IMG/VR virus record: IMGVR_UViG_3300042691_015370
Location: 62,001-126,000 of that record
Strand: one strand, 5' to 3'
Length of the DNA stretch: 64,000 nt
Source: a virus
Within the stretch, counting starts at the first letter, position 1. Every line of letters begins with the position of its first letter. Shown piece after piece: positions 1 through 64,000 of the stretch. The position numbers and the translations under genes were made by a program. The notes below the pieces were generated by a model. It saw only the letters and a list, made by a program, of their open reading frames with translations. It did no database searches and was not told the origin of the DNA.

Positions 1-448
1 AATCCGAGCCACTCTTTTGCGCTAAGGACAATGACCCGCCAGCCCTAACGTGACCCTCAGTCCAAAACCAACCAACCAAAGCAACAAAGTCATCATCATA
101 TTTAGCAGTATCTGGCAGATTTGAAACCCTACGTCCACACGGAATCGAATCACGGCTAGTTAGGGCATCTGAGGTTACTACTCGCTTTTCTTTCCTCCAG
201 CTACCACGAGATGAGATGGTATGATTAACGTACCATCTGTGATTCTTGGTCGTTAAAGAAGAGTGCGACAAACCCTCAATTGATACAAGCTCTTGATCAA
301 TAGCATCAAAGACATTCACACTAAGGGCAGGTTGCCACTCCGCTAGGTCAGTTTCTGCATTGTAGGTAAGAACATCCTCGCCCTCAACAACATCTTGGTA
401 CGTTTTCCAGCCTCTACGGGTCAAAATTTGGGTTTCGCTATCAGCGCA
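1..448 (-). other. Intein (Hint domain with LAGLIDADG-type endonuclease start), truncated by window edge
   Basis: Begins at Cys163 of the nuclease (codon 448-446). Splicing block A is visible as CADSETQILTRRGW followed by a VVEGEDVLTYN turn. Block B is LTTKNHRW (Thr229, His232). A LAGLIDADG-like helix, FVALVGWFWTEGH (283-295), marks the start of a homing endonuclease domain. At least 149 intein residues are present; the second LAGLIDADG helix and the C-terminal His-Asn/Cys splice junction lie beyond position 1. The insertion point just after DIQF of the nuclease active-site region is the kind of conserved position inteins favour. What is seen is the motif set; splicing activity is inferred. 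Confidence 0.87.
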
Positions 449-934
449 GAACTGGATGTCGAAGCCTAAGTTCGTTTTGTTGGGCCGCTGACCAGTCTTG
501 AGGTCCACTACCTTCAGTTGCTTGGAACCTTTGACTGTTTCAAGGATGTCTACAATCCCAGAAAGTTGATGGTCACCAATGTCAACACAGAACCTGTGCT
601 CTGTGGCGATCACCTCACGCTCAACCCACTTGCAGTTCTCGTGATACTCACGAATGAACTTCAGCCCACGTTCCCGATAGTCCTCATGTGAGGTTCTTGG
701 AAAATAGAACTTCGGCTCAATGTCGAACTCTTCTGGGTTGTCCCAAGCATACAGGAAAGAATGCTCTGCATCCTCAAGCTTCTTTGTGTTGTTGTAGATC
801 TCCAGAGCCATATGCACAGCAGTACCAAAAGAGGCAGCAGCATTCTGAATCTGTGGCCGTTGCTCTACATAATTGAATCGCCACTGCAAGCTGCAATTCA
901 TGAAGGAACGGATCATAGATGGGCTAAACTTCAT
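1..934 (-). CDS. PD-(D/E)XK (Cas4/RecB-type) nuclease interrupted by an intein; 3' end off window
   Basis: Open from the ATG at 934 to the left edge (311 codons), so the C-terminus is missing. Residues 1-162 read as a RecB/Cas4-family nuclease: an N-terminal SPSMIRSFMNC...QWRF segment, FGTAVH (His41), GIVDI (Asp129) and VVDLKTG (Asp144, Lys146), then the start of the QxxxY-type motif at Gln161. At Cys163 the sequence switches to an intein (separate entry), so the active-site region is split. The family cleaves or resects DNA ends and is usual in phage recombination and replication. The start overlaps the stop of the helix-turn-helix gene upstream by ATGA, implying coupled translation. The downstream nuclease half should resume left of this window with Cys, Ser or Thr as first residue. 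Confidence 0.85.
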   Translation of the reverse strand, partial: MKFSPSMIRSFMNCSLQWRFNYVEQRPQIQNAAASFGTAVHMALEIYNNTKKLEDAEHSFLYAWDNPEEFDIEPKFYFPRTSHEDYRERGLKFIREYHENCKWVEREVIATEHRFCVDIGDHQLSGIVDILETVKGSKQLKVVDLKTGQRPNKTNLGFDIQFCADSETQILTRRGWKTYQDVVEGEDVLTYNAETDLAEWQPALSVNVFDAIDQELVSIEGLSHSSLTTKNHRWYVNHTISSRGSWRKEKRVVTSDALTSRDSIPCGRRVSNLPDTAKYDDDFVALVGWFWTEGHVRAGGSLSLAQKSGSD

Positions 935-1164
935 TCACACCCCGCTAAGAAAAGAATCTCTACATCATTCAATTCAAGTTCCTTTGCAATCTTCACGAAC
1001 GTATCGACTGGTGGTTTTGAGCCACCGCTTTCAATCTTAGAGATGTAAGATGGAGACAGGCCACAGGCAGTAGACAGGGAACGAGCAGAGATGCCCTTCT
1101 CCGTTCTCATCAACTTAAGGACCGCACTAAAGGGCAGACCTGTTGCCTTAGCAAAGTCAATCAT
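931..1164 (-). CDS. XRE-family helix-turn-helix DNA-binding protein
   Basis: A 77-residue single-domain protein. The HTH runs through most of the chain: KGISARSLSTACGLSPSYIS is the turn and recognition helix, followed by KIESGGSKPP and a VDTFVKIAKELEL helix typical of Cro/C1-type XRE proteins. I prefer the ATG at 1164, which overlaps the previous gene's stop by ATGA and has a GGTGA upstream. A GTG at 1194 would add ten residues and a longer overlap. The next gene (nuclease) again overlaps by ATGA, so the two are co-translated. It probably acts as a small transcription regulator or a DNA-binding partner of the nuclease; which of these cannot be told from sequence. Confidence 0.8.
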   Translation of the reverse strand: MIDFAKATGLPFSAVLKLMRTEKGISARSLSTACGLSPSYISKIESGGSKPPVDTFVKIAKELELNDVEILFLAGCE

Positions 1165-1583
1165 TTCACCAGAACCTTGGCACAGCCCAGACACTCCCAG
1201 CCTTGTGAGTCTTCTTTATAGACACCACCATAAACCGATAGGTGCGGACACTCTTCCACGAAATTGAACTTATCTGGTAACTTGTTCAAACCCTTCATGG
1301 GAGCCATGAAATACTCTCCCACATTGATCATAAGATCAGCACGAATCCAACCAATCAGTACGCCATTGTCAATACCGAGGACCATTATATCGGCATATGG
1401 AGCGCCAGTATGTAGCATCGAACCGTGAATTTCACCATAAGCTGGAGCCACTTTGTGACCCGTATTATCGGTCAGGATCACACCCTCGTTGCAAAAATCA
1501 TCAACCTGCAAATTGACGCAATACTTGTTCACGAACGAGTCGATAACTTTTCTTTGGTTCGGATCGGTGTTGATGTTACGCAC
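1161..1583 (-). CDS. Hypothetical protein with C-terminal Cys/His cluster
   Basis: 140 residues, not recognised. The body (residues 1-105) is a mixed alpha/beta sequence with a VLGIDNGVLIGWIRADLMI strand pattern. The last 30 residues contain CPHLSVYGG and WECLGCAKVLV, a C-x-H plus C-x-x-C arrangement that could bind zinc. It lies in a compact minus-strand run: its start overlaps the membrane protein stop by 8 nt and its stop overlaps the HTH start by ATGA. No catalytic motif was seen. Confidence 0.6.
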   Translation of the reverse strand: MRNINTDPNQRKVIDSFVNKYCVNLQVDDFCNEGVILTDNTGHKVAPAYGEIHGSMLHTGAPYADIMVLGIDNGVLIGWIRADLMINVGEYFMAPMKGLNKLPDKFNFVEECPHLSVYGGVYKEDSQGWECLGCAKVLVK

Positions 1584-1908
1584 TCGGCAATTTTACCAGA
1601 TCCGCTCCAGTGACAGGAGTTAAGGCTTCGATGTGGCGTCCGAGAAATCTCCCGGCAGCGCCGACTGGCTCAAATCTTCTCACAAAAGGAGGAAAGAAAA
1701 AGTCAAACAAGTGGAAGGTGAGCAGTAGCCACATGAAGATTACCGGCCAGCGACGCACTGGATGCTGTAGGGCATACCTAAAGGCTGAAGACATCGTGTA
1801 GTAGTCACACTTGCCACGATGCTCTTGTATAACCAGCATTGAGTCCATAACAAGCACATAGATAGTTAACCCGGCCCAAGCATAACCGGCAGGACGTAGC
1901 TGAGCCAT
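1576..1908 (-). CDS. Small two-helix membrane protein
   Basis: 110 residues with two clear hydrophobic segments, about residues 8-27 (GYAWAGLTIYVLVMDSMLVI) and 54-73 (WPVIFMWLLLTFHLFDFFFP), separated by a charged loop. It ends in a soluble Arg-rich tail. It starts at a TGATG junction with the preceding tail gene. Two-helix proteins after tail genes are sometimes holins or tail-associated membrane proteins, but no endolysin is present nearby, so a lysis role is only a possibility. Membrane location is the only firm statement. Confidence 0.6.
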   Translation of the reverse strand: MAQLRPAGYAWAGLTIYVLVMDSMLVIQEHRGKCDYYTMSSAFRYALQHPVRRWPVIFMWLLLTFHLFDFFFPPFVRRFEPVGAAGRFLGRHIEALTPVTGADLVKLPSA

Positions 1909-2939
1909 CAGATCATACCAACCTTCCAGCCCCCCAAACTTCCTGCACGGAACTGATAATCATAGATGCGTGGGTATGACCAATCAGGACCATGCGGTTC
2001 GGCCATCATCGCAAGGGTATGAATTGCCCAACTTGGGTTGTATAAATGAGGAAACCGTTTGGGGTTAACTAGTAAATCTCTAGGCGGAAATGGCCCTTGA
2101 TAGCGCTCCCAGTTAAACAAATCCGAGAGACTCCCGCCCGCCCCATATGGAATGTCTCCACTTTCAGTCTCCATACGAACCGCAAAGCCATACCTGCTAG
2201 GGTTTTGCTTTACATAAAACTTACTGCGATCATTATACACCTCGACTACTGGGCGAGAGTGAGCCGGAAATAAAAACATATAGGCAATCGCATTCCCATT
2301 TTCAAGTATGTTACCTTCTTCCGGTACCCAATCTGGATCAAATTCATAAGCAAAATAACTAACACCAAGAGCTAGCAATGGAGTGTTTGCAGAAATCCAA
2401 GAATAAGCACCCGGAACATCGTTAAAAATACCAGCCCAAGCAGGCTGAGTCCAAGCTTCTGTACCACTTGGGATACAAATTTGCTCAACAACCACATATG
2501 ACTGAGAGGCCCTGAAGTTCTCTGGAACTGGTTCTTCAAGAGAGAAAACTCTAGCCAAGCGATTAGAGCTAATGTTACTAGCAAAACAAGTTGAATAATC
2601 TATCATAAACATCTGCACCTGTGAACCGGTCGGATTAAAACCCGTTTCTACACGAGCATAACTTCCTTGTGGCAACAGAAGATTCCGAATCAAGTCAGCA
2701 GCCCAAGGATTACTAGAAGTGTCAGGTATATCCGCTGGAAGAACCTGTGCCCAAGCGCCGCTTTCAATACCTTGAAGGCGGCGGATATAACCATTTGACC
2801 GAATCAATCCCTCACCAGACCACTGAAGAGGAACAATGCTCGCTAGTCTACCACCGGTCTGTGGTATGAACTGCCCATTGACGATACCAGTTCCATCAAA
2901 AGTGTCTCTACCAGATACATAGTTGCCAGAAACAGTCAT
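1908..2939 (-). CDS. Putative minor tail or baseplate protein
   Basis: 343 residues, not recognised by family. Rich in aromatic residues, Gly and Pro (for example GGRLASIVPLQWSGEGLIRS and SWAIHTLAMMAEPHGPDWSY), with predicted beta-type sequence throughout, as in phage tail appendages. It is the last of a run of tail genes and overlaps the preceding gene by ATGA and the following one by TGATG. Structural assignment rests on position and composition only. Confidence 0.5.
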   Translation of the reverse strand: MTVSGNYVSGRDTFDGTGIVNGQFIPQTGGRLASIVPLQWSGEGLIRSNGYIRRLQGIESGAWAQVLPADIPDTSSNPWAADLIRNLLLPQGSYARVETGFNPTGSQVQMFMIDYSTCFASNISSNRLARVFSLEEPVPENFRASQSYVVVEQICIPSGTEAWTQPAWAGIFNDVPGAYSWISANTPLLALGVSYFAYEFDPDWVPEEGNILENGNAIAYMFLFPAHSRPVVEVYNDRSKFYVKQNPSRYGFAVRMETESGDIPYGAGGSLSDLFNWERYQGPFPPRDLLVNPKRFPHLYNPSWAIHTLAMMAEPHGPDWSYPRIYDYQFRAGSLGGWKVGMI

Positions 2940-3355
2940 GAAACATACTCTCCAACCAACTGAATAACAACATTCTCATGTCCAGAAGCTACCAAACTTC
3001 TGATAAAAACAGGCTCAAATGGAGAAATGATAGGTGGGTTATTACTTCTTTCACTCATAAAAGTAAAGGTGGTCTGATATTTCCTAGGAGAGAGTGACTT
3101 CACTGCAAGTGACGTTTCCTGTCGTGGATCATCTAGACGAATGACTTGCAACAAACCCCAAAATTCGTCAGTAGGCGGTAAATTGCTAGCGGTAATAGTT
3201 CCACCAGTCAAAAGCAATGATCGTGCCGGGTACCACAGTCCAGAGTCCGAAACATCAAGCGGGCCATATAGGCTAAAGGGCGGAATTGTAGCGTATTCAC
3301 GACGACGACTACGAGGACGTGCAGGAGACTCGTCGCGAGTAAAGTACATTTTCAT
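2936..3355 (-). CDS. Putative minor tail protein
   Basis: 139 residues from the ATG at 3355. An in-frame TTG at 3361 is possible but less likely. The N-terminus is basic (RDESPARPRSRRREYATIPP), followed by a beta-rich domain with LLLTGGTITASNLPPTDEFW and a C-terminal HENVVIQLVGEYVS strand. The neighbours suggest a component of the tail tip or appendage. No catalytic motif was seen. Confidence 0.5.
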   Translation of the reverse strand: MKMYFTRDESPARPRSRRREYATIPPFSLYGPLDVSDSGLWYPARSLLLTGGTITASNLPPTDEFWGLLQVIRLDDPRQETSLAVKSLSPRKYQTTFTFMSERSNNPPIISPFEPVFIRSLVASGHENVVIQLVGEYVS

Positions 3356-3357
3356 GA

Positions 3358-4362
3358 TCAACCACCATATCCCGGTGGCGTTTCATCTGCTTCATACCAC
3401 TCTCCATCCCAGAATCCAGCACTACCGGGTCGCCACTGAACCTGTGGCCTAACAATTATCTCATATTCCGGTGGAGTTTGGTCCGCACGGTACCAATGAC
3501 CGTTCCAGTAACCAGCATGGCCCGGACGCCACTGAACCTGTGGCCTAATAGCACCATCATCTGGATATCCGGGTGGGGTTTCGTCTGCTCTGTACCACTG
3601 ACCGTTCCACCAACCAGCAGTACCCTTAAATCCAGCCAAGTACTTTGCGTACTCAGCCTGATAATACTTAGTGCTTCGACTAACCATACCACCATTGCCA
3701 TCAGGGACCATATCTTGAGCAAATACCATAGGTGGCTGCAATGCTCTCCAAGCCTCGTAGGACAAAGGGGAACCGTTTTCGGCCGGGGGCTTCCACTTAG
3801 AGGCAGCCTTAACAAAGGCTGTGTCAGCAGCGTTGCCAGCCATAGTGCCGGATGAAGGATTGCTCAGAGCCATACCGGAAGCAGACCAATGTACGATGAA
3901 AGCTGTGTTGGCTGGACCATCACACACACTCACAACCTTAGCACCAATGTATTTCTGATCAGAAGGTATCGCTTCTTCCACATGCCAATCAATAACTAAG
4001 GCGGTAATAATGGGAGCTTCGCCCTCAATCATGCCACTCACAGGTTCACCGATCAAAGCAGGGAAATCTTCGCTAGGATTATTTGTCCACAACAGGTTGT
4101 CAGGACCTTTAATCTCAAAACCGAATGTAACGACTGGCACATTAGTAAAGGGAACGTTAAACCAAATATCTTTCTCCGCTTCACCGGGACCATTAACCAA
4201 GAACTTGCCATGTACTGGCACTCCACCGGCAAAAGACTCTTCCAAATCTTTCGTTCTCTTATTGATAGCATTTTGCTGAGCGTTGTGGAGGGCCGCCATC
4301 TGTGAGGCAATATTTTGCTGCATGATCCTATAGGAATTGGCGGTTTGTTGACTGAAATTCAT
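3358..4362 (-). CDS. Minor tail protein with three C-terminal W-x-G-x-W-Y repeats
   Basis: 334 residues. The first 45 residues are helical and Gln-rich (QQTANSYRIMQQNIASQMAA), consistent with a coiled-coil attachment stem. The middle is a beta domain (FLVNGPGEAEKDIWFNVPF). The C-terminus carries three tandem copies of a roughly 28-residue unit with the consensus PG-x-AG-(W/Y/F)W-(N/D)-G-x-WY-x-AD-x-TPP-(G/E)-Y. The repeats are also visible at DNA level (about 3361-3640), with units joined by RPQVQW. The pattern suggests a small aromatic-rich binding module, possibly for host glycans. The domain class is inferred, not recognised. Confidence 0.6.
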   Translation of the reverse strand: MNFSQQTANSYRIMQQNIASQMAALHNAQQNAINKRTKDLEESFAGGVPVHGKFLVNGPGEAEKDIWFNVPFTNVPVVTFGFEIKGPDNLLWTNNPSEDFPALIGEPVSGMIEGEAPIITALVIDWHVEEAIPSDQKYIGAKVVSVCDGPANTAFIVHWSASGMALSNPSSGTMAGNAADTAFVKAASKWKPPAENGSPLSYEAWRALQPPMVFAQDMVPDGNGGMVSRSTKYYQAEYAKYLAGFKGTAGWWNGQWYRADETPPGYPDDGAIRPQVQWRPGHAGYWNGHWYRADQTPPEYEIIVRPQVQWRPGSAGFWDGEWYEADETPPGYGG

Positions 4363-4364
4363 GA

Positions 4365-5213
4365 CTATGCCACCACCGTTATCGTATCTTGCACAGACTT
4401 TGCTACAATATTATCGGCCAAAAACGTGACTTTTAGAACCCCAGCACCCGTAGCCGCTGGCATACCAGAAATACGATAATAATATGTGTGTGTTTCGTCC
4501 GCTACGCCTAGCGAACCTAACATTAAAGTTGTGTTGACGTTTGGTAGCTGCTGACTATAGACAACATCACCGTCTAAAGAATCCTCAAAGATCTGAATAG
4601 TGCGATTAAGTCCACGCAAGGGATTCGTAAGGATATCGGTGCGAATACGAAAGTTAGTTGCTTGATTATTTAGAGTTAACTGACCCTCAAGCTTCCAGTA
4701 GCTACCAACTGATTCATAAGTAAACCCCTCTTGTTGAGAAGCGGGCCAAAACACTACGTCAGTAGAGGCAAGCGCTGAATGAATGGGTGCAGGATCTGAA
4801 GGAGTGCCCTTGAGAGTCACGGCCAGAGCACCGTCCCAGATGTTCTCTTTAACATAAGTGATAAGATCTGCCCAATCAGAAGCTGAAAGATCGGATCTAA
4901 AGGAAAGGCCATCAAATCCATTGGCCTGATCCATAAAATCAAGCAACATCTGTTCATGATCACTATCTAAAGAGTCGGTCCATGTCACATCAATGTTCGG
5001 ACCGTACAGCTTCACGTTTGGATACATGGGACGGAACTGATCATAAAACGCATTGTAAAAGGCAATGTATCGATTAAAATCGCTGTAACCAATACCCTCC
5101 ATATCCTCCCAAACCAAAATACTATCAAATTCATATGCAGCCTGCATGCTAAGAATGTATTCAAGGTAGGTGTCTGATGGTCTAGGTGGCCCAATATCAA
5201 TAATCTCTGGCAT
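4365..5213 (-). CDS. Minor tail protein with glycoside hydrolase-like N-terminal region
   Basis: 282 residues. Residues 1-135 resemble a fragment of a glycosidase TIM barrel: FDSILVWEDMEGIGYSDFN, then IAFYNAFYDQFRPMYPNVKL and a YGPNIDVTW strand. The W-E-D-M-E-G strand end corresponds to the W-N-E-x-x-G acid/base segment seen in several clan-A glycosidases and phage minor tail proteins. The usual Asn-Glu pair appears here as Glu-Asp, so activity is doubtful. The C-terminal half is a beta domain (WKLEGQLTLNNQATNFRIR). It may bind host surface polysaccharide. Confidence 0.55.
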   Translation of the reverse strand: MPEIIDIGPPRPSDTYLEYILSMQAAYEFDSILVWEDMEGIGYSDFNRYIAFYNAFYDQFRPMYPNVKLYGPNIDVTWTDSLDSDHEQMLLDFMDQANGFDGLSFRSDLSASDWADLITYVKENIWDGALAVTLKGTPSDPAPIHSALASTDVVFWPASQQEGFTYESVGSYWKLEGQLTLNNQATNFRIRTDILTNPLRGLNRTIQIFEDSLDGDVVYSQQLPNVNTTLMLGSLGVADETHTYYYRISGMPAATGAGVLKVTFLADNIVAKSVQDTITVVA

Positions 5214-5222
5214 AACTATCTC

Positions 5223-5726
5223 CTAAATCCATGACCAAGTAATCGAATCAAACTGCACGCTACTTGGGATGTCAGTTGTGTCTCCAGCTTCAGCGTTAAT
5301 GCCGACAGAAATAGCGAGCAATTCATTGCCGACAGGATCTGTGGGGATGAGGCGCAGAGTTGTCGGAGTTGTAGATGGACCCAACTTACTGCCCGTATAA
5401 ACCCAAGCATTTGAAGCGCCAACATCTGTCAAGGTCCAACCAGTCGCCGGTGTCGCCGTACCGGCGACTGTAAGCTCAGCCCCCGTTGGGGAAGCAAAAG
5501 CTACCATCACCGTACAATCAAAGGCTCCGGTAATCATAACACCCGCAACCTCAACATACTCGACATATGTGCAGTCTGGCGGTGGCGTGTCAGTAGGCCA
5601 AATAATCATCTGGTAGTTAGCGCCGTTGCCGCCACCCCCATCTCCAACTGAGGTTGAGAACGATCCGGTCCGAACCTGCATAACAGACTGACCGGCGTTT
5701 TGCTGTGAAATTGTATGAATAGTCAT
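5223..5726 (-). CDS. Putative minor tail protein
   Basis: 167 residues of beta-rich sequence (SFSTSVGDGGGGNGANYQMI, VEYVEVAGVMITGAFDCTVM) ending in a jelly-roll-like tail (LAISVGINAEAGDTTDIP). The pattern of Thr/Val-rich strands after a Gly-rich linker resembles small tail-appendage proteins. It is followed within 10 nt by the glycosidase-like tail gene and preceded within 2 nt by the duplicated-domain protein, so it belongs to one tail transcript. The family was not recognised. Confidence 0.5.
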   Translation of the reverse strand: MTIHTISQQNAGQSVMQVRTGSFSTSVGDGGGGNGANYQMIIWPTDTPPPDCTYVEYVEVAGVMITGAFDCTVMVAFASPTGAELTVAGTATPATGWTLTDVGASNAWVYTGSKLGPSTTPTTLRLIPTDPVGNELLAISVGINAEAGDTTDIPSSVQFDSITWSWI

Positions 5727-5727
5727 A

Positions 5728-6552
5728 TCAGGTCAACCTTACGGAAATAGGATCTGCCTCACCAATAATATAAGACTGACCATTTAACAGTGTAGTTTCT
5801 GGAACATCAATATATGCAAGCAGTGGGGGGTCCGTCTCACTAGCATAGAATCCAATATGATTAAAAGAAGGCCAATCGCCTGTGGCGGTAAATGTGACTA
5901 TGTTGCTTTGCGTTTTGGTCGCCGGTAAAGTAGCTGTTGCCATAGACCATTCAATAAGTTGACGGACATAGCCATCGCCTGAAACTTCGGTAATATCTTG
6001 ACCATTGATATCAAGAAGTGCAACATAAAGACCAGACTCAGGACTCAAAACACTATCAAGAGCAGAGCCAGCGTATTCTGGAAGGATACGCGAATCAAGA
6101 AGATTCATCTCTGCTGTAGATTGATTATCCATATACCAAATTGGTGAGTTAAGACTAGCGTCACGAGGAACAATAAACTCTGCGAGCACCCTCACAGTAT
6201 CACCCGACACAACAGAAAAAGCAGGGTCAATTGGAATAGTGATCCAAGGTGCCCCACCGCCAGTAGGCGTAGACCACAAGCCTAAACCCACAATTGAACC
6301 CCAATTGGAGCCAGCGACAGGAAAGTCATAGTACGTAGGACTCAGACGTTCACAATAGCGTGAACCAATAGTACCTGACCACTGCATTAAAACCCTAGAG
6401 TAGTTACTGCCACCTGAAGTGGATACCTCTGTACCCGGAACATCTAAACCACTTGAGGGCAATGCTGTTAAAAGCCCAACATAGAATTCATCACCAGCCG
6501 AGCACCATTGTTGCAAAATCTGTTCATCAAAGGTAGATTCATTAGTAAACAT
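5728..6552 (-). CDS. Tail fibre-like protein built from two copies of one domain
   Basis: 274 residues consisting of an internal duplication. Copy 1 (about 1-135) reads FYVGLLTALPSSG...GTEVS...YSRVLMQWSG...GSIVGLGLWS...WITIPIDPAFSVVSGD. Copy 2 (about 145-270) reads LYVALLDINGQDITEVSGDGY...RQLIEWSM...NIVTF...WPSFNHIGFYAS...LLAYIDVPETTLLNG. The Y-x-A/G-L-L ... T-E-V-S-G-x-x-Y-x-R ... W pattern is characteristic of a small phage tail-fibre/minor-tail domain often found once per protein. The two copies have diverged strongly in sequence but keep the strand order. Confidence 0.65.
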   Translation of the reverse strand: MFTNESTFDEQILQQWCSAGDEFYVGLLTALPSSGLDVPGTEVSTSGGSNYSRVLMQWSGTIGSRYCERLSPTYYDFPVAGSNWGSIVGLGLWSTPTGGGAPWITIPIDPAFSVVSGDTVRVLAEFIVPRDASLNSPIWYMDNQSTAEMNLLDSRILPEYAGSALDSVLSPESGLYVALLDINGQDITEVSGDGYVRQLIEWSMATATLPATKTQSNIVTFTATGDWPSFNHIGFYASETDPPLLAYIDVPETTLLNGQSYIIGEADPISVRLT

Positions 6553-6562
6553 ATCAAGACCC

Positions 6563-7378
6563 TTAGGGTAATAGTTCCCAAAAAGTAAAACATCTTTGGA
6601 ACGTCATATTGTCTGGCGGAATAAGAGCAGAACTCCCCTGCCAATCGGCGTAATGCTCAGAAGCTACCTGAAGAATGGGGCAATTAGGTCCTTGCTCTGG
6701 AAAACTTACACTTCCGTTCCAAGCTGGGAAATTAGGATTCTCTTGCTGATAGTTCGGAATAAACTTAAAGGTCGTGGCTGGAATATTTTGTCCCACCATA
6801 TTTCTTTTAACATAAACTTCCAGTCTATTAGTACCAGTAATTGGTGACTGATGTACCTGCCAGTAACTAGCGCCGGGTCCAGTAATCTCAACTGTACCTA
6901 ACAAACCCGTAGTATAACGAGGTCCAAAATATTCAAAGACGCCACCCTTCCTAAGATTCACCTTCACAAGCGAATTCCAACCAGTACCATTAACTGTCAC
7001 ATTCTCTAGCCAGATTCCAGCAAACCTTTGGAGGCCGGGGTGGTCTTCGGGAAGAAAAAGACTATCAGGTGCATAAATCTGTCCGGGGTCGTCCACAAAA
7101 GACTGAACACGTTGCTCAAATTCATTGTACACTTCGGACGCTCGCAAACCGTCAGGAAACCCCTGCACAGCACCAGCCCTTGTAGCAGGCGCAGCAGCGC
7201 CGGGCTTAAATTTCACCAAAGTGCGGTGATACTCTGGGGGTGCAAGCTCGGAAGCTGTGTGAGTAGCACCGAAACTGTTGACCGGATTAAGTCGCCAATA
7301 AACCTGAAAGTATCTTTCAGAATAACTATCTAGAGCGATTTTGGCTAAAATTAAGTTTCCATTATCATCATAAGGCAT
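6563..7378 (-). CDS. Putative minor tail protein
   Basis: 271 residues, family not recognised. The N-terminal half has RYFQVYWRLNPVNSFGATHT and the C-terminal half is beta-rich with GLLGTVEITGPGASYWQVHQ and RLEVYVKRNMVGQNIPATTF. It is separated from the large hub gene by only 15 nt. Aromatic-rich, strand-rich sequence and position argue for a virion tail component. Confidence 0.5.
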   Translation of the reverse strand: MPYDDNGNLILAKIALDSYSERYFQVYWRLNPVNSFGATHTASELAPPEYHRTLVKFKPGAAAPATRAGAVQGFPDGLRASEVYNEFEQRVQSFVDDPGQIYAPDSLFLPEDHPGLQRFAGIWLENVTVNGTGWNSLVKVNLRKGGVFEYFGPRYTTGLLGTVEITGPGASYWQVHQSPITGTNRLEVYVKRNMVGQNIPATTFKFIPNYQQENPNFPAWNGSVSFPEQGPNCPILQVASEHYADWQGSSALIPPDNMTFQRCFTFWELLP

Positions 7379-7393
7379 GTAACCCCTCCTGTC

Positions 7394-10300
7394 TTAATAA
7401 GGGTCGGGCAGGTTGAGAAAGTCGTTCCAAACAGTTGGACCCGGACCAGTACCCTCACTAATCATAGGAGGTGGAGGCGCTGGTCCGAGGTTAAGGTAAC
7501 TATCGTGTGGTGTCGTGCGAGTAGTATTCGTTCTCTGACCGATACCACCAGATCCATCTGAGTAAGTGTTTGTATTCTCACAACCGTCAACCTGATACCA
7601 GATATAGAACTCATCAATAGTAATTGAATCACCGGAACCGTATTCAATCGCCTCAAAATCAGACCAACGCACAGTCGCTGTTGGATCGTTACAACCAGCA
7701 AAGATTTCTGACCATACGGCGACACCGTGGATTCTGTCTCCATAAGCATAGAGGTCACGAATCGTAGTAGTCACATTAGTTGTCAGGTTAGTTATCGTGC
7801 AGCGCCAGCGCGTAGTGTTTGCTGGCTCGCCACCCTGATTTGCTACCTTAAACACACGGAATCTGTATTCTGTTGCTTCATTCCATGCATAGTTGCGAGT
7901 GTTGTCGTTGCTGGCAGCAGAAGGCAGTGATGAAGTAGACCCAACCAATTGCGATGGTAGGCCCGGACCAAATTCGGTCTGACCCTCATCACTAATGTAA
8001 CCACCCCAGTTGACGGCATTGTAATCAGGGTAACCATCAATCCACTGCAAGCCACAGTGACCGCCAGACAGCACCACATTAGAAGCATCGGTAAAGTCAA
8101 GCTGCATCGCCCAGTAATACAGGTCATCAACAGTGGGCTGTTCAACAACCTCAAGAGTAACGGATACCTCTTCGTACCGAATCGGTGGGTCCTTATGCCA
8201 CCAAGCGTGGAAGGAAGAGGCCGTGCCAGTTCCAGTGCCCGGACCAATTACCACCTCTTCAAATGGAGACGGAATAATTGTCACACCACCCGCTGGGTCA
8301 AGGTCTGAAGCGATGTCTACATCTTGTGTAGCAAATTCACTATTGACGCCAAGACGATCCTCAACAACCAGAACACGCGAAGTAAAGCCCTGCAAATGGT
8401 CTGGAGTGTAGCCCAAGGTGAGGAAAAAGTCTTGACCTGAATGGCGCAGAACGGCAGCGTTGTAAGTCTCTCCATCGTCCTCATACTCCAAAGGAGTGGC
8501 TGAGGTAAACGGCCACTTTAAGCCTCGTCCGAATGACTTGTAATTAACGCAAGGGAACGTAGTTTCATCATTACTGACAACAACTTCTGGATCGTCTACC
8601 CACACTCCCCACTTGGCTCCATTGTCAGACATCCCAACAATTCCAGAAGTGAAAGTTCCAGTGACCTGAAGGTCATATGGATTCTTTGCAGCATAACCAG
8701 ACAACTCAAGGCCACGATCAGTCTCACGCTGCCATGAGTCAAGCTGATCGGAGATCACAACGTAAGGATTTTCTACCGAGTTCTGCTCCACCCACTCAGG
8801 GCCAGTGCCGGGAGTAGTGGCGTTGTCTGCAATCGTGGAAATGTAGGTTACACCATTGTAACTTACACGAGCGCCCGTTCCATATCCGCCTTCCTTCTCA
8901 GCGTCCCATGGCTCACCCTCAGCAGTAGTCACCAGCACCCAGTTATCAGCGGACCCAAGCCAGTGAGTCTGAAGATCCATGATATAGGTACCATCATCAA
9001 GGTTCATCCGAGTAGTGATCCCCTGAATTCTATGAATAAAAGTCTCGCTCGTGGAACGCTCAATTAAACGTACCTGATCATCTACGTCCAGACAAGGATT
9101 AGCTGTGGCTGTAACGGTACCAGTACGACCAGCAAAGTAGTTGTGAATACCTATAACCTCAGCCATCAACTTACGTTCATCAGCGTTCTCGAAAACGTGA
9201 GAAGTCCAGATAGATGTGCGTGGAATGTGACGACTGCTCGGCACGCCCGGTCTGACCTCTTCGTTAGCGAATGGAGGGAAGTGTTGCACATGCCCAGTAC
9301 GGCTTATGTCCTGAGGGTCAGGTGTCTCGGTGCCGATCAAAATCTGCCAACGCTTATCAGTGTTATTGATAGTGGCAGAGTATGACATAAGATCCACTTC
9401 TTCATGAATCTCTGGAATAAAGGGCTGAGCACCAGTATCCTCTACCCATTGCTCTGGGATGCGGAAAACTTCCCCATCTTCTTCATAGGTCCAAATACGC
9501 CAGCCATTGTAGTCAAAGTTGCCCGATCTCCACCAGTTAGGTGAACGGAACCTAAGTCCACCCTCCTGATCAACGTACACAACATAACCAACCACTTCAG
9601 CAAGCTCACGAATAACGTCGATAATGTACTTCTTGTCCCACTTATCGCCCTGAATCTCAATGTCTTGCTTAATGGCGGTGGTTTCAATACCACCAAGCAT
9701 ATTGATCTGCTCGTACTGCTCTAGTGTACCTGCGGTATTAGAGGTTGGATCATAGTTTCCGTACTCATCAACGGTATAGCCCTCTGGCGCAGTAACTTGA
9801 ATACTGCTCTGATCCTTGATCTCTTCAAAGAAGGTAAAGCCCGCCCACATAGCAAGCTCTTTCACAATCTGTGCGTAGTCACCATCAAAGTTACCCTCAT
9901 GCCAACGATACCCAGTCAAACCATTCCAACCGGGGTTACCCCAGTCGGTCGCCTCATGGAAGTACACCTCACCATCAGCACGCAAAACCCAGTAACCACG
10001 ACCATCTTGGTCACGAGCCATTGAATAGAACAATCTCTTGTAGTAATCCAACTCTGGATCTAGACGTGAACCACCAACGGCTACGTTGTTCTCAAACTGT
10101 TTGTTAATTGAATCAAGTTCCAGCGGACCCTTCGAAACCGCATCGCCAAAAGCAGCCACTAGACCCGAGTTAAACAGAATCCAATAGCCATCGCCAGTGT
10201 CTGTTGAAGTAATGTCTACCGCGTAATCAAAGAGCTTCAAAGTAAAGCTACTATCCGCACCTTCATTGTAGATACGATTTTTGAGTTCACCATGATGGAC

Positions 10301-12757
10301 GGCATCACCATAGGCAAAGACCTGACCACACTCATCAACTACCCAAAAGCCCTTTTTCTTTGGATGTGATTCAATGGCCGTACCCTTGCCGCCCACATAG
10401 TAATCTTTAGTATAACCATAGGAAACTCGGCCATAATGAAGATACTTAGTTTGGATACCCCTAAAAGCAGTAGCTGTAGGGTCATTGGGTCGTGGAGGAA
10501 TGTGTGACGGTAGTCCCTTAGGGTTATCAATCGCATCACCAAACGCAAAGACTGAGCCATTACTAAAAAGAATCCAGTAGCCATTACCGGTATTAGTAGC
10601 AGCAATACCATTACACGTCACTCTTGGGGCAGTGTCCCAAGCGGTGTTTATATTGCCATTATATTTCCAGTTTGGATCAATAGCATGCAAAACACCCTTA
10701 CCGTCATAGAATTCTTGTGCGCCACCCCGATAGATTTCGAGCCATTTGATACGCCAATCATAGTAACGCTGAGGACTGTTGACTACATAATCTGTTTGCC
10801 CATTGTAGCCTGTGTGAAGCTCAGCGTCACCATAAGCCTTGACATTGCCCATCCAGTCCACAATCCAAAAACCCTTACCAGATGGTGTTACGGCCATATC
10901 GTGAGCACGGTTCTGGGTCAGAGAATACACCTTGCCGCCAGCCAGTACCGTGTGACCCGTCTCACCCGGAGAACCGTCCAATGTGGTACCAGAAATGGTT
11001 GGTGTACCAGCCATGTAGGGATCAGTTCTGTGGTTGTAGAAGTGACCATATGGGGCTGGCAAAGCTCTGTAAGAAGCCTGAATGTACCTGCGCTCTGACT
11101 GAATGTCATCTAACGGGTCATAGCCCGGTGAATCAGAATCGAAGTCGGCAGCGTCACCAAAACCATGAATAGTGCCACCGTTTTCAAGCACCCAGTAACC
11201 ACGAGTTGGGTGAGGCTGAATACTCCATGTCCAAGTTACGTCATTAGCCAGTGCCTCATAGGGAGTCTTGTTCTGACCCAGACAATAAACCTGTACGGTC
11301 TTAAATCCTGCACGATACTGATCACCGGCAGAGTTTGGCATACCGGAGTAGTAGAAACGCTGAATGGAGACGCGAATCTTATCGACGTTGTTGAACTGAA
11401 CAAGTTCGCCCTCTTGTACTTGGATTTCTTTTCCATACAGTCTCTGATGTAAACGACGATCTGCCGGGTCTTCGCTGCCAGCGAGGACACCGGAATAGAA
11501 ACTTTCCTGCTCGCTAACCATTCGACGCAGTTCAATGTTGACGGCCTGTTCACCACGCTGAGAATCACCGCCCGGTGTAGTCTCTGGAATATAGGCTTCA
11601 GACACATAAGGAATGTCCTTACCTTGGCCCAAGGGTGCCAACACACTCTTGTTCTCTGTGATAGTGCCATTCACAAGGGTGCCCTCTGCCCACTCGCCAT
11701 CCACCATCACGGACACAAATATCTTGTAACCACCAGCCCATGCCGTCAGAGCAATAGAGCTAACGTTTTGTTCATGACCAGCAGGTATCTCCAACTCAAA
11801 CCAAGCAGTATCAGTTTCTAGGGGACCATCAATGCGACGTGGGAATGCTTCAGTAAGGTAGAAGTCTTGAATGTCACCATCAATAGCAGCAGCCAAAGCG
11901 TGCTCGCCGCCGATAAAAGGGTCACCAGCGATACCGTCAGCACTGGTGTTGCCGGGATTAACCTGTACGGGACCACGAGAACCGGGCGCTGAGGATGGGA
12001 CACTGCGGGCACGGGGACCCCAAAGAGAGTCGAAACGAGACTTGCCCGGTGGTACATACTCAAGGGGATACAGAGCGCTGGGAATGGTAGGAGGAAAGAC
12101 GATCTGATCAAGCAGCAGACGCCCAACGTCACGGCAGTTCAATGTCATAAGACCTTGACTTGTACCAATCACCGAATCAACTAGCCAAGCACCAGTCATT
12201 ACGACGTTGGATGTGGCTAAGTTATGATCAATCGACAAGAAGTTTCCGGGCTTAGGTCGCCCACCGTAACCCTGATATGTAAATAGTAACGCATCTTCTA
12301 CGAGGACGTTTCTCCACGAAAAATCATTGTCCCAAGTGCCATCTTTACGGTACGCACCCATGCTAGGACTCTGATTCCATGAAGGACCAGAGTCTCCGTC
12401 CCCCCGCTTGGGCCAGAAATATCCGGGCTTACCAAGCTGACCAGCAAGCTCTGGCTGTGCAGTATTGATTTCATGCCAAGCGTTATAGATCGTGATCTGG
12501 CAAGTAGCAATGTCTTGAGAGAGGCTGCGAGTAATCTGAATAGACTGAATGGACGGAATCTCATGCTCCACAGCCTCAGGATCTCTGTAATAGCGGTAGG
12601 AGCCTCGTACAGAGTTGCCATAGACCGGGCTGGTACTACGTAGCGTCCAGTCAGCCTGAACCGTTACACGCCCATTGGGAGCGCCCTCGTCGCCAATCAG
12701 TAAACCGCTCTGGATACGATCAAATATCTTGCGCTGAAGTGCTGCTGTCCATCTCAT
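7394..12757 (-). CDS. Giant tail hub/tip protein with six propeller-type repeats and carbohydrate-binding-like regions
   Basis: 1787 residues from the ATG at 12757, which overlaps the previous stop by ATGA; a start at 12781 would extend it by 8. The N-terminus (RMRWTAALQRKIFDRIQSG...IQSIQITRSLSQDIATCQIT) resembles phage tail-hub entry domains. Around 280-390 is a discoidin-like segment (HALAAAIDGDIQDFYLTEAF, WFELEIPAGHEQ). Residues about 520-940 hold six units of G-(Y/F)-W-(V/I)-(L/V)-x3-G-x-(V/I)-x-(A/G)-(F/Y)-GDA, a beta-propeller-like repeat known from actinobacterial surface proteins; the sixth is degenerate (EVYFHEA). Near 1080-1240 a hub-like stretch includes AGRTGTVTATANPCLDVDDQ. Residues about 1290-1325 (ARVSYNGVTY...PEW) look like a CBM5/12-type binding module. 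The likely role is tail-tip adhesion and host recognition. Confidence 0.75.
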   Translation of the reverse strand: MRWTAALQRKIFDRIQSGLLIGDEGAPNGRVTVQADWTLRSTSPVYGNSVRGSYRYYRDPEAVEHEIPSIQSIQITRSLSQDIATCQITIYNAWHEINTAQPELAGQLGKPGYFWPKRGDGDSGPSWNQSPSMGAYRKDGTWDNDFSWRNVLVEDALLFTYQGYGGRPKPGNFLSIDHNLATSNVVMTGAWLVDSVIGTSQGLMTLNCRDVGRLLLDQIVFPPTIPSALYPLEYVPPGKSRFDSLWGPRARSVPSSAPGSRGPVQVNPGNTSADGIAGDPFIGGEHALAAAIDGDIQDFYLTEAFPRRIDGPLETDTAWFELEIPAGHEQNVSSIALTAWAGGYKIFVSVMVDGEWAEGTLVNGTITENKSVLAPLGQGKDIPYVSEAYIPETTPGGDSQRGEQAVNIELRRMVSEQESFYSGVLAGSEDPADRRLHQRLYGKEIQVQEGELVQFNNVDKIRVSIQRFYYSGMPNSAGDQYRAGFKTVQVYCLGQNKTPYEALANDVTWTWSIQPHPTRGYWVLENGGTIHGFGDAADFDSDSPGYDPLDDIQSERRYIQASYRALPAPYGHFYNHRTDPYMAGTPTISGTTLDGSPGETGHTVLAGGKVYSLTQNRAHDMAVTPSGKGFWIVDWMGNVKAYGDAELHTGYNGQTDYVVNSPQRYYDWRIKWLEIYRGGAQEFYDGKGVLHAIDPNWKYNGNINTAWDTAPRVTCNGIAATNTGNGYWILFSNGSVFAFGDAIDNPKGLPSHIPPRPNDPTATAFRGIQTKYLHYGRVSYGYTKDYYVGGKGTAIESHPKKKGFWVVDECGQVFAYGDAVHHGELKNRIYNEGADSSFTLKLFDYAVDITSTDTGDGYWILFNSGLVAAFGDAVSKGPLELDSINKQFENNVAVGGSRLDPELDYYKRLFYSMARDQDGRGYWVLRADGEVYFHEATDWGNPGWNGLTGYRWHEGNFDGDYAQIVKELAMWAGFTFFEEIKDQSSIQVTAPEGYTVDEYGNYDPTSNTAGTLEQYEQINMLGGIETTAIKQDIEIQGDKWDKKYIIDVIRELAEVVGYVVYVDQEGGLRFRSPNWWRSGNFDYNGWRIWTYEEDGEVFRIPEQWVEDTGAQPFIPEIHEEVDLMSYSATINNTDKRWQILIGTETPDPQDISRTGHVQHFPPFANEEVRPGVPSSRHIPRTSIWTSHVFENADERKLMAEVIGIHNYFAGRTGTVTATANPCLDVDDQVRLIERSTSETFIHRIQGITTRMNLDDGTYIMDLQTHWLGSADNWVLVTTAEGEPWDAEKEGGYGTGARVSYNGVTYISTIADNATTPGTGPEWVEQNSVENPYVVISDQLDSWQRETDRGLELSGYAAKNPYDLQVTGTFTSGIVGMSDNGAKWGVWVDDPEVVVSNDETTFPCVNYKSFGRGLKWPFTSATPLEYEDDGETYNAAVLRHSGQDFFLTLGYTPDHLQGFTSRVLVVEDRLGVNSEFATQDVDIASDLDPAGGVTIIPSPFEEVVIGPGTGTGTASSFHAWWHKDPPIRYEEVSVTLEVVEQPTVDDLYYWAMQLDFTDASNVVLSGGHCGLQWIDGYPDYNAVNWGGYISDEGQTEFGPGLPSQLVGSTSSLPSAASNDNTRNYAWNEATEYRFRVFKVANQGGEPANTTRWRCTITNLTTNVTTTIRDLYAYGDRIHGVAVWSEIFAGCNDPTATVRWSDFEAIEYGSGDSITIDEFYIWYQVDGCENTNTYSDGSGGIGQRTNTTRTTPHDSYLNLGPAPPPPMISEGTGPGPTVWNDFLNLPDPY

Positions 12758-13155
12758 CCTAGATCCTCGGTATTGCTCCAATCGACCACGATCCCGCTAA
12801 TGCTGAACTCGTGTCGCCATGGATACTCAACGGTTCTAACTCTGCGGGGATCAAATGATGTGAACACAACCCAATACGATCTACCGAGATCGTCAGTCAC
12901 CTTGATCTGCTTATCCGTCTGAGTCCACGCACGTAGCGCATTGTATTGATCTTCGGTCAACAATGTTCCAGAAAGTGTCATGCTCTGCTCACGGTTACGG
13001 CCCTGAAACAGCACGGGACGGCCCCGAGTGATCGGCGTCGGTGTCAAGGTCTTTTCAATAGAGGGCATTGTAGTATCTTTGGGGTTGATCTCTAACTCAT
13101 AAGAGAGAGAGGCGTGAACATCCTCAAACAGCCACGGTGTACGTTCTGATGGCAT
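12754..13155 (-). CDS. Distal tail-like protein, copy A
   Basis: 133 residues. The conserved core is RGRPVLFQGRNREQSMTLSG, then VTDDLGRSYWVVFTSFDPRR and a C-terminal WRHEFSISGIVVDW strand. This arrangement is typical of small actinophage minor tail proteins that sit between tube and hub. The adjacent gene is a recognisable paralogue (same T-D-D-L-G-R core). It overlaps that gene by TAATG and the hub gene by ATGA. Confidence 0.6.
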   Translation of the reverse strand: MPSERTPWLFEDVHASLSYELEINPKDTTMPSIEKTLTPTPITRGRPVLFQGRNREQSMTLSGTLLTEDQYNALRAWTQTDKQIKVTDDLGRSYWVVFTSFDPRRVRTVEYPWRHEFSISGIVVDWSNTEDLG

Positions 13156-13586
13156 TAGATCGTAGCCTCCTGAGCCTCTTGTAGAACAAAACCAGTCAAC
13201 GTGTACTCATGTTTGAAAGGCTTGTTCTTCATTGTTGGTAACCGACGAATCACAAAGCTCTCAAGCATAACCAACCAGATACGACCCAAGTCATCAGTCA
13301 AATAGATTGGGTAATCCTTATTGACCCAATCCTCAAGTGTACCGTGCTCAAGCTCATTATAGGTCTTGCCAACATAATTAAAGGTTTCAAAGTTTCTCTG
13401 TGAGTACGACAAAATAGTGCTAATGCAGTCTACCCCAGCATCATTGAGATACATACCAGAACGTGCAGCATAATTCACTGTACGATTGATAGCATGTGAA
13501 CCACCATCTTCATATGGGTTCACGGGCATGTAATAGGTTTCATCGGTAATTGGATCGTAAAGCTCCCAAGCAATTCTTCTAGCCAT
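13155..13586 (-). CDS. Distal tail-like protein, copy B
   Basis: 143 residues. Shares with copy A the YLTDDLGRIWLVMLESFVIR strand pair and the closing FKHEYTLTGFVL strand. The N-terminal half differs (AWELYDPITDETYYMPVNPY). Two adjacent paralogues directly after the tape measure gene suggest two stacked rings or a hetero-oligomeric ring at the tail tip. The start at 13586 follows the tape measure stop region after an 11-nt gap. Confidence 0.6.
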   Translation of the reverse strand: MARRIAWELYDPITDETYYMPVNPYEDGGSHAINRTVNYAARSGMYLNDAGVDCISTILSYSQRNFETFNYVGKTYNELEHGTLEDWVNKDYPIYLTDDLGRIWLVMLESFVIRRLPTMKNKPFKHEYTLTGFVLQEAQEATI

Positions 13587-13596
13587 CGAAGCCCCC

Positions 13597-16500
13597 TCAG
13601 TAGTGAGGCTCGTAAGAGCCTCTAGTGCCCGGAACGCCCATGAACTGGATCATCACGTCCATGAACTGCTGGAAGTCCATGCCGCTATTGATCGTCACGC
13701 CACCCATGTTCAACTGACGCCCATCAGTATAACCCATCGCCTGACCGCCAGCATTATAGGAAGTCTGCTGGTTCATGCGGCGAATCTCGTACACTGTTGG
13801 GAGGCCCAAAGTTGATGGCATGTTGATCGACAGATCAGAACTCATATCATCCTTGAGGCGCTTCAGTTCAAGCTCAAGTTCCTTGAACTTCTTGGAGCCG
13901 GGGATGACGGTAGACTGTAGGTTCTTGATGTGAGCCATGTACGTAGACTTGGAAATCTCGTTCATCTCTAGCATGTACTTGTACTCATCGTAACGGTCAG
14001 TATAGACAGCATCCTGTGCGGCCTTGTCTGCGCTAATAGCAGCGGCACGAAGCCTATTGATCTCAGCCTCACCCATACCCTGATCAATACCGTACTGAAG
14101 CTGAGCCTGAGCCTGCTGGCGAGCTACCTGAGCAGCACCAACCTCGTCTTCAATCGCAAGAAGTTCAGCTTGACGCAACTCCATAGCAGACGTGCGAATG
14201 TTTTGCATAGCATCAGCAGCCGTTCGCTGAGCATCAGCGAGTCTTGTTTCAAGATCGATAATTGCATCAATGTCATTAGCCTTCTTAGCATCTGCTAGAA
14301 GCTGATTGAGCATCTTGATGTTGTTATCAGACTGCTGCATTGGATCGCGAGTCCGAGCATTTAGCAGACCGAACAGTGCCTCTACACGAGCACGGTAAGC
14401 TTGGCGCTCTGCCTTAATGGCATTGTTGTAGGCTTCCTCAGCAGCCATGATCTCATCAATATCGCCACCCTTTCTTGCATCAGCAAGAATCTGAGCAGCA
14501 GCCTGAGTATCCATGTTTGCGTTGGCGAGATTGTCATTAGTTCTGGACTTCTTAAGCCCAAATAGTGCTCTCACCCTAGCCGCATACGCAGCCCTCTGTG
14601 CTTTTTCTGCTTCAAGTAGGGCTGTCCAAGCATCAGCATACTGAGCACTATCTTTGCCAAAGATTCTCTCCATGTCAGCAAGTGAATTTTGAGCAACAGC
14701 AACGTCGATGTTAGCACCTTGCAGCGAATCCTTAGCCAAAGCTTTAAATAGCCTACCAAGAGACTGCATTTGAGCATTGAGAGCAAGCTCAAATGCTCTC
14801 TGTAGTTCTAGTTTCTGTTCAAGAGCAGCGTTCAGTGCCGCTTCATCACCCTTACCTGATGCTACATCAATATCAAATTGATTGTTCAGCAGAGCACCGT
14901 AGGCTCGCTTGACGTCATTACCACCAGCCCAACGAGCAATATTGAGACTATTTCTAGATCTATTGACAGCAATACCTTGTTCAAACTCAGCTTTCTGAGC
15001 TTCACCAACCGCAACGTTAGCCTCATCCCATTCTGCTGTACCCGGAGCGTAACGATCTCTTGCAGCAATGGCCGCTAGAACGTTATTGCGAGCAATCTCC
15101 ATTGGGTTAAATGTACGTGAATTGGCAAGTCTAAATCTTCTAGTTGCCGAAGCTGTAATAGCGTCCATGTACTGACTCTGGGCAGCCCAATAAGCCTGCT
15201 CAGCTTCGTCTACATCGGCCTGAGTGGCTTCGCCCGCCGCAAAAGACTCTTTGGCCTTCTGCCATTCAATTGCAGCGGCCTCCCAGTTCGTTCTCGCCGC
15301 TCCCAGCGTATCGCCAGTAGCGGCCTGCTTCGCTCCCTGAGCACCTGCACGGGCAGCACGGGTACGTCGCTCTTGCTGTCTGCGGGCATTTCTGGTTTCG
15401 ATCTCGCTTTCTTCAACGTCAAAATTAGCATCTTCAAGATCATCAGCGTACTGCTGTTGAGCTTCCTCAGACCAATCTTCGCCGCCCCTTGCTTGAGCAC
15501 GATCTCTATCTCTAATGATTCTGTCACGCTTGTCGCGAGCAGCATTCTCTTCAGCCACAGCGGCCGCAACGGGGTCGTTGCTGCGCATAGCGTTGATTCT
15601 TGAACGCCTATACTCCCTATTATCCTCACGCTCTTCACCAGCCAAGATAAATGCATCTTCTTGACGCTTGAGATTTCTCTCAACCTCTTCTGGGCTAGGC
15701 AGATCCGGTGGTGGAGCTACGCCAGCAGGGAGCTTCACGTCCCCTGCCATGCCAACAAATTCTAACAAAGCATACAGGAACTGTAGATGCTCTTCCAGCT
15801 TCTTAATATCCTCTTCAGAAGCTTCTGGATCAGCCTTTAGTTCAGCTAGTTTATCCTTTGTGACGGCAAAACTGGACTTCAAGTCTCTTGTATTAGATGC
15901 ACTCAAAGTATTGTCGTCTAGATAGTCTCTGACAATAGACTCAGTAAATGCTTCACCACTTAGAGCAGACCTTGGAATCAGACCCTCACCAAATACTGAA
16001 TCTTCACCAGTTGGTGGCGTGTATCCAAAGTCCTTAACTAGCTGTGCAGTTGTTGCATTTCTACCGGGCTGAGCGGTACCCTGATCATCCTCAGCTATCC
16101 ACAATTCCTTATCAGCATCATAAGTGTAATTTACATTCGCCCCAAGAGCATCTTTTCTTGAGAACGTATCTCCGTCAGCGGGTCCAGCTTCATTGGAACC
16201 AGACCGTGCGCGAATAGCATCATAGGCTTCGATACCAGCGGCAAAAGCTTCCGAAGCCTTAAAACTATCTGTAATAACTGCATTGTTTGCAGCACGCAGT
16301 CCCTCATCTTGACGCATTCTTTCAATGACAGATGCATCATCTGTAGTATTGGCAAACAAGCTTGCATAAAAAGCCTTCTTAGCGTCAACTACCTGTGCCG
16401 CTACTTCTAGCCTTTGATCACGATCATCAAAAGACGCATTGTTAAGCAAGTCTACATAAGCGCTCAATTGAGCAGCCTGAATCCCAGCCTCAGAGGCACC

Positions 16501-19500
16501 AAATATCTCCATCATCTGGAGAGATCTATCAACCTCGCCCCTGAGAGCCTGAGAAATCTGTTGCTCAGCCTGACGCTTAGCCTGAGCGTATGCTTGAAGA
16601 TCTTCTTCTGAAGGTGCCGTGTCACCGCCATACATCGACTGGCGCATCGTTCTCAATGCTTCAGTGGACTCTTCGATCAGCCCTTTAGTGCCCGTTCTAC
16701 CAGCGCTAAATCGACTAGAAGCCTCTGTAATATCAAAGTTAAGGCGCTCGGCCCTCGTCATATCCTCTAGCTTGGCTTCACGCATCTTGCGTTGAGTTTC
16801 AGGATCATCAAGCGAAACCTGAGCAGCCTTTTCCAAACCAGCCCGAATGCGTGCAACCTGATCCTCGTTAAGATTGCCTTCGGCCTGCATACGTTCAAGC
16901 TCAGCTTGTGGATCATCGGCGGTAATAACCTCAACAACTTCAGCAGACATATTGTCTGGATTCTGATATCCTAATGCTTCAGCGTAGGCAGCCTTAAGTG
17001 CAGCCTCATTATCAGAAAGACGTTCTGTTCTTAATCTTCCACTTGAACCACCAACAATACCATTATCATCAAAAATTTGATTTAGTAATGATTGCTCATT
17101 TTTAGCCCTACGTCGAAGTGACAAACGAGCTTCGTCAATATTTTCGCGCTGCATTTCTTGAAGTGCAGGGGATTGCCGTCCAAAAGCTTCACGAATCTGT
17201 CTAGGAGTAGCGTCTCTGCCGGGTCGAGTGCCTCGACTTCCACCACCAGCAATCGCTGCACCACCAGCAACCCCACGATCGTTAAAACCGCCACTCAATG
17301 CAGCAGTCATTCCAAACGTCTGGAAATAAACCTCTCTTGCAATTTCTGGATTGGCTCGCAAATCGTCTAGTGCAGTGGCCCGTTCAATCGGGATCTCTGC
17401 AAGCACGGCCTGACCACGCAAAATACTCGCTTCAGACTCACGGTTAAATATGGGTCGCCACCAGCGGTCCCAGCCACCACGATCCGACTCAGCGGTTCTT
17501 GCTTGGGATCTTAATTCGGCCGCACGCTTTGACAGTGCCGACTCTGACCCATCTATACCAAGAGCGGCAAGCTTACGTGCCCCTTCATTACCTTCCTTGG
17601 AAGTTTCATAAAGCTCACGCAATGCGGCAGTATCTTGATCTAGCATGCTGTTTACGGCGCTATAAGCTGCCGTAAGAGCCATAATCGCAATAAATGGATT
17701 AGATACCAGACTACCTACAGCGCCAGCAAGGGCCGCTGCTCCACCGCCACCAATCTTCGTAGCAGCCGTACCTACACCCGCTCTCAAACCAGCCTGAATC
17801 TTGCCAGTACCAGAATCTGGCAAGATAGGACCGGCTAGTCTGACCCCACCACGACCAATCGGTGCCCCGGAACGATAATTTTCGTATCTGGCGGCGAATC
17901 CACCAGCGCGATCGTACATTCCTCTCTGAATATTCGACCTATACTGAGCAAAGGAGTCAGGTGCCCAGACATTGCCAGCCATGCGACGTTGCTCGGATGT
18001 TCCAGAATAAAGTACTTGAGACTTGCCATTTTCGTCTACAGCATATCTTGCCCCAGTTGGAGTAACAGCATAGTAGCCACCCTTACCATCAGGCATAGGT
18101 TTAGCAACTGCGTCTGATCCATCTGGATACTTTGTAGGATCTAATACAGTAGCCTTGCCAACAGGTGAATAGAAGCCACCAACGCCCTGTGTCATGGCTC
18201 CTGTGTAAATAGCGTTAGTTCTGGTCATCACCTCCCCACCGTGCTGGATAGCCATACGCAGAAGCTTCCAAGCGGCTACGGCACCAAGAATCTTAGCTGG
18301 TGTGCCGCCCAGAATCTCATTGATGAAAGTAAACAACTTAGCAACAGGAGAGATAACGGTTGCCAAAAGTTTAAGGCTATCAATTAGAACCTTAAACATA
18401 TCCTCTAGACCAGCGTCCAGAGCATAAACCATAATAGTACGGAATTGCTCACCAAGAATTCTCATCTGCGTGGTAAGCGTTTCCTTCTGTCGTTCAAATC
18501 TCTTTTCTAGCGCTCCCTCACTATCTGAGGCACGGGCCTCAAACCTTTCCGTGTTCTGTGGCTTAGCAAATGCTCCAATAACCACACCAGCTTCACGACG
18601 GCCACCAAGCAGTTGATATAGCTGCTCTTCAGATTCCTTACTGATATTTGGCAGGGCTTGAGGCAGTGCCTTAAAGACATCTGCTGTAGTTCCTTCACGC
18701 AATGCATCAATAAAATCTGGACCAAAGCCCGGATCTTTATACGCAAGCTGGAGAAGAGCGTCCTTATTGCCGGGAACAGATGGCAAAACTCGACCCAACT
18801 GCTCAGCAAGAGCGCCACCGGTACGACCAGATGTCTGAGCAATGGTTGCACCAATGGCAATAATTTCATCTGACGTAAACCCAGACTGCTTAGCGATAGG
18901 AGCAATACTTGACAAGAACTCAACCTGAGAAGCTACGTCAACACCAGACTCTGAAGCTACTGCCGTAAGCTTGTTGCCAATAAGCTCATTGCTCTCTCCG
19001 AAAGAGAGGCCAATCGCAATAGCCTGATCACTCAGAGTCTTGGTCGGCAAGTCTGCGACAACCGCAAGCTTCGCTGCGGCTTCTCGCTGCTCCTTAACCA
19101 ACTCTTCGCCCGAAATCGACCTATCACCAGCACCCTTAATCGTTTCTCCCAAAAATGCGCCTCTAATAGAGATCTCCATTTTTGCGATCTCATCAGCGCC
19201 GACACCAGTTTCCTTCGAAAGATCAACGATAGCCTGTTTAATGCCATCAATCTTGCCCTTAGCGTCTTCACCAAATGTTTGCGCTAGCTGCGAGTCAAGG
19301 CGTGCTAGCGCAAACTTGAGTTCTTCAGCTTCCTTGAGAGCGCCAACAAGACCAGCCCCAACACCAAACAAAAGCATAGAGGGCAAAGCATACTTCATAC
19401 TTTGAATTGCGCCCTCACCAAACCAACCGCCCAAGCTGTCATCGCCTCGCACAGCTTGGCGGAACGCCGTAAACCGACTTGGCTTACCATTATTGCCATA

Positions 19501-22500
19501 AAAACGACCGCCACCGCCGTACCCACCATAGCCGCCATAGCCGCCACCGCCGCCGTATCCACCACCCATTCCGCCACCAGCAGCAGTGACAGGATCTGAC
19601 AAACGACCAGTTCTTCTAAACTCTTCATCAAGAATTTCTTGATCAGAAAGGTTAAAGCTCTTCTTTAATCTTTCGTACTGAGCGGCAGCTTGAGCTTGTT
19701 GTTGAGCAACATCTTCTGGGCTACCAGCACCGGGACTGAACGCCTGACCCAGAGCGCCGTATGCTCTTGTAGCTGCCTTCGCTCTTCTCTCTTGCCACCT
19801 AGCAGCACCCTCGTCTGCACTCAGTTCACCTGAAACGACGTCATCCCAAATGTCGGCACTCTTGCCCTCTGGGAACAGTCCTCTGCGAGCAGCAGCTTTT
19901 TGTCTTGGGGTTAAGGCTTCCCAATTACCATCACTCAAGTTACGCGCAGCCTGACGCTGGTCAGCAGCGAACTTGGCCTTACGGGCAGCAGCGTCAGACT
20001 CGGCTTTACGATCAGCATCTGCCGTTTCATTTTCGGCCCGAGCACGACGACGTTGCTCTGCTTTCTCCTGTCGCCGTTTTTCGTTCGCTTCGGCAGCCGC
20101 AGCAATAGCGGCTAGACGATCAGCTTCAGTGGCAGGACCGACAAAAGGAGTGCCACCACCATCAATAACATTAGTACCTGCACCCAGTGCTCTGCGCTCT
20201 GCGAGTCTAGCTCTTCTTGCTTCAATATATGGGTCTACTGGAGGTAGAGCAAGAGGCTGTCGTGGCCCATAAAGCGGAATTGGCACACCAGTACCCGGAA
20301 TGTCGGTACCAATCATTAACTCTCTAGCAGAGAAGCGGCGCTGTTCAGGGGTAACTCCCGGCCCCAAGGCAAGAGGTGTTGCAGATCTACCGAGTGCCTC
20401 AGCAGCGGTTGCAGCAGCATCAGTGCCCACAGCAACTGCATGCATCTCAAGAGCCGCCGTGTCCGCAAGGAGAGCTAGCCTCAGTTCTGATGCAGTAGCT
20501 GTAAGGGAATCTAATTCACTGACAAGAACGGCTCCAGAGACTCCCGTGGCAGTAGTACGAGATCTTGCTACTTCATTAGCTCTTGTGAAAATAGCGATCT
20601 GTTCTGGTGTGGCTTCTCCCGAAGCAACTAGGGGTCGCAATTCAGCAAAGTACTCACTTGGAGATAGCTTTGACTGACTCGTTGGGAACAGTGCGTCGGG
20701 ACCACTTAGTCTGTCACCTCTACCAACAATAATCCCCTGATCTTCAAGGATCTGGCGATAAGCTGGATCTAGACCCAGCATATTCTCCATACGATGCTGA
20801 GCTTCGTGCAGGGCTGTAGCCGGTCCAGCGCCGAGAGTTGCTGCACCAGCAGCACCAACCTCACGACTCGTGCCTCCACTAGCTACCCAATCGTCAACAC
20901 CAGCAATCATCTCTGAGTTCATTACCCAGCGACCATCACCCGTCATTGCCCCTAGACGGCCACGGAACTCATCGCTTAGTTCTGAAACAACCTCGGTTCT
21001 TAGATCACCCAGCAGGTTAGGTGCCCCTGCTTGCATAGAACGCATGTATGCTTCAATACCAGATGCGCTACCCAAAATGTCAGGACGACGAGGGGTGCTA
21101 TAAGCGTCAGAACCGGGACCAAGCTCTGGCGGGCGCTTGCCTTCTTGACTTCTGCGAAGTTCTTCCTCTACCTGCTGACTAATTACCTCTGCACTTGGCA
21201 TAAGGCTAACTTGTCTTGGGCTTGGCCCATAAATGGTGCGGTAACCATCATTTCCATAGTAATGAGACAACTTACTGGTGCCCGTCAGGCCCCAGTTTTG
21301 AGACACCGCCTCTGTGTCGTAAAGCGATCCGTAGCTTCCAGACTTAGCATCTAGCCATTCATTATAGGCTCTAATCATCCTTTGTCGAGTACGAAGCGAG
21401 TGATCATATATGTTGTCACGGAACCCTTCAATCCACTGTACATCACCCTCGTCCTCAAGCTGCATTTGAACGAAGTTGATAGCATCAGAAGATTGGGTTT
21501 TACGGTATCTATTGGGACGACTGAATGCTGTCTCACCAGAACCAAGCTCGCCCCTGAAAGGTGGTGGGAAGAGTTCGCTATATGAGAAGGCTCCCCTGAA
21601 GGGTGGTGGCTGTGTTCTGTAGCTTGGCAGTGGCGGAGGAATAGGTCCAGTGTAAGGTGGTAGTCCCCAACCGGGGCCTGAGTATTCGGGACGAGTAACT
21701 CCGGGCAGAGAACCAGTATAAGGAGGCGGTGTTAAAGCTTGCTTATTAGCATCCCATTGAGCTTCAAAGATCTTGTACTGAGCCTCGTCGTCGGTCAAAA
21801 TGCCACGACGAATCATGCGCTCAATACTTGCGGCCGCTGTTACACTAGAATCACGAAGCCGCTCCAAAGACTCTCGCAAATTGGCAGGTACCTCAAGCCG
21901 ACCAGCAGCTAGCCTCTGCTTTTCTGTCCATTCGCTACTATCATCAACGTCGGAACCAGCAAACAGCTTGTTCCACATGATGTCTTTGACACGCTTCTGT
22001 TGAGCAATCTGCTCGGCAGTGCCACGACCAACATCGTAACCAATAACCTCTGCACTAGGTACAGGGCTAAAACGAGATACCCGTCTTGGAGAAGGACCAA
22101 TAACGTTACCATATAGATCATAAGAAAGACCTATAGTACTACCGCCTAGCCCTTCACGAGCCAATCTTTCTTGAATTGCTCCTTGTCGCTGACGGCTTCT
22201 AGGGAAAGCTTCTGCAATTTCTGCACCCGGCTTATTCTCTGTTAGCATGAAGGGCAATGCAGCGTCTTCTATAGCCTGCATGGCAAGGAAGTTCATGTAG
22301 TCAGAAGACTGCGGCCTATTCGGAGTGCTGAAGATAGTGCGGCCCGTGCCTAGAGCAAGCTGCTCACGCACGAAGGAGTCAGTATCAAGACCATACAGCC
22401 AGTCTTTAAGCTCCCTGTTACGAGGACTCTTGCTCAAAACTTGTCCGAAGATATCACCCTCATTGCGAGAAACAACATCACGAACATTCCGAGCAGCCAA

Positions 22501-25500
22501 GCTTGGACTACCGCCTCTACCCAATTCTGAGTAAAGATCAATGAGAGTAAATCCAGCCCTAGGATCGTACATAAAGTTACTAGCTGAACCAGTGTCTGGA
22601 CTAAGGCCCCGCATTCCAACCGCAATCAGAGATTGCAGCATGGCTCGTACCTGAACGATCTCAGGCACAATACCCTTACCCTGCCCAAGAGCCATACCGG
22701 GCGCTAGGCGAGTAATCGGGTGACCGAGCTTATCGACAGCAGCAAGTTGCTCAACACCCGGAATGCCGATTACTTGCTGTAACCCTCTAGTACGCTCTAG
22801 TAGTCGAGCATCTGCAACTTCTGGGAACTCTCCAGTACCCTCATACAGCATCTCATAAATTGAGGGGTTCTCTGGCAGCGGCTCACGCCAAACATAAGAA
22901 GATTTGCCTGCTTTGAATCCATAGGCAGCAGCCTGTGACCCAATACCAATGGGTGAACCAAGAATCTTGCCACGATAAGCGAGAGCCAACTCTTTATCAA
23001 GAGCGGCGCGTTCTTTCGATCTGGCTAGCTGCGCAGCAAGACGTGACTGAGAGGGATCACTGTATTGAGTTGAGGCACCGGGCAGTGCAAGACGTTCAGC
23101 AACACTGCGAGAAATAAGGGGAGTCGCAAGAGCTTGAGCTTCAACCAAAAGAGCCTGAGCTTCAGGACCATCAAGTCTACGCAGTCGTTGAGCGAGGTCC
23201 AAAGAGGCTTGCGGCACTCCCCTTATTTCTCTAACAGATTGGGCAGCATTTTCTACATTACCAAGAGCTTTTTCGACCAAACCGCGCTTACTGTATTGAC
23301 GAGGCAACATATCAAGCTGATAGTCAATAGATGTAAATCCTCTATCGCCCGTAGTGTCGTAGAGAACATTCTTCCAATGACCGTCGCCATGGATACCCCG
23401 CAAACCCAAAGCCGCTTGAGTCCTGAAAAGCGCAAGAATCTCATCCTTAGTGGGGATGTTTCCGAAATACGTTCCCTCGTTTTGTCTATCAACTATTTGC
23501 TTAATAGTTTGGCCGGGGGCACGACGAGTAATTGGCCTACCATCACTAACGGCAACCAACTGCTCCGCACCCGGAATTCCAATAGCCGCCTTAAGACTAT
23601 CTAGTCTAGAATAGATGTTTGGATTTAGCCTTCTGATATCTCTTCTTGCAACATACTCTTGCGAACCCGCAGCAAAACCATAGGCGGAACTGTTCATACC
23701 AGTACCCAACGCCTCTTGGGTTAAGTTTCCACCTCTCAATATTTCATTTAGTGCCAAGCGATCAGACGAACGTTGCAGTTGTGTTATGAGACGAGCATTA
23801 GAAGGAGTACTGTAAGCGTCACGCGGCATGCCAATAGCGAGGCGCTCATCTCTGGCCCAACGTTTTTCAAGATTGAGTTCACGAGAACCCATTGCCATAG
23901 CTTGCTTATGAAGCTTATTGAAGTCCAGTGCCATACCACCAAACTGTTGGCGTAGCGGCTCATACGCTTGAGTGAACCAAGCACGGGTAAAATCATTGGA
24001 CATCTGCGGGAAGGCAAGCTCAGTGGCTGCGACTTCGGCCGTCAATTCATATGGAGTTGCTCTAGAGTAGTTGCTTGGTACAAATCCTGTACCACCAACA
24101 AGACTTCTTCTAGACTGATCTTCAAACGGTGCGCCGGTCCATCTACCGCCAATGTCCGCAATTAACTGTTTACGGTTTTGTGGCACGGGCAGGAAATGTC
24201 CAGCCTCATGAGCAAACAAGGTGCCAAACAAACCTCTACCAACAAGTGCGTTTTCATTATTAACACTCTTGGGCTGTAAACCGCCGAAAAGACGACTACG
24301 AACACCCATAAATCTAGGAGCAAACCCAGACTCACCGAGCATCCTGCCATACTGCCTTTCCCAAGGACTATTAGCATCGGAAGCTACCCTAACGCCCAAG
24401 GCACCGAACTTTGCTACACCAGAACCAAAGCGGCTATCATAGTCAGCCATCATGGAAGCCAAAACAGGCATTGGAGCATTGGCAAATGGCCGTCTTAGCT
24501 GCGTAAGGTCAGTGCCCTTCTTGAGGATATCGGTATTAAAAGTACCATTGAATACGCTATTAAGCGCATCAAGACTTGTTTGGTTAATACTTCGAGATAC
24601 ACGCGTTCTACGGGGACCGACATCATCAAACGATGGGAAGGGCTGGATAGGGGCGAACCGGCTCGTTTGAGAAAAGGCTTGAGGGTACAAGAACTTAGCG
24701 GCAGAAACCGCTTCACGCTCACTGCTAAAGTTTGGAATAATCTTCGCAGCTTCACCGAGTGGATTAAAATTACCTGCACTAGAGAGCATTGCATCAACAA
24801 GTGCTGGCGCATTTCTAAGAGACTTAGCCCTAGCACGAGATGCCATAAACTGCGTCGGTCCATGCCATTGCTCAATAGATGGATCAACAAGAGCTTCTAG
24901 TTTGGGTAGAATCTCTCGGTACTCACGAGTCCGCTGTAGCTGTTGCTCAAGACGTTGCGAGATTGTGCCCGATCGTGGCGTCGAATAAGCGGTCTGCCCC
25001 GCACCAAGCGCTGGGATGCCAAGGTCAGCCAAAGGATCATTTGAACGAGCTTGAAGAGCTAGACGAGCACCCTTGCTAATAAGTCCAGCGTCACCAAGCT
25101 TGGTAATGTCAGCTTCCCAGATACGGCCAGAGTAGAACTTATCACCAGAGAGTCTACCGTCTAGCAATCTACCGGGCTGCACCATACGTGCAACACCGGC
25201 GTTTGCAAATCTCTCCCATAGCGCATTAGCCTGCAATGACACAACATTATCAGACCTTGCCGTAGTAACGCCAAGCCCTGACATCAGCCTTAGCATACTA
25301 TCAATGTACATCCCAGAGCCAAGACCACGACCCCGAGCGCTCGCATCAAGTGAACTTAATGCAACACTAGCAGTTGATGGTTGCCGTACATTTGGAACAT
25401 TCCAGTCAATAAAGCCACGGGCAGAATCACCGGGCTGTCCAAAGTTGTAGTTAAAGGATAGTGGAACGGTAGAATTCTGTAGCGGTGAACTATAAGCATT

Positions 25501-26997
25501 TCTGCCGGGAGTCAATTGACGGGACTGTCGTGCAACGTTCTGTAGAGCATTCTCCTGCTGCCAACGATTGAAAGCAATGTCGGCAGGAGTTATAACCTGA
25601 CCAGAGCCAGTTGTTACTACCTGTGGTCCACCGATACGTTCACCAAACGTTCTTTGAGACAGTGAAGTGGAGGGAACATACTGAGGCAAAGCAAATGTCT
25701 GCCGATACGGCAAAGCCCCAGCTTGAGATGCTGGGGCTAGCGAAGCAGAACCGGTTGGTAGACCAGAAACCGCTGCCGCCTTGCGCTCCAGAGCATCGAT
25801 CAGACCCTGCTCTGCTGCGGCGAAACGACCGTAGCTACCAGTCAGAACAGAGGTTTGTCGATCTAGGGCACGGGACTTGCTCTGAAGGGCACGAATCAGT
25901 ACCTGTTCCTCAAGAGCAAGTTGACTGCCAGTATTTCCATAACCCGGCTTTGCTGGCTCAGTGGCGGGGGCTGTCGGAACCGCCCTAAGTACAGGCTGGA
26001 CAGGAATAGCAATAGCAAGCTGAGCAGACTGACGCTCTTCTCTGCGACGATCTACGAGCGCCTGAGGTGCCACTGGAGCGGGGATCGCCACCATGGCGGG
26101 TTGCTGCACAGAGGTCGCAATAGGACGTGGCAGAGCGGGCTGTGAAGCCTGTACTGATGGGGTGGGAAGTTGACGTGGCCCGCCGACAGCAACGGCCAGA
26201 ACCTGATTATAGGCACGAGCAACTCTATCCCTCGTACTCTGGGCAGCAAACCTGTTGGCCGCAACAATCTCTTTCTGAGAACGAATGACCTGATTCTGGA
26301 ATGCATTGGTCTGCTCCAGCAGAGCCGTGTACTGACGTGCCTGTGCAGTCTGTCCACGGAGAATGCTTTCAAGATCCTTGTTGTACCGATCAGTGATAGC
26401 TGAACTGGTCAGTACCGGAGCGGCAGCGGCGACGTTTCTCGTCACCGACGAAGTTGTAGACGCTATGGCAATAAGGCTGGCTTCTCTGTCGAGCCGCTGA
26501 TTGAAGACCTTGGAGATATCCTCAATACGAATGTTGTCCAGTACGGCAAAAAGTTGCTGTGACTTCTGAGTGAAAGCTGAAGAGAAGACTCGTTCAATTT
26601 CTGCCTGTTGCTGTGGGGCAAAGAAGTTGAAGCCACGAATCTGTTGTTTCAGCTTGTCAAAGTAGAGATCACCGAACCTGTTCAGATCCTGAATCTGGCG
26701 ACCGATGACACGAGATGATGCAGCAAGCTGAGCCTGCATAAGCGCAGCAACACGGCCCTGTGCGGCCATGAGTTCACGCATCTCACCTCGTGAGGTGGCA
26801 ATCGCAGATGTCGCAATAGTATTAGGTGATCCTAGTGCTGCAAGAGTTGTGGGGGGAGCGAGTTCCCCGGCAACACCACCAGCACCCCCTAGGGCACCGG
26901 CCTCAAGCGCACGCAACGAGTTGGCAGTCTCACGAACGCCTCTCTGAATGCCAGAGGTATCAAGATCTACACTAATAAGCCAGCGATCTTCTGCCAT
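13597..26997 (-). CDS. Tape measure protein, 4466 residues, with inserted enzyme-like modules
   Basis: Starts with MAEDRWLISVDLDTSGIQRG, a typical tape measure N-terminus, with AGGAA placed ahead of the ATG. Residues 1-500 are helical. About 501-2170 are seven modules opened by an A-Y-S-T-P-type motif (separate entries): GNAT-like, zincin-like, kinase-like, degenerate kinase-like, two paralogous unknowns, zincin-like. About 2180-2480 is charged helix (EKRRQEKAEQRRRARAENET). A Gly/Tyr-rich linker follows near 2485-2510. The phage tail tape-measure core starts at a membrane-like segment (ALPSMLLFGVGAGLVGAL, near 2536-2553) and continues with KQAIVDLSKETGVGADEIAK. Further hydrophobic stretches include NPFIAIMALTAAYSAVNSML. 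About 3000-4380 are long coiled coils with roughly 65-residue units ending ARVEALFGL...(S/A)RT. It is the largest gene here and lies next to the frameshifted chaperones, as expected. Confidence 0.92.
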   Translation of the reverse strand: MAEDRWLISVDLDTSGIQRGVRETANSLRALEAGALGGAGGVAGELAPPTTLAALGSPNTIATSAIATSRGEMRELMAAQGRVAALMQAQLAASSRVIGRQIQDLNRFGDLYFDKLKQQIRGFNFFAPQQQAEIERVFSSAFTQKSQQLFAVLDNIRIEDISKVFNQRLDREASLIAIASTTSSVTRNVAAAAPVLTSSAITDRYNKDLESILRGQTAQARQYTALLEQTNAFQNQVIRSQKEIVAANRFAAQSTRDRVARAYNQVLAVAVGGPRQLPTPSVQASQPALPRPIATSVQQPAMVAIPAPVAPQALVDRRREERQSAQLAIAIPVQPVLRAVPTAPATEPAKPGYGNTGSQLALEEQVLIRALQSKSRALDRQTSVLTGSYGRFAAAEQGLIDALERKAAAVSGLPTGSASLAPASQAGALPYRQTFALPQYVPSTSLSQRTFGERIGGPQVVTTGSGQVITPADIAFNRWQQENALQNVARQSRQLTPGRNAYSSPLQNSTVPLSFNYNFGQPGDSARGFIDWNVPNVRQPSTASVALSSLDASARGRGLGSGMYIDSMLRLMSGLGVTTARSDNVVSLQANALWERFANAGVARMVQPGRLLDGRLSGDKFYSGRIWEADITKLGDAGLISKGARLALQARSNDPLADLGIPALGAGQTAYSTPRSGTISQRLEQQLQRTREYREILPKLEALVDPSIEQWHGPTQFMASRARAKSLRNAPALVDAMLSSAGNFNPLGEAAKIIPNFSSEREAVSAAKFLYPQAFSQTSRFAPIQPFPSFDDVGPRRTRVSRSINQTSLDALNSVFNGTFNTDILKKGTDLTQLRRPFANAPMPVLASMMADYDSRFGSGVAKFGALGVRVASDANSPWERQYGRMLGESGFAPRFMGVRSRLFGGLQPKSVNNENALVGRGLFGTLFAHEAGHFLPVPQNRKQLIADIGGRWTGAPFEDQSRRSLVGGTGFVPSNYSRATPYELTAEVAATELAFPQMSNDFTRAWFTQAYEPLRQQFGGMALDFNKLHKQAMAMGSRELNLEKRWARDERLAIGMPRDAYSTPSNARLITQLQRSSDRLALNEILRGGNLTQEALGTGMNSSAYGFAAGSQEYVARRDIRRLNPNIYSRLDSLKAAIGIPGAEQLVAVSDGRPITRRAPGQTIKQIVDRQNEGTYFGNIPTKDEILALFRTQAALGLRGIHGDGHWKNVLYDTTGDRGFTSIDYQLDMLPRQYSKRGLVEKALGNVENAAQSVREIRGVPQASLDLAQRLRRLDGPEAQALLVEAQALATPLISRSVAERLALPGASTQYSDPSQSRLAAQLARSKERAALDKELALAYRGKILGSPIGIGSQAAAYGFKAGKSSYVWREPLPENPSIYEMLYEGTGEFPEVADARLLERTRGLQQVIGIPGVEQLAAVDKLGHPITRLAPGMALGQGKGIVPEIVQVRAMLQSLIAVGMRGLSPDTGSASNFMYDPRAGFTLIDLYSELGRGGSPSLAARNVRDVVSRNEGDIFGQVLSKSPRNRELKDWLYGLDTDSFVREQLALGTGRTIFSTPNRPQSSDYMNFLAMQAIEDAALPFMLTENKPGAEIAEAFPRSRQRQGAIQERLAREGLGGSTIGLSYDLYGNVIGPSPRRVSRFSPVPSAEVIGYDVGRGTAEQIAQQKRVKDIMWNKLFAGSDVDDSSEWTEKQRLAAGRLEVPANLRESLERLRDSSVTAAASIERMIRRGILTDDEAQYKIFEAQWDANKQALTPPPYTGSLPGVTRPEYSGPGWGLPPYTGPIPPPLPSYRTQPPPFRGAFSYSELFPPPFRGELGSGETAFSRPNRYRKTQSSDAINFVQMQLEDEGDVQWIEGFRDNIYDHSLRTRQRMIRAYNEWLDAKSGSYGSLYDTEAVSQNWGLTGTSKLSHYYGNDGYRTIYGPSPRQVSLMPSAEVISQQVEEELRRSQEGKRPPELGPGSDAYSTPRRPDILGSASGIEAYMRSMQAGAPNLLGDLRTEVVSELSDEFRGRLGAMTGDGRWVMNSEMIAGVDDWVASGGTSREVGAAGAATLGAGPATALHEAQHRMENMLGLDPAYRQILEDQGIIVGRGDRLSGPDALFPTSQSKLSPSEYFAELRPLVASGEATPEQIAIFTRANEVARSRTTATGVSGAVLVSELDSLTATASELRLALLADTAALEMHAVAVGTDAAATAAEALGRSATPLALGPGVTPEQRRFSARELMIGTDIPGTGVPIPLYGPRQPLALPPVDPYIEARRARLAERRALGAGTNVIDGGGTPFVGPATEADRLAAIAAAAEANEKRRQEKAEQRRRARAENETADADRKAESDAAARKAKFAADQRQAARNLSDGNWEALTPRQKAAARRGLFPEGKSADIWDDVVSGELSADEGAARWQERRAKAATRAYGALGQAFSPGAGSPEDVAQQQAQAAAQYERLKKSFNLSDQEILDEEFRRTGRLSDPVTAAGGGMGGGYGGGGGYGGYGGYGGGGRFYGNNGKPSRFTAFRQAVRGDDSLGGWFGEGAIQSMKYALPSMLLFGVGAGLVGALKEAEELKFALARLDSQLAQTFGEDAKGKIDGIKQAIVDLSKETGVGADEIAKMEISIRGAFLGETIKGAGDRSISGEELVKEQREAAAKLAVVADLPTKTLSDQAIAIGLSFGESNELIGNKLTAVASESGVDVASQVEFLSSIAPIAKQSGFTSDEIIAIGATIAQTSGRTGGALAEQLGRVLPSVPGNKDALLQLAYKDPGFGPDFIDALREGTTADVFKALPQALPNISKESEEQLYQLLGGRREAGVVIGAFAKPQNTERFEARASDSEGALEKRFERQKETLTTQMRILGEQFRTIMVYALDAGLEDMFKVLIDSLKLLATVISPVAKLFTFINEILGGTPAKILGAVAAWKLLRMAIQHGGEVMTRTNAIYTGAMTQGVGGFYSPVGKATVLDPTKYPDGSDAVAKPMPDGKGGYYAVTPTGARYAVDENGKSQVLYSGTSEQRRMAGNVWAPDSFAQYRSNIQRGMYDRAGGFAARYENYRSGAPIGRGGVRLAGPILPDSGTGKIQAGLRAGVGTAATKIGGGGAAALAGAVGSLVSNPFIAIMALTAAYSAVNSMLDQDTAALRELYETSKEGNEGARKLAALGIDGSESALSKRAAELRSQARTAESDRGGWDRWWRPIFNRESEASILRGQAVLAEIPIERATALDDLRANPEIAREVYFQTFGMTAALSGGFNDRGVAGGAAIAGGGSRGTRPGRDATPRQIREAFGRQSPALQEMQRENIDEARLSLRRRAKNEQSLLNQIFDDNGIVGGSSGRLRTERLSDNEAALKAAYAEALGYQNPDNMSAEVVEVITADDPQAELERMQAEGNLNEDQVARIRAGLEKAAQVSLDDPETQRKMREAKLEDMTRAERLNFDITEASSRFSAGRTGTKGLIEESTEALRTMRQSMYGGDTAPSEEDLQAYAQAKRQAEQQISQALRGEVDRSLQMMEIFGASEAGIQAAQLSAYVDLLNNASFDDRDQRLEVAAQVVDAKKAFYASLFANTTDDASVIERMRQDEGLRAANNAVITDSFKASEAFAAGIEAYDAIRARSGSNEAGPADGDTFSRKDALGANVNYTYDADKELWIAEDDQGTAQPGRNATTAQLVKDFGYTPPTGEDSVFGEGLIPRSALSGEAFTESIVRDYLDDNTLSASNTRDLKSSFAVTKDKLAELKADPEASEEDIKKLEEHLQFLYALLEFVGMAGDVKLPAGVAPPPDLPSPEEVERNLKRQEDAFILAGEEREDNREYRRSRINAMRSNDPVAAAVAEENAARDKRDRIIRDRDRAQARGGEDWSEEAQQQYADDLEDANFDVEESEIETRNARRQQERRTRAARAGAQGAKQAATGDTLGAARTNWEAAAIEWQKAKESFAAGEATQADVDEAEQAYWAAQSQYMDAITASATRRFRLANSRTFNPMEIARNNVLAAIAARDRYAPGTAEWDEANVAVGEAQKAEFEQGIAVNRSRNSLNIARWAGGNDVKRAYGALLNNQFDIDVASGKGDEAALNAALEQKLELQRAFELALNAQMQSLGRLFKALAKDSLQGANIDVAVAQNSLADMERIFGKDSAQYADAWTALLEAEKAQRAAYAARVRALFGLKKSRTNDNLANANMDTQAAAQILADARKGGDIDEIMAAEEAYNNAIKAERQAYRARVEALFGLLNARTRDPMQQSDNNIKMLNQLLADAKKANDIDAIIDLETRLADAQRTAADAMQNIRTSAMELRQAELLAIEDEVGAAQVARQQAQAQLQYGIDQGMGEAEINRLRAAAISADKAAQDAVYTDRYDEYKYMLEMNEISKSTYMAHIKNLQSTVIPGSKKFKELELELKRLKDDMSSDLSINMPSTLGLPTVYEIRRMNQQTSYNAGGQAMGYTDGRQLNMGGVTINSGMDFQQFMDVMIQFMGVPGTRGSYEPHY
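20488..21105 (-). other. Tape measure module 7: second zincin-like (HExxH) domain
   Basis: Residues about 1965-2170, opened by DAYSTPRRPD. TALHEAQHRMENML puts HEAQH at 2064-2068. Downstream SPSEYFAELRPL supplies Glu residues for a third ligand. This H-E-x-x-H...E layout, with an Arg after the second His, recalls zincin-like domains seen in large polyvalent phage and plasmid proteins. It differs from module 2 in flanking sequence. Confidence 0.62.
21106..21528 (-). other. Tape measure module 6: short paralogue of module 5
   Basis: Residues about 1824-1964, opened by TAFSRPNRYRKTQSSDAINF. Half the length of module 5, lacking the Pro-rich tail but keeping YGPSPRQVSLMPSAEVI. A central segment GFRDNIYDHSLRTRQRMIRA is helical and basic. 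Function unknown. Confidence 0.5.
21529..22335 (-). other. Tape measure module 5: unknown domain with proline-rich PPxY tail
   Basis: Residues about 1555-1823, opened by TIFSTPNRPQSSDYMNF. It shares QSSD-x3-NF, GPSPR-(R/Q)-VS and PSAEVI with module 6, so the two are related. The last 90 residues are Pro-rich with repeated P-P-(P/E)-(Y/F)-x-G units (TPPPYTG, LPPYTG, PPPFRG twice). No enzyme motif was recognised. Confidence 0.5.
22336..23067 (-). other. Tape measure module 4: degenerate copy of the kinase-like domain
   Basis: Residues about 1311-1554, opened by TQYSDP. Parallel to module 3 in order: IGIGSQAAAYGFKAG, YVWREP, IGIPGVEQLAAVDK, HPITRLAPGMAL, then GMRGLSPDTGSASNFMYD and FTLIDLYSEL. 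The catalytic His is Ser, and the Asp-to-Asn spacing is one residue longer (Asp1468, Asn1474), so phosphotransfer is doubtful. It may be a pseudokinase partner of module 3. Confidence 0.62.
23068..23817 (-). other. Tape measure module 3: kinase/aminoglycoside phosphotransferase-like domain
   Basis: Residues about 1061-1310, opened by DAYSTP. The N-lobe has LGTGMNSSAYGF (Gly-rich loop) and YVARRD, where an Arg takes the place usual for the beta-3 Lys. The hinge is PITRRAPGQTI. The C-lobe has IHGDGHWKNVLYD (His1203, Asp1205, Asn1210), matching the H-x-D-x4-N catalytic loop, then FTSIDYQLD with Asp1225 as the metal-binding Asp of an I-D-x/D-F-G-type motif. All catalytic-loop residues are present. 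Target unknown. Confidence 0.68.
23818..24990 (-). other. Tape measure module 2: zincin-like (HExxH) domain
   Basis: Residues about 670-1060, opened by TAYSTP. LFAHEAGHFL places the HExxH zinc and catalytic motif at 930-934. About 60 residues downstream, PYELTAEVAATELAF offers Glu residues suited as third zinc ligand. The stretch before HExxH (RFMGVRSRLFGGLQ) and the long N-terminal part (670-890) are not recognised. A zinc metallopeptidase is expected to cut proteins; the substrate is unknown. Confidence 0.68.
24991..25497 (-). other. Tape measure module 1: GNAT acetyltransferase-like domain
   Basis: Residues about 501-669, opened by NAYSSP (Ala501). It contains GFIDWNVPN, then the strand ASVALSSLDASA leading into RGRGLGSGMY (555-564), which matches the Q/R-x-x-G-x-G/A acetyl-CoA pyrophosphate loop. 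After that come GLGVTTARSDNVVS and ANALWERFANAG, the usual GNAT motif-B helix with its aromatic residue. The order strand, RGRGLG loop, helix, strand, ALWERFANAG is the family's C-terminal core. Substrate unknown. Confidence 0.7.
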
Positions 26998-27046
26998 ATT
27001 TCCTCGCTCTTAACGCACCTGCACTCTAAACCTTAACGGCTAGAGC

Positions 27047-28167
27047 TTACTTAAATCTAGCAGCATATGCATTTTCTTCCCAGTCGGCAGGATCTGACGA
27101 AGACTGAGAACTGCTGCCACTAGAGTACTTCTCTTCCCTCTTCTGTTTCATGATCTTGAAATGTGTATCAAGCTCATGGTCGAGATGCCACTTCCAATGT
27201 TCCGGCATCTCATCCTCAGCCAAATTCTCTTGCCACGACAAGATTCTCAAAGCATGATCAATAGTCAGCATAAGGTCCGCTGGGACGCTCTCAACATTGA
27301 ATCCCTGTGGAAACAGGGTTTGAACGCCACCAGCGGCCTTAGCTACCGAGACAAGTTTTAGAAACTGAGGATCTCCGCTCAGTCTTTTCCCTCTACTGGA
27401 TCAGCAGTCATCTCGTTGTACTCGGTCAACAGACGATTCAGAACCTTGGCATCAAGTGCGTCAACTTCGCTGCGATCAAGGAAATACTGCTCTTTATGAT
27501 TCTCTGGATCACGTACAGCATAGAAAACCTGCCAGCGAGAGAACTCATTGACCCAAGCAAAGTCAGCCTCAGCGTCAATAGCGCGCTCAAGAGTCTTGGC
27601 GCTCAGTTCGTCATCGGAGAAATGCGTGAACTCAAGACGAATGTTTTCCTTGTCCTCTTCAGTTGCCTCGTTCACCTGATCAGTGAACTTCACAAGCTCG
27701 TTGTAGACCCGAACTGCCTCTTCGTCCTCTGGGTCAGTGGCGTACTTGTCGTTTAGCCCCTCGTTCCAAGCGGTCTGGAGAGACTTGAGATAGTCGTTGT
27801 CAGACCAAGCAGGCTCATCAGCAAGGCGAGCCTCATTGGAGGCATAAGCTTCCTGAACCTTGGGTGCCATCAGGAACTCAATCATAGAGTCACGATCCTT
27901 GACACCAAGATCTTCTAGCTGCTCACGGAACACAGCTACCTGACGAGGGTCCGATTCAGGATTCTGCTTGAGGGCAAGAAGCTTAGCCCTAGCACCGGTA
28001 GCAGAGTCAGCGGCGTCACGCTGCTGAATGGGCGACAGCTTTGAAAGCCAAACAACAATAGGCTCATCAGTGCCGTCATCAAACGTAAGTTCCTTGCCGA
28101 CTACATAGAGATCCGTCAACCGACGACGGGTAGGGGCAATAACTTCCTTAGTGGTGGTCTTAGCCAT
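27047..28167 (-). CDS. Tail assembly chaperone, long frameshift product (gpGT-like)
   Basis: Made by a -1 ribosomal frameshift. Translation runs 28167 to 27385 in the chaperone frame, slips on GGGAAAA at 27385-27391, and continues from 27385 to the stop at 27047, giving about 373 residues. The extension after the slip begins RLSGDPQFLKLVSVAKAAGG and ends with SSGSSSQSSSDPADW...ARFK. A separate ATG at 27271 would give only the last 74 residues and lies inside the extension without a convincing ribosome site. In siphoviruses this product links the tube protein to the tape measure during tail assembly. Its position just before the tape measure gene fits exactly. Confidence 0.85.
27379..28167 (-). 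CDS. Tail assembly chaperone, short product (gpG-like)
   Basis: 262 residues from the ATG at 28167 (MAKTTTKEVIAPTRRRLTD), which has AGGAG five bases upstream. An upstream in-frame start at 28245 lacks such a site and would run into the terminator region. The chain is acidic and mostly helical (QQRDAADSATGARAKLLALK, EEDKENIRLEFTHFSDDELS), as usual for this role, and ends VEGKD just after the slippery site. It is expected to coat the tape measure during assembly and not to remain in the virion. Confidence 0.8.
   Translation of the reverse strand: MAKTTTKEVIAPTRRRLTDLYVVGKELTFDDGTDEPIVVWLSKLSPIQQRDAADSATGARAKLLALKQNPESDPRQVAVFREQLEDLGVKDRDSMIEFLMAPKVQEAYASNEARLADEPAWSDNDYLKSLQTAWNEGLNDKYATDPEDEEAVRVYNELVKFTDQVNEATEEDKENIRLEFTHFSDDELSAKTLERAIDAEADFAWVNEFSRWQVFYAVRDPENHKEQYFLDRSEVDALDAKVLNRLLTEYNEMTADPVEGKD
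27385..27391 (-). promoter_or_regulatory. Programmed -1 ribosomal frameshift site GGGAAAA
   Basis: In the chaperone frame the codons are GAG GGA AAA GAC TGA, so the heptamer is G-GGA-AAA, a canonical X-XXY-YYZ site closely matching lambda's G/T signal. The zero-frame stop follows two codons later. The -1 frame stays open for 112 codons to 27047. Confidence 0.88.
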
Positions 28168-28185
28168 ATAAACTCCTATATCCAA

Positions 28186-28203
28186 TACCGTATCATCACG
28201 GTA
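28186..28203. repeat. Short inverted repeat in chaperone leader
   Basis: TACCGT (28186-28191) and ACGGTA (28198-28203) form a perfect 6-bp stem with a 6-base centre. It lies between the tail tube terminator and the AGGAG of the chaperone start, so it could be an operator or leader hairpin. Confidence 0.35.
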
Positions 28204-28257
28204 ACATACCAAACGACCTGAAAAAGTTAACGGAGCAAGTCCCACACAAATTGAAAA

Positions 28258-28278
28258 GGCGGGGCATGTAGCCCCGCC
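28258..28278 (-). terminator. Intrinsic terminator after the tail tube gene
   Basis: GGCGGGGC (28258-28265) pairs with GCCCCGCC (28271-28278) around a 5-base loop. On the minus strand the stem is followed by TTTTCAATTT. It would end or thin out the abundant tube transcript before the chaperone gene. Confidence 0.85.
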
Positions 28279-28305
28279 AATCCAACAACAAATTGTCAGT
28301 TACGA

Positions 28306-29649
28306 TCAGACACGCTCACCGTTGTAAACCTTGAGCAGACCCTGATCAGACGAGAAGTTGAGAGTAGTCTCAAGCTTGGTCTGAACCCGACCCTGCATAC
28401 CGGGAACTTGGAAGCGAGCATCCTCGACGTATAGCGTCTTGAGACGGCCACCATCGGGGTTGTTGATCTGGACCTCCATGGGCAGTGGCACTGACGTGTC
28501 CGGGCCGATGATCTCGTCAACGGGCTTGCCGGTCACGTAAGCAATCTTCTGCCACAGGTCAGCGGGATCGATTGGCTTAACACCAATTGAACCAGCAACG
28601 TCAGGGGTATCGTAGTCCATTGCTACGTAGTGAGGGTTACCGAATTCCTCGTCCTGCTCTAGCTGCACTGACCAGTTAACCTCAGCCGACTGTACACCAG
28701 TGAGGCGAACCTCGGTGGGGGTGCCGTCAACGTCAGGCCAGATCACTACGTCGATGTCCTTGGGACGGATAGCGGCGGGCTTGACTGAAACGCCCTGATG
28801 GACGAGGTTGCCACCAGCGGTGCCACCAGTTGGGTTGGTACCATCACCTAGGGTGCCGGGGTTGTAGTTCTCGACGTTGACGTCAGTTGAACCGTAAACG
28901 ATACGGATAACGTTGTACTGACCCTCGCCGGTGCCCTGTGGGTACTCGGAAACATTGTTCACCCAGACGGTGCCGTTTGCAGCATCTGAGTAACCGTCGT
29001 TACCGCCGTTGTTGTGGTATAGACGCTTGTAAGCACCATTGCTGGTGTTCACGAGCACGACACACATGGCGTAAACGCTGTCGCCACCATCGTTGTAAAG
29101 AATGGGGGTGTGCTCTAGCTGAATCTTGTCACCTACTAGACCATTACCACCAGTGTATGCCTCTTCATGGTAGAAGGGCTGACCGGGGATGTAGTAGATG
29201 GAGTCACCACGAAGGGTGAAGCTCTGAGCAGCATTCTGACGTAGACCAAATCGGTACGAAGCCCGCTCTAGGGTCAGGTAAGGAACCGCAAGACCCTTAA
29301 CAATGTCGAACTGGTTACGACGGGACTTGAAGGGGGAGATCACGTCAATCGGAACGTGGTTCGCAAAATCGATCTCATTCGTACCAGCAACGAAGCCGGG
29401 GTCGTCAGAGTGAGCGAAAGTAGTGGGGTCCTCATTGGTGAGGATGCACTCAAACTCGGTGGTCATATCGAACGACTCAAGGTCGAACGAAAGATCAGGA
29501 ATGTCTCGCACGGTTGCGACACTGTTCCAGTTACCAAGCTCGTAAATCTTCTCTTCAGGGATATTAAGGTTACCGGGACCACCGCTCTGAATACGGTCGA
29601 TCACATAACCATTAATATCATGTAGAATAGCACCTGCTTTAATAGCCAC
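28306..29649 (-). CDS. Major tail tube protein
   Basis: 447 residues. Starts at a GTG with GGAGG upstream (MAIKAGAILHDINGYVIDRI). Sequence features of tube proteins are present: ELGNWNSVATVRDIPDLSFD near the N-terminus, a long beta-rich middle, and LKTLYVEDARFQVPGMQGRV...TTLNFSSD at the C-terminus. It sits between connector/fibre genes and the chaperones and has its own strong terminator, as expected for a highly expressed structural gene. At 447 residues it is longer than a minimal tube protein; residues about 200-300 (Gly/Asn-rich) may be a surface domain. Confidence 0.8.
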   Translation of the reverse strand: MAIKAGAILHDINGYVIDRIQSGGPGNLNIPEEKIYELGNWNSVATVRDIPDLSFDLESFDMTTEFECILTNEDPTTFAHSDDPGFVAGTNEIDFANHVPIDVISPFKSRRNQFDIVKGLAVPYLTLERASYRFGLRQNAAQSFTLRGDSIYYIPGQPFYHEEAYTGGNGLVGDKIQLEHTPILYNDGGDSVYAMCVVLVNTSNGAYKRLYHNNGGNDGYSDAANGTVWVNNVSEYPQGTGEGQYNVIRIVYGSTDVNVENYNPGTLGDGTNPTGGTAGGNLVHQGVSVKPAAIRPKDIDVVIWPDVDGTPTEVRLTGVQSAEVNWSVQLEQDEEFGNPHYVAMDYDTPDVAGSIGVKPIDPADLWQKIAYVTGKPVDEIIGPDTSVPLPMEVQINNPDGGRLKTLYVEDARFQVPGMQGRVQTKLETTLNFSSDQGLLKVYNGERV

Positions 29650-29708
29650 AGTAAGCCTCCAAAATATTAGTCATGTTTGTTTGCCCTAACCTACTGTGTC
29701 AGCAGGCC

Positions 29709-29744
29709 GTATAAAATCTTATACACCACTACCTCTAGGTGTAT
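29709..29744. repeat. Overlapping inverted repeats upstream of the tail tube gene
   Basis: GTATAA (29709-29714) pairs with TTATAC (29719-29724), and ATACACC (29721-29727) pairs with GGTGTAT (29738-29744). The two share ATAC, so they could form alternative structures. They lie in the 132-nt gap before the tube gene and could be an upstream terminator, a promoter/operator or a leader element. Confidence 0.45.
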
Positions 29745-29781
29745 CCTAAAGTAGTAACGGTGGGCTTAAGGACTAATAAAG

Positions 29782-30924
29782 TTAGAGGCCAAAGTCTGAA
29801 GCAAGGGAACCAAACTGTCGTGAAGTAAGGCCCCATTGGCGAAGAAGTGTGGCGAATTCGCCTCTACTCATAGCGTCTGGATCGCCACCACTCTCAAGGA
29901 AGGCTTGCGGCGATGATGTATCAAGACTACCAGCAGCACCCGTAAACACCTTCGCGGGAGGTGTAGCAGTAGGAGCAATCTCAAACTGACCTCTACGCTC
30001 AGCAACAGCCTTTCCTGCCTTATTGGCTTTTCTGCGCCATTCATCAAGGATCTTGCTAACCTCTTGACCGTAACGGTTATTTAGGTGTCGAGCACCCTCA
30101 TCAATAAAGCGGGTACCGACAATACCCTTAGACTTTCTTCTTTCAAAGCCAAGAGTAGTAAAGGGCGGAATGACATACAAAGCACTACGTCTCGCTAAGG
30201 ATGGCGAGAAAGCGCCAGTATATCCATCACGAATAGACTTAAAGTTACCCCAAGATGTAGCCACATGCGCTTTAGACCAAATGCCTCTAGCACCCGAACC
30301 CGGAGAAAGCTGAGGAACCATGAAGCCCTTGGATGGCTTAAAGCTATTGAAGTTGACATTTGTCTTTGTTGGATAACCCGGACGAGTTCCGAACTTCATA
30401 TTGCCCCAAGTGGGCGTTGGCGTGGTCGCTGGCTTTGCGCCGAAGTTCAGTCGATACCACTGCTTGGCAGACTCATCTAGAATTTTCTTGTTCGGAAAAT
30501 AAATACCATGAGCATCATGTTCTACAAGACTTTCACTCTGCAAAGCCTTGAGCATTGCCTTATTCGAAAAACGACGCAACTTGCCCGGATCATCCCAACG
30601 ATACGACTTTCTATCGGCTCGTTGCGTTCTTTTGTAGGCTCTTACAATTTTGTCCTGAATTTCATCAGCAAGCTTGGCATGCATCTCTTCAAAAGCAGCA
30701 TCAGTAGCCTCTTCTTGACCAATCACCTTAACCCAAGTGTACAAACCCTCATAAAGACGATTGTACACCTGATCAGAAACTTTTAGACCTACCTGAATGC
30801 GAACATCCCTAAGAAGTCGCTCACTAGCTTGGCGAGCATAAAGGTATCCAAGGTACTGAGATTCACCCTGAGAAACGAATCGACCACCTTCGTTTCTGCC
30901 CCTATTACTCCAGCCTGTAGCCAT
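29782..30924 (-). CDS. Putative virion/connector protein of unknown family
   Basis: 380 residues. Helical, basic N-terminal half (RLLRDVRIQVGLKVSDQVYN, QDKIVRAYKRTQRADRKSYR), a Pro/Thr-rich central stretch, then PPFTTLGFERRKSKGIVGTR and FIDEGARHLNNRYGQEVSKI. The last segment loosely resembles gp10-type tail-completion proteins. It ends in a low-complexity tail. Located just before the tail tube gene, it is probably a virion protein; the exact role is open. Confidence 0.45.
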   Translation of the reverse strand: MATGWSNRGRNEGGRFVSQGESQYLGYLYARQASERLLRDVRIQVGLKVSDQVYNRLYEGLYTWVKVIGQEEATDAAFEEMHAKLADEIQDKIVRAYKRTQRADRKSYRWDDPGKLRRFSNKAMLKALQSESLVEHDAHGIYFPNKKILDESAKQWYRLNFGAKPATTPTPTWGNMKFGTRPGYPTKTNVNFNSFKPSKGFMVPQLSPGSGARGIWSKAHVATSWGNFKSIRDGYTGAFSPSLARRSALYVIPPFTTLGFERRKSKGIVGTRFIDEGARHLNNRYGQEVSKILDEWRRKANKAGKAVAERRGQFEIAPTATPPAKVFTGAAGSLDTSSPQAFLESGGDPDAMSRGEFATLLRQWGLTSRQFGSLASDFGL

Positions 30925-31181
30925 TACGACCTACTTAAGTTCGCTATCTGCTCAGCAAGTTCATCAAATCTGTCCATGAACTCTTCATTCCAGATAACGT
31001 CTGAATCTGAGATCAGATCAAAAGCTGTATCGCAAAGCTCATTGATTTGGTCGAGAATCTCTTTGCGAAGCTTGTGAGCAGTCTCAGGAGGCAAGTAGTG
31101 ATCACACTCTCGTTCTTTGAAGCTCAACAGTGTCGCAATAGCTCTGTCTCTTCGTTTTCCTAAAAAAGCCTTCTTATCCAT
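30924..31181 (-). CDS. Small helical hypothetical protein
   Basis: 85 residues, highly charged and helical throughout (KLRKEILDQINELCDTAFDL, FMDRFDELAEQIANLSRS). The start has AAAGGAAA upstream. It abuts the 380-residue connector candidate with a 1-nt overlap, so the two are probably translated together. Family not recognised. Confidence 0.5.
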   Translation of the reverse strand: MDKKAFLGKRRDRAIATLLSFKERECDHYLPPETAHKLRKEILDQINELCDTAFDLISDSDVIWNEEFMDRFDELAEQIANLSRS

Positions 31182-31198
31182 CTTGTTTCCTTTTTCTG

Positions 31199-33739
31199 TT
31201 AAGGTACATATACACTTGTGACATCCCAGTCGCTTCCATTTGATGTCACCTCCAAATTTGTTCCAACAGCAGTAATTTCGTAATCGGCAGCACCATCCAC
31301 CGTCTCTCCCGATTGAGCATCAAGCCTCACAACTCCCCCAGTTGCGGCCACCCTCACTTTGATCGATCGACCGGGGCAAACGGTTGCACTTGGTAATTGA
31401 AGAACTAGTGTTGTCAGAGCAGTGTCTACAGTGATGTAGTCACCGGCAGAAACGTCATAGCCCGCACTCACTGTGACAGCGTTTGATGGACTGCCACTCA
31501 GGATGGAGTAGGAACCAACATAGGCACCCTGACCGTTCGTAGCGACAATGGCGCCACCACCGATAGCATTCCAACCCCCGGCAATCCACACACCGTCAGC
31601 CGTATCAAAATGCTCAGTCATCACAACTGCACCGTTGTGGATGGTGAGTAGACTCAGATCGTCCAGAACGAGCACACAAAACGTTCCGGTCTGAGCGTTG
31701 ATAGCAACATTTGTAGTGGTTCCGTTGGCGTTGAGCACGCTCAGGTTATTGCCCACCACATCTGTGGCGATCCAGTCAGGACGATAGGACCGGGAGACAC
31801 CTTCACCACCCGTGATGCCAGTGCGTCCCGACGGGCCTGCGACGGGTGTCATGCCGCGCTGCGTTGGGTCACCATACAGTCGAAACAAAGCACAGTACGC
31901 CCAGCGGGTGCCGGTGTAGCTAACATGATCGTAGTTGCCAATATCGGTATCGAGCATAGAGCCGAAACCAGTCGCACGAGTTGCCGGGGCGTTCAGATGC
32001 AACGTCCAGACCCCACCATTGCCATCACTGTTATTGAGGATGGTCAAATTTTGACCATCCTCAATAGCTTGACCACCGACATGGGTGGCGGTCCCGTCGA
32101 GCGGGAAGTCGGGGTCAAACGTGACGTACTTAGAGACATGCAGATGAGGCACAACAGGTGTGACCGGATGGTAGCGGTTCAGTCTGTTCTCTAGTGTATC
32201 AATACTACTTTCAATCTCAGACAAATCGATAATGGGAAGTATTTGCTCAAAGCTACTGTACCCCAGCGTAGCACCACCAATCAGATACAGCCAAGCCACC
32301 GAAGAGCCAAGACCGGGTGCAAGCTCGAACTTTGACACCAGCCACAGACCAGCGTCAGAAGTGTTCCATGAGCGGACCTTGACGAAAGCCCCATCACCGA
32401 CATGCTCAAACAGGCCGCTTGACTGACCAGAAATCTCATCGGGATTCGCTCCGAGCACGGCCAGCAAACGCGCATTGCCAACAGTAGGCAGTCCGCTGAA
32501 CATACCAACAGTCCACACACCCTGAAAGAAGGACCCACCAAAATCAGCCTCTGGATTACCAGAGATGAAAGCTACTCGCATAGATCCAGCACGCTCAGCA
32601 ACTTCATCAACCGCCTCAGGCAGCGTATCTGCATTCAGTCCCGAGGCAGTGTTGTCGTAGGGGTAAACCTGAGTCGTAAAGTTGCAGTCCATTCCATCGT
32701 TGGCAGTAAAAATGATGGAGTTGCCGTACTTGTCGCCAGAGCCAACATGGACAGGAGTGCCAGTAAAGAGAGAGTCAGCTTCCCAGCGGCCATTCAACTG
32801 ATGCACCCTATGGAAGTAGATGTCTCCGGGTTCAACTGACGATCCCCCGAAATCATCAACCTCAAGATAGGTGGGGTGATTCGTGCCGTTGGGTTGAACT
32901 TCGAACACTTCCCAGAAGCCATTGTGAGCCTCAGTTGGCTGCCCACCAAGACCAGCGACTCTGGGAGCAGTGAGTTCGATGCCATCAATATCAGATACGG
33001 CAGGAAGTCTCACGTCATCGGGGTCACCAGCAGCATGAGCCAGAAGCGCATCCCCATCAGTTCCATCATGATACCCAGCGGTAATAGAAGGAATGGGTCG
33101 TCGCTTCTCGACGCTGAAAGTAGTTACATCATCTACGACACTGACATCCAGCCCATATCCGGCAACAAGCTGGGAGCCAATAACTGCCTCCCTGACAAAG
33201 AGCGTGGCAGGTGCAGTGGGGTCCAAGGGATTGTTGTTCATACCAAAGAACGTGGCTGTAGCCTCAGCATAAAGGGAAGCCACAACTTGTTCACCGCCAA
33301 GCACCGGGATTCTCTCGCATGGACCAGATGCAGTGATTCTCCACAATCCAGCGCTTGGACCAGACAGTGACAACACAGTCACCCCAACACCCATCGACCT
33401 TGGGACGTTGGCAGCCTCGACCGTAACTCCATCAAGGCTCAGAAGATCAACTTCAGTAAAGTTGCCACCAACCAAATCAACGTCTGCACCAACAATGCCA
33501 TTGGCGACAAGATGACCACCAGAACCAGAGCCACCAGAGCCATCACCCGAAATACTGGGAAGTTCCGACCAAGTAGAAGAACCGTCCCCAATCTTCAGCG
33601 TTGCTGTGTCTTCGTCATAGCCAGCCCTACCACGAGCAAGCACCTTGTCGTTGGCCTCCCATTCGGCGGTCGTGCGGACTATTACCCCCGGTCCCGGTGG
33701 TCCCTGAACTCCATCTGTGACTACAACAACTCTACTCAT
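31199..33739 (-). CDS. Tail fibre with collagen-like start and tropism-determinant-type N-domain
   Basis: 846 residues; the ATG at 33739 overlaps the previous stop as TGATG. The N-terminus reads SRVVVVTDGVQGPPGPGVIV, a brief collagen-like patch shared with the other two fibre genes. Then comes WEANDKVLARGRAGYDEDTA...LKIGDGSSTWSELP, the signature of the short major-tropism-determinant-type domain found at fibre N-termini. A Gly/Ser linker leads to several beta domains. The last 90 residues (YDVSAGDYITVDTALTTLVL...TSNGSDWDVTSVYVP) resemble common fibre-tip domains. Likely host receptor recognition. A 35-bp DNA palindrome lies inside the gene. Confidence 0.75.
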   Translation of the reverse strand: MSRVVVVTDGVQGPPGPGVIVRTTAEWEANDKVLARGRAGYDEDTATLKIGDGSSTWSELPSISGDGSGGSGSGGHLVANGIVGADVDLVGGNFTEVDLLSLDGVTVEAANVPRSMGVGVTVLSLSGPSAGLWRITASGPCERIPVLGGEQVVASLYAEATATFFGMNNNPLDPTAPATLFVREAVIGSQLVAGYGLDVSVVDDVTTFSVEKRRPIPSITAGYHDGTDGDALLAHAAGDPDDVRLPAVSDIDGIELTAPRVAGLGGQPTEAHNGFWEVFEVQPNGTNHPTYLEVDDFGGSSVEPGDIYFHRVHQLNGRWEADSLFTGTPVHVGSGDKYGNSIIFTANDGMDCNFTTQVYPYDNTASGLNADTLPEAVDEVAERAGSMRVAFISGNPEADFGGSFFQGVWTVGMFSGLPTVGNARLLAVLGANPDEISGQSSGLFEHVGDGAFVKVRSWNTSDAGLWLVSKFELAPGLGSSVAWLYLIGGATLGYSSFEQILPIIDLSEIESSIDTLENRLNRYHPVTPVVPHLHVSKYVTFDPDFPLDGTATHVGGQAIEDGQNLTILNNSDGNGGVWTLHLNAPATRATGFGSMLDTDIGNYDHVSYTGTRWAYCALFRLYGDPTQRGMTPVAGPSGRTGITGGEGVSRSYRPDWIATDVVGNNLSVLNANGTTTNVAINAQTGTFCVLVLDDLSLLTIHNGAVVMTEHFDTADGVWIAGGWNAIGGGAIVATNGQGAYVGSYSILSGSPSNAVTVSAGYDVSAGDYITVDTALTTLVLQLPSATVCPGRSIKVRVAATGGVVRLDAQSGETVDGAADYEITAVGTNLEVTSNGSDWDVTSVYVP
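32032..32066. repeat. 35-bp perfect palindrome inside the fibre gene
   Basis: The left arm TATTGAGGATGGTCAAA (32032-32048) is the exact reverse complement of the right arm TTTGACCATCCTCAATA (32050-32066), with one central base. In the fibre frame it encodes IEDGQNLTILN. A 17-bp arm with a 1-base centre is far beyond chance in coding DNA of this length. Confidence 0.85.
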
Positions 33740-33942
33740 CACACACCTTCTTCTTCAAATACACTTGGATCTACATAATACGTAGGCTCTATAACCTCGT
33801 AAGCGCCTAAAGTTCCTTCTGGAATAAGATCCTTCATCGATGCCGGAATCCCATGTAATATAACGCCACATTGATTCGCAATTGCTGTTTCACGCACCGC
33901 ATTAGATGTTGGTAATGGTTCATTCGTAATCCAGAATTTCAT
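33739..33942 (-). CDS. Small protein between fibre genes
   Basis: 67 residues (FWITNEPLPTSNAVRETAIA...). ATGA overlap with the collagen-like fibre gene upstream and TGATG with the fibre gene downstream, so translation is coupled. Family not recognised; a fibre-associated chaperone or attachment protein is possible. Confidence 0.5.
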   Translation of the reverse strand: MKFWITNEPLPTSNAVRETAIANQCGVILHGIPASMKDLIPEGTLGAYEVIEPTYYVDPSVFEEEGV

Positions 33943-36323
33943 GATGCCCCCAGAAGAACAAGCGTATTACCAGCAGAACCATTTGTTCCAGCAGTTCCAG
34001 TTCCGCGACCAGATGCTCCAGTTCCACCATTTACCTGAAGTGTGAACGAGTGCGAAGTAGAACCAGTAATTAAAGCAATGAATCCACCACCACCACCAGC
34101 CCCACCACCGGTATTGTTATTGTCAGCCGTCCGCTGCGCGCCATCGCCGCCGTTGGCCCTGATAGTGCCACTCCCAGCTACTTCACGGGCCTTGATGAAC
34201 AAGAAGCCACCCCCGGCGCCGCCACCGCCGCCAAGCGCAGAGCCATTACCACCACCCGACCCGCCGCCGCGACCCGCACAAACAATGAGAGGCGAAGCCG
34301 AGTTACGAGAGAAAACGATACCTTGCTCCAGCATAACGACATGCGACCTCAACGCCGCTTCCGTGGTTGACGACAAGGTTGCAGCAACACCTGAGCCACC
34401 ACCTGAGCCACTAGATCCCGAACCACCAGTTCCTCCTGCACCACCGAAGGCAATAATATTGCCATTCAAAGGATTGGTGGTTGGTGATCCGGCAACACCA
34501 GCAGTGCTTGTTCCTGTGCCACCCGCTGCGCTGTTGGTACCTGTACCGGGGGCAGCTATAAAGCTTCCGCCAGTCACACCGCTGGCACTGCCGCCGTTGG
34601 CGCTAATGGTGCCATTTACAGTCAAAGTTCCTGACACATAGATAATCCCATGGACCGTCAACACGACGCCCGGATCAATGGTCAAGTTACGATAGTGTTT
34701 GATACCATTGCCAGTGTAAAAGTTCGAAGTAATGGTGGTATCAACAGCAATAGTAACATCACCATCAGCACCAGTTCCAAAAGCCACCGATGGACCAACT
34801 GCGCCATCTACGCCATCTACGCCATCAGCGCCATCAGCGCCATCAGCACCGGCTGGGCCGGGATCTCCTTGAATGCCCTGAATGCCCTGTAAACCTTGCG
34901 GGCCAATCAAAGAAACACCACTGGGCCAAACTCCAGCAGCCTTAGGTCCAAACAGATAGTTAGTATCTGTTCTTATGTAGAAATCACCGTCTACTCCTTG
35001 AGTTGTGGGATCAACCGTTCCGTGTAGAACAGTCTTGCCGTCAACTCCGTTCGCACCTGCTGCGCCATCTGCGCCAGCGGGACCGGGGTCGCCCTGTGGC
35101 CCCTGTGCGCCATCTGCGCCAGCGGGTCCCTGAATGCCCTGTATACCCTGAATACCTTGGATGCCCTGAATACCCTGTTCTCCCTGTGGTCCCTCGGGAC
35201 CAATCAGAGGAAGGCCCGCAGGCCAAATTCCAGAAGCTTTAGGGCCAAATAGTGTACTCGTATCAGTCCTAATGTAGAAGTCTCCATCAACTCCTTCGGT
35301 CGTAGGATCAACTGTACCATTCAGAACAGTTTTACCATCTACACCATCTACACCATCTACACCATCGTTGCCGGGTGGGCCTTGTTCGCCAGTAGCACCA
35401 GCAGGGCCGGGATCTCCTTGTATCCCCTGTATTCCCTGTTCGCCCTGAATACCTTGAGTTCCTTGTATACCTTGCTCTCCCTGAGCGCCTTGAGGACCAA
35501 CTAAAGAAGCAAGCCAATCCTGCTCAGTCCCAACAAAACCATTGGCAACAGCAACCTCGTAAGCCGATAGACCATCGTCTCCGTCTATTCCCGGCTCACC
35601 TTGTATGCCCTGTACGCCGGGATCGCCTTGAGGACCGGGATCGCCTTGTGCGCCATCATTACCCGGTGGACCGGGATCACCGGGTAAGCCGGGTTCTCCC
35701 TGTGGTCCCTGCTCTCCCTGTGGACCTATAAGAGATACCCCAGCAGGCCACACGTCAGCAGCTTTGGGACCAAAGATAGTACTAGTATCAGTGCGGATAT
35801 AGAAATCCCCATCTATACCCTCTGTAGTTGGATCTACTGTGCCACTCAGAAAACCGCCGCCACTACCACCAGACGGACTAACGTTTATGACACGCCAAAC
35901 TCCAACATAACGAAGCAAAATAATGGCGGTGCCGTTAGGAACGACCAACTCTGTGACCATCTCGTTGCTGACGTTAAAGATCACCTCGTCATTCTCATGA
36001 GGAATGACAGTCAAGTCGTCCATCCATGCAGAGATCACAAATGCCTGTGGGGTTTCGGGCTGAGTACTGATCTCTGGGAGATTAATCGTGCCTGTGCCAC
36101 CGACAACACCATCTGTAGCAGCAAGCGTAACTGTATCTCCCATAAGAGTTTGTTCTGAAGGCAGGAACAATGCCTCACCGGGTGGACCGGGGTCGCCCTG
36201 TGGGCCGGGATCGCCGGGGTCACCGGGAGCACCAGCAGGACCGGGAGGACCCTGTTCACCGTTGACAAACACCTCAACCGGCGATTCCGTAGGTATGACG
36301 ACGACTACTGTTTCATCAGACAT
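33939..36323 (-). CDS. Collagen-like tail fibre
   Basis: 794 residues dominated by Gly-X-Y tracts (GPPGPAGAPGDPGDPGPQGD and three later blocks rich in GIQ, GDP and GADGADGVDG), which form trimeric collagen-like rods in phage fibres. The tracts are interrupted by three copies of a roughly 45-residue unit: GTVDPTTEGVDGDFYIRTDT then FGPKA...WPAGVSLIGPQG. There is also one GLSAYEVAVANGFVGTEQDW insert. The C-terminus (about 500-794) is a Gly/Ala-rich beta structure (TFGGAGGTGGSG-like runs), probably the distal knob. The N-terminal VEVFVNGEQGPPGP matches the other fibre starts. Confidence 0.8.
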   Translation of the reverse strand: MSDETVVVVIPTESPVEVFVNGEQGPPGPAGAPGDPGDPGPQGDPGPPGEALFLPSEQTLMGDTVTLAATDGVVGGTGTINLPEISTQPETPQAFVISAWMDDLTVIPHENDEVIFNVSNEMVTELVVPNGTAIILLRYVGVWRVINVSPSGGSGGGFLSGTVDPTTEGIDGDFYIRTDTSTIFGPKAADVWPAGVSLIGPQGEQGPQGEPGLPGDPGPPGNDGAQGDPGPQGDPGVQGIQGEPGIDGDDGLSAYEVAVANGFVGTEQDWLASLVGPQGAQGEQGIQGTQGIQGEQGIQGIQGDPGPAGATGEQGPPGNDGVDGVDGVDGKTVLNGTVDPTTEGVDGDFYIRTDTSTLFGPKASGIWPAGLPLIGPEGPQGEQGIQGIQGIQGIQGIQGPAGADGAQGPQGDPGPAGADGAAGANGVDGKTVLHGTVDPTTQGVDGDFYIRTDTNYLFGPKAAGVWPSGVSLIGPQGLQGIQGIQGDPGPAGADGADGADGVDGVDGAVGPSVAFGTGADGDVTIAVDTTITSNFYTGNGIKHYRNLTIDPGVVLTVHGIIYVSGTLTVNGTISANGGSASGVTGGSFIAAPGTGTNSAAGGTGTSTAGVAGSPTTNPLNGNIIAFGGAGGTGGSGSSGSGGGSGVAATLSSTTEAALRSHVVMLEQGIVFSRNSASPLIVCAGRGGGSGGGNGSALGGGGGAGGGFLFIKAREVAGSGTIRANGGDGAQRTADNNNTGGGAGGGGGFIALITGSTSHSFTLQVNGGTGASGRGTGTAGTNGSAGNTLVLLGAS

Positions 36324-37224
36324 ACTCGTACTCCATCAAAACACCCAAGGACTGACCGAAGTTCTGAAGCACCAACTGAGTCCAAGGAGAAGCGTCCAAA
36401 GCTTGACCAGAAGAATGATTGTAACGATAACGCTCCACTAAGCCAGCAGTACCCATTGTCGTGTTCACGGCCCTTGTAGCAGCCCTAAAGCTACGCAATG
36501 TAACAGAGCCAGCGTTCTGCCCCTGATGCATCAAAAGGTAACGACCGGGCTGAAGGGTGACAGGGGTAATTGTTTGTCTCTTAGGGCCAGTGCTGCTGAT
36601 AGTCAGATTGGCCTGAGCTAGCACAGCGCCAGTTGGTTGGTTACGGGTATCGGCAGCGATGATCCCAACTCTCAGGGTTGTTTCAGATCCAGTAAATACA
36701 ACCTCAGTATCAAAGGCTTTGACGGAAATGGGGGCATCTACTTCAAAACTGTTGAATGATCTGTAAGTACCAGCCGTCATGGTACTTACTGCATACACAT
36801 TTGTTGTTGGTAAGCCCAACAGGTCAGTAGATCCAGTTCTAGGCATGCCTCTAGCGAACGTGCCACCATCATTACCATCAGCACCCGGAGGACCTTGTAG
36901 GTCATCTAATAGAACTAGATTCTCCCAGTCAGGATCTCCTACTAATCGCCATTTGATGTAAGTAGCATCAGCAGATAGCTCAACCTCTCGCCCATCAGCA
37001 CCATCAGCACCGTTGATGCCAGCTTGCCCATCTGCGCCTCTTGGGCCGGGGGAAACTACGCCGATAACAATGGTTTTCTCATCCTGAGCTACAGGAATCG
37101 GCACCTCTTCATCATCTGGCAATTCTTCTAACGATGTACCAACAGCGCCAGAAGGAAAGAGAAACTCATCCTCGTCTTCTACGATAATAACTGTGTTGTC
37201 TTCATTAGGGTTCACATCAACCAT
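36316..37224 (-). CDS. Fibre-like protein with short collagen patch
   Basis: 302 residues. Acidic N-terminus (EDNTVIIVEDEDEFLFP), then VIGVVSPGPRGADGQAGING and a second short Gly-X-Y patch (GPPGADGNDG). These flank REVELSADATYIKWRLVGDP, a unit often found before collagen-like tracts in phage fibres. The C-terminal 150 residues are a beta domain (DAPISVKAFDTEVVFTGSET). It overlaps the big collagen-like fibre gene by 8 nt and may be its partner at the same attachment site. Confidence 0.65.
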   Translation of the reverse strand: MVDVNPNEDNTVIIVEDEDEFLFPSGAVGTSLEELPDDEEVPIPVAQDEKTIVIGVVSPGPRGADGQAGINGADGADGREVELSADATYIKWRLVGDPDWENLVLLDDLQGPPGADGNDGGTFARGMPRTGSTDLLGLPTTNVYAVSTMTAGTYRSFNSFEVDAPISVKAFDTEVVFTGSETTLRVGIIAADTRNQPTGAVLAQANLTISSTGPKRQTITPVTLQPGRYLLMHQGQNAGSVTLRSFRAATRAVNTTMGTAGLVERYRYNHSSGQALDASPWTQLVLQNFGQSLGVLMEYEYV

Positions 37225-37233
37225 CAGAACCCC

Positions 37234-37614
37234 TTATCTCGTTATTTCGCCAGTAACCTTAAACTTACCCTCTAGCGGACAGTCAACATCTCCACCCGGA
37301 CTAACAATCTCAATATCCCATAAGTAGGAACCAATAGGGAAAGTGGAGGTAAATTCATCAGAAATGAACAAGCTCAAGGTAGCAGTCTCTGTATCAATCG
37401 TAATAGTACCATATGCGCCAGATACTGGAGGATTCTCCACATACTCTGTCTTGAGTTCAACTAACACATCTTCTGCGTCAATGTTTGCACGAACCTGCAT
37501 ACGAGCCGTGAAGCCAGTAAAGTCCCATAGATTATCGTGACGAGTCTTAAACGTAAACTGCTTGCGGAAAGTAGTTCCAGCTTTGCATTTGAGATCATAC
37601 TTTGATGTATCCAT
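37234..37614 (-). CDS. BppU N-terminal-like baseplate/fibre-base protein
   Basis: 126 residues from the ATG at 37614 (TAATG junction with the previous gene). An upstream in-frame start would overlap that gene without need. DLKCKAGTTFRKQFTFKTRH, WDFTGFTARMQVRANI, ...SYLWDIEIVSPGGDVDCPLE, GKFKVTGEITR matches the small immunoglobulin-like fold seen at the N-terminus of baseplate upper proteins. The neighbouring fibre genes suggest an adaptor holding fibres. Confidence 0.6.
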   Translation of the reverse strand: MDTSKYDLKCKAGTTFRKQFTFKTRHDNLWDFTGFTARMQVRANIDAEDVLVELKTEYVENPPVSGAYGTITIDTETATLSLFISDEFTSTFPIGSYLWDIEIVSPGGDVDCPLEGKFKVTGEITR

Positions 37615-37976
37615 TACGCCTCCCAAGCTGGTGTGGCTACGATCAGATCTCCAACCCAACGGTCACCGGGAGTAGCATCCTGAGGAACTGAGATGTAGTA
37701 CTCGTTTACAACATTGCTGGTGTTGCGTTCTGTTTCAGTAATCTTGTAGACGCTATCTGCTGGAGATACCAGATCATTCTCAATGACCTCAACTTCCCAC
37801 TTCCCTGTTGAGTCCGTCTCAGTTTGATACGTTCCCTTCAGCATGGCTTCGCCCTCAGTGTGGAGGGCAACGGCTGAAACATCAGTGTCCCAAGAAAGCG
37901 TGACAGCGACGTCAAAATCATCTTGATAGCTGCCACCGGCAGGCTTTTTGATAGTGTTGAAAATCGTCACAGCCAT
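37614..37976 (-). CDS. Small beta-sandwich virion protein
   Basis: 120 residues, strand-rich (KPAGGSYQDDFDVAVTLSWD, STGKWEVEVIENDLVSPADS, VNEYYISVPQDATPGDRW). It looks like an immunoglobulin or fibronectin-type domain. Lies 2 nt after the tail terminator candidate and overlaps the next gene by TAATG. Probably a fibre-base or neck decoration component. Confidence 0.5.
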   Translation of the reverse strand: MAVTIFNTIKKPAGGSYQDDFDVAVTLSWDTDVSAVALHTEGEAMLKGTYQTETDSTGKWEVEVIENDLVSPADSVYKITETERNTSNVVNEYYISVPQDATPGDRWVGDLIVATPAWEA

Positions 37977-37978
37977 AG

Positions 37979-38497
37979 TCAGTCCCTGTCATCCCGGTAA
38001 GTGTCAATAATATCAACGGCAATGGTCCACCAATACTTATTGAAGCTCAGGTCCCAACTGCGATTCTTCATTACTTCAAAATCCTCGAAATCGCAACGGA
38101 AAAGGAATGAGTCATCAACTCCGAGATCCAATACTTCAAAGCTCGTATCATCATAAATATCTGTAAACTTCCCCCGGATTAGATCATAAATGTCTCCAGT
38201 CAGGTGCTGACCAACAGCATTATTTTCAGCAAACACCTCAATGAAGGCATTGATCGTATTCTCTTGCAGGCTCCAGTCTTGGCCCATACCCATCTCTTCA
38301 AAAGAGAAATCTTCAATCATGACGCCAATAAGGTTAGGGGTAACTTCTTCAGAAGGCTCAACTTGATCAGCAATAATTCTGACAGTCTTGTGAGGGCGTC
38401 CAGCATCAAACCAACCAAGAGTGTCAAGCCCTTCTTCGATATGGCGCTTCAGATTGTCTTTAATTAACCGCTGTCGTTTACCACCTACGTAAGCCAT
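37979..38497 (-). CDS. Tail terminator/completion protein candidate
   Basis: 172 residues. RQRLIKDNLKRHIEEGLDTL at the N-terminus, then PNLIGVMIEDFSFEEMGMGQ and a long alpha/beta domain ending DLSFNKYWWTIAVDIIDTYR. The short N-terminal helix followed by strand-helix-strand is the usual tail terminator pattern, and the position after head-closure-type genes fits. No sequence-level family hit can be claimed. Confidence 0.5.
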   Translation of the reverse strand: MAYVGGKRQRLIKDNLKRHIEEGLDTLGWFDAGRPHKTVRIIADQVEPSEEVTPNLIGVMIEDFSFEEMGMGQDWSLQENTINAFIEVFAENNAVGQHLTGDIYDLIRGKFTDIYDDTSFEVLDLGVDDSFLFRCDFEDFEVMKNRSWDLSFNKYWWTIAVDIIDTYRDDRD

Positions 38498-38512
38498 AAC
38501 TCACCCTTGTCC

Positions 38513-38968
38513 TTATGATTCATCGATCGCCGTAAGCCATACACGATAAATCGTGACAGGTCCCAAACCCAACGGTGGCTCCACGAAATCTATTACGTAA
38601 GTGTTTCCACCAATTTTCGCCTGCGTTGCGCCATCAATCTCTGGAAAGTGTGTGTCCAAAATCGTGACAACTACACGAGGATTCTCAAACTGACCAATGG
38701 CCGTACCATCTGGACGACGGTTCGAAAACTCAACGGCTGCGGGAATCTGCACATCATCGTGCTCTTCTACAGAAGTTGGCACAGCAGTGAAGTCGTAAGG
38801 ATTGCCCTTCTCGTCAGCTTTTGTGAAGGTGCGTTCTACGGGCCACTGAAAGGTGATGCGCTCAGACTCTGCCAATGGCAGAGCCATCTCCATGGTCGAA
38901 GTAATGGCAGAGCGGAAAGCGTCTGCATCAAAGCCCGTCAAGAAGTTCGGATCAGTGGGATTAGCCAT
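38513..38968 (-). CDS. Head-closure/neck protein candidate
   Basis: 151 residues. A short helical start (DADAFRSAITSTMEMALPLA) is followed by beta structure (VPTSVEEHDDVQIPAAVEFS, GGNTYVIDFVEPPLGLGPVT). This small-beta-barrel pattern with a C-terminal VTIYRVWLTAIDES strand is common in head-closure proteins. Overlaps the upstream connector gene by 1 nt. Confidence 0.5.
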   Translation of the reverse strand: MANPTDPNFLTGFDADAFRSAITSTMEMALPLAESERITFQWPVERTFTKADEKGNPYDFTAVPTSVEEHDDVQIPAAVEFSNRRPDGTAIGQFENPRVVVTILDTHFPEIDGATQAKIGGNTYVIDFVEPPLGLGPVTIYRVWLTAIDES

Positions 38969-39468
38969 CAGTTAGTCCAGAAGTCCATAAGCCCGTCACG
39001 CATCGCATAGTCCCGCTGACGGATCGAATCCACATAGATGGTGGAAACCCCATTGAGGGCCGAGAGACGCTCTAGGATGTCGTCACGCTGCTTTAGGAGA
39101 GAATCCAGCAGAGCCTTCAGTACCCCAGCGGACTGCTCAGTCTCGTACTCGACCGGGCCAGCCTTCGCCTTGAAGCGTGTCTTAATCTGCATAAGGTCGT
39201 TTTGCACTTTGTGCAGACCGCAGTAGAAGATCACAATTTGCTGAAGATCACGTCCAAAGGTTGCGGAGCCAGTGAGTGGCGAAACGACACCATCCTCATT
39301 GCACGTAAATCCACTGATCAAACCATCGTTATATGCCATCCAAAATGCTGTCTTCAGACGACTAATCCACTCATCATCACTAACAGCATCATAGAAATCG
39401 GCTTGGCCGGGGGCTGTAAGAGAGATAGCGAGATCTGGGATCAATTCAGAAAGATCTACGTTCGCCAT
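38968..39468 (-). CDS. Head-tail connector (adaptor) candidate
   Basis: 166 residues, all-helical. WISRLKTAFWMAYNDGLISG, a QQIVIFYCGLHKVQNDLMQI helix, then VLKALLDSLLKQRDDILERL and a C-terminal YVDSIRQRDYAMRDGLMDFW. Helical bundle adaptors occupy this position, after the capsid gene and before head closure. Assigned by position and fold pattern. Confidence 0.5.
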   Translation of the reverse strand: MANVDLSELIPDLAISLTAPGQADFYDAVSDDEWISRLKTAFWMAYNDGLISGFTCNEDGVVSPLTGSATFGRDLQQIVIFYCGLHKVQNDLMQIKTRFKAKAGPVEYETEQSAGVLKALLDSLLKQRDDILERLSALNGVSTIYVDSIRQRDYAMRDGLMDFWTN

Positions 39469-39516
39469 GATTGCCTCCTATCGCATTAGAACGACATCCG
39501 GGGCAAAATTTCAAAC

Positions 39517-40059
39517 TCAGAAATCTACGTTACTAAAGCTCGTATTCTTCATCGGAGCGGGCGCAACAGCAGTCTGAGTGACCTCAACTACATCCACGTT
39601 GCCACGAACCTCTGCCAGACGTGCCTCAATAGCCTTGTACTGAGCCATGGTCACATTTAGGCCAGACTCTTCTTCCTTTGCCATCTCGTTCATACGGGAA
39701 AGTGCAATGGCATTAGTGATCGTACCAAGACGGTTCTTGAACGCAGCGCCCTTGAGCTTGAAGATGTCACGCATGTCATCCTCAGAAAGAAGATTGGGAT
39801 TGTTGGCAATCTCCTGATAATCCTCAGCAGTGTCAACAAGACGCACAGGCGTCAGAGTTCCATTCATGAACAGATCCTTGTCAGGCGAGGCAGCACGATC
39901 CTGATTGATCTGGCGTTCCTCGGTAGTAATCAGCACCTTTGCACCGGAACGAACCGGGGTGTGCTTCAGCTTGTTGGTGTGGGGGTCAATGGTTTGAATC
40001 CAGACCTCGCCAGCACCGGCATTAGTCCAAGTTTCCTTGTCAGTCTTGCTATCAGACAT
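39517..40059 (-). CDS. Hypothetical protein downstream of the capsid gene
   Basis: 180 residues. The N-terminus is a small beta region (AGEVWIQTIDPHTNKLKHTP, SGAKVLITTEERQIN) and the remainder is helical (AFKNRLGTITNAIALSRMNE, AQYKAIEARLAEVRGNVDVV). Starts after the capsid terminator with AGGAGA upstream. Could be a virion or assembly protein; the function is not recognised. Confidence 0.5.
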   Translation of the reverse strand: MSDSKTDKETWTNAGAGEVWIQTIDPHTNKLKHTPVRSGAKVLITTEERQINQDRAASPDKDLFMNGTLTPVRLVDTAEDYQEIANNPNLLSEDDMRDIFKLKGAAFKNRLGTITNAIALSRMNEMAKEEESGLNVTMAQYKAIEARLAEVRGNVDVVEVTQTAVAPAPMKNTSFSNVDF

Positions 40060-40124
40060 AAAAATCTCCTATCGTCCTTTAATCATCATACACCATCCGC
40101 AGGTGCATTAAACACAAAAAACAC

Positions 40125-40158
40125 AATGGGGAAGAAGGCCGAAGCCTCCTTCCCCATT
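40125..40158 (-). terminator. Intrinsic terminator after the major capsid gene
   Basis: AATGGGGAAGAAGGC (40125-40139) pairs with GCCTCCTTCCCCATT (40144-40158), one mismatch, around a CGAA loop. On the minus strand it is followed by GTGTTTTTTG. It ends the highly expressed capsid message just downstream of the capsid stop. Confidence 0.87.
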
Positions 40159-40178
40159 TACGTGCCACCTAACTCTTA

Positions 40179-41123
40179 TCAGAGAGAGGTATCGACAATG
40201 CGGCGAAGCCGGTCGGGACGATGAACAACGCCACCGAACTCCTTCTTGCCTAGGAAGTGCCAGTACCAGTTGTCTTCCTCAACGAATTCCTTCGTCTTCA
40301 TGCCGCCCCAGAAGGCGAACTTAGAAGCGTCGGTTGACATGACGTACATCTCGTTGTCGGGGAAGAACGGTACATCGTTCTCATCGGTGTAGTTCGTGAG
40401 CGAAACGATGTTCGCACCACGGTACGTACCGAGTAGACCACGGCGCACCATTTCCTCGTTGGTAGCAGGCAGGAAGCCTGAACCATTGTAGGAAGAACCG
40501 AGTAGCTCATCCATGATCTGCTCAGTCATCGTGGGGCGACCAAGGATGGTCACGTTACGAGTCTTGGAAGCGTCACGAACGCCAGCGAGAGCGGCGTTTA
40601 GCTGAGCTAGCGACACGCCTGACCCAGAAACGTAGCTGGGGCTGGAGTTGTCGGGGATAGCGGCTTGGAACAGAGATAGAACACGCTGGTTAACCATTGC
40701 GTCCATGCGCTGAATTGCTAGGTCAACTAGAGTAGTCGCAGTCTCTGCGAAGTTAGTCTCTAGCTTCTCTTCGAACTCAGTTACGTGGAAACCAATGATG
40801 TCACGGGGAATCTCCATGACCTCACTGTGTAGCGTGCTAGCCTCAATGTAACCACCACGAGCAAGCCAGAAAGCCTTCAGGCCACGAGTCTCTTTCACGA
40901 ATGAACGACCGGTGAATGGAAGGTTCTCTACCTCAGCCATAAGCGCTAGCAGGTTCTCATGCTGGAAACCCTCATAGATGGTTTCCGTCATCTCCTGAGC
41001 ACGCTCACGACGCCAAGTGGGGTTATCGAAGTTCTGAGCAGCCTCTTCGTTCAGAAGCTGTACCTTCTTGCGGAGGGCTTCAAGCTCAGGATCAGTTTTA
41101 CCGTATAGTTTAATGCTTGACAT
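40179..41123 (-). CDS. Major capsid protein
   Basis: 314 residues. The helical N-terminal arm (MSSIKLYGKTDPELEALRKK, WRRERAQEMTETIYEGFQ) is followed by a HK97-type core: an E-loop/P-domain-like stretch LTNFAETATTLVDLAIQRMD in the middle. LLGTYRGANIVSLTNYTDEN and PDNEMYVMSTDASKFAFWGG form the A-domain strands typical of capsid proteins in this class. A terminator follows the gene and decoration and scaffold genes precede it, the standard order. There is no obvious cleavable delta domain, as expected with a separate scaffold. Confidence 0.85.
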   Translation of the reverse strand: MSSIKLYGKTDPELEALRKKVQLLNEEAAQNFDNPTWRRERAQEMTETIYEGFQHENLLALMAEVENLPFTGRSFVKETRGLKAFWLARGGYIEASTLHSEVMEIPRDIIGFHVTEFEEKLETNFAETATTLVDLAIQRMDAMVNQRVLSLFQAAIPDNSSPSYVSGSGVSLAQLNAALAGVRDASKTRNVTILGRPTMTEQIMDELLGSSYNGSGFLPATNEEMVRRGLLGTYRGANIVSLTNYTDENDVPFFPDNEMYVMSTDASKFAFWGGMKTKEFVEEDNWYWHFLGKKEFGGVVHRPDRLRRIVDTSL

Positions 41124-41139
41124 TTTAGTTAACCCCCTC

Positions 41140-41697
41140 TCAGAAGTTCAGGCGAGCTTCAACTTCGCCAGTAGTAGTGTTAACAGCGGTTACGATGAGC
41201 CATGCGTTAGCGGCAGTCTCAGTCTTGGCCCAGTACCCATCAGTGTCGTTACCAACACCGGGGGTAAGGAAATCGCCAACCTCGACACCAACAGTGGCGC
41301 CAACCTCATCAACCATTGTGCGAGCAGCAGGGTAACCAGTTCTCACTAGGAACCCAGTATCCTCGGTGTTCTTAAAGGCAACCTTGACAGTGGTACCATT
41401 TACGACCTGAACAGCCTTCCCAGCGGGAGCGGTGTCGAAGTCGGAGTAGGTGTTCTCTGCGGGGTCTACGCCAGTGAACTGGATATGCTCAAATACTAGA
41501 ATACCGCCAGTGCCGGGAGCAGGCTTAGCCTGAGCACCGGTAGCAAGCTCAACACCTAGACGACCGAGATCGTCAGTGTCACCACTTAGAACAACAGGGG
41601 CACCAATTGGCTGGGCCGTGTCGTCTAGGTAGTAGCGACCTGCACGTTCACCCTGACGAGGTGTTACACGAAATTCGAAATTACGACCGTATGACAT
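41140..41697 (-). CDS. Capsid decoration/stabilisation protein candidate
   Basis: 185 residues, beta-rich and Gly/Thr/Val-rich (VTPRQGERAGRYYLDDTAQP, GTTVKVAFKNTEDTGFLVRT, TVGVEVGDFLTPGVGNDTDG). Sits between scaffold and capsid genes with a 16-nt gap to the capsid gene, the classical place for a cement protein. Composition and position support the call; no family motif is claimed. Confidence 0.6.
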   Translation of the reverse strand: MSYGRNFEFRVTPRQGERAGRYYLDDTAQPIGAPVVLSGDTDDLGRLGVELATGAQAKPAPGTGGILVFEHIQFTGVDPAENTYSDFDTAPAGKAVQVVNGTTVKVAFKNTEDTGFLVRTGYPAARTMVDEVGATVGVEVGDFLTPGVGNDTDGYWAKTETAANAWLIVTAVNTTTGEVEARLNF

Positions 41698-41720
41698 TGT
41701 GGAATCCTCCTTTCAGGGGA

Positions 41721-42422
41721 TCAGTTAAGGGTACGAACGTCAACGCCAGCGTTGCGCGCACCAAATACATCGGCAGCAACGGACTTATTGCCGTTGGACT
41801 GCTCACGAACATTGCTCATAGCCGTCTCACGCGGGATCGCTGGATTAGCGTCACCCTCGTGGGAAGCGGCAGTAGAAACCTTGAGATCTTCGATGTAAGA
41901 ATCGAATTCCTCATCGGACATTGCGACAAAGGCATCAAGGCGATCCTCAATACGCTCATCACTCATAGAGGTCTGGTCCTTGACAGCAGCACGCCGAGCC
42001 TCTCTACGAGCCTCTAGCTCAGCAGCTTCGGCCTTGGCAGTTTCCTCGGCCTCAAGGTACGCAACAAGATCGTTGTAGCGCTTCTCGGCATCGGAAACAC
42101 GAATCTCAGCCTTGTCAAGCTCAGCCTGTAGCTTCTCAATCTCTGTCTTGGCCTCGGCCTCATCGGCCTCATCCTTCAGAGCCTGAATCTGCGCTTCTAG
42201 GTCAGCGACCTTGGCTTCGGCATCTGCGCTGGCGGTGGCAACAGCCTCCTGCACCGCAGTGTTGAACTCATCTTCGGTAAAAGTCTTCATGTCACCCCCT
42301 CCAGTGGAGTTATCGTCATCTAAAGATAGATTGGGATTGCAGTGGGGACATCCCTCTGCATCGTGTTCAGCGCCTTCCGGCTTCTCTGCCAACCACTTGT
42401 CATGAAGTTCTTTGAGGTTCAT
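41721..42422 (-). CDS. Capsid scaffolding protein candidate
   Basis: 233 residues. A long coiled coil (about 60-150: AEAKVADLEAQIQALKDEAD, ELDKAEIRVSDAEKRYNDLV) is flanked by a short N-terminal part containing EGCPHCNPN (C-x-x-C) and a disordered C-terminal tail (SNVREQSNGNKSVAADVFGA). Acidic helical scaffolds usually look like this and sit just before the capsid gene. An internal ATG (MKTFTEDEFN) could start a shorter form. The final tail may be the capsid-interacting or protease-cleaved part. Confidence 0.7.
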   Translation of the reverse strand: MNLKELHDKWLAEKPEGAEHDAEGCPHCNPNLSLDDDNSTGGGDMKTFTEDEFNTAVQEAVATASADAEAKVADLEAQIQALKDEADEAEAKTEIEKLQAELDKAEIRVSDAEKRYNDLVAYLEAEETAKAEAAELEARREARRAAVKDQTSMSDERIEDRLDAFVAMSDEEFDSYIEDLKVSTAASHEGDANPAIPRETAMSNVREQSNGNKSVAADVFGARNAGVDVRTLN

Positions 42423-42472
42423 AGGGAAATCCTTTAGTCGCTGAACTAAGTATCGTCAGTGTGAAATATGAA

Positions 42473-43237
42473 TTAAGTAACCGGCTGGTCTTTAAATGTT
42501 CTTTCAATGATTTTGAACATCATCATTTCCCACTCTTGGGGAGAAAGGTCAGGCGATTCACTTGCAATAGATGTCACTAACTTATGCTTTTCTTCATCAG
42601 AAATAAGCTGCGATAGCTCATTTACTGAGGCGTTCTTCCAACCGGGGCGATCAGGCGGATAGATCAGAGCACCGCCCAAAAACAGCGGCTTGTTAAGCTG
42701 ACGGCTTGATTCACGGGAGAGAATGTGGTCGCAATAAGTCTCAGACATCGGACCCGCATAATCGAACTCCTGCCCACAACCATTGGGGCCTGCGCAAGTA
42801 ACTGACTCAGCCACACACTCCATGCTCTGGTACAAAGCGCCAACACCGTGAGCAGCTTCAACCATGGCAAGCTCATCTGGGAAGTAGTACTTCCAGAAGG
42901 CACCAACCGTCTCGACATAAGGATTGGCATCAGCGTAATCTGGGTAGATCAACTCGGAGCTAACAATGGTGCCAACGATGGAGCGTGACTTGTGAGCAAG
43001 ATTCATTGGCGTATGACTGATGGAGTACTGACTCTCTCGCAGATCCTCCAAGGACCACTGCTGACCGTTGCTATTGGCGTTATCTGCCTCTACATAAGAA
43101 CCAACGATCCAGCGAATGGCCGGGTTCTTGACGATATGCTTTGAAGCCCACTCAGATGCAGTGTCACGATCAAGGTCGATCAATCTCACGGGTGCGCTAA
43201 CAAATAATGAATTCTTGCCCTCAGTAAAAACGGTCAT
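42473..43237 (-). CDS. Prohead maturation protease with zinc-knuckle-like insert
   Basis: 254 residues. SISHTPMNLAHKSRSIVGTI gives a candidate catalytic His82 preceding the IVGTIVSSEL strand, and GALYQSMECVA a candidate Ser138; this order is that of the U9/S78-type prohead proteases. Unusually, residues 148-171 form a Cys/His cluster (VTCAGPNGCGQEF...ETYCDHIL: Cys148, Cys154, Cys169, His171). The C-terminal helix (EEKHKLVTSIASE) may anchor it to the scaffold. Position between portal and scaffold is canonical. Confidence 0.7.
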   Translation of the reverse strand: MTVFTEGKNSLFVSAPVRLIDLDRDTASEWASKHIVKNPAIRWIVGSYVEADNANSNGQQWSLEDLRESQYSISHTPMNLAHKSRSIVGTIVSSELIYPDYADANPYVETVGAFWKYYFPDELAMVEAAHGVGALYQSMECVAESVTCAGPNGCGQEFDYAGPMSETYCDHILSRESSRQLNKPLFLGGALIYPPDRPGWKNASVNELSQLISDEEKHKLVTSIASESPDLSPQEWEMMMFKIIERTFKDQPVT

Positions 43238-43263
43238 GATCGCTCCTTACGCTCTAGCTAACG

Positions 43264-44898
43264 TCAGCCTCTGTTCTTTTTTGAATCTGGTCGGCCCTTG
43301 GTATCAGGGTTCGGCTTGTTTGAATCAGCGTTGCGACCGCCACCATTACTGTTGCCTCCACCAGTGTTACCACCCGTCTTGCCGTCAACCGGCGAATCGA
43401 ATGGCACATGCACTGGAGTGAAGATATCATCATAATACTTAGCTTCACGCTGACGCTTGATAGCCTCGTCCGACTGAATGATGTCAAGCTCAGCGAGCAC
43501 GGTGGTACGAGAAACCTCGCCCATACCACGAAGGTCAAGCAAGAACTGAGCAATATTGGGATCGAAGTCGAGCGCAATACGTCGCGGGTAGAACGCCATC
43601 CGTGGTGGTGACTTCAGCTTGGGATTCATCTTGAAAACTTCCGCAAAGACGTGGTTCATGAACGAATCACGAATTTGGTCACGACGAGCCTCCATCGAAG
43701 AAGCAACAACTCGCATCAACTTGATCGAATCGTCACTCGCAGTGCCAGACGAGTAATTGCCGGTAGAAAGAATCTGGAACATGCGAGAAGTGATGCGAGA
43801 ATCAATGCCGTTGTACTTCTCAGCAGACAGGTAATCCAAGTCTGGAGTGATGATCTCAATCTCAAGCCTGTGATCAGACACGATAATAGGAATGCGAGAG
43901 GTGGTCTTAACCTCGTTAGCTACCTGTTGTAGCTCTGCTGCCTGCGCTGGTCGAGAGTCATCACCCTTCTTGACCAGAATGATCGCATTCGTGCTACCAA
44001 GGATTGTGGCACGATCCATCTCACGTAGAAGGTGCTTCAGGTCTAGAAGCTCAAAGACGGACTCCATACGCACATCAGCAAAACGCCGGTAGCTGGGTCG
44101 AGTGGAGGTAATCCGCCAGACGTTACGGGGATTTAGTAGGTATGTACGACCATCAAGATCTGACTCACCTGTGATGTCAGCAATAAGTTTTCTCTCATTC
44201 TTGTGATCATCGTCTTCAATAGGGTACCTAGCGCTAATAAGCTGACTAACCACAAGATCAGAAGAGTTGTCACCAGCAAGAACATTGTCAAATTCACGCA
44301 CTTCACTACGATCAGCAAGGTATACTAGCTTTTCTTGACCAAACATGAAGTTGCCAACAGGAACAACTTTCAGAGGATCTAGGTACGTCACCCCAATAGG
44401 AACAGTCAAAGCGCCAAACTGCTTGCGGCTGCCAGTCGCCTTGAACTGCTTCTTCTGATACAACACTGCGGGGTATGCCTGAGAGATGGTGAAAACTTCA
44501 CGCCAGCCTTCTCGCAGACGCTCAGAAAGATCAATCTCATCGATAATCTGATTCCAGATATCTTCCTCAAGCTCATCATCGCATTCCATGTTGATGCGCT
44601 TGAATGCTAGTTGCTCAGTGGTTTCAACGACACTAGAAATAACATCGTCAGTACGTACTGCATCGGCAGCTAGCCTGAACTTGTCAAAAATGTTGTCTGG
44701 CGACACCCACTTATCTCTGTTGAAGATAGTACCCTTACGGGTCGCTCCCTGACGAGACTGTGACCACTTACGCAGTGTGGCGATCTCAGGAGCCTGACTT
44801 TCAATTGCCTGCCTGATATCTTCAGTTGAAACTTCGGTATCATTGATGATAGCAATACCATATTCTGGATCGTATTCTATCTCTGAGCCTTCTGCCAT
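43264..44898 (-). CDS. Portal protein
   Basis: 544 residues from the ATG at 44898 with GAAGGG upstream; a GTG at 44922 overlaps the previous gene and lacks a site. Portal-like core: SSVVETTEQLAFKRINMECD, EREGWREVF-type clip helices (LREGWREVFTISQAYPAVLY), FRLRM-like strands, and SSGTASDDSIKLMRVVASSM...QIRDSFMNHVFAEVF, the long helices of the stem/wing. The last 45 residues are Asn/Gly-rich and disordered. It forms the dodecameric DNA gate bound by terminase. Confidence 0.8.
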   Translation of the reverse strand: MAEGSEIEYDPEYGIAIINDTEVSTEDIRQAIESQAPEIATLRKWSQSRQGATRKGTIFNRDKWVSPDNIFDKFRLAADAVRTDDVISSVVETTEQLAFKRINMECDDELEEDIWNQIIDEIDLSERLREGWREVFTISQAYPAVLYQKKQFKATGSRKQFGALTVPIGVTYLDPLKVVPVGNFMFGQEKLVYLADRSEVREFDNVLAGDNSSDLVVSQLISARYPIEDDDHKNERKLIADITGESDLDGRTYLLNPRNVWRITSTRPSYRRFADVRMESVFELLDLKHLLREMDRATILGSTNAIILVKKGDDSRPAQAAELQQVANEVKTTSRIPIIVSDHRLEIEIITPDLDYLSAEKYNGIDSRITSRMFQILSTGNYSSGTASDDSIKLMRVVASSMEARRDQIRDSFMNHVFAEVFKMNPKLKSPPRMAFYPRRIALDFDPNIAQFLLDLRGMGEVSRTTVLAELDIIQSDEAIKRQREAKYYDDIFTPVHVPFDSPVDGKTGGNTGGGNSNGGGRNADSNKPNPDTKGRPDSKKNRG

Positions 44899-44900
44899 GG

Positions 44901-45203
44901 TCAACCCTTCGCCATATCCCACTCATCTTTAACGAGTGTGCCCATTCTGGACCAAATCTTGTCTTGAAAAACACATTCGTTGAGGAACGGTATAATTTCT
45001 TCGTATCGGAAATCTTTAGCTTTTCGACTTTCTTTAGGAGCCATTGCTGAACTCATAAACCTTGCACGCACCGAGAACGCTGAGATCATGGGGAGAATTT
45101 CTTTGGGATCTTGAATGTCTTGAAAAGTCCACATTTTCTCAAGATAACCCATCAATTCCTCTCTCCAAGCCACAATTGTCTCGTCCAAACTTCTGGTTGT
45201 CAT
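44901..45203 (-). CDS. Small helical protein between terminase and portal
   Basis: 100 residues from the ATG at 45203 (TGATG with the preceding stop; the in-frame TTG at 45206 is unlikely). Helical (SLDETIVAWREELMGYLEKM, MAPKESRKAKDFRYEEIIPF). Not recognised. Its place in the packaging cluster suggests a packaging accessory role. Confidence 0.5.
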   Translation of the reverse strand: MTTRSLDETIVAWREELMGYLEKMWTFQDIQDPKEILPMISAFSVRARFMSSAMAPKESRKAKDFRYEEIIPFLNECVFQDKIWSRMGTLVKDEWDMAKG

Positions 45204-45502
45204 CAATTATCTCCAACGGTAACGTCTTTAGGACTGTAAAAATCAATAAGCTCATCGACATCAAGGATGATGTTCCCACCTTCTGTGACAAAACCCTTGA
45301 ATCTCACGACCATCATATCACTATTGGTCTTGACGACGACGTTAACGACGGCTGCATGGGCAAAGTGTTCGTCGCAGAGCACGACACTGAGTTTCTTAAA
45401 GGGGTCGATTCGCAGCAGACCGTCCTCGCCGCAAATGAAGCACTTACAAAAAGACCATTGGTGGGGGCTTCCAGATATCTTCTTTGCTTTTAACAAATTC
45501 AT
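45203..45502 (-). CDS. Zinc-finger-like small protein overlapping the terminase 3' end
   Basis: 99 residues from the ATG at 45502, so it overlaps the last 59 nt of the terminase gene in another frame. A longer reading from 45706 would lie over the terminase nuclease region. FCKCFICGEDG plus LCDEHFAHA gives a C-x-x-C / C-x-x-H set that could bind zinc, followed by a beta region (VVNVVVKTNSDMMVVRFKGF). Both halves of the zinc site need the overlapping stretch, which supports the early start. Function unknown. Confidence 0.6.
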   Translation of the reverse strand: MNLLKAKKISGSPHQWSFCKCFICGEDGLLRIDPFKKLSVVLCDEHFAHAAVVNVVVKTNSDMMVVRFKGFVTEGGNIILDVDELIDFYSPKDVTVGDN

Positions 45503-47132
45503 TAATCGCTTCTTGCTGGTACGCAAGAACAGCCATACGGCACGCATCAAGAGTGTGGAATTGCCCTGCGCTGTATAGCTTTTTGCGACCGTAAGCGTCC
45601 AAAGCCGATTTAGAATAGGTCCAAGTTTGGCCCTGAAACTCTCCAATAATCGATTTGTCATATGGGAGAATAAGTCGATACTGGTCCACCATACCTCTGA
45701 GAACATCGGTACTCCATTCTAGAACGTTGCGCTTAATGGCTGCCTCTTCCCATCCGTTTGGATCGTTTTCATCGATTTTGACACCATCGTCAAACTCAGC
45801 GATTACCTTCTCAGAAAAGTTGTAGCCCTTTATTCTTGGGACAATGTGCTTAATCTCTGGTCGCTTACGGGCCATATTCTGAACCTGCTGGAACAGAGGA
45901 AAGCCTGCCCCGGTCGCATCAATAGCAAAGGCTCGTGGCCTATACAGATCAAGCAAATGAATAATTGCATCTGCCTGATCATCGGTTGCAACCTTCTTCA
46001 AAAGAATTCTTGCCAGCAACTTCAGCTTTGTGGGATTCTTGCCCTGCGGGGCTTCTGCAAATACGACAATGGATGATGGAGCAAGTGTCCAACCAACGTC
46101 CATGCCAATCCAAAAGTTCTCATACTTTAAATGACTACCGGGCATATCCAACAATTGCTCAATACACTCAACGTCACGCACCATAGACTCATCAATAGAT
46201 GGACTAACATACTCATTAAGGTTAAAGTCGCTACTGGTGTCGATATCTACATTTTCCATCAATCGGTAAAGAACAAAGATGGGTGAGTTCTGGTCACCCG
46301 GCAGACCATAGATATTACGGCGATAGTCAACAGCATCTGTTGAGCCACCATACTCACGGATATTGCGCTCTCGTTCAGCATCGTTCCAAGTAGGGCGATA
46401 CATAGCTGGAAGTGCGTGAACTTTCCAGCCAGAGTCAGGCTGACAGCGCTCATCGAACCCACCACCAACACCTCTGGTCACGCCGTGAGCACGCCACCTT
46501 GCACGAGCGTCACCTTCCTTCAGTGTCGGTGCAATTTCAGCCCATGCCTGTTCGGGCCAGTCAGAAGCCTCATCCATCTCCAGCCAAATGGGGTGAGTAC
46601 CTTTGATGCCCTTACCGTCACGCTGTGGAATACGACCCATGATACGTGCGCCATTGGCAAAGTTGATCATGAATGGCCGATGCTTAATGCCACCTCTGCC
46701 CTTGGATACCATCTCACGAGCCAACCGACAGTTCGTATACAGCGTCTCAACGTTATCGGTCACAGCATCCAAGTGGACACCCTCAGGAGCGGTAATAATC
46801 ATCTCACCCCCGGGGTGGAGAAAGGGAAACGCAAAGGTTCGAAGCTTGATCGACAACGACTTACCAACCGAACGACTAGCTCGGTCGATCTGTAGCTTGT
46901 CGTCACAACGCCACCACGCCCACTGAAACGGCCAAGCCCGGAAGCAGCCATCACCGGGCTGGAAAGTCATCTCGCCCTGTTCGTTCAGGACAGGTTCGCC
47001 ATTTTCGTCAAGAATTGGTTCTGTCTTAGTATCATCAATAAAGGCAAACTCAGCCTGATCCAGACCAGACTCATCAGACAAGATTGCCCACAAGTAGCAC
47101 TCTTCTTCCGATAAAGCTTCGTAGACAGCCAT
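45444..47132 (-). CDS. terL: Terminase large subunit
   Basis: 562 residues. ATPase: Walker A-like IDRASRSVGKSLSIK (Gly90, Lys91, Ser92) and Walker B HPIWLEMDEASDWPE (182-194). RNase H-fold nuclease: WIGMDVGWT (Asp345), AFAIDATGAG (Asp405) and FHTLDACRMA (Asp529) supply the acidic triad. It packages DNA through the portal. Length and both domains are normal. Its start is 2 nt after the upstream HTH gene, and its 3' end overlaps a zinc-finger gene. Confidence 0.93.
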   Translation of the reverse strand: MAVYEALSEEECYLWAILSDESGLDQAEFAFIDDTKTEPILDENGEPVLNEQGEMTFQPGDGCFRAWPFQWAWWRCDDKLQIDRASRSVGKSLSIKLRTFAFPFLHPGGEMIITAPEGVHLDAVTDNVETLYTNCRLAREMVSKGRGGIKHRPFMINFANGARIMGRIPQRDGKGIKGTHPIWLEMDEASDWPEQAWAEIAPTLKEGDARARWRAHGVTRGVGGGFDERCQPDSGWKVHALPAMYRPTWNDAERERNIREYGGSTDAVDYRRNIYGLPGDQNSPIFVLYRLMENVDIDTSSDFNLNEYVSPSIDESMVRDVECIEQLLDMPGSHLKYENFWIGMDVGWTLAPSSIVVFAEAPQGKNPTKLKLLARILLKKVATDDQADAIIHLLDLYRPRAFAIDATGAGFPLFQQVQNMARKRPEIKHIVPRIKGYNFSEKVIAEFDDGVKIDENDPNGWEEAAIKRNVLEWSTDVLRGMVDQYRLILPYDKSIIGEFQGQTWTYSKSALDAYGRKKLYSAGQFHTLDACRMAVLAYQQEAINEFVKSKEDIWKPPPMVFL

Positions 47133-47133
47133 G

Positions 47134-47652
47134 TCATTGCACCTTTGAAAACTTCAGATACCATGCAGTAGCAGTTTCAGGAGAATCACGTAACAACGAG
47201 TCTATCACAACAATCGTCTTAGCAATCCTATATTCAATAAAGAAGGACGGATGCTTCTTGAATGCATGAGCAATCTTTTCCATCGTCTCAAACGAAGGAT
47301 GGGCATCACCTTGGAGCAAGCGCTGAACATAGGACTTTCCGAGTCCGGTCTTGGCGGCGATTCCTCTGATAGAAAAACCTTGTGTCATGTAACGGAACGT
47401 CTCATGAAAATCGAACTCAGAGAAGTCCTCGTCACTGACACGAGCCAACCGCTGCAAGGCTTCGGCACGATCAAGAGTCGGGCGTTTACCCGGCCTTGAA
47501 CCACGACTGCCAGATTTCAAAACATCGCCCAACAGACGTGCAAAGATGTCCGAGTCTTGGCGCAAAAGATCAGACCAGTTGACATCCACAACCTCTGGAT
47601 ACTGTGACGTGATGCGTCTGTACTTTTCCTCCCAAGGAATCTTCTTAGCCAT
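47134..47652 (-). CDS. HTH protein, terminase small subunit candidate
   Basis: 172 residues from the ATG at 47652 (MAKKIPWEEKYRRITSQYPE); the longer reading from 47712 only overlaps the previous gene. The C-terminal half carries a Cro/C1-type HTH: FSIRGIAAKTGLGKSYVQRL then LLQGDAHPSFETMEKIAHAF. DNA binding directly ahead of the large terminase gene is typical of a small terminase subunit that recognises the packaging site. The gene just upstream is a second candidate. Confidence 0.6.
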   Translation of the reverse strand: MAKKIPWEEKYRRITSQYPEVVDVNWSDLLRQDSDIFARLLGDVLKSGSRGSRPGKRPTLDRAEALQRLARVSDEDFSEFDFHETFRYMTQGFSIRGIAAKTGLGKSYVQRLLQGDAHPSFETMEKIAHAFKKHPSFFIEYRIAKTIVVIDSLLRDSPETATAWYLKFSKVQ

Positions 47653-48307
47653 TAATCTCTGTCCTAATCCAATATTGCTGATTTTCACGGAGAGCAGCAT
47701 CGATCTCGTCAAACTCTTTGAACTGGTCTTTCAGCCAACCAACAATGTCTTCCAAGTTCGCATTAAACTCTTTGCGCTCAGCCGCATTGGAGTTCTCATA
47801 TAGAGTGATTAAACCACGCAGTTCCATCAAAATGGTAATAGCACGCACAGCTTGCTTGTTACGAGTAATGCCCCATTCCTTCGCTCTTACTCCAAGATTC
47901 TTGACATAATCAGCTACAGACTCACCCTGATCCTTGTCACGAGTAGCCTTGTCGATACCCAAGTCTTTCTTGATTCCACGAATCTCTCGGGAAAAGATGT
48001 CTAGTGACTTCTGTAATTCATTAGCATTAATCTTACGACCCTTGTAATCCTCACCCATCGTCAGCCATTGACTAGCCCGGTAGGCAGCAATTTCAAAGGT
48101 AAGAATACGATCAAGTTCCAAAAGATCAGAAATGTTCTTGAAACTATTATCCTGACGGTATCGATCAGCGATGCGGTTATAGTGCTCTAATTCATCAATG
48201 GTCATCAATGTGACCTTGGCACCGGATGGAGATGTAACTTCAAAAGACTCTTCATCATCAGCTTCATCTTCATCCATGATGTTACCGATGTTGAAATCCT
48301 GATTCAT
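47645..48307 (-). CDS. Helical protein upstream of terminase (second small-subunit candidate)
   Basis: 220 residues, acidic N-terminus (MDEDEADDEESFEVTSPSGA), then almost entirely helical (NISDLLELDRILTFEIAAYR, SLDIFSREIRGIKKDLGIDK). A helical core followed by a lysine-rich IKKDLGIDK-x-T-R turn recalls small terminase subunits. Overlaps the HTH gene by 8 nt. Which of the pair is the true small subunit, or whether both act together, is unclear. Confidence 0.45.
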   Translation of the reverse strand: MNQDFNIGNIMDEDEADDEESFEVTSPSGAKVTLMTIDELEHYNRIADRYRQDNSFKNISDLLELDRILTFEIAAYRASQWLTMGEDYKGRKINANELQKSLDIFSREIRGIKKDLGIDKATRDKDQGESVADYVKNLGVRAKEWGITRNKQAVRAITILMELRGLITLYENSNAAERKEFNANLEDIVGWLKDQFKEFDEIDAALRENQQYWIRTEING

Positions 48308-48360
48308 AGGGTTCCTTTCGTCTCAAAGATCTGTATCGGAATGAGGGACATTTAATTGAC

Positions 48361-49395
48361 CTAAAGATTGCTCATAACGTCCAGATAAACCGATTTGAGA
48401 CTCTGCCAAGAATGCTCTTGTGCCCATTGATCAGCCCACTGAGAATACTCAATAACCTTGTCAGGATTTCCCCTTAACCAAAGAATCTTTTCGGCAATAT
48501 CTCTAGGATCAGATTCCCAAACATCAATGGTATTGCGGGTTTCAATCGTCTTTATTTTGTGTGCAGGTACTCGCAATTCTTCAGGCACCCAAAAAGTCTG
48601 AGGGGAACAATCAGACACGATAATGGGCATACCACACGACAAAGCTTCTTGAATAGGAAGACACAAGCCACCAAACTTCCTAGGAAAAAGAAACACATCT
48701 CCCGATTCATACAGTTCGGCTGGAGAATCAACTGCACCTACGGTGAACTTAATATTGCGCTTGTTGCGAATGTCTCGGATGGGACGCTGAGATCTAATGT
48801 TGAGAGTTATATTCTCATCGATGTAGTCCATTGCTTTGGCTGACAAGACCGTTCCATTACGGTCCTCCATTGCAACAGTACCAGCCGTATGCAGAAGTGA
48901 ACCGAGACTGGTTCGTGGCTTGTAGGGAAACATCTCTCTATCAACTGGCACAGGCAAAAGCTGAACATTGCGTCCGGGCAGTTGTTCTCTCACGGTGTCG
49001 AGGTACCAAGGAGAGGGAGCGGCAAACAGATCAGGCTCAGGTAATGAGTTCCTGCTGTAGTCAAGGAACTCAAAATTGAATTGCAGAACCGTCTTTACAG
49101 AAAGTTCTCTAGCTCTTTCAAAGAGCCAATAGTTATATGGCGTCTCACAGGTAAAGACAACATCAAGGTCACGCAAGAAATCCTCAATCACCGGATCACT
49201 CTGAACTGTCAGATCTGGATAAAGTCGATCATTCCACATCTGAGCACCGGGATACAAAGACATCACCGGCTTGCGACGAGAGTGTCGTGACAGGTCAACA
49301 ACCAAGGTCTTAGATGGCTGTAGGTGCCGCCAAAGGGCGTGAGTCTGAACCGACAGACCGGTGAAATCTGCCCGAGCTATGAGTCCGATTCTCAT
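48361..49395 (-). CDS. GT-B glycosyltransferase (GT4-type)
   Basis: 344 residues from the ATG at 49395 (ATGA overlap with the methyltransferase gene). N-terminal domain MRIGLIARADFTGLSVQTHA. C-terminal nucleotide-sugar domain with SGDVFLFPRKFGGLCLPIQE, EALSCGMPIIVSDCSP and the E-x7-E-type EX motif (E in GLCLPIQEAL) that binds the donor. It should transfer a sugar from a nucleotide donor. It is the last gene of a seven-gene glycan cassette. Confidence 0.82.
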   Translation of the reverse strand: MRIGLIARADFTGLSVQTHALWRHLQPSKTLVVDLSRHSRRKPVMSLYPGAQMWNDRLYPDLTVQSDPVIEDFLRDLDVVFTCETPYNYWLFERARELSVKTVLQFNFEFLDYSRNSLPEPDLFAAPSPWYLDTVREQLPGRNVQLLPVPVDREMFPYKPRTSLGSLLHTAGTVAMEDRNGTVLSAKAMDYIDENITLNIRSQRPIRDIRNKRNIKFTVGAVDSPAELYESGDVFLFPRKFGGLCLPIQEALSCGMPIIVSDCSPQTFWVPEELRVPAHKIKTIETRNTIDVWESDPRDIAEKILWLRGNPDKVIEYSQWADQWAQEHSWQSLKSVYLDVMSNL

Positions 49396-49913
49396 ACCTT
49401 TACCGCCCAACACAGAATGTTCGGATGAGCGTTAACCTGCATACTCTCTACCTCAAAACCAACTTCTTTCAGATACCACTTAAGAGTACCCTGATCAAAA
49501 AGAGCATAGTGAGAATTGAAACGCCAACTTGCCTTGTCCTGAATGTAGTCTTGGTCATACTGACCACCCATCAAAATCCAAGCCAACGAAACAAGCGGCA
49601 ATGGATCTAGATCGCTTCTAGTTCCGATTCTGCCTCTCATGTATCTCTTGATAGCCTCAGTTGCCTCAGGGACCTGAATGTAAATGCGAGCACCTTTTAC
49701 CATAACTCTGTGCCACTCAGTGAGAGCAGCCTTTGTGTCACGATAAGAAATGTGCTCAAGTACGTCCACAACTTTCATCTCAGTGACAGTGTTTGCCCTC
49801 AGCGGAAGCTCTAGGGCATCAGCCACAAGATCGGGAGACTGTGCGACATCAATGTCGAGATGCAAGTCATAAAGTGGATCTGGATTTTTGCCGGAACCTA
49901 GTTCTACTTTCAA
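49392..49913 (-). CDS. Class I SAM-dependent methyltransferase
   Basis: 173 residues. Motif I is VELGSGKNPDPLYDLHLDID, then LVADALELPLRANTVTEMKV and VDVLEHISY, the usual D-x-x-E-H of Methyltransf_11-type enzymes. RVMVKGARIYIQVPE is the post-motif strand. Within a sugar cassette it most likely methylates a glycan or a precursor. ATGA overlaps on both sides. Confidence 0.8.
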   Translation of the reverse strand: MKVELGSGKNPDPLYDLHLDIDVAQSPDLVADALELPLRANTVTEMKVVDVLEHISYRDTKAALTEWHRVMVKGARIYIQVPEATEAIKRYMRGRIGTRSDLDPLPLVSLAWILMGGQYDQDYIQDKASWRFNSHYALFDQGTLKWYLKEVGFEVESMQVNAHPNILCWAVKV

Positions 49914-50590
49914 TACCTTATCCCATAAATCATGCCACCTGTAGATGGTCTACCCAAAACTTCCAGATGACCCCATTCAGCAATAGTTGTCAACATATGA
50001 CCGAAACGTGCTTCAAAATTTGGAATATCGCTGACATCTGGGCCGTGAAATTCCATCACAAGGCGACGAACCCCACTAAGCGAAGAAGCGTCAATACTGT
50101 CAAAGCAGTCGTACTCCCCGCCCTCAATGTCCATCTTCAAAACAGCAATCTCACTAAACTGTCTAAGGACGTCAGCAAACGACTCGACAGCAAAGTCATT
50201 GCCCTCTACAACGTATCCAGAACCTGAAGCAACTTCGTTGTTGGTTATACTACCATAACCACTAGCAAAGCCTAAGGCAACATTTCGAGCTTCTACCGGC
50301 ACAAGACGAGTGTTCTCCTGCAATTGCTTGAAATTACTAGCTTCAGGCTCAAATGCCACGACCTTTTTAGCGCCAGCAATACCTGCCCAAAGGGAGAAGG
50401 CTCCGATATTTGCTCCCACGTCCAGAACAATTCCGCCAATGACATGATCTGAATGCATTCTGTACACATTCTCACGCCAGACCTCATCAACAACAATGTC
50501 ATCATCGGTATTGGGTCGAATTAAGATTTTAGCAGAACGACCCTCTTGATCCAGAAGATGAACCAAACCAGACTGACCTCTATAGCTCAT
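49910..50590 (-). CDS. FkbM-family methyltransferase
   Basis: 226 residues from the ATG at 50590; a longer reading runs into the previous gene. GIVLDVGANIGAFSLWAGIA is motif I, KKVVAFEPEASNFKQLQENT motif II, and AVLKMDIEGGEYDCF the family's D-I-E-G-x-E signature. FkbM enzymes O-methylate sugars and small molecules. The start overlaps the upstream glycosyltransferase stop by 11 nt. Confidence 0.87.
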   Translation of the reverse strand: MSYRGQSGLVHLLDQEGRSAKILIRPNTDDDIVVDEVWRENVYRMHSDHVIGGIVLDVGANIGAFSLWAGIAGAKKVVAFEPEASNFKQLQENTRLVPVEARNVALGFASGYGSITNNEVASGSGYVVEGNDFAVESFADVLRQFSEIAVLKMDIEGGEYDCFDSIDASSLSGVRRLVMEFHGPDVSDIPNFEARFGHMLTTIAEWGHLEVLGRPSTGGMIYGIRY

Positions 50591-51530
50591 AGCCCATAAC
50601 TCCAAAAGCTTGAATGAGACGTTCTGTATACGTGCAGTTAGCACGAACAAAAGCCTGACCAGTAGCAGCGATCCGCTTTCGCTCAGCATCATCTTCAACG
50701 TACTGATCAATGAGCGACTTCAATCCTGTAAAATCGCCATAATCATAAAGCCTCAGGTGTTCGCCATCAACAAACTCTTCTTCCAAGCCAGTAATTCGTG
50801 GATGAATGAGAAATCCTCCACGACCGACCGTTTCATAAACCCGGTCTGACCAGTAGTAGGGCTTCTTGAAACCGGGGCATAGAGTATCACCAACAACAAC
50901 CTTAGCTGAGGCGTAAAGATCATTGAGGTCTTGACCTCGGACCAAGGACTCAGGATGGCCGTGCTTCACGTAGCGATCCTTGTAAGTCTTGCTCAGCCAT
51001 TGGTGTAGCTTGTTTCTATAGGGCCATTCCTTGTGATAGCCGTGAACTGAGCCGACGAAAGCCACATCAGAAGCTAAACTCTCACGATAGTTACCCGGCA
51101 CACACTCAGCCTTCAGTACACCCGGCTTAATGTAGTAATGATTAATGCCAAGTGACTCAAATCTCTTAGCTGACGCAGGATCACCGTCTGGTGTGAACAC
51201 GTAACCAGTTGACCAGAATGGATCACCGTGCAAGGTTGACTCACGCTTAATGCCTAGGTACAAGTCCAGATGATATGAAGCAGTCTTGATACCGTCAGAC
51301 TCAAGGCGTCTAAAGGTGTCGATCAAAAAAGGCTTATCCTTGACACCCCATGTTCTCGTGTACAACAACACGTCAGCACCAAATCTTTTAACGGTGCGGC
51401 CGAGTTTCGGAAGGTCTAATTGGTCTTCCTGAAGTGGTGCAACCTCAACACCAAGACTTTCTAAAGTCTTTTGAATATGAACTTCTGTGCAAAATGATTC
51501 TCGGAAATTACCGATATAGGCAACCTTCAT
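50580..51530 (-). CDS. CgeB-like GT-B glycosyltransferase
   Basis: 316 residues. MKVAYIGNFRESFCTEVHIQ starts a Rossmann-like N-domain, then LLYTRTWGVKDKPFLIDTFR. The C-terminal half has KVVVGDTLCPGFKKPYYWSD, RVYETVGRGGFLIHPRITGL and a glycine-rich donor site, matching CgeB/glycosyl transferase 1_2-type proteins. A 9-nt gap separates it from the next upstream gene. Confidence 0.75.
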   Translation of the reverse strand: MKVAYIGNFRESFCTEVHIQKTLESLGVEVAPLQEDQLDLPKLGRTVKRFGADVLLYTRTWGVKDKPFLIDTFRRLESDGIKTASYHLDLYLGIKRESTLHGDPFWSTGYVFTPDGDPASAKRFESLGINHYYIKPGVLKAECVPGNYRESLASDVAFVGSVHGYHKEWPYRNKLHQWLSKTYKDRYVKHGHPESLVRGQDLNDLYASAKVVVGDTLCPGFKKPYYWSDRVYETVGRGGFLIHPRITGLEEEFVDGEHLRLYDYGDFTGLKSLIDQYVEDDAERKRIAATGQAFVRANCTYTERLIQAFGVMGYEL

Positions 51531-51538
51531 TCTACTTC

Positions 51539-52147
51539 CTATCTCTTCACCAGATTTCGGTACCGTGCATACTTTGTGGCAACATACCGATACGTTTTGC
51601 GATGCAAATCAACTTGCGAATTACGTCCCTCGTTCACGCCTACAATATACACAACACCCTCGCACTCAACTATGCGACTTCCTGCAATATAAAGACGTAG
51701 AAACATATCCCAGTCCTCAAGAACTGGTAATGTGTCATCAAATTGCCCGTCAGTCATGAAGTCAACGAGTCTCATTGATGTTCCGATAACCAAACAATTG
51801 GTTCGAAAAAAATCTTTGGTTTGAATAAAACAAGCGCTCTCGTCAAATGAGCCGTCCGGGTACATGCCGAGTGTCTGTGGCTTGTAGAGAATCTTCTCGT
51901 TGAGATCAACGTAGTTATCAAGATTATCAAAAAAGCTTTTGTCTAAACGGTCGTCAGCATCAAGAAAGGTCACAATGTCGGTATCTAGCTTTGCTGCACC
52001 AGCATTGCGGGCCTGAGCAAGAGATGATCCGTGTTCGGTAACGATCATGTCCGCACCCGCTTCCATGGCTGAGTGTGCAGCAATCTCAGCCCTGTCGGCC
52101 CAAGACTTGTCGCCAAAAGTTCCAATTACGACACCAAAGCTAGCCAT
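51539..52147 (-). CDS. GT-A glycosyltransferase, family 2-like
   Basis: 202 residues. ASFGVVIGTFGDKSWADRAE, then SLAQARNAGAAKLDTDIVTF and FLDADDRLDKSFFDN, the D-x-D donor/metal motif of family 2 enzymes. VLEDWDMFLRLYIAGS carries an acidic cluster at the usual catalytic position. Shorter than most GT2 proteins but with the complete core. Overlaps the neighbour by 8 nt. Confidence 0.82.
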   Translation of the reverse strand: MASFGVVIGTFGDKSWADRAEIAAHSAMEAGADMIVTEHGSSLAQARNAGAAKLDTDIVTFLDADDRLDKSFFDNLDNYVDLNEKILYKPQTLGMYPDGSFDESACFIQTKDFFRTNCLVIGTSMRLVDFMTDGQFDDTLPVLEDWDMFLRLYIAGSRIVECEGVVYIVGVNEGRNSQVDLHRKTYRYVATKYARYRNLVKR

Positions 52148-52874
52148 TGATTACCCAATCTGGAACATTACCTTCATATTGTTTGAGAACGGGTCTACGT
52201 ATTATAGACATAATATGATTATTGTTATGACCGTGGTTCTTTAGATTAGCGTAGCGATCATATTTGATTTTCCTATCCTCTTCACGAGCATAGCCAAAAT
52301 GCATCAGATTGATGTTGTTTGTTCTGAAAGGGTCAAGCTTTGCATACGTTGGAGCCGAGCCACAGCCCATCGCCTTCATATTCCAGCGGCCATTAGGCTG
52401 GTACTTGAACAACCGACTCGCTTTGATCTTGTTCCACAGGCCGTCATTTCGATAAAAGCACTTACTGTCGATGATGTCCCAAATCTCATCCACCTTCATC
52501 TTTACTACGATATAGTCAAGATACTCAGCAAGCTCAATGGTCGAGTGAAGAGCCTTGCGTGGATCACCTTCTTGACTGACGAGAAATTCGTCGGCATCAA
52601 TGGCAAAAACCCAATCTTGTTCATTTGGCTTCATGGCCTCTTCAAAGGCTTGCCACGCAGCGAAACGAAATTCGCCCTCATGGTCCATGAAGGTTTCTGA
52701 CCCAGCGTCTCGCACCAATACACCATAGTCCGAGCAGATCTGAACGGTGTTGTCAGTCGAATGGTCATTAAATAGGAAAAGACCATCAAATATATCTTGA
52801 TGGTGCTCAATAAACTCTTTCAAATATCTATGCTCTTCGTTCTTGGCAACAACTAAGCCGTAGACATTAGTCAT
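52140..52874 (-). CDS. GT-A glycosyltransferase, family 2-like
   Basis: 244 residues from the ATG at 52874. MTNVYGLVVAKNEEHRYLKE, HHQDIFDGLFLFNDHSTDNT and VFAIDADEFLVSQEGDP (D-x-D). The K-N-E-x-x-Y-L-x-E start is typical of the glycosyl transferase 2_4 subgroup. C-terminal NLMHFGYAREEDRKIKYDRY fits the family's acceptor-side helix. Confidence 0.8.
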   Translation of the reverse strand: MTNVYGLVVAKNEEHRYLKEFIEHHQDIFDGLFLFNDHSTDNTVQICSDYGVLVRDAGSETFMDHEGEFRFAAWQAFEEAMKPNEQDWVFAIDADEFLVSQEGDPRKALHSTIELAEYLDYIVVKMKVDEIWDIIDSKCFYRNDGLWNKIKASRLFKYQPNGRWNMKAMGCGSAPTYAKLDPFRTNNINLMHFGYAREEDRKIKYDRYANLKNHGHNNNHIMSIIRRPVLKQYEGNVPDWVING

Positions 52875-53652
52875 GTTCAATACCCCAGTCATCCATCAGT
52901 TCACGGAAGAGTAGCCGTGACAATTTCAGATGATTATGACCAGTCTGACCAATTGTACGATGCCACTCATGAACCATTTCGGCACCCTGATCGCCAACAT
53001 GAAATACCTTGTAGCCAAACTTAGGCATCGCATAACAAACAGCAGTATCCTCATAATACAGGAAGTGCTCTGGCATAGCACCCTTGGCGTTCGGCCAATG
53101 CTTGCGGAACACTGGATCGTTCATAATCGCATTCCATGCTTCCCGGCGAATTATCATGGCCGACCCAATCACCATGACGACTTCAAGTACATCTCTGTAC
53201 TCACCACGATCAGTTTTGGACCAACCACGATGCTTCGGCTTGGCATGAGTGCCAATAATACCGGCAGCAGTAAACTTACGAGGTGCTTTGGCTCTGGAGT
53301 ACTGAAGTGGTCCAACAACCCCCACATCGGGGTTACTGTCCATAAAGCTGATACACCTATCTATACAGGCGTCATTGACGAAATAGGTATCGGAGTTGAA
53401 CAGACCGATATACCGTGACTCGGTGAGACTGGCGCCCAAATTGCAGGCTTTTGCGTAACCGAGATTGGCTTTTACCGGGAGAACCGTCACGCTGTCAGGG
53501 AGACTGAGGCTATGGACCTGATCGGTTGACTCGTTGTCGATAACCACAACCTCCGAAGATGCGGTTGGCCGGTACTGGTCATAGGAGGACAGGAACCGAT
53601 CGATCATCGGGTACGTATGATAATTGACAACTACCATAGAAATATCAAGCAT
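52867..53652 (-). CDS. GT-A glycosyltransferase, family 2-like (rhamnosyltransferase type)
   Basis: 261 residues. LDISMVVVNYHTYPMIDRFL, VVVIDNESTDQVHSL, NLGYAKACNLGASLTESRYI, GLFNSDTYF (D-x-D position as S-D-T), then PDVGVVGPLQ and MIIRREAWNAIMNDPVF. This string is characteristic of WsaF/rhamnosyl-type family 2 enzymes. 8-nt and 1-nt overlaps with neighbours. Confidence 0.85.
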   Translation of the reverse strand: MLDISMVVVNYHTYPMIDRFLSSYDQYRPTASSEVVVIDNESTDQVHSLSLPDSVTVLPVKANLGYAKACNLGASLTESRYIGLFNSDTYFVNDACIDRCISFMDSNPDVGVVGPLQYSRAKAPRKFTAAGIIGTHAKPKHRGWSKTDRGEYRDVLEVVMVIGSAMIIRREAWNAIMNDPVFRKHWPNAKGAMPEHFLYYEDTAVCYAMPKFGYKVFHVGDQGAEMVHEWHRTIGQTGHNHLKLSRLLFRELMDDWGIEHD

Positions 53653-54371
53653 CAGAAACCCACCCTTTTGTCAACGCCGTTCAGCATAGCTGGGTGCATC
53701 ACATGCTTGTTACAAACTCGACCGTCCCAATACAAAGTGCCGCCAGCTTTCTGGATCTCTAGTGACCAACCAAGGTCTTCACCTCTGCGATTGTAAACAT
53801 AGTCAATCGCATAAGCATTTCTTGTCATCAAATATCCACCGATCAAAATATCAACTTTGACAAGCTGATTGAGATTCTCACGCTTGAACATGGTGCCACG
53901 ATGTGGGCCAACCCACTTACCCATATTGGGATGCAAAGTACTATGCCGAGACACAAAGCACTTGGACCCAATGGCCCAAGCATCCGGCTTTTCCTCTACA
54001 GCAGAAAGCAAAGTCTTAATACCGTCTGGATGCAGCAACACATCAGAGTCAAGGCTGAAAAAGTAATCGGGCGATAGATTACGAACTTCGCCAAGCAATT
54101 CATTGCGTAGATTGACCATCTCGTAGTAGCGGTCGTTGCTCCAGCGATGATCGCCGTCACGACCAGTGAAGACTGAGTAAAAGAAGGTGACCTTGAGGTC
54201 AGTAAGCAAAGCGACAGTATCTGCATCGTCCGGGTGAACATTGCAAATGACCTCTGGTACGACACCGGCCTTCTCGCCAGCAGTCATCAGATGCTCGTAC
54301 CACTTGTCAAGAATCCAGTTTCTTCCCGCCTCGGGATTGCCGACAAGAGGGCATCCAACCAGAAGCCTCAT
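53652..54371 (-). CDS. Glycosyltransferase with GT-A-like D-x-D
   Basis: 239 residues from the ATG at 54371 (ATGA overlap). MRLLVGCPLVGNPEAGRNWI, RNELLGEVRNLSPDYFFSLD, then SLDSDVLLHPDGI (D-x-D) and LGWSLEIQKAGGTLYWDGRV. It resembles the Anp1/GT62-type arrangement loosely; the exact family is unsure. First gene of the glycan cassette in transcription order. Confidence 0.7.
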   Translation of the reverse strand: MRLLVGCPLVGNPEAGRNWILDKWYEHLMTAGEKAGVVPEVICNVHPDDADTVALLTDLKVTFFYSVFTGRDGDHRWSNDRYYEMVNLRNELLGEVRNLSPDYFFSLDSDVLLHPDGIKTLLSAVEEKPDAWAIGSKCFVSRHSTLHPNMGKWVGPHRGTMFKRENLNQLVKVDILIGGYLMTRNAYAIDYVYNRRGEDLGWSLEIQKAGGTLYWDGRVCNKHVMHPAMLNGVDKRVGF

Positions 54372-54730
54372 AGATACCCAGCCTTCTTCATGAGTTCCAT
54401 AAAGAGTTCCATCGGCATCATTGCCCACCAGTCTTCTGGCCTTGGCTTACCCTTGGGACGTACAGCGATGAATCCCATTTCTGAACGTGCATTGACCATC
54501 TCAGATTCAAGCTCACGAACCCAAGCAGGGATATCAAGAGCAGCACCGGATTTAACTTCGACACAGACGTTCCATCTACGGTCAGGAGCAGCCCAACCTG
54601 CAATATCGCCTTGATCAAAGCGACCCTTAAGGTGGCGGCGCTCGGCATTTGCGATCCCTTTGCTGATCAGGTACTGGACGTACTTTTCTTCTGTCTCAGC
54701 GCCCTTACTTTTGGCTGTCGATGGCTTCAT
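54368..54730 (-). CDS. Hjc-like/PD-(D/E)XK nuclease (Holliday junction resolvase type)
   Basis: 120 residues. GAETEEKYVQYLISKGIANA, then ERRHLKGRFDQGDIAGWAAP (Glu and the D-x-G-D-I-A-G active-site Asp) and WNVCVEVKSGAALDIPAWVR (E-V-K). This order E...GDIAG...EVK is that of small archaeal-type/phage resolvase nucleases. Overlaps the upstream gene by 26 nt and the glycosyltransferase by ATGA. Confidence 0.75.
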   Translation of the reverse strand: MKPSTAKSKGAETEEKYVQYLISKGIANAERRHLKGRFDQGDIAGWAAPDRRWNVCVEVKSGAALDIPAWVRELESEMVNARSEMGFIAVRPKGKPRPEDWWAMMPMELFMELMKKAGYL

Positions 54731-55109
54731 CCTCTAGCTCCATTTGCGCCATCATTTCACGCAGATCCTCAGAAGCTTCCTTCAGCTTGAAGGAAGTGAC
54801 CTTCTCTGCGTGTTTGACATCGCTCTCAATGTTCGTCTTAGTGATTCTGAAATGGACATCCAAAGTGTCGCCCTCACTAAACGTAAAAGCGGACGGAAGC
54901 CATTCGTCTACATTATCATACATAGCTTCAAGAGCGAACTTAATACGAGAAGCAATGAGTTGACGAACAAGTGGTTCCATGTCTTTGTAAATCTCCTTAG
55001 AGTTCTGAACCTGCATGAACAGAGCTACACGGTCAAGCCAATAGGGGACCGGCTCAAGTTTGCGGTACGAAATTTGGGTCTGGACACCGGCGAATTCGTG
55101 AACTGTCAC
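54705..55109 (-). CDS. Hypothetical protein of the replication region
   Basis: 134 residues beginning at a GTG 6 nt after a TACAAT box and lacking a ribosome site, suggesting a leaderless mRNA. Beta N-terminus (AGVQTQISYRKLEPVPYWLD) and helical C-terminus (EKVTSFKLKEASEDLREMMA). It is the first gene after the 55147-55183 terminator, so it needs its own promoter, consistent with the box. Not recognised. Confidence 0.55.
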   Translation of the reverse strand: MTVHEFAGVQTQISYRKLEPVPYWLDRVALFMQVQNSKEIYKDMEPLVRQLIASRIKFALEAMYDNVDEWLPSAFTFSEGDTLDVHFRITKTNIESDVKHAEKVTSFKLKEASEDLREMMAQMELEDEAIDSQK

Positions 55110-55115
55110 CCATAC

Positions 55116-55121
55116 ATTGTA
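55116..55121 (-). promoter_or_regulatory. Leaderless-type -10 box TACAAT
   Basis: TACAAT on the minus strand ends exactly 6 nt before the GTG at 55109. No convincing -35 was found. Same spacing as the boxes before 55920 and 63765. It is the first start codon downstream of a strong terminator. Confidence 0.5.
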
Positions 55122-55146
55122 AACGGTTCAGTGACACAAAAAACCT

Positions 55147-55183
55147 AAAAGGGGAGGCCCGGAAACCCGGAACCTCCCCTTTT
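55147..55183 (-). terminator. Strong intrinsic terminator, possibly bidirectional
   Basis: AAAAGGGGAGG (55147-55157) pairs with CCTCCCCTTTT (55173-55183), with a nested CCGG/CCGG in the loop. On the minus strand it runs into TTTTAGGTTTTTTG. It separates the 55200-55580 gene from the downstream nuclease and glycan genes. Confidence 0.88.
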
Positions 55184-55199
55184 GCTGCGCCTCGGTCGC

Positions 55200-55580
55200 T
55201 CAAACTGATTGCAGAAAATCAGAAAGCCTTACTGTTGCTTTAGTTCCCGCACGAGTGTTGATCTTCACTACAAACTTCAGCCCCATCATCAACATATAAG
55301 AAGTGCTTAGCTTGTTAATAAAGTCTGATGGAGCAAAATCAACAACATACAACCACTGAGAATTAAGGCCACGCATTCTGTCAACATCATGAACATATTT
55401 GTCATTGGGTGATGTCATGTAAGGTCTGCATGCGGGAGCGCCGAATTTGGAACAGAAGAGGCGAGTGCTTACCCCATCCCAAATTGCTTCACAAGGGTTC
55501 CACCGCTCATTGTATCTACTATATGAGCGTGGATCAAAAAACGGCTCAGCTAACTGGATATCTGAAGGATCAGAGATCAT
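55200..55580 (-). CDS. Hypothetical protein
   Basis: 126 residues from the ATG at 55580, chosen because the longer reading to 55625 lies over the previous gene. Contains AEPFFDPRSYSRYNERWNPC and YMLMMGLKFVVKINTRAGTK. No recognised motif. Overlaps the upstream gene by 11 nt and ends just before the strong terminator. Confidence 0.5.
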   Translation of the reverse strand: MISDPSDIQLAEPFFDPRSYSRYNERWNPCEAIWDGVSTRLFCSKFGAPACRPYMTSPNDKYVHDVDRMRGLNSQWLYVVDFAPSDFINKLSTSYMLMMGLKFVVKINTRAGTKATVRLSDFLQSV

Positions 55581-55920
55581 CCCAACCCTCTTCCCACTCC
55601 TTCTTCGCCCGACGAGCTTCCTCACGGAGCATCTCTAGCTCAGTAGGTACGATCTGTTCGAACTCCTGCTTGGCTTCGAACTCTTCTGGACGCAGGACAC
55701 GATCAGACCAAGCCACGTTACCGACACGAAGCGTCATTACGAGGAAAAAGTCGGCCTTCCCCTCACGGAGAACCTCATCGATATCAACATCTGGAGACAT
55801 AATCTCCATTTCCTGACCCGGTGCCGGTACTGCGCCAACCTGAGCAGACATGGCGTAGAGGCCAATCTTTTCAAACGCAGCCTTGGATTCATCCAGAAGA
55901 TTGTAAAAGTCGAAAGCCAT
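55570..55920 (-). CDS. Hypothetical acidic protein with leaderless promoter
   Basis: 116 residues from the ATG at 55920 (MAFDFYNLLDESKAAFEKIG). The apparent longer reading to 56124 is antisense-like and would cross the promoter, so it is rejected. A TTGACT-18-TATACT promoter ends 6 nt before the ATG and no ribosome site is present. The C-terminal third is strongly charged helix (ELEMLREEARRAKKEWEEGW). Function unknown. Confidence 0.65.
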   Translation of the reverse strand: MAFDFYNLLDESKAAFEKIGLYAMSAQVGAVPAPGQEMEIMSPDVDIDEVLREGKADFFLVMTLRVGNVAWSDRVLRPEEFEAKQEFEQIVPTELEMLREEARRAKKEWEEGWDDL

Positions 55921-55926
55921 GAGGGG

Positions 55927-55956
55927 AGTATACCGAAATTTCGCCTTGCGAGTCAA
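55927..55956 (-). promoter_or_regulatory. Strong sigma-A-type promoter giving a leaderless mRNA
   Basis: TTGACT (55951-55956) and TATACT (55927-55932) on the minus strand, 18-bp spacer. The start ATG follows the -10 box by 6 nt, so the transcript should begin at or near the A of ATG. It overlaps the end of the upstream winged-helix gene. Confidence 0.75.
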
Positions 55957-56216
55957 GCGTCTCGCTGAGCGGCCATGTACTCCTTGCGGAGCGCCCGGAA
56001 ACGGTCCCACGGAATCTTGTCTGGATCGTAGAGGCAGACCCATTTGTGGCGGATCTTCTCCACCATCCCTAGGTCCACAAACTCCTTCATGATGCCAGAC
56101 AGTCTCTGATACGACATACCCCACTCTTTGGCAATCTCACCCTGTTTGATAGCAATCACATTGTTCTGATCGCACTTGGAGTACAGGTAACGATAGAGGG
56201 ATTCTCTATCATACAT
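55953..56216 (-). CDS. Winged-helix DNA-binding protein
   Basis: 87 residues. ESLYRYLYSKCDQNNVIAIK, then QGEIAKEWGMSYQRLSGIMK as helix-turn-helix and EFVDLGMVEKIRHKWVCLYD as wing. Start sits 8 nt after the ribonucleotide reductase stop, so it is co-transcribed. Probably a transcription regulator. Confidence 0.7.
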   Translation of the reverse strand: MYDRESLYRYLYSKCDQNNVIAIKQGEIAKEWGMSYQRLSGIMKEFVDLGMVEKIRHKWVCLYDPDKIPWDRFRALRKEYMAAQRDA

Positions 56217-56224
56217 TTGTCACC

Positions 56225-58252
56225 TCAAATAATTGAACAGACGTCCGAATCGCAGAACTTGTCGCCCTCGGCCTCAATACCAACCTTGTACAGATTGCCA
56301 AGAGACTTGTAGGACTTCATCTTCTTTTCGATTTCCTTCTCGGTTAGATCCAGCTTCTCGTATGGCTGCTGAGGATATGTAGCCTCTTCACCCAATGGAA
56401 GGAACGACACACCCTTGAACTGACCATCCTTGGAAGCAAGTAGTGGCAGAAGCTGATCAGCCTCATCCGGCAAGAATGTGATAGTTGCAGATACCTGATT
56501 ATCAGCCCAGTAGCGCTGCATCATCGCCGCAAGCTCTGCCTTTTCCCAAATGGTTACGTTACGCTCATCACGAACATCTGGACCCTTCGTGATAAAAGTA
56601 GCGACCACAGTGTTTTCTGGATCTCCCTGTGCAGGTTCGATATCATAGCCAGCCTTCTTTAGATGCTCTACAATAGGGTTGTTGACTGAATAGCGGACAC
56701 GCCGAATGTAATGACCTGAAGCTGTGGGCCAGTGAACACCCGGAGTGACACCAGCAACGAGCGACACCGTACCTGAAGGCTTGATGGAAGTCTTCTTGAT
56801 CGACTCACGTACAGCCAGCCACTCAGAGTACTTCTGGTCACGATGCTCAATGAACTTGTAGCCCTCATCGGCCCATGAACGAAGCTCAGCCCAGCCCTTG
56901 GTTTCCACGAACTGTGCAAGACCAGAGATGGAACATCCGATACGACGGTTACGGGCCATGACCTCGTTGGAGTCAGCCCACTTGGTCGGGAGCAGCGTCA
57001 CAGCCTTGCCGTAGAGGTAAGCGTGCTTGAGCGACTCTCTGAAATCCTCATAATCCGAGTGCTTGCTCGGGAAAACCTCAACGAGAGTACATAGCTCCTT
57101 GTCCTCCAGCGACTGCTCAAGGCAAGGGTTACCGCCAGCTACACGCCAATCCTTGTCGTTACGAGGATCAACAAGGCGACCATGGCTGCGAGCAAGATCC
57201 AACCACATGAACCCCGGCTCACCATTTGTCAGAATACCGTCCACCATGGGACCATAGTTATCCCCTTCGCTGACGAAGACAGAGTTGTTGGAGTTCCAAG
57301 CCCACCCGGTGTCAGGGTCGGTGCGCTCAGCGTTCTCGGGAAGGTTCCAGTTCTTGGCATTTACATAGTCGGTATCAGTTGGGTCACCGAAGCAGATTTG
57401 GGCTGAACGTCTGGCTCCACCGGCCACTACCGCTTTACCGATCTTGTTCATGATATCCAGAATGTCTCTGGAGGTGATGAGTTCACCCTCTCTCTTCCCT
57501 AGCTGGGAACAAAGGCTCTCATGTAATGTCATCAGTGGACCGGGACCGGAGGCCCTCCCGCCGAATCTTTTCAGTCTACTCCCAGCAGGACGCACTTCCG
57601 AGTAATCAAACTCTACCGTTGGACGATTCTTGAAAAAGTACGACTCTAGTAGTTTTCCGACCGACTCAGCCCACCCTTCACGGTTATCGGGCACCACAAA
57701 GACCTCTACCTTGTCTGGATTAGGCTCATGTAGCGTTATATTGCCCTCTCCCTTGAGATCGTAGCCTACCCCTACTCCCCACATGGACATCTCCATCATG
57801 CGTGTAAAGGGCAGTGTGGCTTCCTCAGCGGAATGTGAGGAAAGCTTGGCTGTAGAGAGAAAAGCGCAATTCTGAAGAGCCGACGAATGTTGCTCTTCGT
57901 GTACGATTGGGCGTCCCATGTGTTGTAGTCCCCGACCGGGTGGCATCCACTTGAAGTGGTACATGCGATCGTAGGCATCTTTGGCTGAGGCGAGAGCTTT
58001 GAAGTCGTTCCATGGGGTGCGGTTACGTTTGCAGTGATCTTTGAGGATACTGTAGTAACCTTCGATGCATCTACGGACTGTTTCGTGCCAGCGTTCTTTG
58101 GTTCCGTCTTCTTTGAGGGCAGAGTATTTGTCTACATAGATGAGTTCTGACAGAGATTGTCCCCCGCCGATAGGAAATCCCCAATCTGGTGTCTTTTCTG
58201 CGTATCCTTCGATGAATGTATCGGGTAGTCGGAATGAGAGCAGATCAGACAT
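56225..58252 (-). CDS. nrdJ: Adenosylcobalamin-dependent (class II) ribonucleoside-triphosphate reductase
   Basis: 675 residues, monomeric RTPR type. N-terminal half-site LQNCAF (Cys129) pairs with LCTLVEV (Cys388). The radical-site triad NPCLEQ has Cys377 and Glu379, with the 11-residue spacing to Cys388 seen in the Lactobacillus enzyme. GARRSAQICFGD and SIKPSGTVSLVAGVTPGVHW are family landmarks. The C-terminus CDSDVCSII supplies the shuttling cysteine pair Cys667/Cys672. All redox residues are present, so it should be active, making dNTPs from host NTPs with host B12 cofactor. The start has GGAGG upstream. Confidence 0.93.
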   Translation of the reverse strand: MSDLLSFRLPDTFIEGYAEKTPDWGFPIGGGQSLSELIYVDKYSALKEDGTKERWHETVRRCIEGYYSILKDHCKRNRTPWNDFKALASAKDAYDRMYHFKWMPPGRGLQHMGRPIVHEEQHSSALQNCAFLSTAKLSSHSAEEATLPFTRMMEMSMWGVGVGYDLKGEGNITLHEPNPDKVEVFVVPDNREGWAESVGKLLESYFFKNRPTVEFDYSEVRPAGSRLKRFGGRASGPGPLMTLHESLCSQLGKREGELITSRDILDIMNKIGKAVVAGGARRSAQICFGDPTDTDYVNAKNWNLPENAERTDPDTGWAWNSNNSVFVSEGDNYGPMVDGILTNGEPGFMWLDLARSHGRLVDPRNDKDWRVAGGNPCLEQSLEDKELCTLVEVFPSKHSDYEDFRESLKHAYLYGKAVTLLPTKWADSNEVMARNRRIGCSISGLAQFVETKGWAELRSWADEGYKFIEHRDQKYSEWLAVRESIKKTSIKPSGTVSLVAGVTPGVHWPTASGHYIRRVRYSVNNPIVEHLKKAGYDIEPAQGDPENTVVATFITKGPDVRDERNVTIWEKAELAAMMQRYWADNQVSATITFLPDEADQLLPLLASKDGQFKGVSFLPLGEEATYPQQPYEKLDLTEKEIEKKMKSYKSLGNLYKVGIEAEGDKFCDSDVCSII

Positions 58253-58301
58253 GGTGCCTCCAGAAAGGGCGTGAGCTTTGACTAAATAAGGAACGGCCGA
58301 G

Positions 58302-58331
58302 AGAGGTTGAATTTTAACAGACCTCTTTTTT
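58302..58331 (+). terminator. Rightward intrinsic terminator in the leader of the ribonucleotide reductase gene
   Basis: On the plus strand AGAGGT (58302-58307) pairs with ACCTCT (58321-58326) and is followed directly by a run of six T (58326-58331). The orientation is opposite to the surrounding genes. It may block antisense transcription, or be fortuitous. Confidence 0.5.
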
Positions 58332-58339
58332 GTGAAAAG

Positions 58340-58504
58340 TTAAGGGTGCCGGGGATCTGGCAGAACTTGCGACTCTCGCATCGCTTTCTTGCAACCAGCC
58401 TTCATGCGAGAAGGATGCACCCAATACGGCAAGTCTGGGCGAATCTTGTCATCCAACCAGACACCTTTATGGCAAGCGGAACAAAGCCCATACTTGACCG
58501 TCAT
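58340..58504 (-). CDS. Small zinc-finger-like protein
   Basis: 54 residues, too short for a usual length cut-off. Starts at the ATG at 58504, overlapping the previous stop as ATGA. YGLCSACHKGVWLDD carries C-x-x-C-H; later WVHPSRMKAGCKKAMRESQV offers a further His and Cys. It lies directly upstream of the reductase gene. Likely zinc-binding; function unknown. Confidence 0.6.
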   Translation of the reverse strand: MTVKYGLCSACHKGVWLDDKIRPDLPYWVHPSRMKAGCKKAMRESQVLPDPRHP

Positions 58505-58740
58505 CTTCTTGCTAACCGCTCAGATCGTCTCTTTGCCACATTGATAACATCGGCATACTGTGCTTTTAGCATGTCTACATCATCTTTGCTGACATTGTTC
58601 ACTTCTAAAATGCCGCGACCTTTGTCATCACGGATAGAAATGACCCTTAAGTCCTCTTTCAGAGGAATGCGAGGATTGTAATGAGTTATCGAACATACAT
58701 CGTTGGCTTCAATGTATGAATTAGCAATCTTAACGAGCAT
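58501..58740 (-). CDS. Hypothetical small protein
   Basis: 79 residues. VKIANSYIEANDVCSITHYN, LRVISIRDDKGRGILEVNNV then a basic C-terminus (INVAKRRSERLARR). Beta-rich start. Overlaps the preceding gene by 11 nt and the next by ATGA. Not recognised. Confidence 0.55.
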   Translation of the reverse strand: MLVKIANSYIEANDVCSITHYNPRIPLKEDLRVISIRDDKGRGILEVNNVSKDDVDMLKAQYADVINVAKRRSERLARR

Positions 58741-58975
58741 CGATCGTTACCTTGTAGCCGATTTCATCAAGAATAAGATTCAACAAATCCTGCATCTCCA
58801 CAGGAGTATCGAACTGACGAGTCCACATCAAGGTGTTATCACTTGTCCTGATGTCCAATACACATCTTTCCCCCGGAAGTAGTGTATATCGATCCCGCCC
58901 AATAGTATGAGCGTACATAAAAGCAATAAAATCTGGATTGATCAGAACGTCATCTAACTTAATGAACCTTCTCAT
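58730..58975 (-). CDS. Hypothetical small protein
   Basis: 81 residues from the ATG at 58975, which overlaps the sigma factor stop by ATGA. RRFIKLDDVLINPDFIAFMY, ERCVLDIRTSDNTLMWTRQF and a helix VEMQDLLNLILDEIGYK. It resembles small single-domain proteins of the same cluster but no family was recognised. Confidence 0.55.
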   Translation of the reverse strand: MRRFIKLDDVLINPDFIAFMYAHTIGRDRYTLLPGERCVLDIRTSDNTLMWTRQFDTPVEMQDLLNLILDEIGYKVTIDAR

Positions 58976-59703
58976 GCTAAACAATGCTCCCAAATACTAG
59001 AAAGGGCTGAAGTGTGGATCTGGCAGGTACGTGATTCAGTAACACCCATGAGATCGCCAATCTCACGTAAAGAAAGATCTTGTACATAGTACAGGCTGAG
59101 GACGGTGCGGGATTCGTCGTTCATTTCACCGAACGCGGCGATCAGCTTACCTTTAATCTCAGAATAATCCTCAGTGACAACGTTTTGATCTGGAATGATG
59201 TCTGAAAGAGAGAACTTAGTTCCATTGATGTTTACAAGGTCATCTAAGTTGGACATAGTGGCAGAAGAGGTTTCCCCGGCGATCTGATACACCTCTTCAA
59301 CATCCCACCCCAAAAGCTGTGCCACTTCTTCTTTGGTTGGTTCTCTGTTGAGTTCGGAAGAAAGTTTCTGTGTGGCCTTTTCGACCTCTTTGGACTTTGA
59401 CCTCAGTGATCTGGGTGCCCAGTCTGCTCCACGAAGCTTGTCGAGGATTTCGCCCCTGATTCTGAAAGAGGCATAGGTTTCAAACTTGTAGCCGAATGAG
59501 TTATCAAACTTTGTGATCGCATCAATGAGTCCAAACATTCCGTCTGAGATGAGATCATCAAGCTCAATGTGTTTCGGAAGCTGTTTTGCAATAGACTTGG
59601 CATTCGCAACAACGATAGGCTCATATGCTACCATGATCTTACCCATCAACTCTTTGGATGGGTTTTCTCTATACTGGTTCAGTAGATCTGCTCTGTCATT
59701 CAT
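58972..59703 (-). CDS. WhiG/FliA-type sigma factor
   Basis: 243 residues from the ATG at 59703 (ATGA overlap). Region 2: IELDDLISDGMFGLIDAITK, FETYASFRIRGEILDKLRGA and DWAPRSLRSKSKEVEKATQK, the WhiG-specific R-G-x-I-L-D-x-L-R...W-x-P-R-S-x-R string. Region 3: LNREPTKEEVAQLLGWDVEE. Region 4: VLSLYYVQDLSLREIGDLMG, VTESRTCQIH. All three regions are intact. It would redirect host RNA polymerase to phage promoters, most likely late ones. Located in the early/replication block. Confidence 0.88.
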   Translation of the reverse strand: MNDRADLLNQYRENPSKELMGKIMVAYEPIVVANAKSIAKQLPKHIELDDLISDGMFGLIDAITKFDNSFGYKFETYASFRIRGEILDKLRGADWAPRSLRSKSKEVEKATQKLSSELNREPTKEEVAQLLGWDVEEVYQIAGETSSATMSNLDDLVNINGTKFSLSDIIPDQNVVTEDYSEIKGKLIAAFGEMNDESRTVLSLYYVQDLSLREIGDLMGVTESRTCQIHTSALSSIWEHCLA

Positions 59704-59906
59704 TTGACAGTCCATGCCTTGTAAAAGTACCTAGAACTACCATCAAATGGAAAGGCATCACCATTCGGATACATTTCCAAATGGTCTTTAGTGTAGTCAA
59801 GTACACATAGGTCTGCATCATGACGAGAAGCAAAAACGCCTAGGACTGAAAGTCCATCGTCATAGCCACCATCTCGAAAAACTAGATAAACTTCTTCACC
59901 CTTCAT
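59700..59906 (-). CDS. Small hypothetical protein
   Basis: 68 residues from the ATG at 59906; a longer reading to 59993 is rejected because it overlaps the previous gene. GEEVYLVFRDGGYDDGLSVL, GVFASRHDADLCVLDYTKDH resembles small DUF-type phage proteins with a strand-strand-helix core that often follow a host-modifying gene. No function assigned. Confidence 0.55.
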   Translation of the reverse strand: MKGEEVYLVFRDGGYDDGLSVLGVFASRHDADLCVLDYTKDHLEMYPNGDAFPFDGSSRYFYKAWTVK

Positions 59907-60168
59907 TAAATACCTCTTTTTGTACACGTTCCAAAAGTTCACGAGCAGTGTCCATATAAAGACCATGATCCAAGGCTTCGTTGATAGCTTCACGAAGCTC
60001 TTGCTTATGCAACGAATCTATTAATTTTTCAGCTTCATTAGGAAGAATAATATGACCTTCTAACCTTAAAGAAATGCTTTCTTCAGGTATCCATGTATCT
60101 AAATACCAATCCATACTATCTTCGTTGATGATAAGAGCAAGTATTTCTTCAGCAGTAATAGTCATCAT
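59896..60168 (-). CDS. Small acidic hypothetical protein
   Basis: 90 residues, starting at one of two adjacent ATGs (60168 or 60165). GGAGG lies just upstream, and the 60165 codon has the better spacing. Acidic helical sequence (AEEILALIINEDSMDWYLDT, ELREAINEALDHGLYMDTAR). Overlaps the HNH stop (ATGA) and the next start. Not recognised. Confidence 0.55.
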   Translation of the reverse strand: MMTITAEEILALIINEDSMDWYLDTWIPEESISLRLEGHIILPNEAEKLIDSLHKQELREAINEALDHGLYMDTARELLERVQKEVFNEG

Positions 60169-60533
60169 TTCCTCCAAGCCTTAATTTTCTTTCGTGCTCT
60201 GATTTTCTTATCGTTGGCTAGTCGATTCAACTGACGCTGAGTGAGAATTTCAGGCTCTTGCTTAGATCTATTCATGGCAAGAAATTCATTTGCAAATTCC
60301 TGTAAACTTAGATCTTCAAAATCCTTGTGCATCTGATGTAACGCAATGTGACAACTATCACACAATGGAACCAAGTCTTCAAACCTCTCATCGCCAAGTC
60401 TATCATATGTTGCATGATGTAAATGCAAAGATTCCTTTGAACCACAAGATCTACACACCTTAGGATGAGCACGCCAAAATGCACTCTTCTTTCTTTTCCA
60501 CTTGTCTGATTTGATATAAGTGGCGTAATCCAT
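60165..60533 (-). CDS. HNH endonuclease
   Basis: 122 residues. KVCRSCGSKESLHLHHATYD (zinc C-x-x-C and the first H-H), then FEDLVPLCDSCHIALHQMH (second C-x-x-C and the last His). This is the complete zinc-supported HNH core. A basic helical tail (NRLANDKKIRARKKIKAWRK) follows. It is a free-standing nuclease, likely a homing or DNA-processing enzyme. It is the first gene of the leftward run after the structured region. Confidence 0.85.
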   Translation of the reverse strand: MDYATYIKSDKWKRKKSAFWRAHPKVCRSCGSKESLHLHHATYDRLGDERFEDLVPLCDSCHIALHQMHKDFEDLSLQEFANEFLAMNRSKQEPEILTQRQLNRLANDKKIRARKKIKAWRK

Positions 60534-60577
60534 GAAAACCCGCTCTTAAGTTTTGGCCGAGTTTGGGCTTGGTAAAA

Positions 60578-61017
60578 TCTGGCTCGTTCATCATAACTCA
60601 AGGAGATCGCTGCCAGAAGATAACCGGGCAAGGCCCGATGACATTAACAGCAAGGCTCTGAATGGGTGGGTTCATCCGTTATCGATACCTGAGAAGAAAT
60701 TCCCTAACGAGGACTAGCTGTGTTGCTGCGATCGAAAGACCAGTATACCAGCCTCAACAGGGTGTGAGTAGAAGGCTCACCGAAGGCGCTGTACCGGCAG
60801 TTAAACCGGGGAGGATGATGATCTAAGAGATTAGATCATTGGTGTTCTAGAGTTACTTGTCCTAACCAGATATTGGGAGTTAGGCCCATAGAGATCCACT
60901 GAGATGATCTCAACTCTTTCCCTTCTCAGGCGAAAGGGAAGGAACCTCTATGCCAAAAACAAGATTCTCTCCTTTAACTTAAGAGGCGACCGTTATTTGG
61001 TAAAGTACGACGGTCGC
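60578..61017. ncRNA. Candidate structured RNA or long leader, with no gene in 60534-61035
   Basis: About 500 nt without a plausible gene, lying between the leftward HNH gene and the rightward phosphoesterase. Many stems are visible: TCTGGC/GCCAGA (about 60578/60612), CGGGC/GCCCG (60625/60633), CAGCAA/TTGCTG (about 60648/60723), GTGAG/CTCAC (60764/60776), ATGATCTAA/TTAGATCAT with a GAGA loop (60818-60839), CCTAAC/GTTAGG (60861/60879), TTCCCTT/AAGGGAA (60918/60934), GCGACCGT/ACGGTCGC (60986/61010). A 10-codon reading frame with GGAAGG upstream starts at 60950. The RNA class is not recognised. Either a regulatory leader or an independent RNA is possible. Confidence 0.4.
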
Positions 61018-61035
61018 TCGACGGAGAAGCAGCAC

Positions 61036-62388
61036 ATGACAGCACCCAAGGGAGTTTCAGACCACCCAGCCAGAGAACAGATGGAAGCGATTTGGCGTGA
61101 AGGTGGTCGAGCCAAAGAGATTGTTGAATGGCTGGAAGCTGAAGGCTTGCCGGTTTTGAAGCAGACAACAATCGCTCGCTACGGTCAGCGATACTGGACC
61201 GAGAAGTTCAAAATCAACGTCAACCCAGTACATTCCGAAGATCTCTCGTACATGATTGACGAGATTGAACAAGCCGGTCTTGGCAAGGTGACAAAGATTG
61301 GCTTCTCCAAGAAGAGATACCCCGGCTGGGACAAAGAAGACGGTGTATCAATTCCTGTAGAGAAAGAATCTGTCTCTCAGACAATTGAAGTGGTGCCGCA
61401 GAACATTCCGCAGTTCGATCTCGGCACAGTTGGAAGTTTCAAGATCAAGGTTACGAAAGCGGATCGTGAACCCAAAGCGACGGGTTTCAAAACCATGATC
61501 GTGATTCCAGACCAGCAGTTTGGATATCATCTTGATGTAGATGGTGAGCGAACGACGACTCACGACGAAGCTGCCATCGATGTTGTGTATCAAGTCATAG
61601 GATACATGCAACAGAAATATGGGGTTGACACAATAGTGAATCTGGGAGATGCTCTGGACCTCCCCGGATTCTCCAACCACCGCTCGGCTCCCGGCTTCAT
61701 GGGACCGGCTCCTGTGCAGCTAGCTATCGACCGCTACACAACCGAGGTTGCGATCCAGCGGGAACTTGCGCCAGATGCCGATATCATCGCCTTCTTCGGC
61801 AACCACGAGGATCGCCTGAACAACTCGCTCGTTGACAAGCTACCCGGTTTGCACGGGATTTCCCGAGGCAACGAACGACGCCCAGTTTTGTCCATAGCGA
61901 GTTTATGTCGATTTGACGAGTACGACATCACAGCCATCGACACCTATCCAGATGGCGAGTACTGGGCGAATGACTACCTGCGATTTGTGCATGGTAGCGT
62001 TGTCTCATCTGCACTCGGTGGAACCGCTGCGAAGTATCTAGCCAAGTCGCACGTTTCAACCGTGTACGGCCACATTCACCGACAAGAGTTCCTGATGGCT
62101 CAGGTTGAAAATCGTGACAACACAACCATTTTTGCTGGCTCACCGGGATGCCTGTGTCGTCTAGATGGTGTTCTGCCATCATCTCGCACAGGAGTCTCAC
62201 CAAGAGGCGGTCAGGCCGGTATAGCAAGGGAAAAGTGGCAGCACGGTCTGTTCATTATCAACTATGAACCAGAAGGCCAGCAGAGAGCTTTTTGTAGTCC
62301 TCTTTTTATCAATAACGGCGCAACCGTTCTAGATAATAGACTATTCACCGCTACCGTTACACCCAACGGACAAGCTCTCAAGAACTGA
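61036..62388 (+). CDS. Calcineurin-like (metallo)phosphoesterase with N-terminal HTH-like region
   Basis: 450 residues from the ATG at 61036 (GGAG upstream). An earlier ATG at 60904 would translate through strong hairpins and is disfavoured. N-terminal REQMEAIWREGGRAKEIVEW...TTIARYGQRYW reads as a small HTH domain. The phosphoesterase core has VIPDQQFGYH (Asp), VNLGDALDLPG (Gly-Asp), IAFFGNHEDRL (near 255), RFVHGSVVS and VYGHIHRQEF (near 346), the full metal-binding set. Likely a DNA- or nucleotide-acting phosphodiesterase. Confidence 0.85.
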   Translation: MTAPKGVSDHPAREQMEAIWREGGRAKEIVEWLEAEGLPVLKQTTIARYGQRYWTEKFKINVNPVHSEDLSYMIDEIEQAGLGKVTKIGFSKKRYPGWDKEDGVSIPVEKESVSQTIEVVPQNIPQFDLGTVGSFKIKVTKADREPKATGFKTMIVIPDQQFGYHLDVDGERTTTHDEAAIDVVYQVIGYMQQKYGVDTIVNLGDALDLPGFSNHRSAPGFMGPAPVQLAIDRYTTEVAIQRELAPDADIIAFFGNHEDRLNNSLVDKLPGLHGISRGNERRPVLSIASLCRFDEYDITAIDTYPDGEYWANDYLRFVHGSVVSSALGGTAAKYLAKSHVSTVYGHIHRQEFLMAQVENRDNTTIFAGSPGCLCRLDGVLPSSRTGVSPRGGQAGIAREKWQHGLFIINYEPEGQQRAFCSPLFINNGATVLDNRLFTATVTPNGQALKN

Positions 62389-62395
62389 GGTCGTT

Positions 62396-62671
62396 ATGGA
62401 AGATCTAGAACCAGAAGACGATCAATATCCAGAAGATGACATGATCACAGAAATGCCAGATCTTCAGATCATCACACTTGTATTCGACAATAGTACGGGC
62501 GACATCCCAAGTCTTGATCTCGGTAACGTAAGTCCGTTTGTGGCGATCACTCTGCTACAATCGGCAATAAATACCTTGGAGATGTTGATTCCGCCAGTCG
62601 ATGTGAGCTATAAAGGGCGGGTCGTCTGTTCCTCGTCATTTGAGATCATTGATGATGATTGTGACGACTAA
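62396..62671 (+). CDS. Small acidic hypothetical protein
   Basis: 91 residues, starting 7 nt after the phosphoesterase stop with GAGGT upstream. Highly acidic ends (DLEPEDDQYPEDDMITEMPD and the last DDDCDD) around a hydrophobic middle (FVAITLLQSAINTLEMLIPP). Not recognised; probably co-expressed with the phosphoesterase. Confidence 0.55.
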   Translation: MEDLEPEDDQYPEDDMITEMPDLQIITLVFDNSTGDIPSLDLGNVSPFVAITLLQSAINTLEMLIPPVDVSYKGRVVCSSSFEIIDDDCDD

Positions 62672-62677
62672 ATAAAT

Positions 62678-62713
62678 GAGTTGCATACAACCGATATTGT
62701 AAGTATGCAACTC
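62678..62713. repeat. Perfect 11-bp inverted repeat after the plus-strand operon
   Basis: GAGTTGCATAC (62678-62688) pairs with GTATGCAACTC (62703-62713) around 14 bases. No T run follows, so it is not a standard terminator. It could be an mRNA 3' stabilising hairpin or an operator. Confidence 0.6.
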
Positions 62714-62855
62714 AACCACGACTATATTATATTGGGCAAAAAGGGAAGCTAACCGGAAATTCTCCTAGAAACCATCAGGCAGATGGGGGACAGGAATTGG
62801 AAGGAACTGAGCAAACTTTTTAGCCGTTGTAACGATATTTTTTAATTGCATGAAC
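62714..62855. other. Intergenic segment without a recognised gene
   Basis: Between the inverted repeat and the convergent terminator lie about 140 nt with an AT-rich start (TATATTATAT near 62723) and an AATTTTTT-like stretch (62835-62844). I see no convincing reading frame or tRNA here. Confidence 0.3.
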
Positions 62856-62893
62856 CCCGAAGCCCCGGCACCTTTACTAGTCGGGGCTTCGGG
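62856..62893. terminator. Bidirectional terminator between convergent genes
   Basis: CCCGAAGCCCCG (62856-62867) pairs perfectly over 12 bp with CGGGGCTTCGGG (62882-62893) around a 14-base loop. It lies between the end of the plus-strand operon and the end of the leftward zinc-ribbon gene. Confidence 0.85.
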
Positions 62894-62896
62894 CGT

Positions 62897-63067
62897 TTAG
62901 AGCCACTGATTAGCTTGCTCTGCCTCTTCGAAGCGATCCTGATGCGTATAGAGATCGTTCCAGCAGTCAACACACAGACCGGGTGTCTTTGACATGGCGT
63001 AATCAATCTCGCCACACTCCAAGCAACACTCGTCTTCATCTAACCAATCTTCAAAATCTCTAGCCAC
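62897..63067 (-). CDS. Small zinc-ribbon protein
   Basis: 56 residues, starting at a GTG (63067) with AGGAAGGG upstream. ECCLECGEIDYAMSKTPGLC and VDCWNDLYTHQ give two C-x-x-C knuckles, a compact zinc ribbon like those of small phage transcription modulators. A competing frame at 62842-63039 lacks any motif and is rejected. Confidence 0.75.
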   Translation of the reverse strand: MARDFEDWLDEDECCLECGEIDYAMSKTPGLCVDCWNDLYTHQDRFEEAEQANQWL

Positions 63068-63079
63068 CTCAGGCCCTTC

Positions 63080-63478
63080 CTATAAACGAATGAGTAAAGC
63101 GGTGTCATCAAGAGCACCTGCTTCAGTCTCCAGAACGTAGGAGTACGCCTCTGGAGAGAAAAGTGGCTGATCGTATCCAGCCTGATAGGTTCCTCGTTTG
63201 ATCAAGGAACCATCGTGGCGGTACCAGCCAATATCAAGATCCATCATCATGTTGTTCATGGTGAATGGAGTGTAAGATGGACGCTCGTAGACAAAGAGCA
63301 TCCCGTCAAGATCAATGTAAGCAATGTCATTCAAACCCATTGCTCGTTCTTGTGCAGAGATGGCAACATAGACCTCTAGTATTCTTCCATCAACCAGAGG
63401 CAAGTCTATGACGTTTTTATTGAGAAGAATGTTCGCCGTCTCTGTGAGGGCATTCATTCTAGATTGCCAATCGCTCAT
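63080..63478 (-). CDS. DUF192-like protein
   Basis: 132 residues. ISAQERAMGLNDIAYIDLDG, MLFVYERPSYTPFTMNNMMM, DLDIGWYRHDGSLIKRGTY and YVLETEAGALDD match the layout of DUF192 proteins (R-x-x-G-L, G-M-L-F-V-F, M-x-N-x...L-D-I, Y-V-L-E-x-x-A-G). The biochemical role of the family is unknown. Overlaps the next upstream gene by ATGA. Confidence 0.7.
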   Translation of the reverse strand: MSDWQSRMNALTETANILLNKNVIDLPLVDGRILEVYVAISAQERAMGLNDIAYIDLDGMLFVYERPSYTPFTMNNMMMDLDIGWYRHDGSLIKRGTYQAGYDQPLFSPEAYSYVLETEAGALDDTALLIRL

Positions 63479-63765
63479 GATATCGTATCGTCACTGCGGA
63501 CAAGCGAATACAATTGATCCTCATCCTGAAAAAGCATGACATTTATACCATCATCAACAATCAACGCATGATTGTCGGCAAAGACAAGCGAGTCCTCTAA
63601 CTCGTCATCACGATTTGGTTTCATCATCATATGATGCAATGATAATATGAAGTCACAATCGCATGATTGAGGGTCCGTTTTGGAGAAACGTACATCCGTT
63701 CCACACTTGAAACAGAAGAAACTGACTCCATCGTCTTCTTCTAACGTTAACTCTTCGCTAACCAT
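63475..63765 (-). CDS. Zinc-ribbon-like small protein
   Basis: 96 residues. Acidic start (EELTLEEDDGVSFFCFKCG) with C-x-x-C, then SCDCDFIL as a second Cys pair; the rest is mixed beta. Starts at 63765 with a TACAAT box 6 nt upstream and no ribosome site, again the leaderless arrangement. First gene of this leftward run. Confidence 0.6.
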   Translation of the reverse strand: MVSEELTLEEDDGVSFFCFKCGTDVRFSKTDPQSCDCDFILSLHHMMMKPNRDDELEDSLVFADNHALIVDDGINVMLFQDEDQLYSLVRSDDTIS

Positions 63766-63771
63766 CCCATT

Positions 63772-63777
63772 ATTGTA
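63772..63777 (-). promoter_or_regulatory. Leaderless-type -10 box TACAAT
   Basis: TACAAT on the minus strand, with 6 nt before the ATG at 63765. The -35 is not obvious. Same spacing as the two other boxes. Confidence 0.5.
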
Positions 63778-63846
63778 CTAGACCGCCAAACTTGTAGAAG
63801 TTAAGGAATTCTGAACCACGTTTGGACAAATGTCACAAGGGACCAC

Positions 63847-63876
63847 TTGACTTTCGGTAGCTAATTTTGAGAGAAT
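63847..63876 (+). promoter_or_regulatory. Candidate rightward promoter
   Basis: TTGACT (63847-63852), 18-bp spacer, GAGAAT (63871-63876), about 90 nt before a GTG at 63963. The -35 hexamer and spacing equal the strong promoter at 55927-55956; the -10 is weaker. Confidence 0.45.
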
Positions 63877-63962
63877 GGAAAAGTTCCACCGATCGGGTCA
63901 TATCCACCCGGCATGGGGGTAGTGGATCAGGAGGGCCAACGTCCACAACCAAAGGAAGAAAA

Positions 63963-64000
63963 GTGAACTCAACGCTCAAGAAACAGCGTTCAACTCAATT
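63963..64000 (+). CDS. Start of a rightward gene, 3' end off window
   Basis: GTG at 63963 with AAGGAAG eight or so bases upstream, open to the right edge (12 codons, beginning NSTLKKQRSTQ). Basic start. Too short to identify. The upstream promoter candidate and divergent arrangement support it. Confidence 0.45.
   Translation, partial: MNSTLKKQRSTQ

What the first reader, a model, noticed from the sequence alone, without database searches (positions are those of the whole stretch)
20488..25497. Tape measure protein carrying a string of enzyme-like modules
About 1,650 residues (501-2170) of the 4466-residue tape measure do not look like tape measure sequence. They contain, in order, a GNAT-like core (RGRGLG at 555-560), a HExxH domain (930-934), a kinase-like domain with H-x-D-x4-N (1203-1210) and I-D (Asp1225), a degenerate second kinase-like domain, two related unknowns and another HExxH domain (2064-2068). 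GNAT, zincin and kinase-like domains are known from large polyvalent phage and plasmid proteins that are delivered with DNA. Tape measure proteins leave the tail ahead of the DNA. Inference: this one delivers a set of host-modifying enzymes through the tail while keeping the ruler function.
Basis: partly seen in the sequence, partly recalled or inferred. Interest (0 to 1): 0.92.

Follow-up and report, generated by a model that had tools for sequence, protein, structure and literature searches.

The report
Tape measure protein carrying swappable enzyme modules
The ruler protein that fills this bacterial virus's tail has a long front section built from enzyme-like modules (an acetyltransferase, kinases and probable metallopeptidases), which a related virus carries shuffled and duplicated; the virus may therefore inject a set of host-modifying enzymes through its tail ahead of its DNA.

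Summary
In detail: every motif is at its stated residue in the 4466-aa tape measure protein (TMP). The ruler core is real (PhageMin_Tail, residues 2588-2790). The block before it is not a ruler. Residues 526-638 are homologous to two modules in a relative's TMP, one of which weakly matches GNAT acetyltransferases. Residues 1097-1254 and 1348-1490 are homologous to modules there that model as a protein-kinase fold (pTM 0.77; Foldseek E down to 6e-7). Zincin modules are likely but weaker. That relative (G001, at least 5767 aa) carries GNATx2, kinasex2 and zincinx2 in another order. Another relative's TMP has a rifampin-type ADP-ribosyltransferase domain (Arr-ms, over cut-off). Across 13 TMPs the N-terminal block ranges 233-3978 aa while the remainder is 1179-1936. 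Three features were not in the finding. (1) A short peptide, LGxGxxAYSTP, recurs at module borders (7 copies, none elsewhere in the genome); G001 has a different one, LQGN[AS]GGF. (2) The whole TMP, enzymes included, has no cysteine, like lambda H, HK97 H and ejected N4 vRNAP. (3) M5 and M6 are homologous. Best reading: a polyvalent, probably processed, enzyme cargo delivered by the TMP. Delivery, cleavage and catalysis are inferred, not shown. I found no published phage TMP like it.

The parts
13597..26997 (-). tape measure protein gene, 4466 aa
   Evidence: PhageMin_Tail and phrog_28 matches; 0 Cys
26398..26997 (-). conserved N-terminal domain, residues 1-200
   Evidence: residues 58-178 match G001 TMP E 6e-12; also G004/G005 TMP
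25759..25977 (-). conserved helical element, residues 341-413; before the cargo here, after the cargo in G005
   Evidence: match to G004/G005 660-736 E 2e-9, L055 and L056
25483..25515 (-). border peptide 1, residues 495-505 LTPGRNAYSSP
25078..25482 (-). GNAT-like module (M1), RGRGLG at residues 555-560
   Evidence: profile of G001 GNAT modules hits 526-638 E 3.6e-12; G001 copy matches Acetyltransf_1 E 0.0024 / 4.3e-5, below cut-off
24976..25008 (-). border peptide 2, residues 664-674 LGAGQTAYSTP
23836..24975 (-). zincin-like module (M2), HEAGH 930-934, later YELTAE
   Evidence: start of module matches relatives' zincin modules E 4e-4; motif spacing
23803..23835 (-). border peptide 3, residues 1055-1065 IGMPRDAYSTP
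23086..23802 (-). kinase-like module 1 (M3), HGDGHWKN 1203-1210, Asp1225
   Evidence: E 1.7e-11; homologous G001 copy models as protein kinase fold
23053..23085 (-). border peptide 4, residues 1305-1315 LPGASTQYSDP
22354..23052 (-). kinase-like module 2 (M4)
   Evidence: E 1.5e-7; homologous to module 1
22321..22353 (-). border peptide 5, residues 1549-1559 LGTGRTIFSTP
21547..22320 (-). unknown module M5, with proline-rich tail
   Evidence: homologous to M6 E 3e-8; no family match
21514..21546 (-). border peptide 6, residues 1818-1828 LGSGETAFSRP
21124..21513 (-). unknown module M6
   Evidence: homologous to M5
21091..21123 (-). border peptide 7, residues 1959-1969 LGPGSDAYSTP
20488..21090 (-). 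second HExxH module (M7), HEAQH 2064-2068, later SEYFAE
   Evidence: motifs only
19498..19581 (-). glycine-rich hinge between cargo block and ruler core, residues about 2473-2500
   Evidence: 19 Gly in 25 residues from 2473; similar tract before the core in G005, G015, L059
18628..19236 (-). ruler core, PhageMin_Tail match, residues 2588-2790
   Evidence: E 9.9e-12, 45.6 bits over cut-off 33.2; conserved in 13 TMPs
13600..14595 (-). conserved C-terminal part, residues 4135-4466

Best explanation
This is a siphovirus-type TMP whose N-terminal third has become a carrier for polyvalent enzyme cargo: a GNAT-like acetyltransferase, a zincin-like metallopeptidase, two kinase-like domains, two related unknown domains and a second zincin-like domain, each separated by a short recurring border peptide. 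The ruler function stays in the ~1940 residues after a glycine hinge. Most likely working (inferred): the whole chain is built into or attached to the tail, threads out with the TMP into the envelope and cytoplasm ahead of the DNA, folds there (helped by the absence of cysteines), and is cut at the border peptides by its own zincin modules or by a host or phage protease into separate enzymes. These acetylate, phosphorylate, ADP-ribosylate (in relatives) or cleave host targets at the moment of entry, to take over the cell or disarm entry-sensing defences. The cargo is a cassette that changes quickly between related phages. Shown here: TMP identity, modular homology, shuffling, border peptides, no cysteine. 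Inferred: delivery, cleavage, catalysis, targets.
For: TMP identity: PhageMin_Tail E 9.9e-12 over cut-off, phrog_28 E 4.6e-14, in a genome with terminase and head and tail genes. Same module types, shuffled and duplicated, in the G001 TMP with a homologous core (E 3e-66; profiles with decoys). Kinase fold: model pLDDT 78, pTM 0.77; 718 PDB matches at E<=0.001, best 6e-7, including Rio2 and CK2. Arr-ms ADP-ribosyltransferase inside the G015 TMP, over cut-off. Zincin-type HExxH in G001 (two), G005 and G015, followed by an ExxA/P-E/Q motif; DUF6782 metallopeptidase E 1e-4 in G005, below cut-off. N-terminal block 233-3978 aa against 1179-1936 aa for the rest in 13 TMPs. Border peptides: 7 strict copies, shuffle mean 0.0025, different codons, found in no other ORF of the 145-kb genome; a different border peptide in G001. 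No Cys in 4466 aa; 2 in 37,107 aa of the family; 0 in lambda H, HK97 H and N4 vRNAP. Literature: lambda TMP is reached by an inner-membrane proximity label during genome entry (PMC13190303); TMP-related effectors are loaded and ejected by contractile injection systems (PMC11126660, PMC13277306).
Against: No experimental evidence; no isolate known. The window's own modules have no Pfam or PHROG match. The multi-module model of the window block was poor (mean pLDDT 42), so zincin and GNAT folds were not confirmed by structure. All four kinase copies have Arg where protein kinases have the strand-3 Lys and three lack the HxD His, so activity is doubtful. Only one relative carries kinase and GNAT modules. 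TMPs without such domains are also cysteine-free, so the rule shows TMP-like constraint, not ejection of these domains. Border peptides could be linkers.
Confidence: 0.62

Rival explanations
1. The block is removed during tail assembly. It acts inside the producing cell (for example as an assembly-time enzyme set or a bulky cap) and is cut off at the border peptides, so only the ruler enters the virion.
For: Border peptides lie at the module borders. A 1.7-kaa folded block fits poorly in a tail tube. The block's length is uncoupled from the ruler part across relatives. TMP and head-protein processing is known in other phages (general knowledge).
Against: Border peptides occur between every module rather than once between block and ruler. 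The block keeps the TMP no-cysteine rule, which a discarded cytosolic part would not need. The conserved N-terminal domain lies on the far side of the block.
Confidence: 0.15
2. The modules act at the cell envelope during entry (zincins cutting periplasmic or wall components; the others as structural leftovers), as for the muralytic TMPs of T5, TM4 and Staphylococcus phages.
For: Enzymes in TMPs known so far are wall hydrolases (references in PMC6145125 and PMC13277306).
Against: Kinase-like, GNAT and Arr-type ADP-ribosyltransferase domains use cytosolic cofactors (ATP, acetyl-CoA, NAD) and would have no substrate outside. No wall-hydrolase family was matched.
Confidence: 0.1
3. The modules are decayed passengers: enzyme folds kept as spacer that lengthens the ruler, with no catalysis.
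For: Strand-3 Lys replaced by Arg in all kinase copies and HxD His lost in three of four; second zincin without homologs.
Against: Catalytic Asp/Asn/Asp, R-G-x-x-x-G and HExxH with a downstream Glu are kept between copies with about 30% identity. A spacer would not need recurring border peptides.
Confidence: 0.12
4. Motif coincidence: the block is ordinary helical tape measure sequence.
For: No direct Pfam or PHROG match to the window block.
Against: Profile homology with decoy control, kinase fold model, composition unlike the ruler, absence of the block in relatives with the same core.
Confidence: 0.01

Closest known systems
Polyvalent proteins (Iyer et al. 2017, PMC5512222)
   Same: One long polypeptide of phage origin with several enzyme domains, including zincin peptidase, kinase, GNAT and (in relatives) ADP-ribosyltransferase; predicted to enter the cell with the DNA; relatives' zincins have the HExxHxxD pattern reported for the phage type.
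   Different: The carrier is a tape measure protein; that paper does not mention tape measures. The polyvalent kinase family PF18762 does not match. The window's own zincins lack the Asp after HExxH.
TMP-related effectors of contractile injection systems (Tme, PMC11126660; Sle1, PMC13277306)
   Same: A TMP-derived protein carrying an effector domain, loaded in a tail-like particle and ejected; effector domains exchangeable between relatives.
   Different: Those come from genome-less injection systems, with one C-terminal effector. Here it is a virus with head and packaging genes, the cargo is N-terminal to the ruler core and holds seven modules with border peptides.
TMPs with wall-degrading domains (T5 pb2, TM4, phiIPLA35, Basilisk gp47)
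   Same: Enzymes fused into a TMP and used at entry.
   Different: Those are peptidoglycan hydrolases; here the domains are kinase-like, GNAT-like, zincin-like and (relative) ADP-ribosyltransferase.
N4 virion RNA polymerase
   Same: Very large, ejected, multidomain enzyme without any cysteine (0 in 3500 aa).
   Different: Not a tape measure; its catalytic core is a polymerase.
MuF-toxin fusions (VIP2 ADP-ribosyltransferase, PMC7302621)
   Same: Virion protein fused to a toxin-like enzyme.
   Different: Head protein, single toxin domain.

Membership tests
Tape measure protein | TMP core domain | tested here: met
   PhageMin_Tail 45.6 bits, cut-off 33.2; phrog_28
Tape measure protein | longest ORF, next to tail genes of a phage with terminase and head genes | tested here: met
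Tape measure protein | length matches tail length | not testable with these tools
   no virion image; predicted about 290 nm if only residues 2530-4466 count, about 670 nm if all count (0.15 nm per residue, general knowledge)
Polyvalent proteins | two or more distinct enzyme-type domains in one phage polypeptide | tested here: met
   GNAT-like and kinase-like by homology; kinase fold
Polyvalent proteins | zincin MPTase with HExxH and downstream Glu | tested here: inconclusive
   motifs present in M2 and M7; homology only at the module start for M2
Polyvalent proteins | polyvalent kinase family PF18762 | tested here: not met
   no match in G000, G001, G005 or G015
Polyvalent proteins | delivered into the host with the DNA | not testable with these tools
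   cysteine-free composition is only compatible with it
Protein kinase-like superfamily | bilobal kinase fold | tested here: met
   model of the G001 copy, pTM 0.77, prob 1.00 to Rio2 and CK2
Protein kinase-like superfamily | Gly-rich loop, catalytic Asp, Asn, metal Asp | tested here: met
   invariant G-x-G, D, N, D in four copies
Protein kinase-like superfamily | strand-3 Lys | tested here: not met
   invariant Arg at that position by place in predicted strand 3
GNAT acetyltransferase | R/Q-x-x-G-x-G/A acetyl-CoA loop and family match | tested here: inconclusive
   RGRGLG in the window and RGKGYG in G001 fit, the other G001 copy reads RGKNRG; Acetyltransf_1 18.6-18.9 bits against cut-off 20.7 in the G001 copy; no direct match in the window
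TMP-related CIS effector | encoded in a headless contractile system | tested here: not met
   terminase and head genes present

The most novel reading that the evidence does not exclude
Some siphovirus tape measure proteins are self-processing polyprotein carriers: a set of interchangeable enzymes, separated by phage-specific cleavage peptides, is injected as part of the ruler and released as separate effectors before the DNA arrives.
Probability: 0.35. Interest if true: 0.93.

Novelty: new variant of a known kind. Interest (0 to 1): 0.8.

Why it matters
It would make the tape measure, so far known as a ruler, membrane channel and sometimes wall hydrolase, a delivery vehicle for several intracellular enzymes at the very first moment of infection. 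It would join polyvalent proteins and tail-borne effectors of contractile injection systems in one phage protein, show how such cargo can be swapped between relatives, and offer a natural example for protein delivery. The question whether TMP parts act in the host cytosol becomes directly testable.

Tried and rejected
Direct Pfam and PHROG scans of the full TMP and of each window module: no match outside the ruler core. Relatives searched by module: none in annotated phages, none in viral contigs beyond G001. Relatives were reached through the terminase and the TMP core. Genome-contig scan with the TMP core found nothing confirmed. Profile search of kinase and GNAT modules against PDB sequences: chance hits only. 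Three-module AlphaFold model of the window block: mean pLDDT 42, Foldseek hits meaningless. Full-length zincin alignments were misaligned at HExxH and not used. ADP-ribosyltransferase-like stretches in G001, G021 and L055 seen by eye: no family support; left as leads. One search used an accession for a different family than meant (DUF3516) and says nothing. A shared phage head-protease site was considered for the border peptide and found unlikely, because the peptide occurs in no other ORF of the genome. Literature searches found no phage TMP with kinase, GNAT or ADP-ribosyltransferase modules in the open-access library.
Full report
What was checked. The TMP is one ORF on the minus strand, window 13597-26997, 4466 aa, in a 145-kb virus record. 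The ruler is genuine: PhageMin_Tail matches residues 2588-2790 at 45.6 bits (cut-off 33.2) and PHROG family 28 (tail length tape measure protein) at E 4.6e-14.

The block itself has no direct family match, so relatives were needed. The terminase led to 32 related loci, and the TMP core to further TMPs. The decisive one is G001 (IMGVR_UViG_3300037189_011016): its TMP, at least 5767 aa and cut by the contig end, shares the core with the window (E 3e-66) as well as the N-terminal and C-terminal parts. Profiles built from G001 modules alone, searched against all TMPs and their reversed sequences, hit the window at 526-638 (GNAT, E 3.6e-12), 1097-1254 and 1348-1490 (kinases, E 1.7e-11 and 1.5e-7); the best decoy was E 0.017. 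In G001 the order is kinase, kinase, GNAT, GNAT, zincin, ADP-ribosyltransferase-like (by eye), zincin; in the window it is GNAT, zincin, kinase, kinase, M5, M6, zincin-like. So the set is shuffled.

Kinase. Four copies share G-x-G, A-Y-x-F, V-x-R, a catalytic-loop D-(4-5)-N, Y-D and G-F-T-x-(I/L)-D. AlphaFold2 on the G001 copy with the four-sequence alignment gave pLDDT 77.6 and pTM 0.77; Foldseek gave 718 PDB chains at E<=0.001, the best being protein kinases including Rio2 and CK2, and viral kinases in BFVD. Two caveats: the strand-3 position has Arg instead of Lys in all copies, and the HxD His is present only in the window's first copy. The chain ends soon after the catalytic core, as in polyvalent kinases that lack the C-terminal subdomain (PMC5512222), but the curated family for those (PF18762) does not match.

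GNAT. The three modules share R-G-x-x-x-G and the flanking strand-helix pattern; a G001 copy matches Acetyltransf_1 at E 0.0024 in Pfam and 4.3e-5 in a one-genome search, below the curated cut-off. No confident structure model.

Zincins. HExxH occurs in the window (two), G001 (two), G005 and G015, each followed by an E-x-x-(A/P)-(E/Q) motif that could give the third ligand. The relatives' versions have the HExxHxxD pattern described for phage-type polyvalent zincins (PMC5512222); the window's two do not. G005 matches the putative metallopeptidase family DUF6782 at E 1e-4, below cut-off. The window's first module matches relatives only over its first ~60 residues; the second rests on motifs.

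Other relatives. The G015 TMP holds an Arr-ms (rifampin ADP-ribosyltransferase) domain, 31 bits against cut-off 25, plus a zincin-like HEWGH. Relatives such as G029, G016 and G030 have almost no block. In 13 TMPs the part before the core ranges 233-3978 aa, the rest 1179-1936 aa. A conserved helical element lies before the cargo in the window (341-413) and after the zincin in G005 (660-736), so cargo has entered at more than one place. A glycine-rich tract precedes the core in the window, G005, G015 and L059.

Border peptides (new). The peptide [LI][GTP]x[GPA]xxx[YF]SxP occurs seven times in residues 450-2200 (shuffle mean 0.0025), each at a module border, and in no other ORF of the record. 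G001 has ten copies of G(N/D)(A/S)GG, nine in the form L-x-G-(N/D)-(A/S)-G-G, nearly all between modules. Codons differ between copies, so the peptide, not the DNA, is kept. This suggests a recognition or cleavage site that differs between phages. A linker preserved by intragenic exchange is the alternative.

No cysteine (new). The whole TMP has no Cys codon in frame, while the two other frames have 118 and 347. The 13 TMPs hold 2 Cys in 37,107 aa, and their N-terminal blocks 1 in 17,632. Lambda H and HK97 H have none, nor has N4 virion RNA polymerase, an ejected multidomain enzyme. Other window proteins have 0.69%; at that rate 1700 cysteine-free residues have probability 7e-6, or 8e-4 at the lower rate of structural proteins. 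The enzymes thus obey the rule of rulers and ejected proteins. This is compatible with passage through the tail but does not prove it.

Mechanism. Established background: TMPs leave the tail before the DNA and help it through the membrane. In lambda the TMP is labelled by an inner-membrane proximity label during entry (PMC13190303), and TMP-related proteins serve as ejected effectors of contractile injection systems (PMC11126660, PMC13277306). The best reading is therefore a polyvalent, probably processed, cargo. Cytosolic cofactors (ATP, acetyl-CoA, NAD) argue for action inside the host. Delivery, cleavage, activity and targets remain inferences.

Verdict. It is a new variant of a known kind (polyvalent proteins and TMP-based effectors), of high interest because TMP-borne cargo of this kind was not found in the open-access literature searched; subscription papers and preprints were not searched.

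Noticed in passing
window 13597-26997, and TMPs in L011, L042-L049, L055-L062, L068: Tape measure proteins of this group are practically free of cysteine (2 in 37,107 aa), as are lambda H, HK97 H and N4 vRNAP; it may be a general rule for proteins that pass through a tail or are ejected.
   Followed up: partly
L043 4407-4829: Arr-ms type ADP-ribosyltransferase domain inside a tape measure protein (G015), above the Pfam cut-off.
   Followed up: partly
L011 8304-8816; L047 7159-7521; L055 5372-5950: Stretches in three other TMPs that look by eye like ADP-ribosyltransferases; no family support yet.
   Followed up: partly
L055 and L056, TMP residues about 1280-1320, 300-340 and 1460-1510: Repeated short winged-helix-like segments in the N-terminal blocks of two relatives' TMPs, seen by eye.
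   Followed up: no
window 48361-54428: A run of genes that look like glycosyltransferases beside the packaging genes; the related phage GX15bay has annotated glycosyltransferases in the same place.
   Followed up: no
window 56225-58252: Class II (B12-dependent) ribonucleotide reductase gene.
   Followed up: no
window 33939-36323: Protein with strong collagen triple-helix repeats (Pfam Collagen E 8e-29) in the tail gene region.
   Followed up: no
L067 / L068: A relative of this phage group lies in a contig binned with a Candidatus Saccharibacteria MAG; binning may be wrong, but it is a host lead.
   Followed up: no
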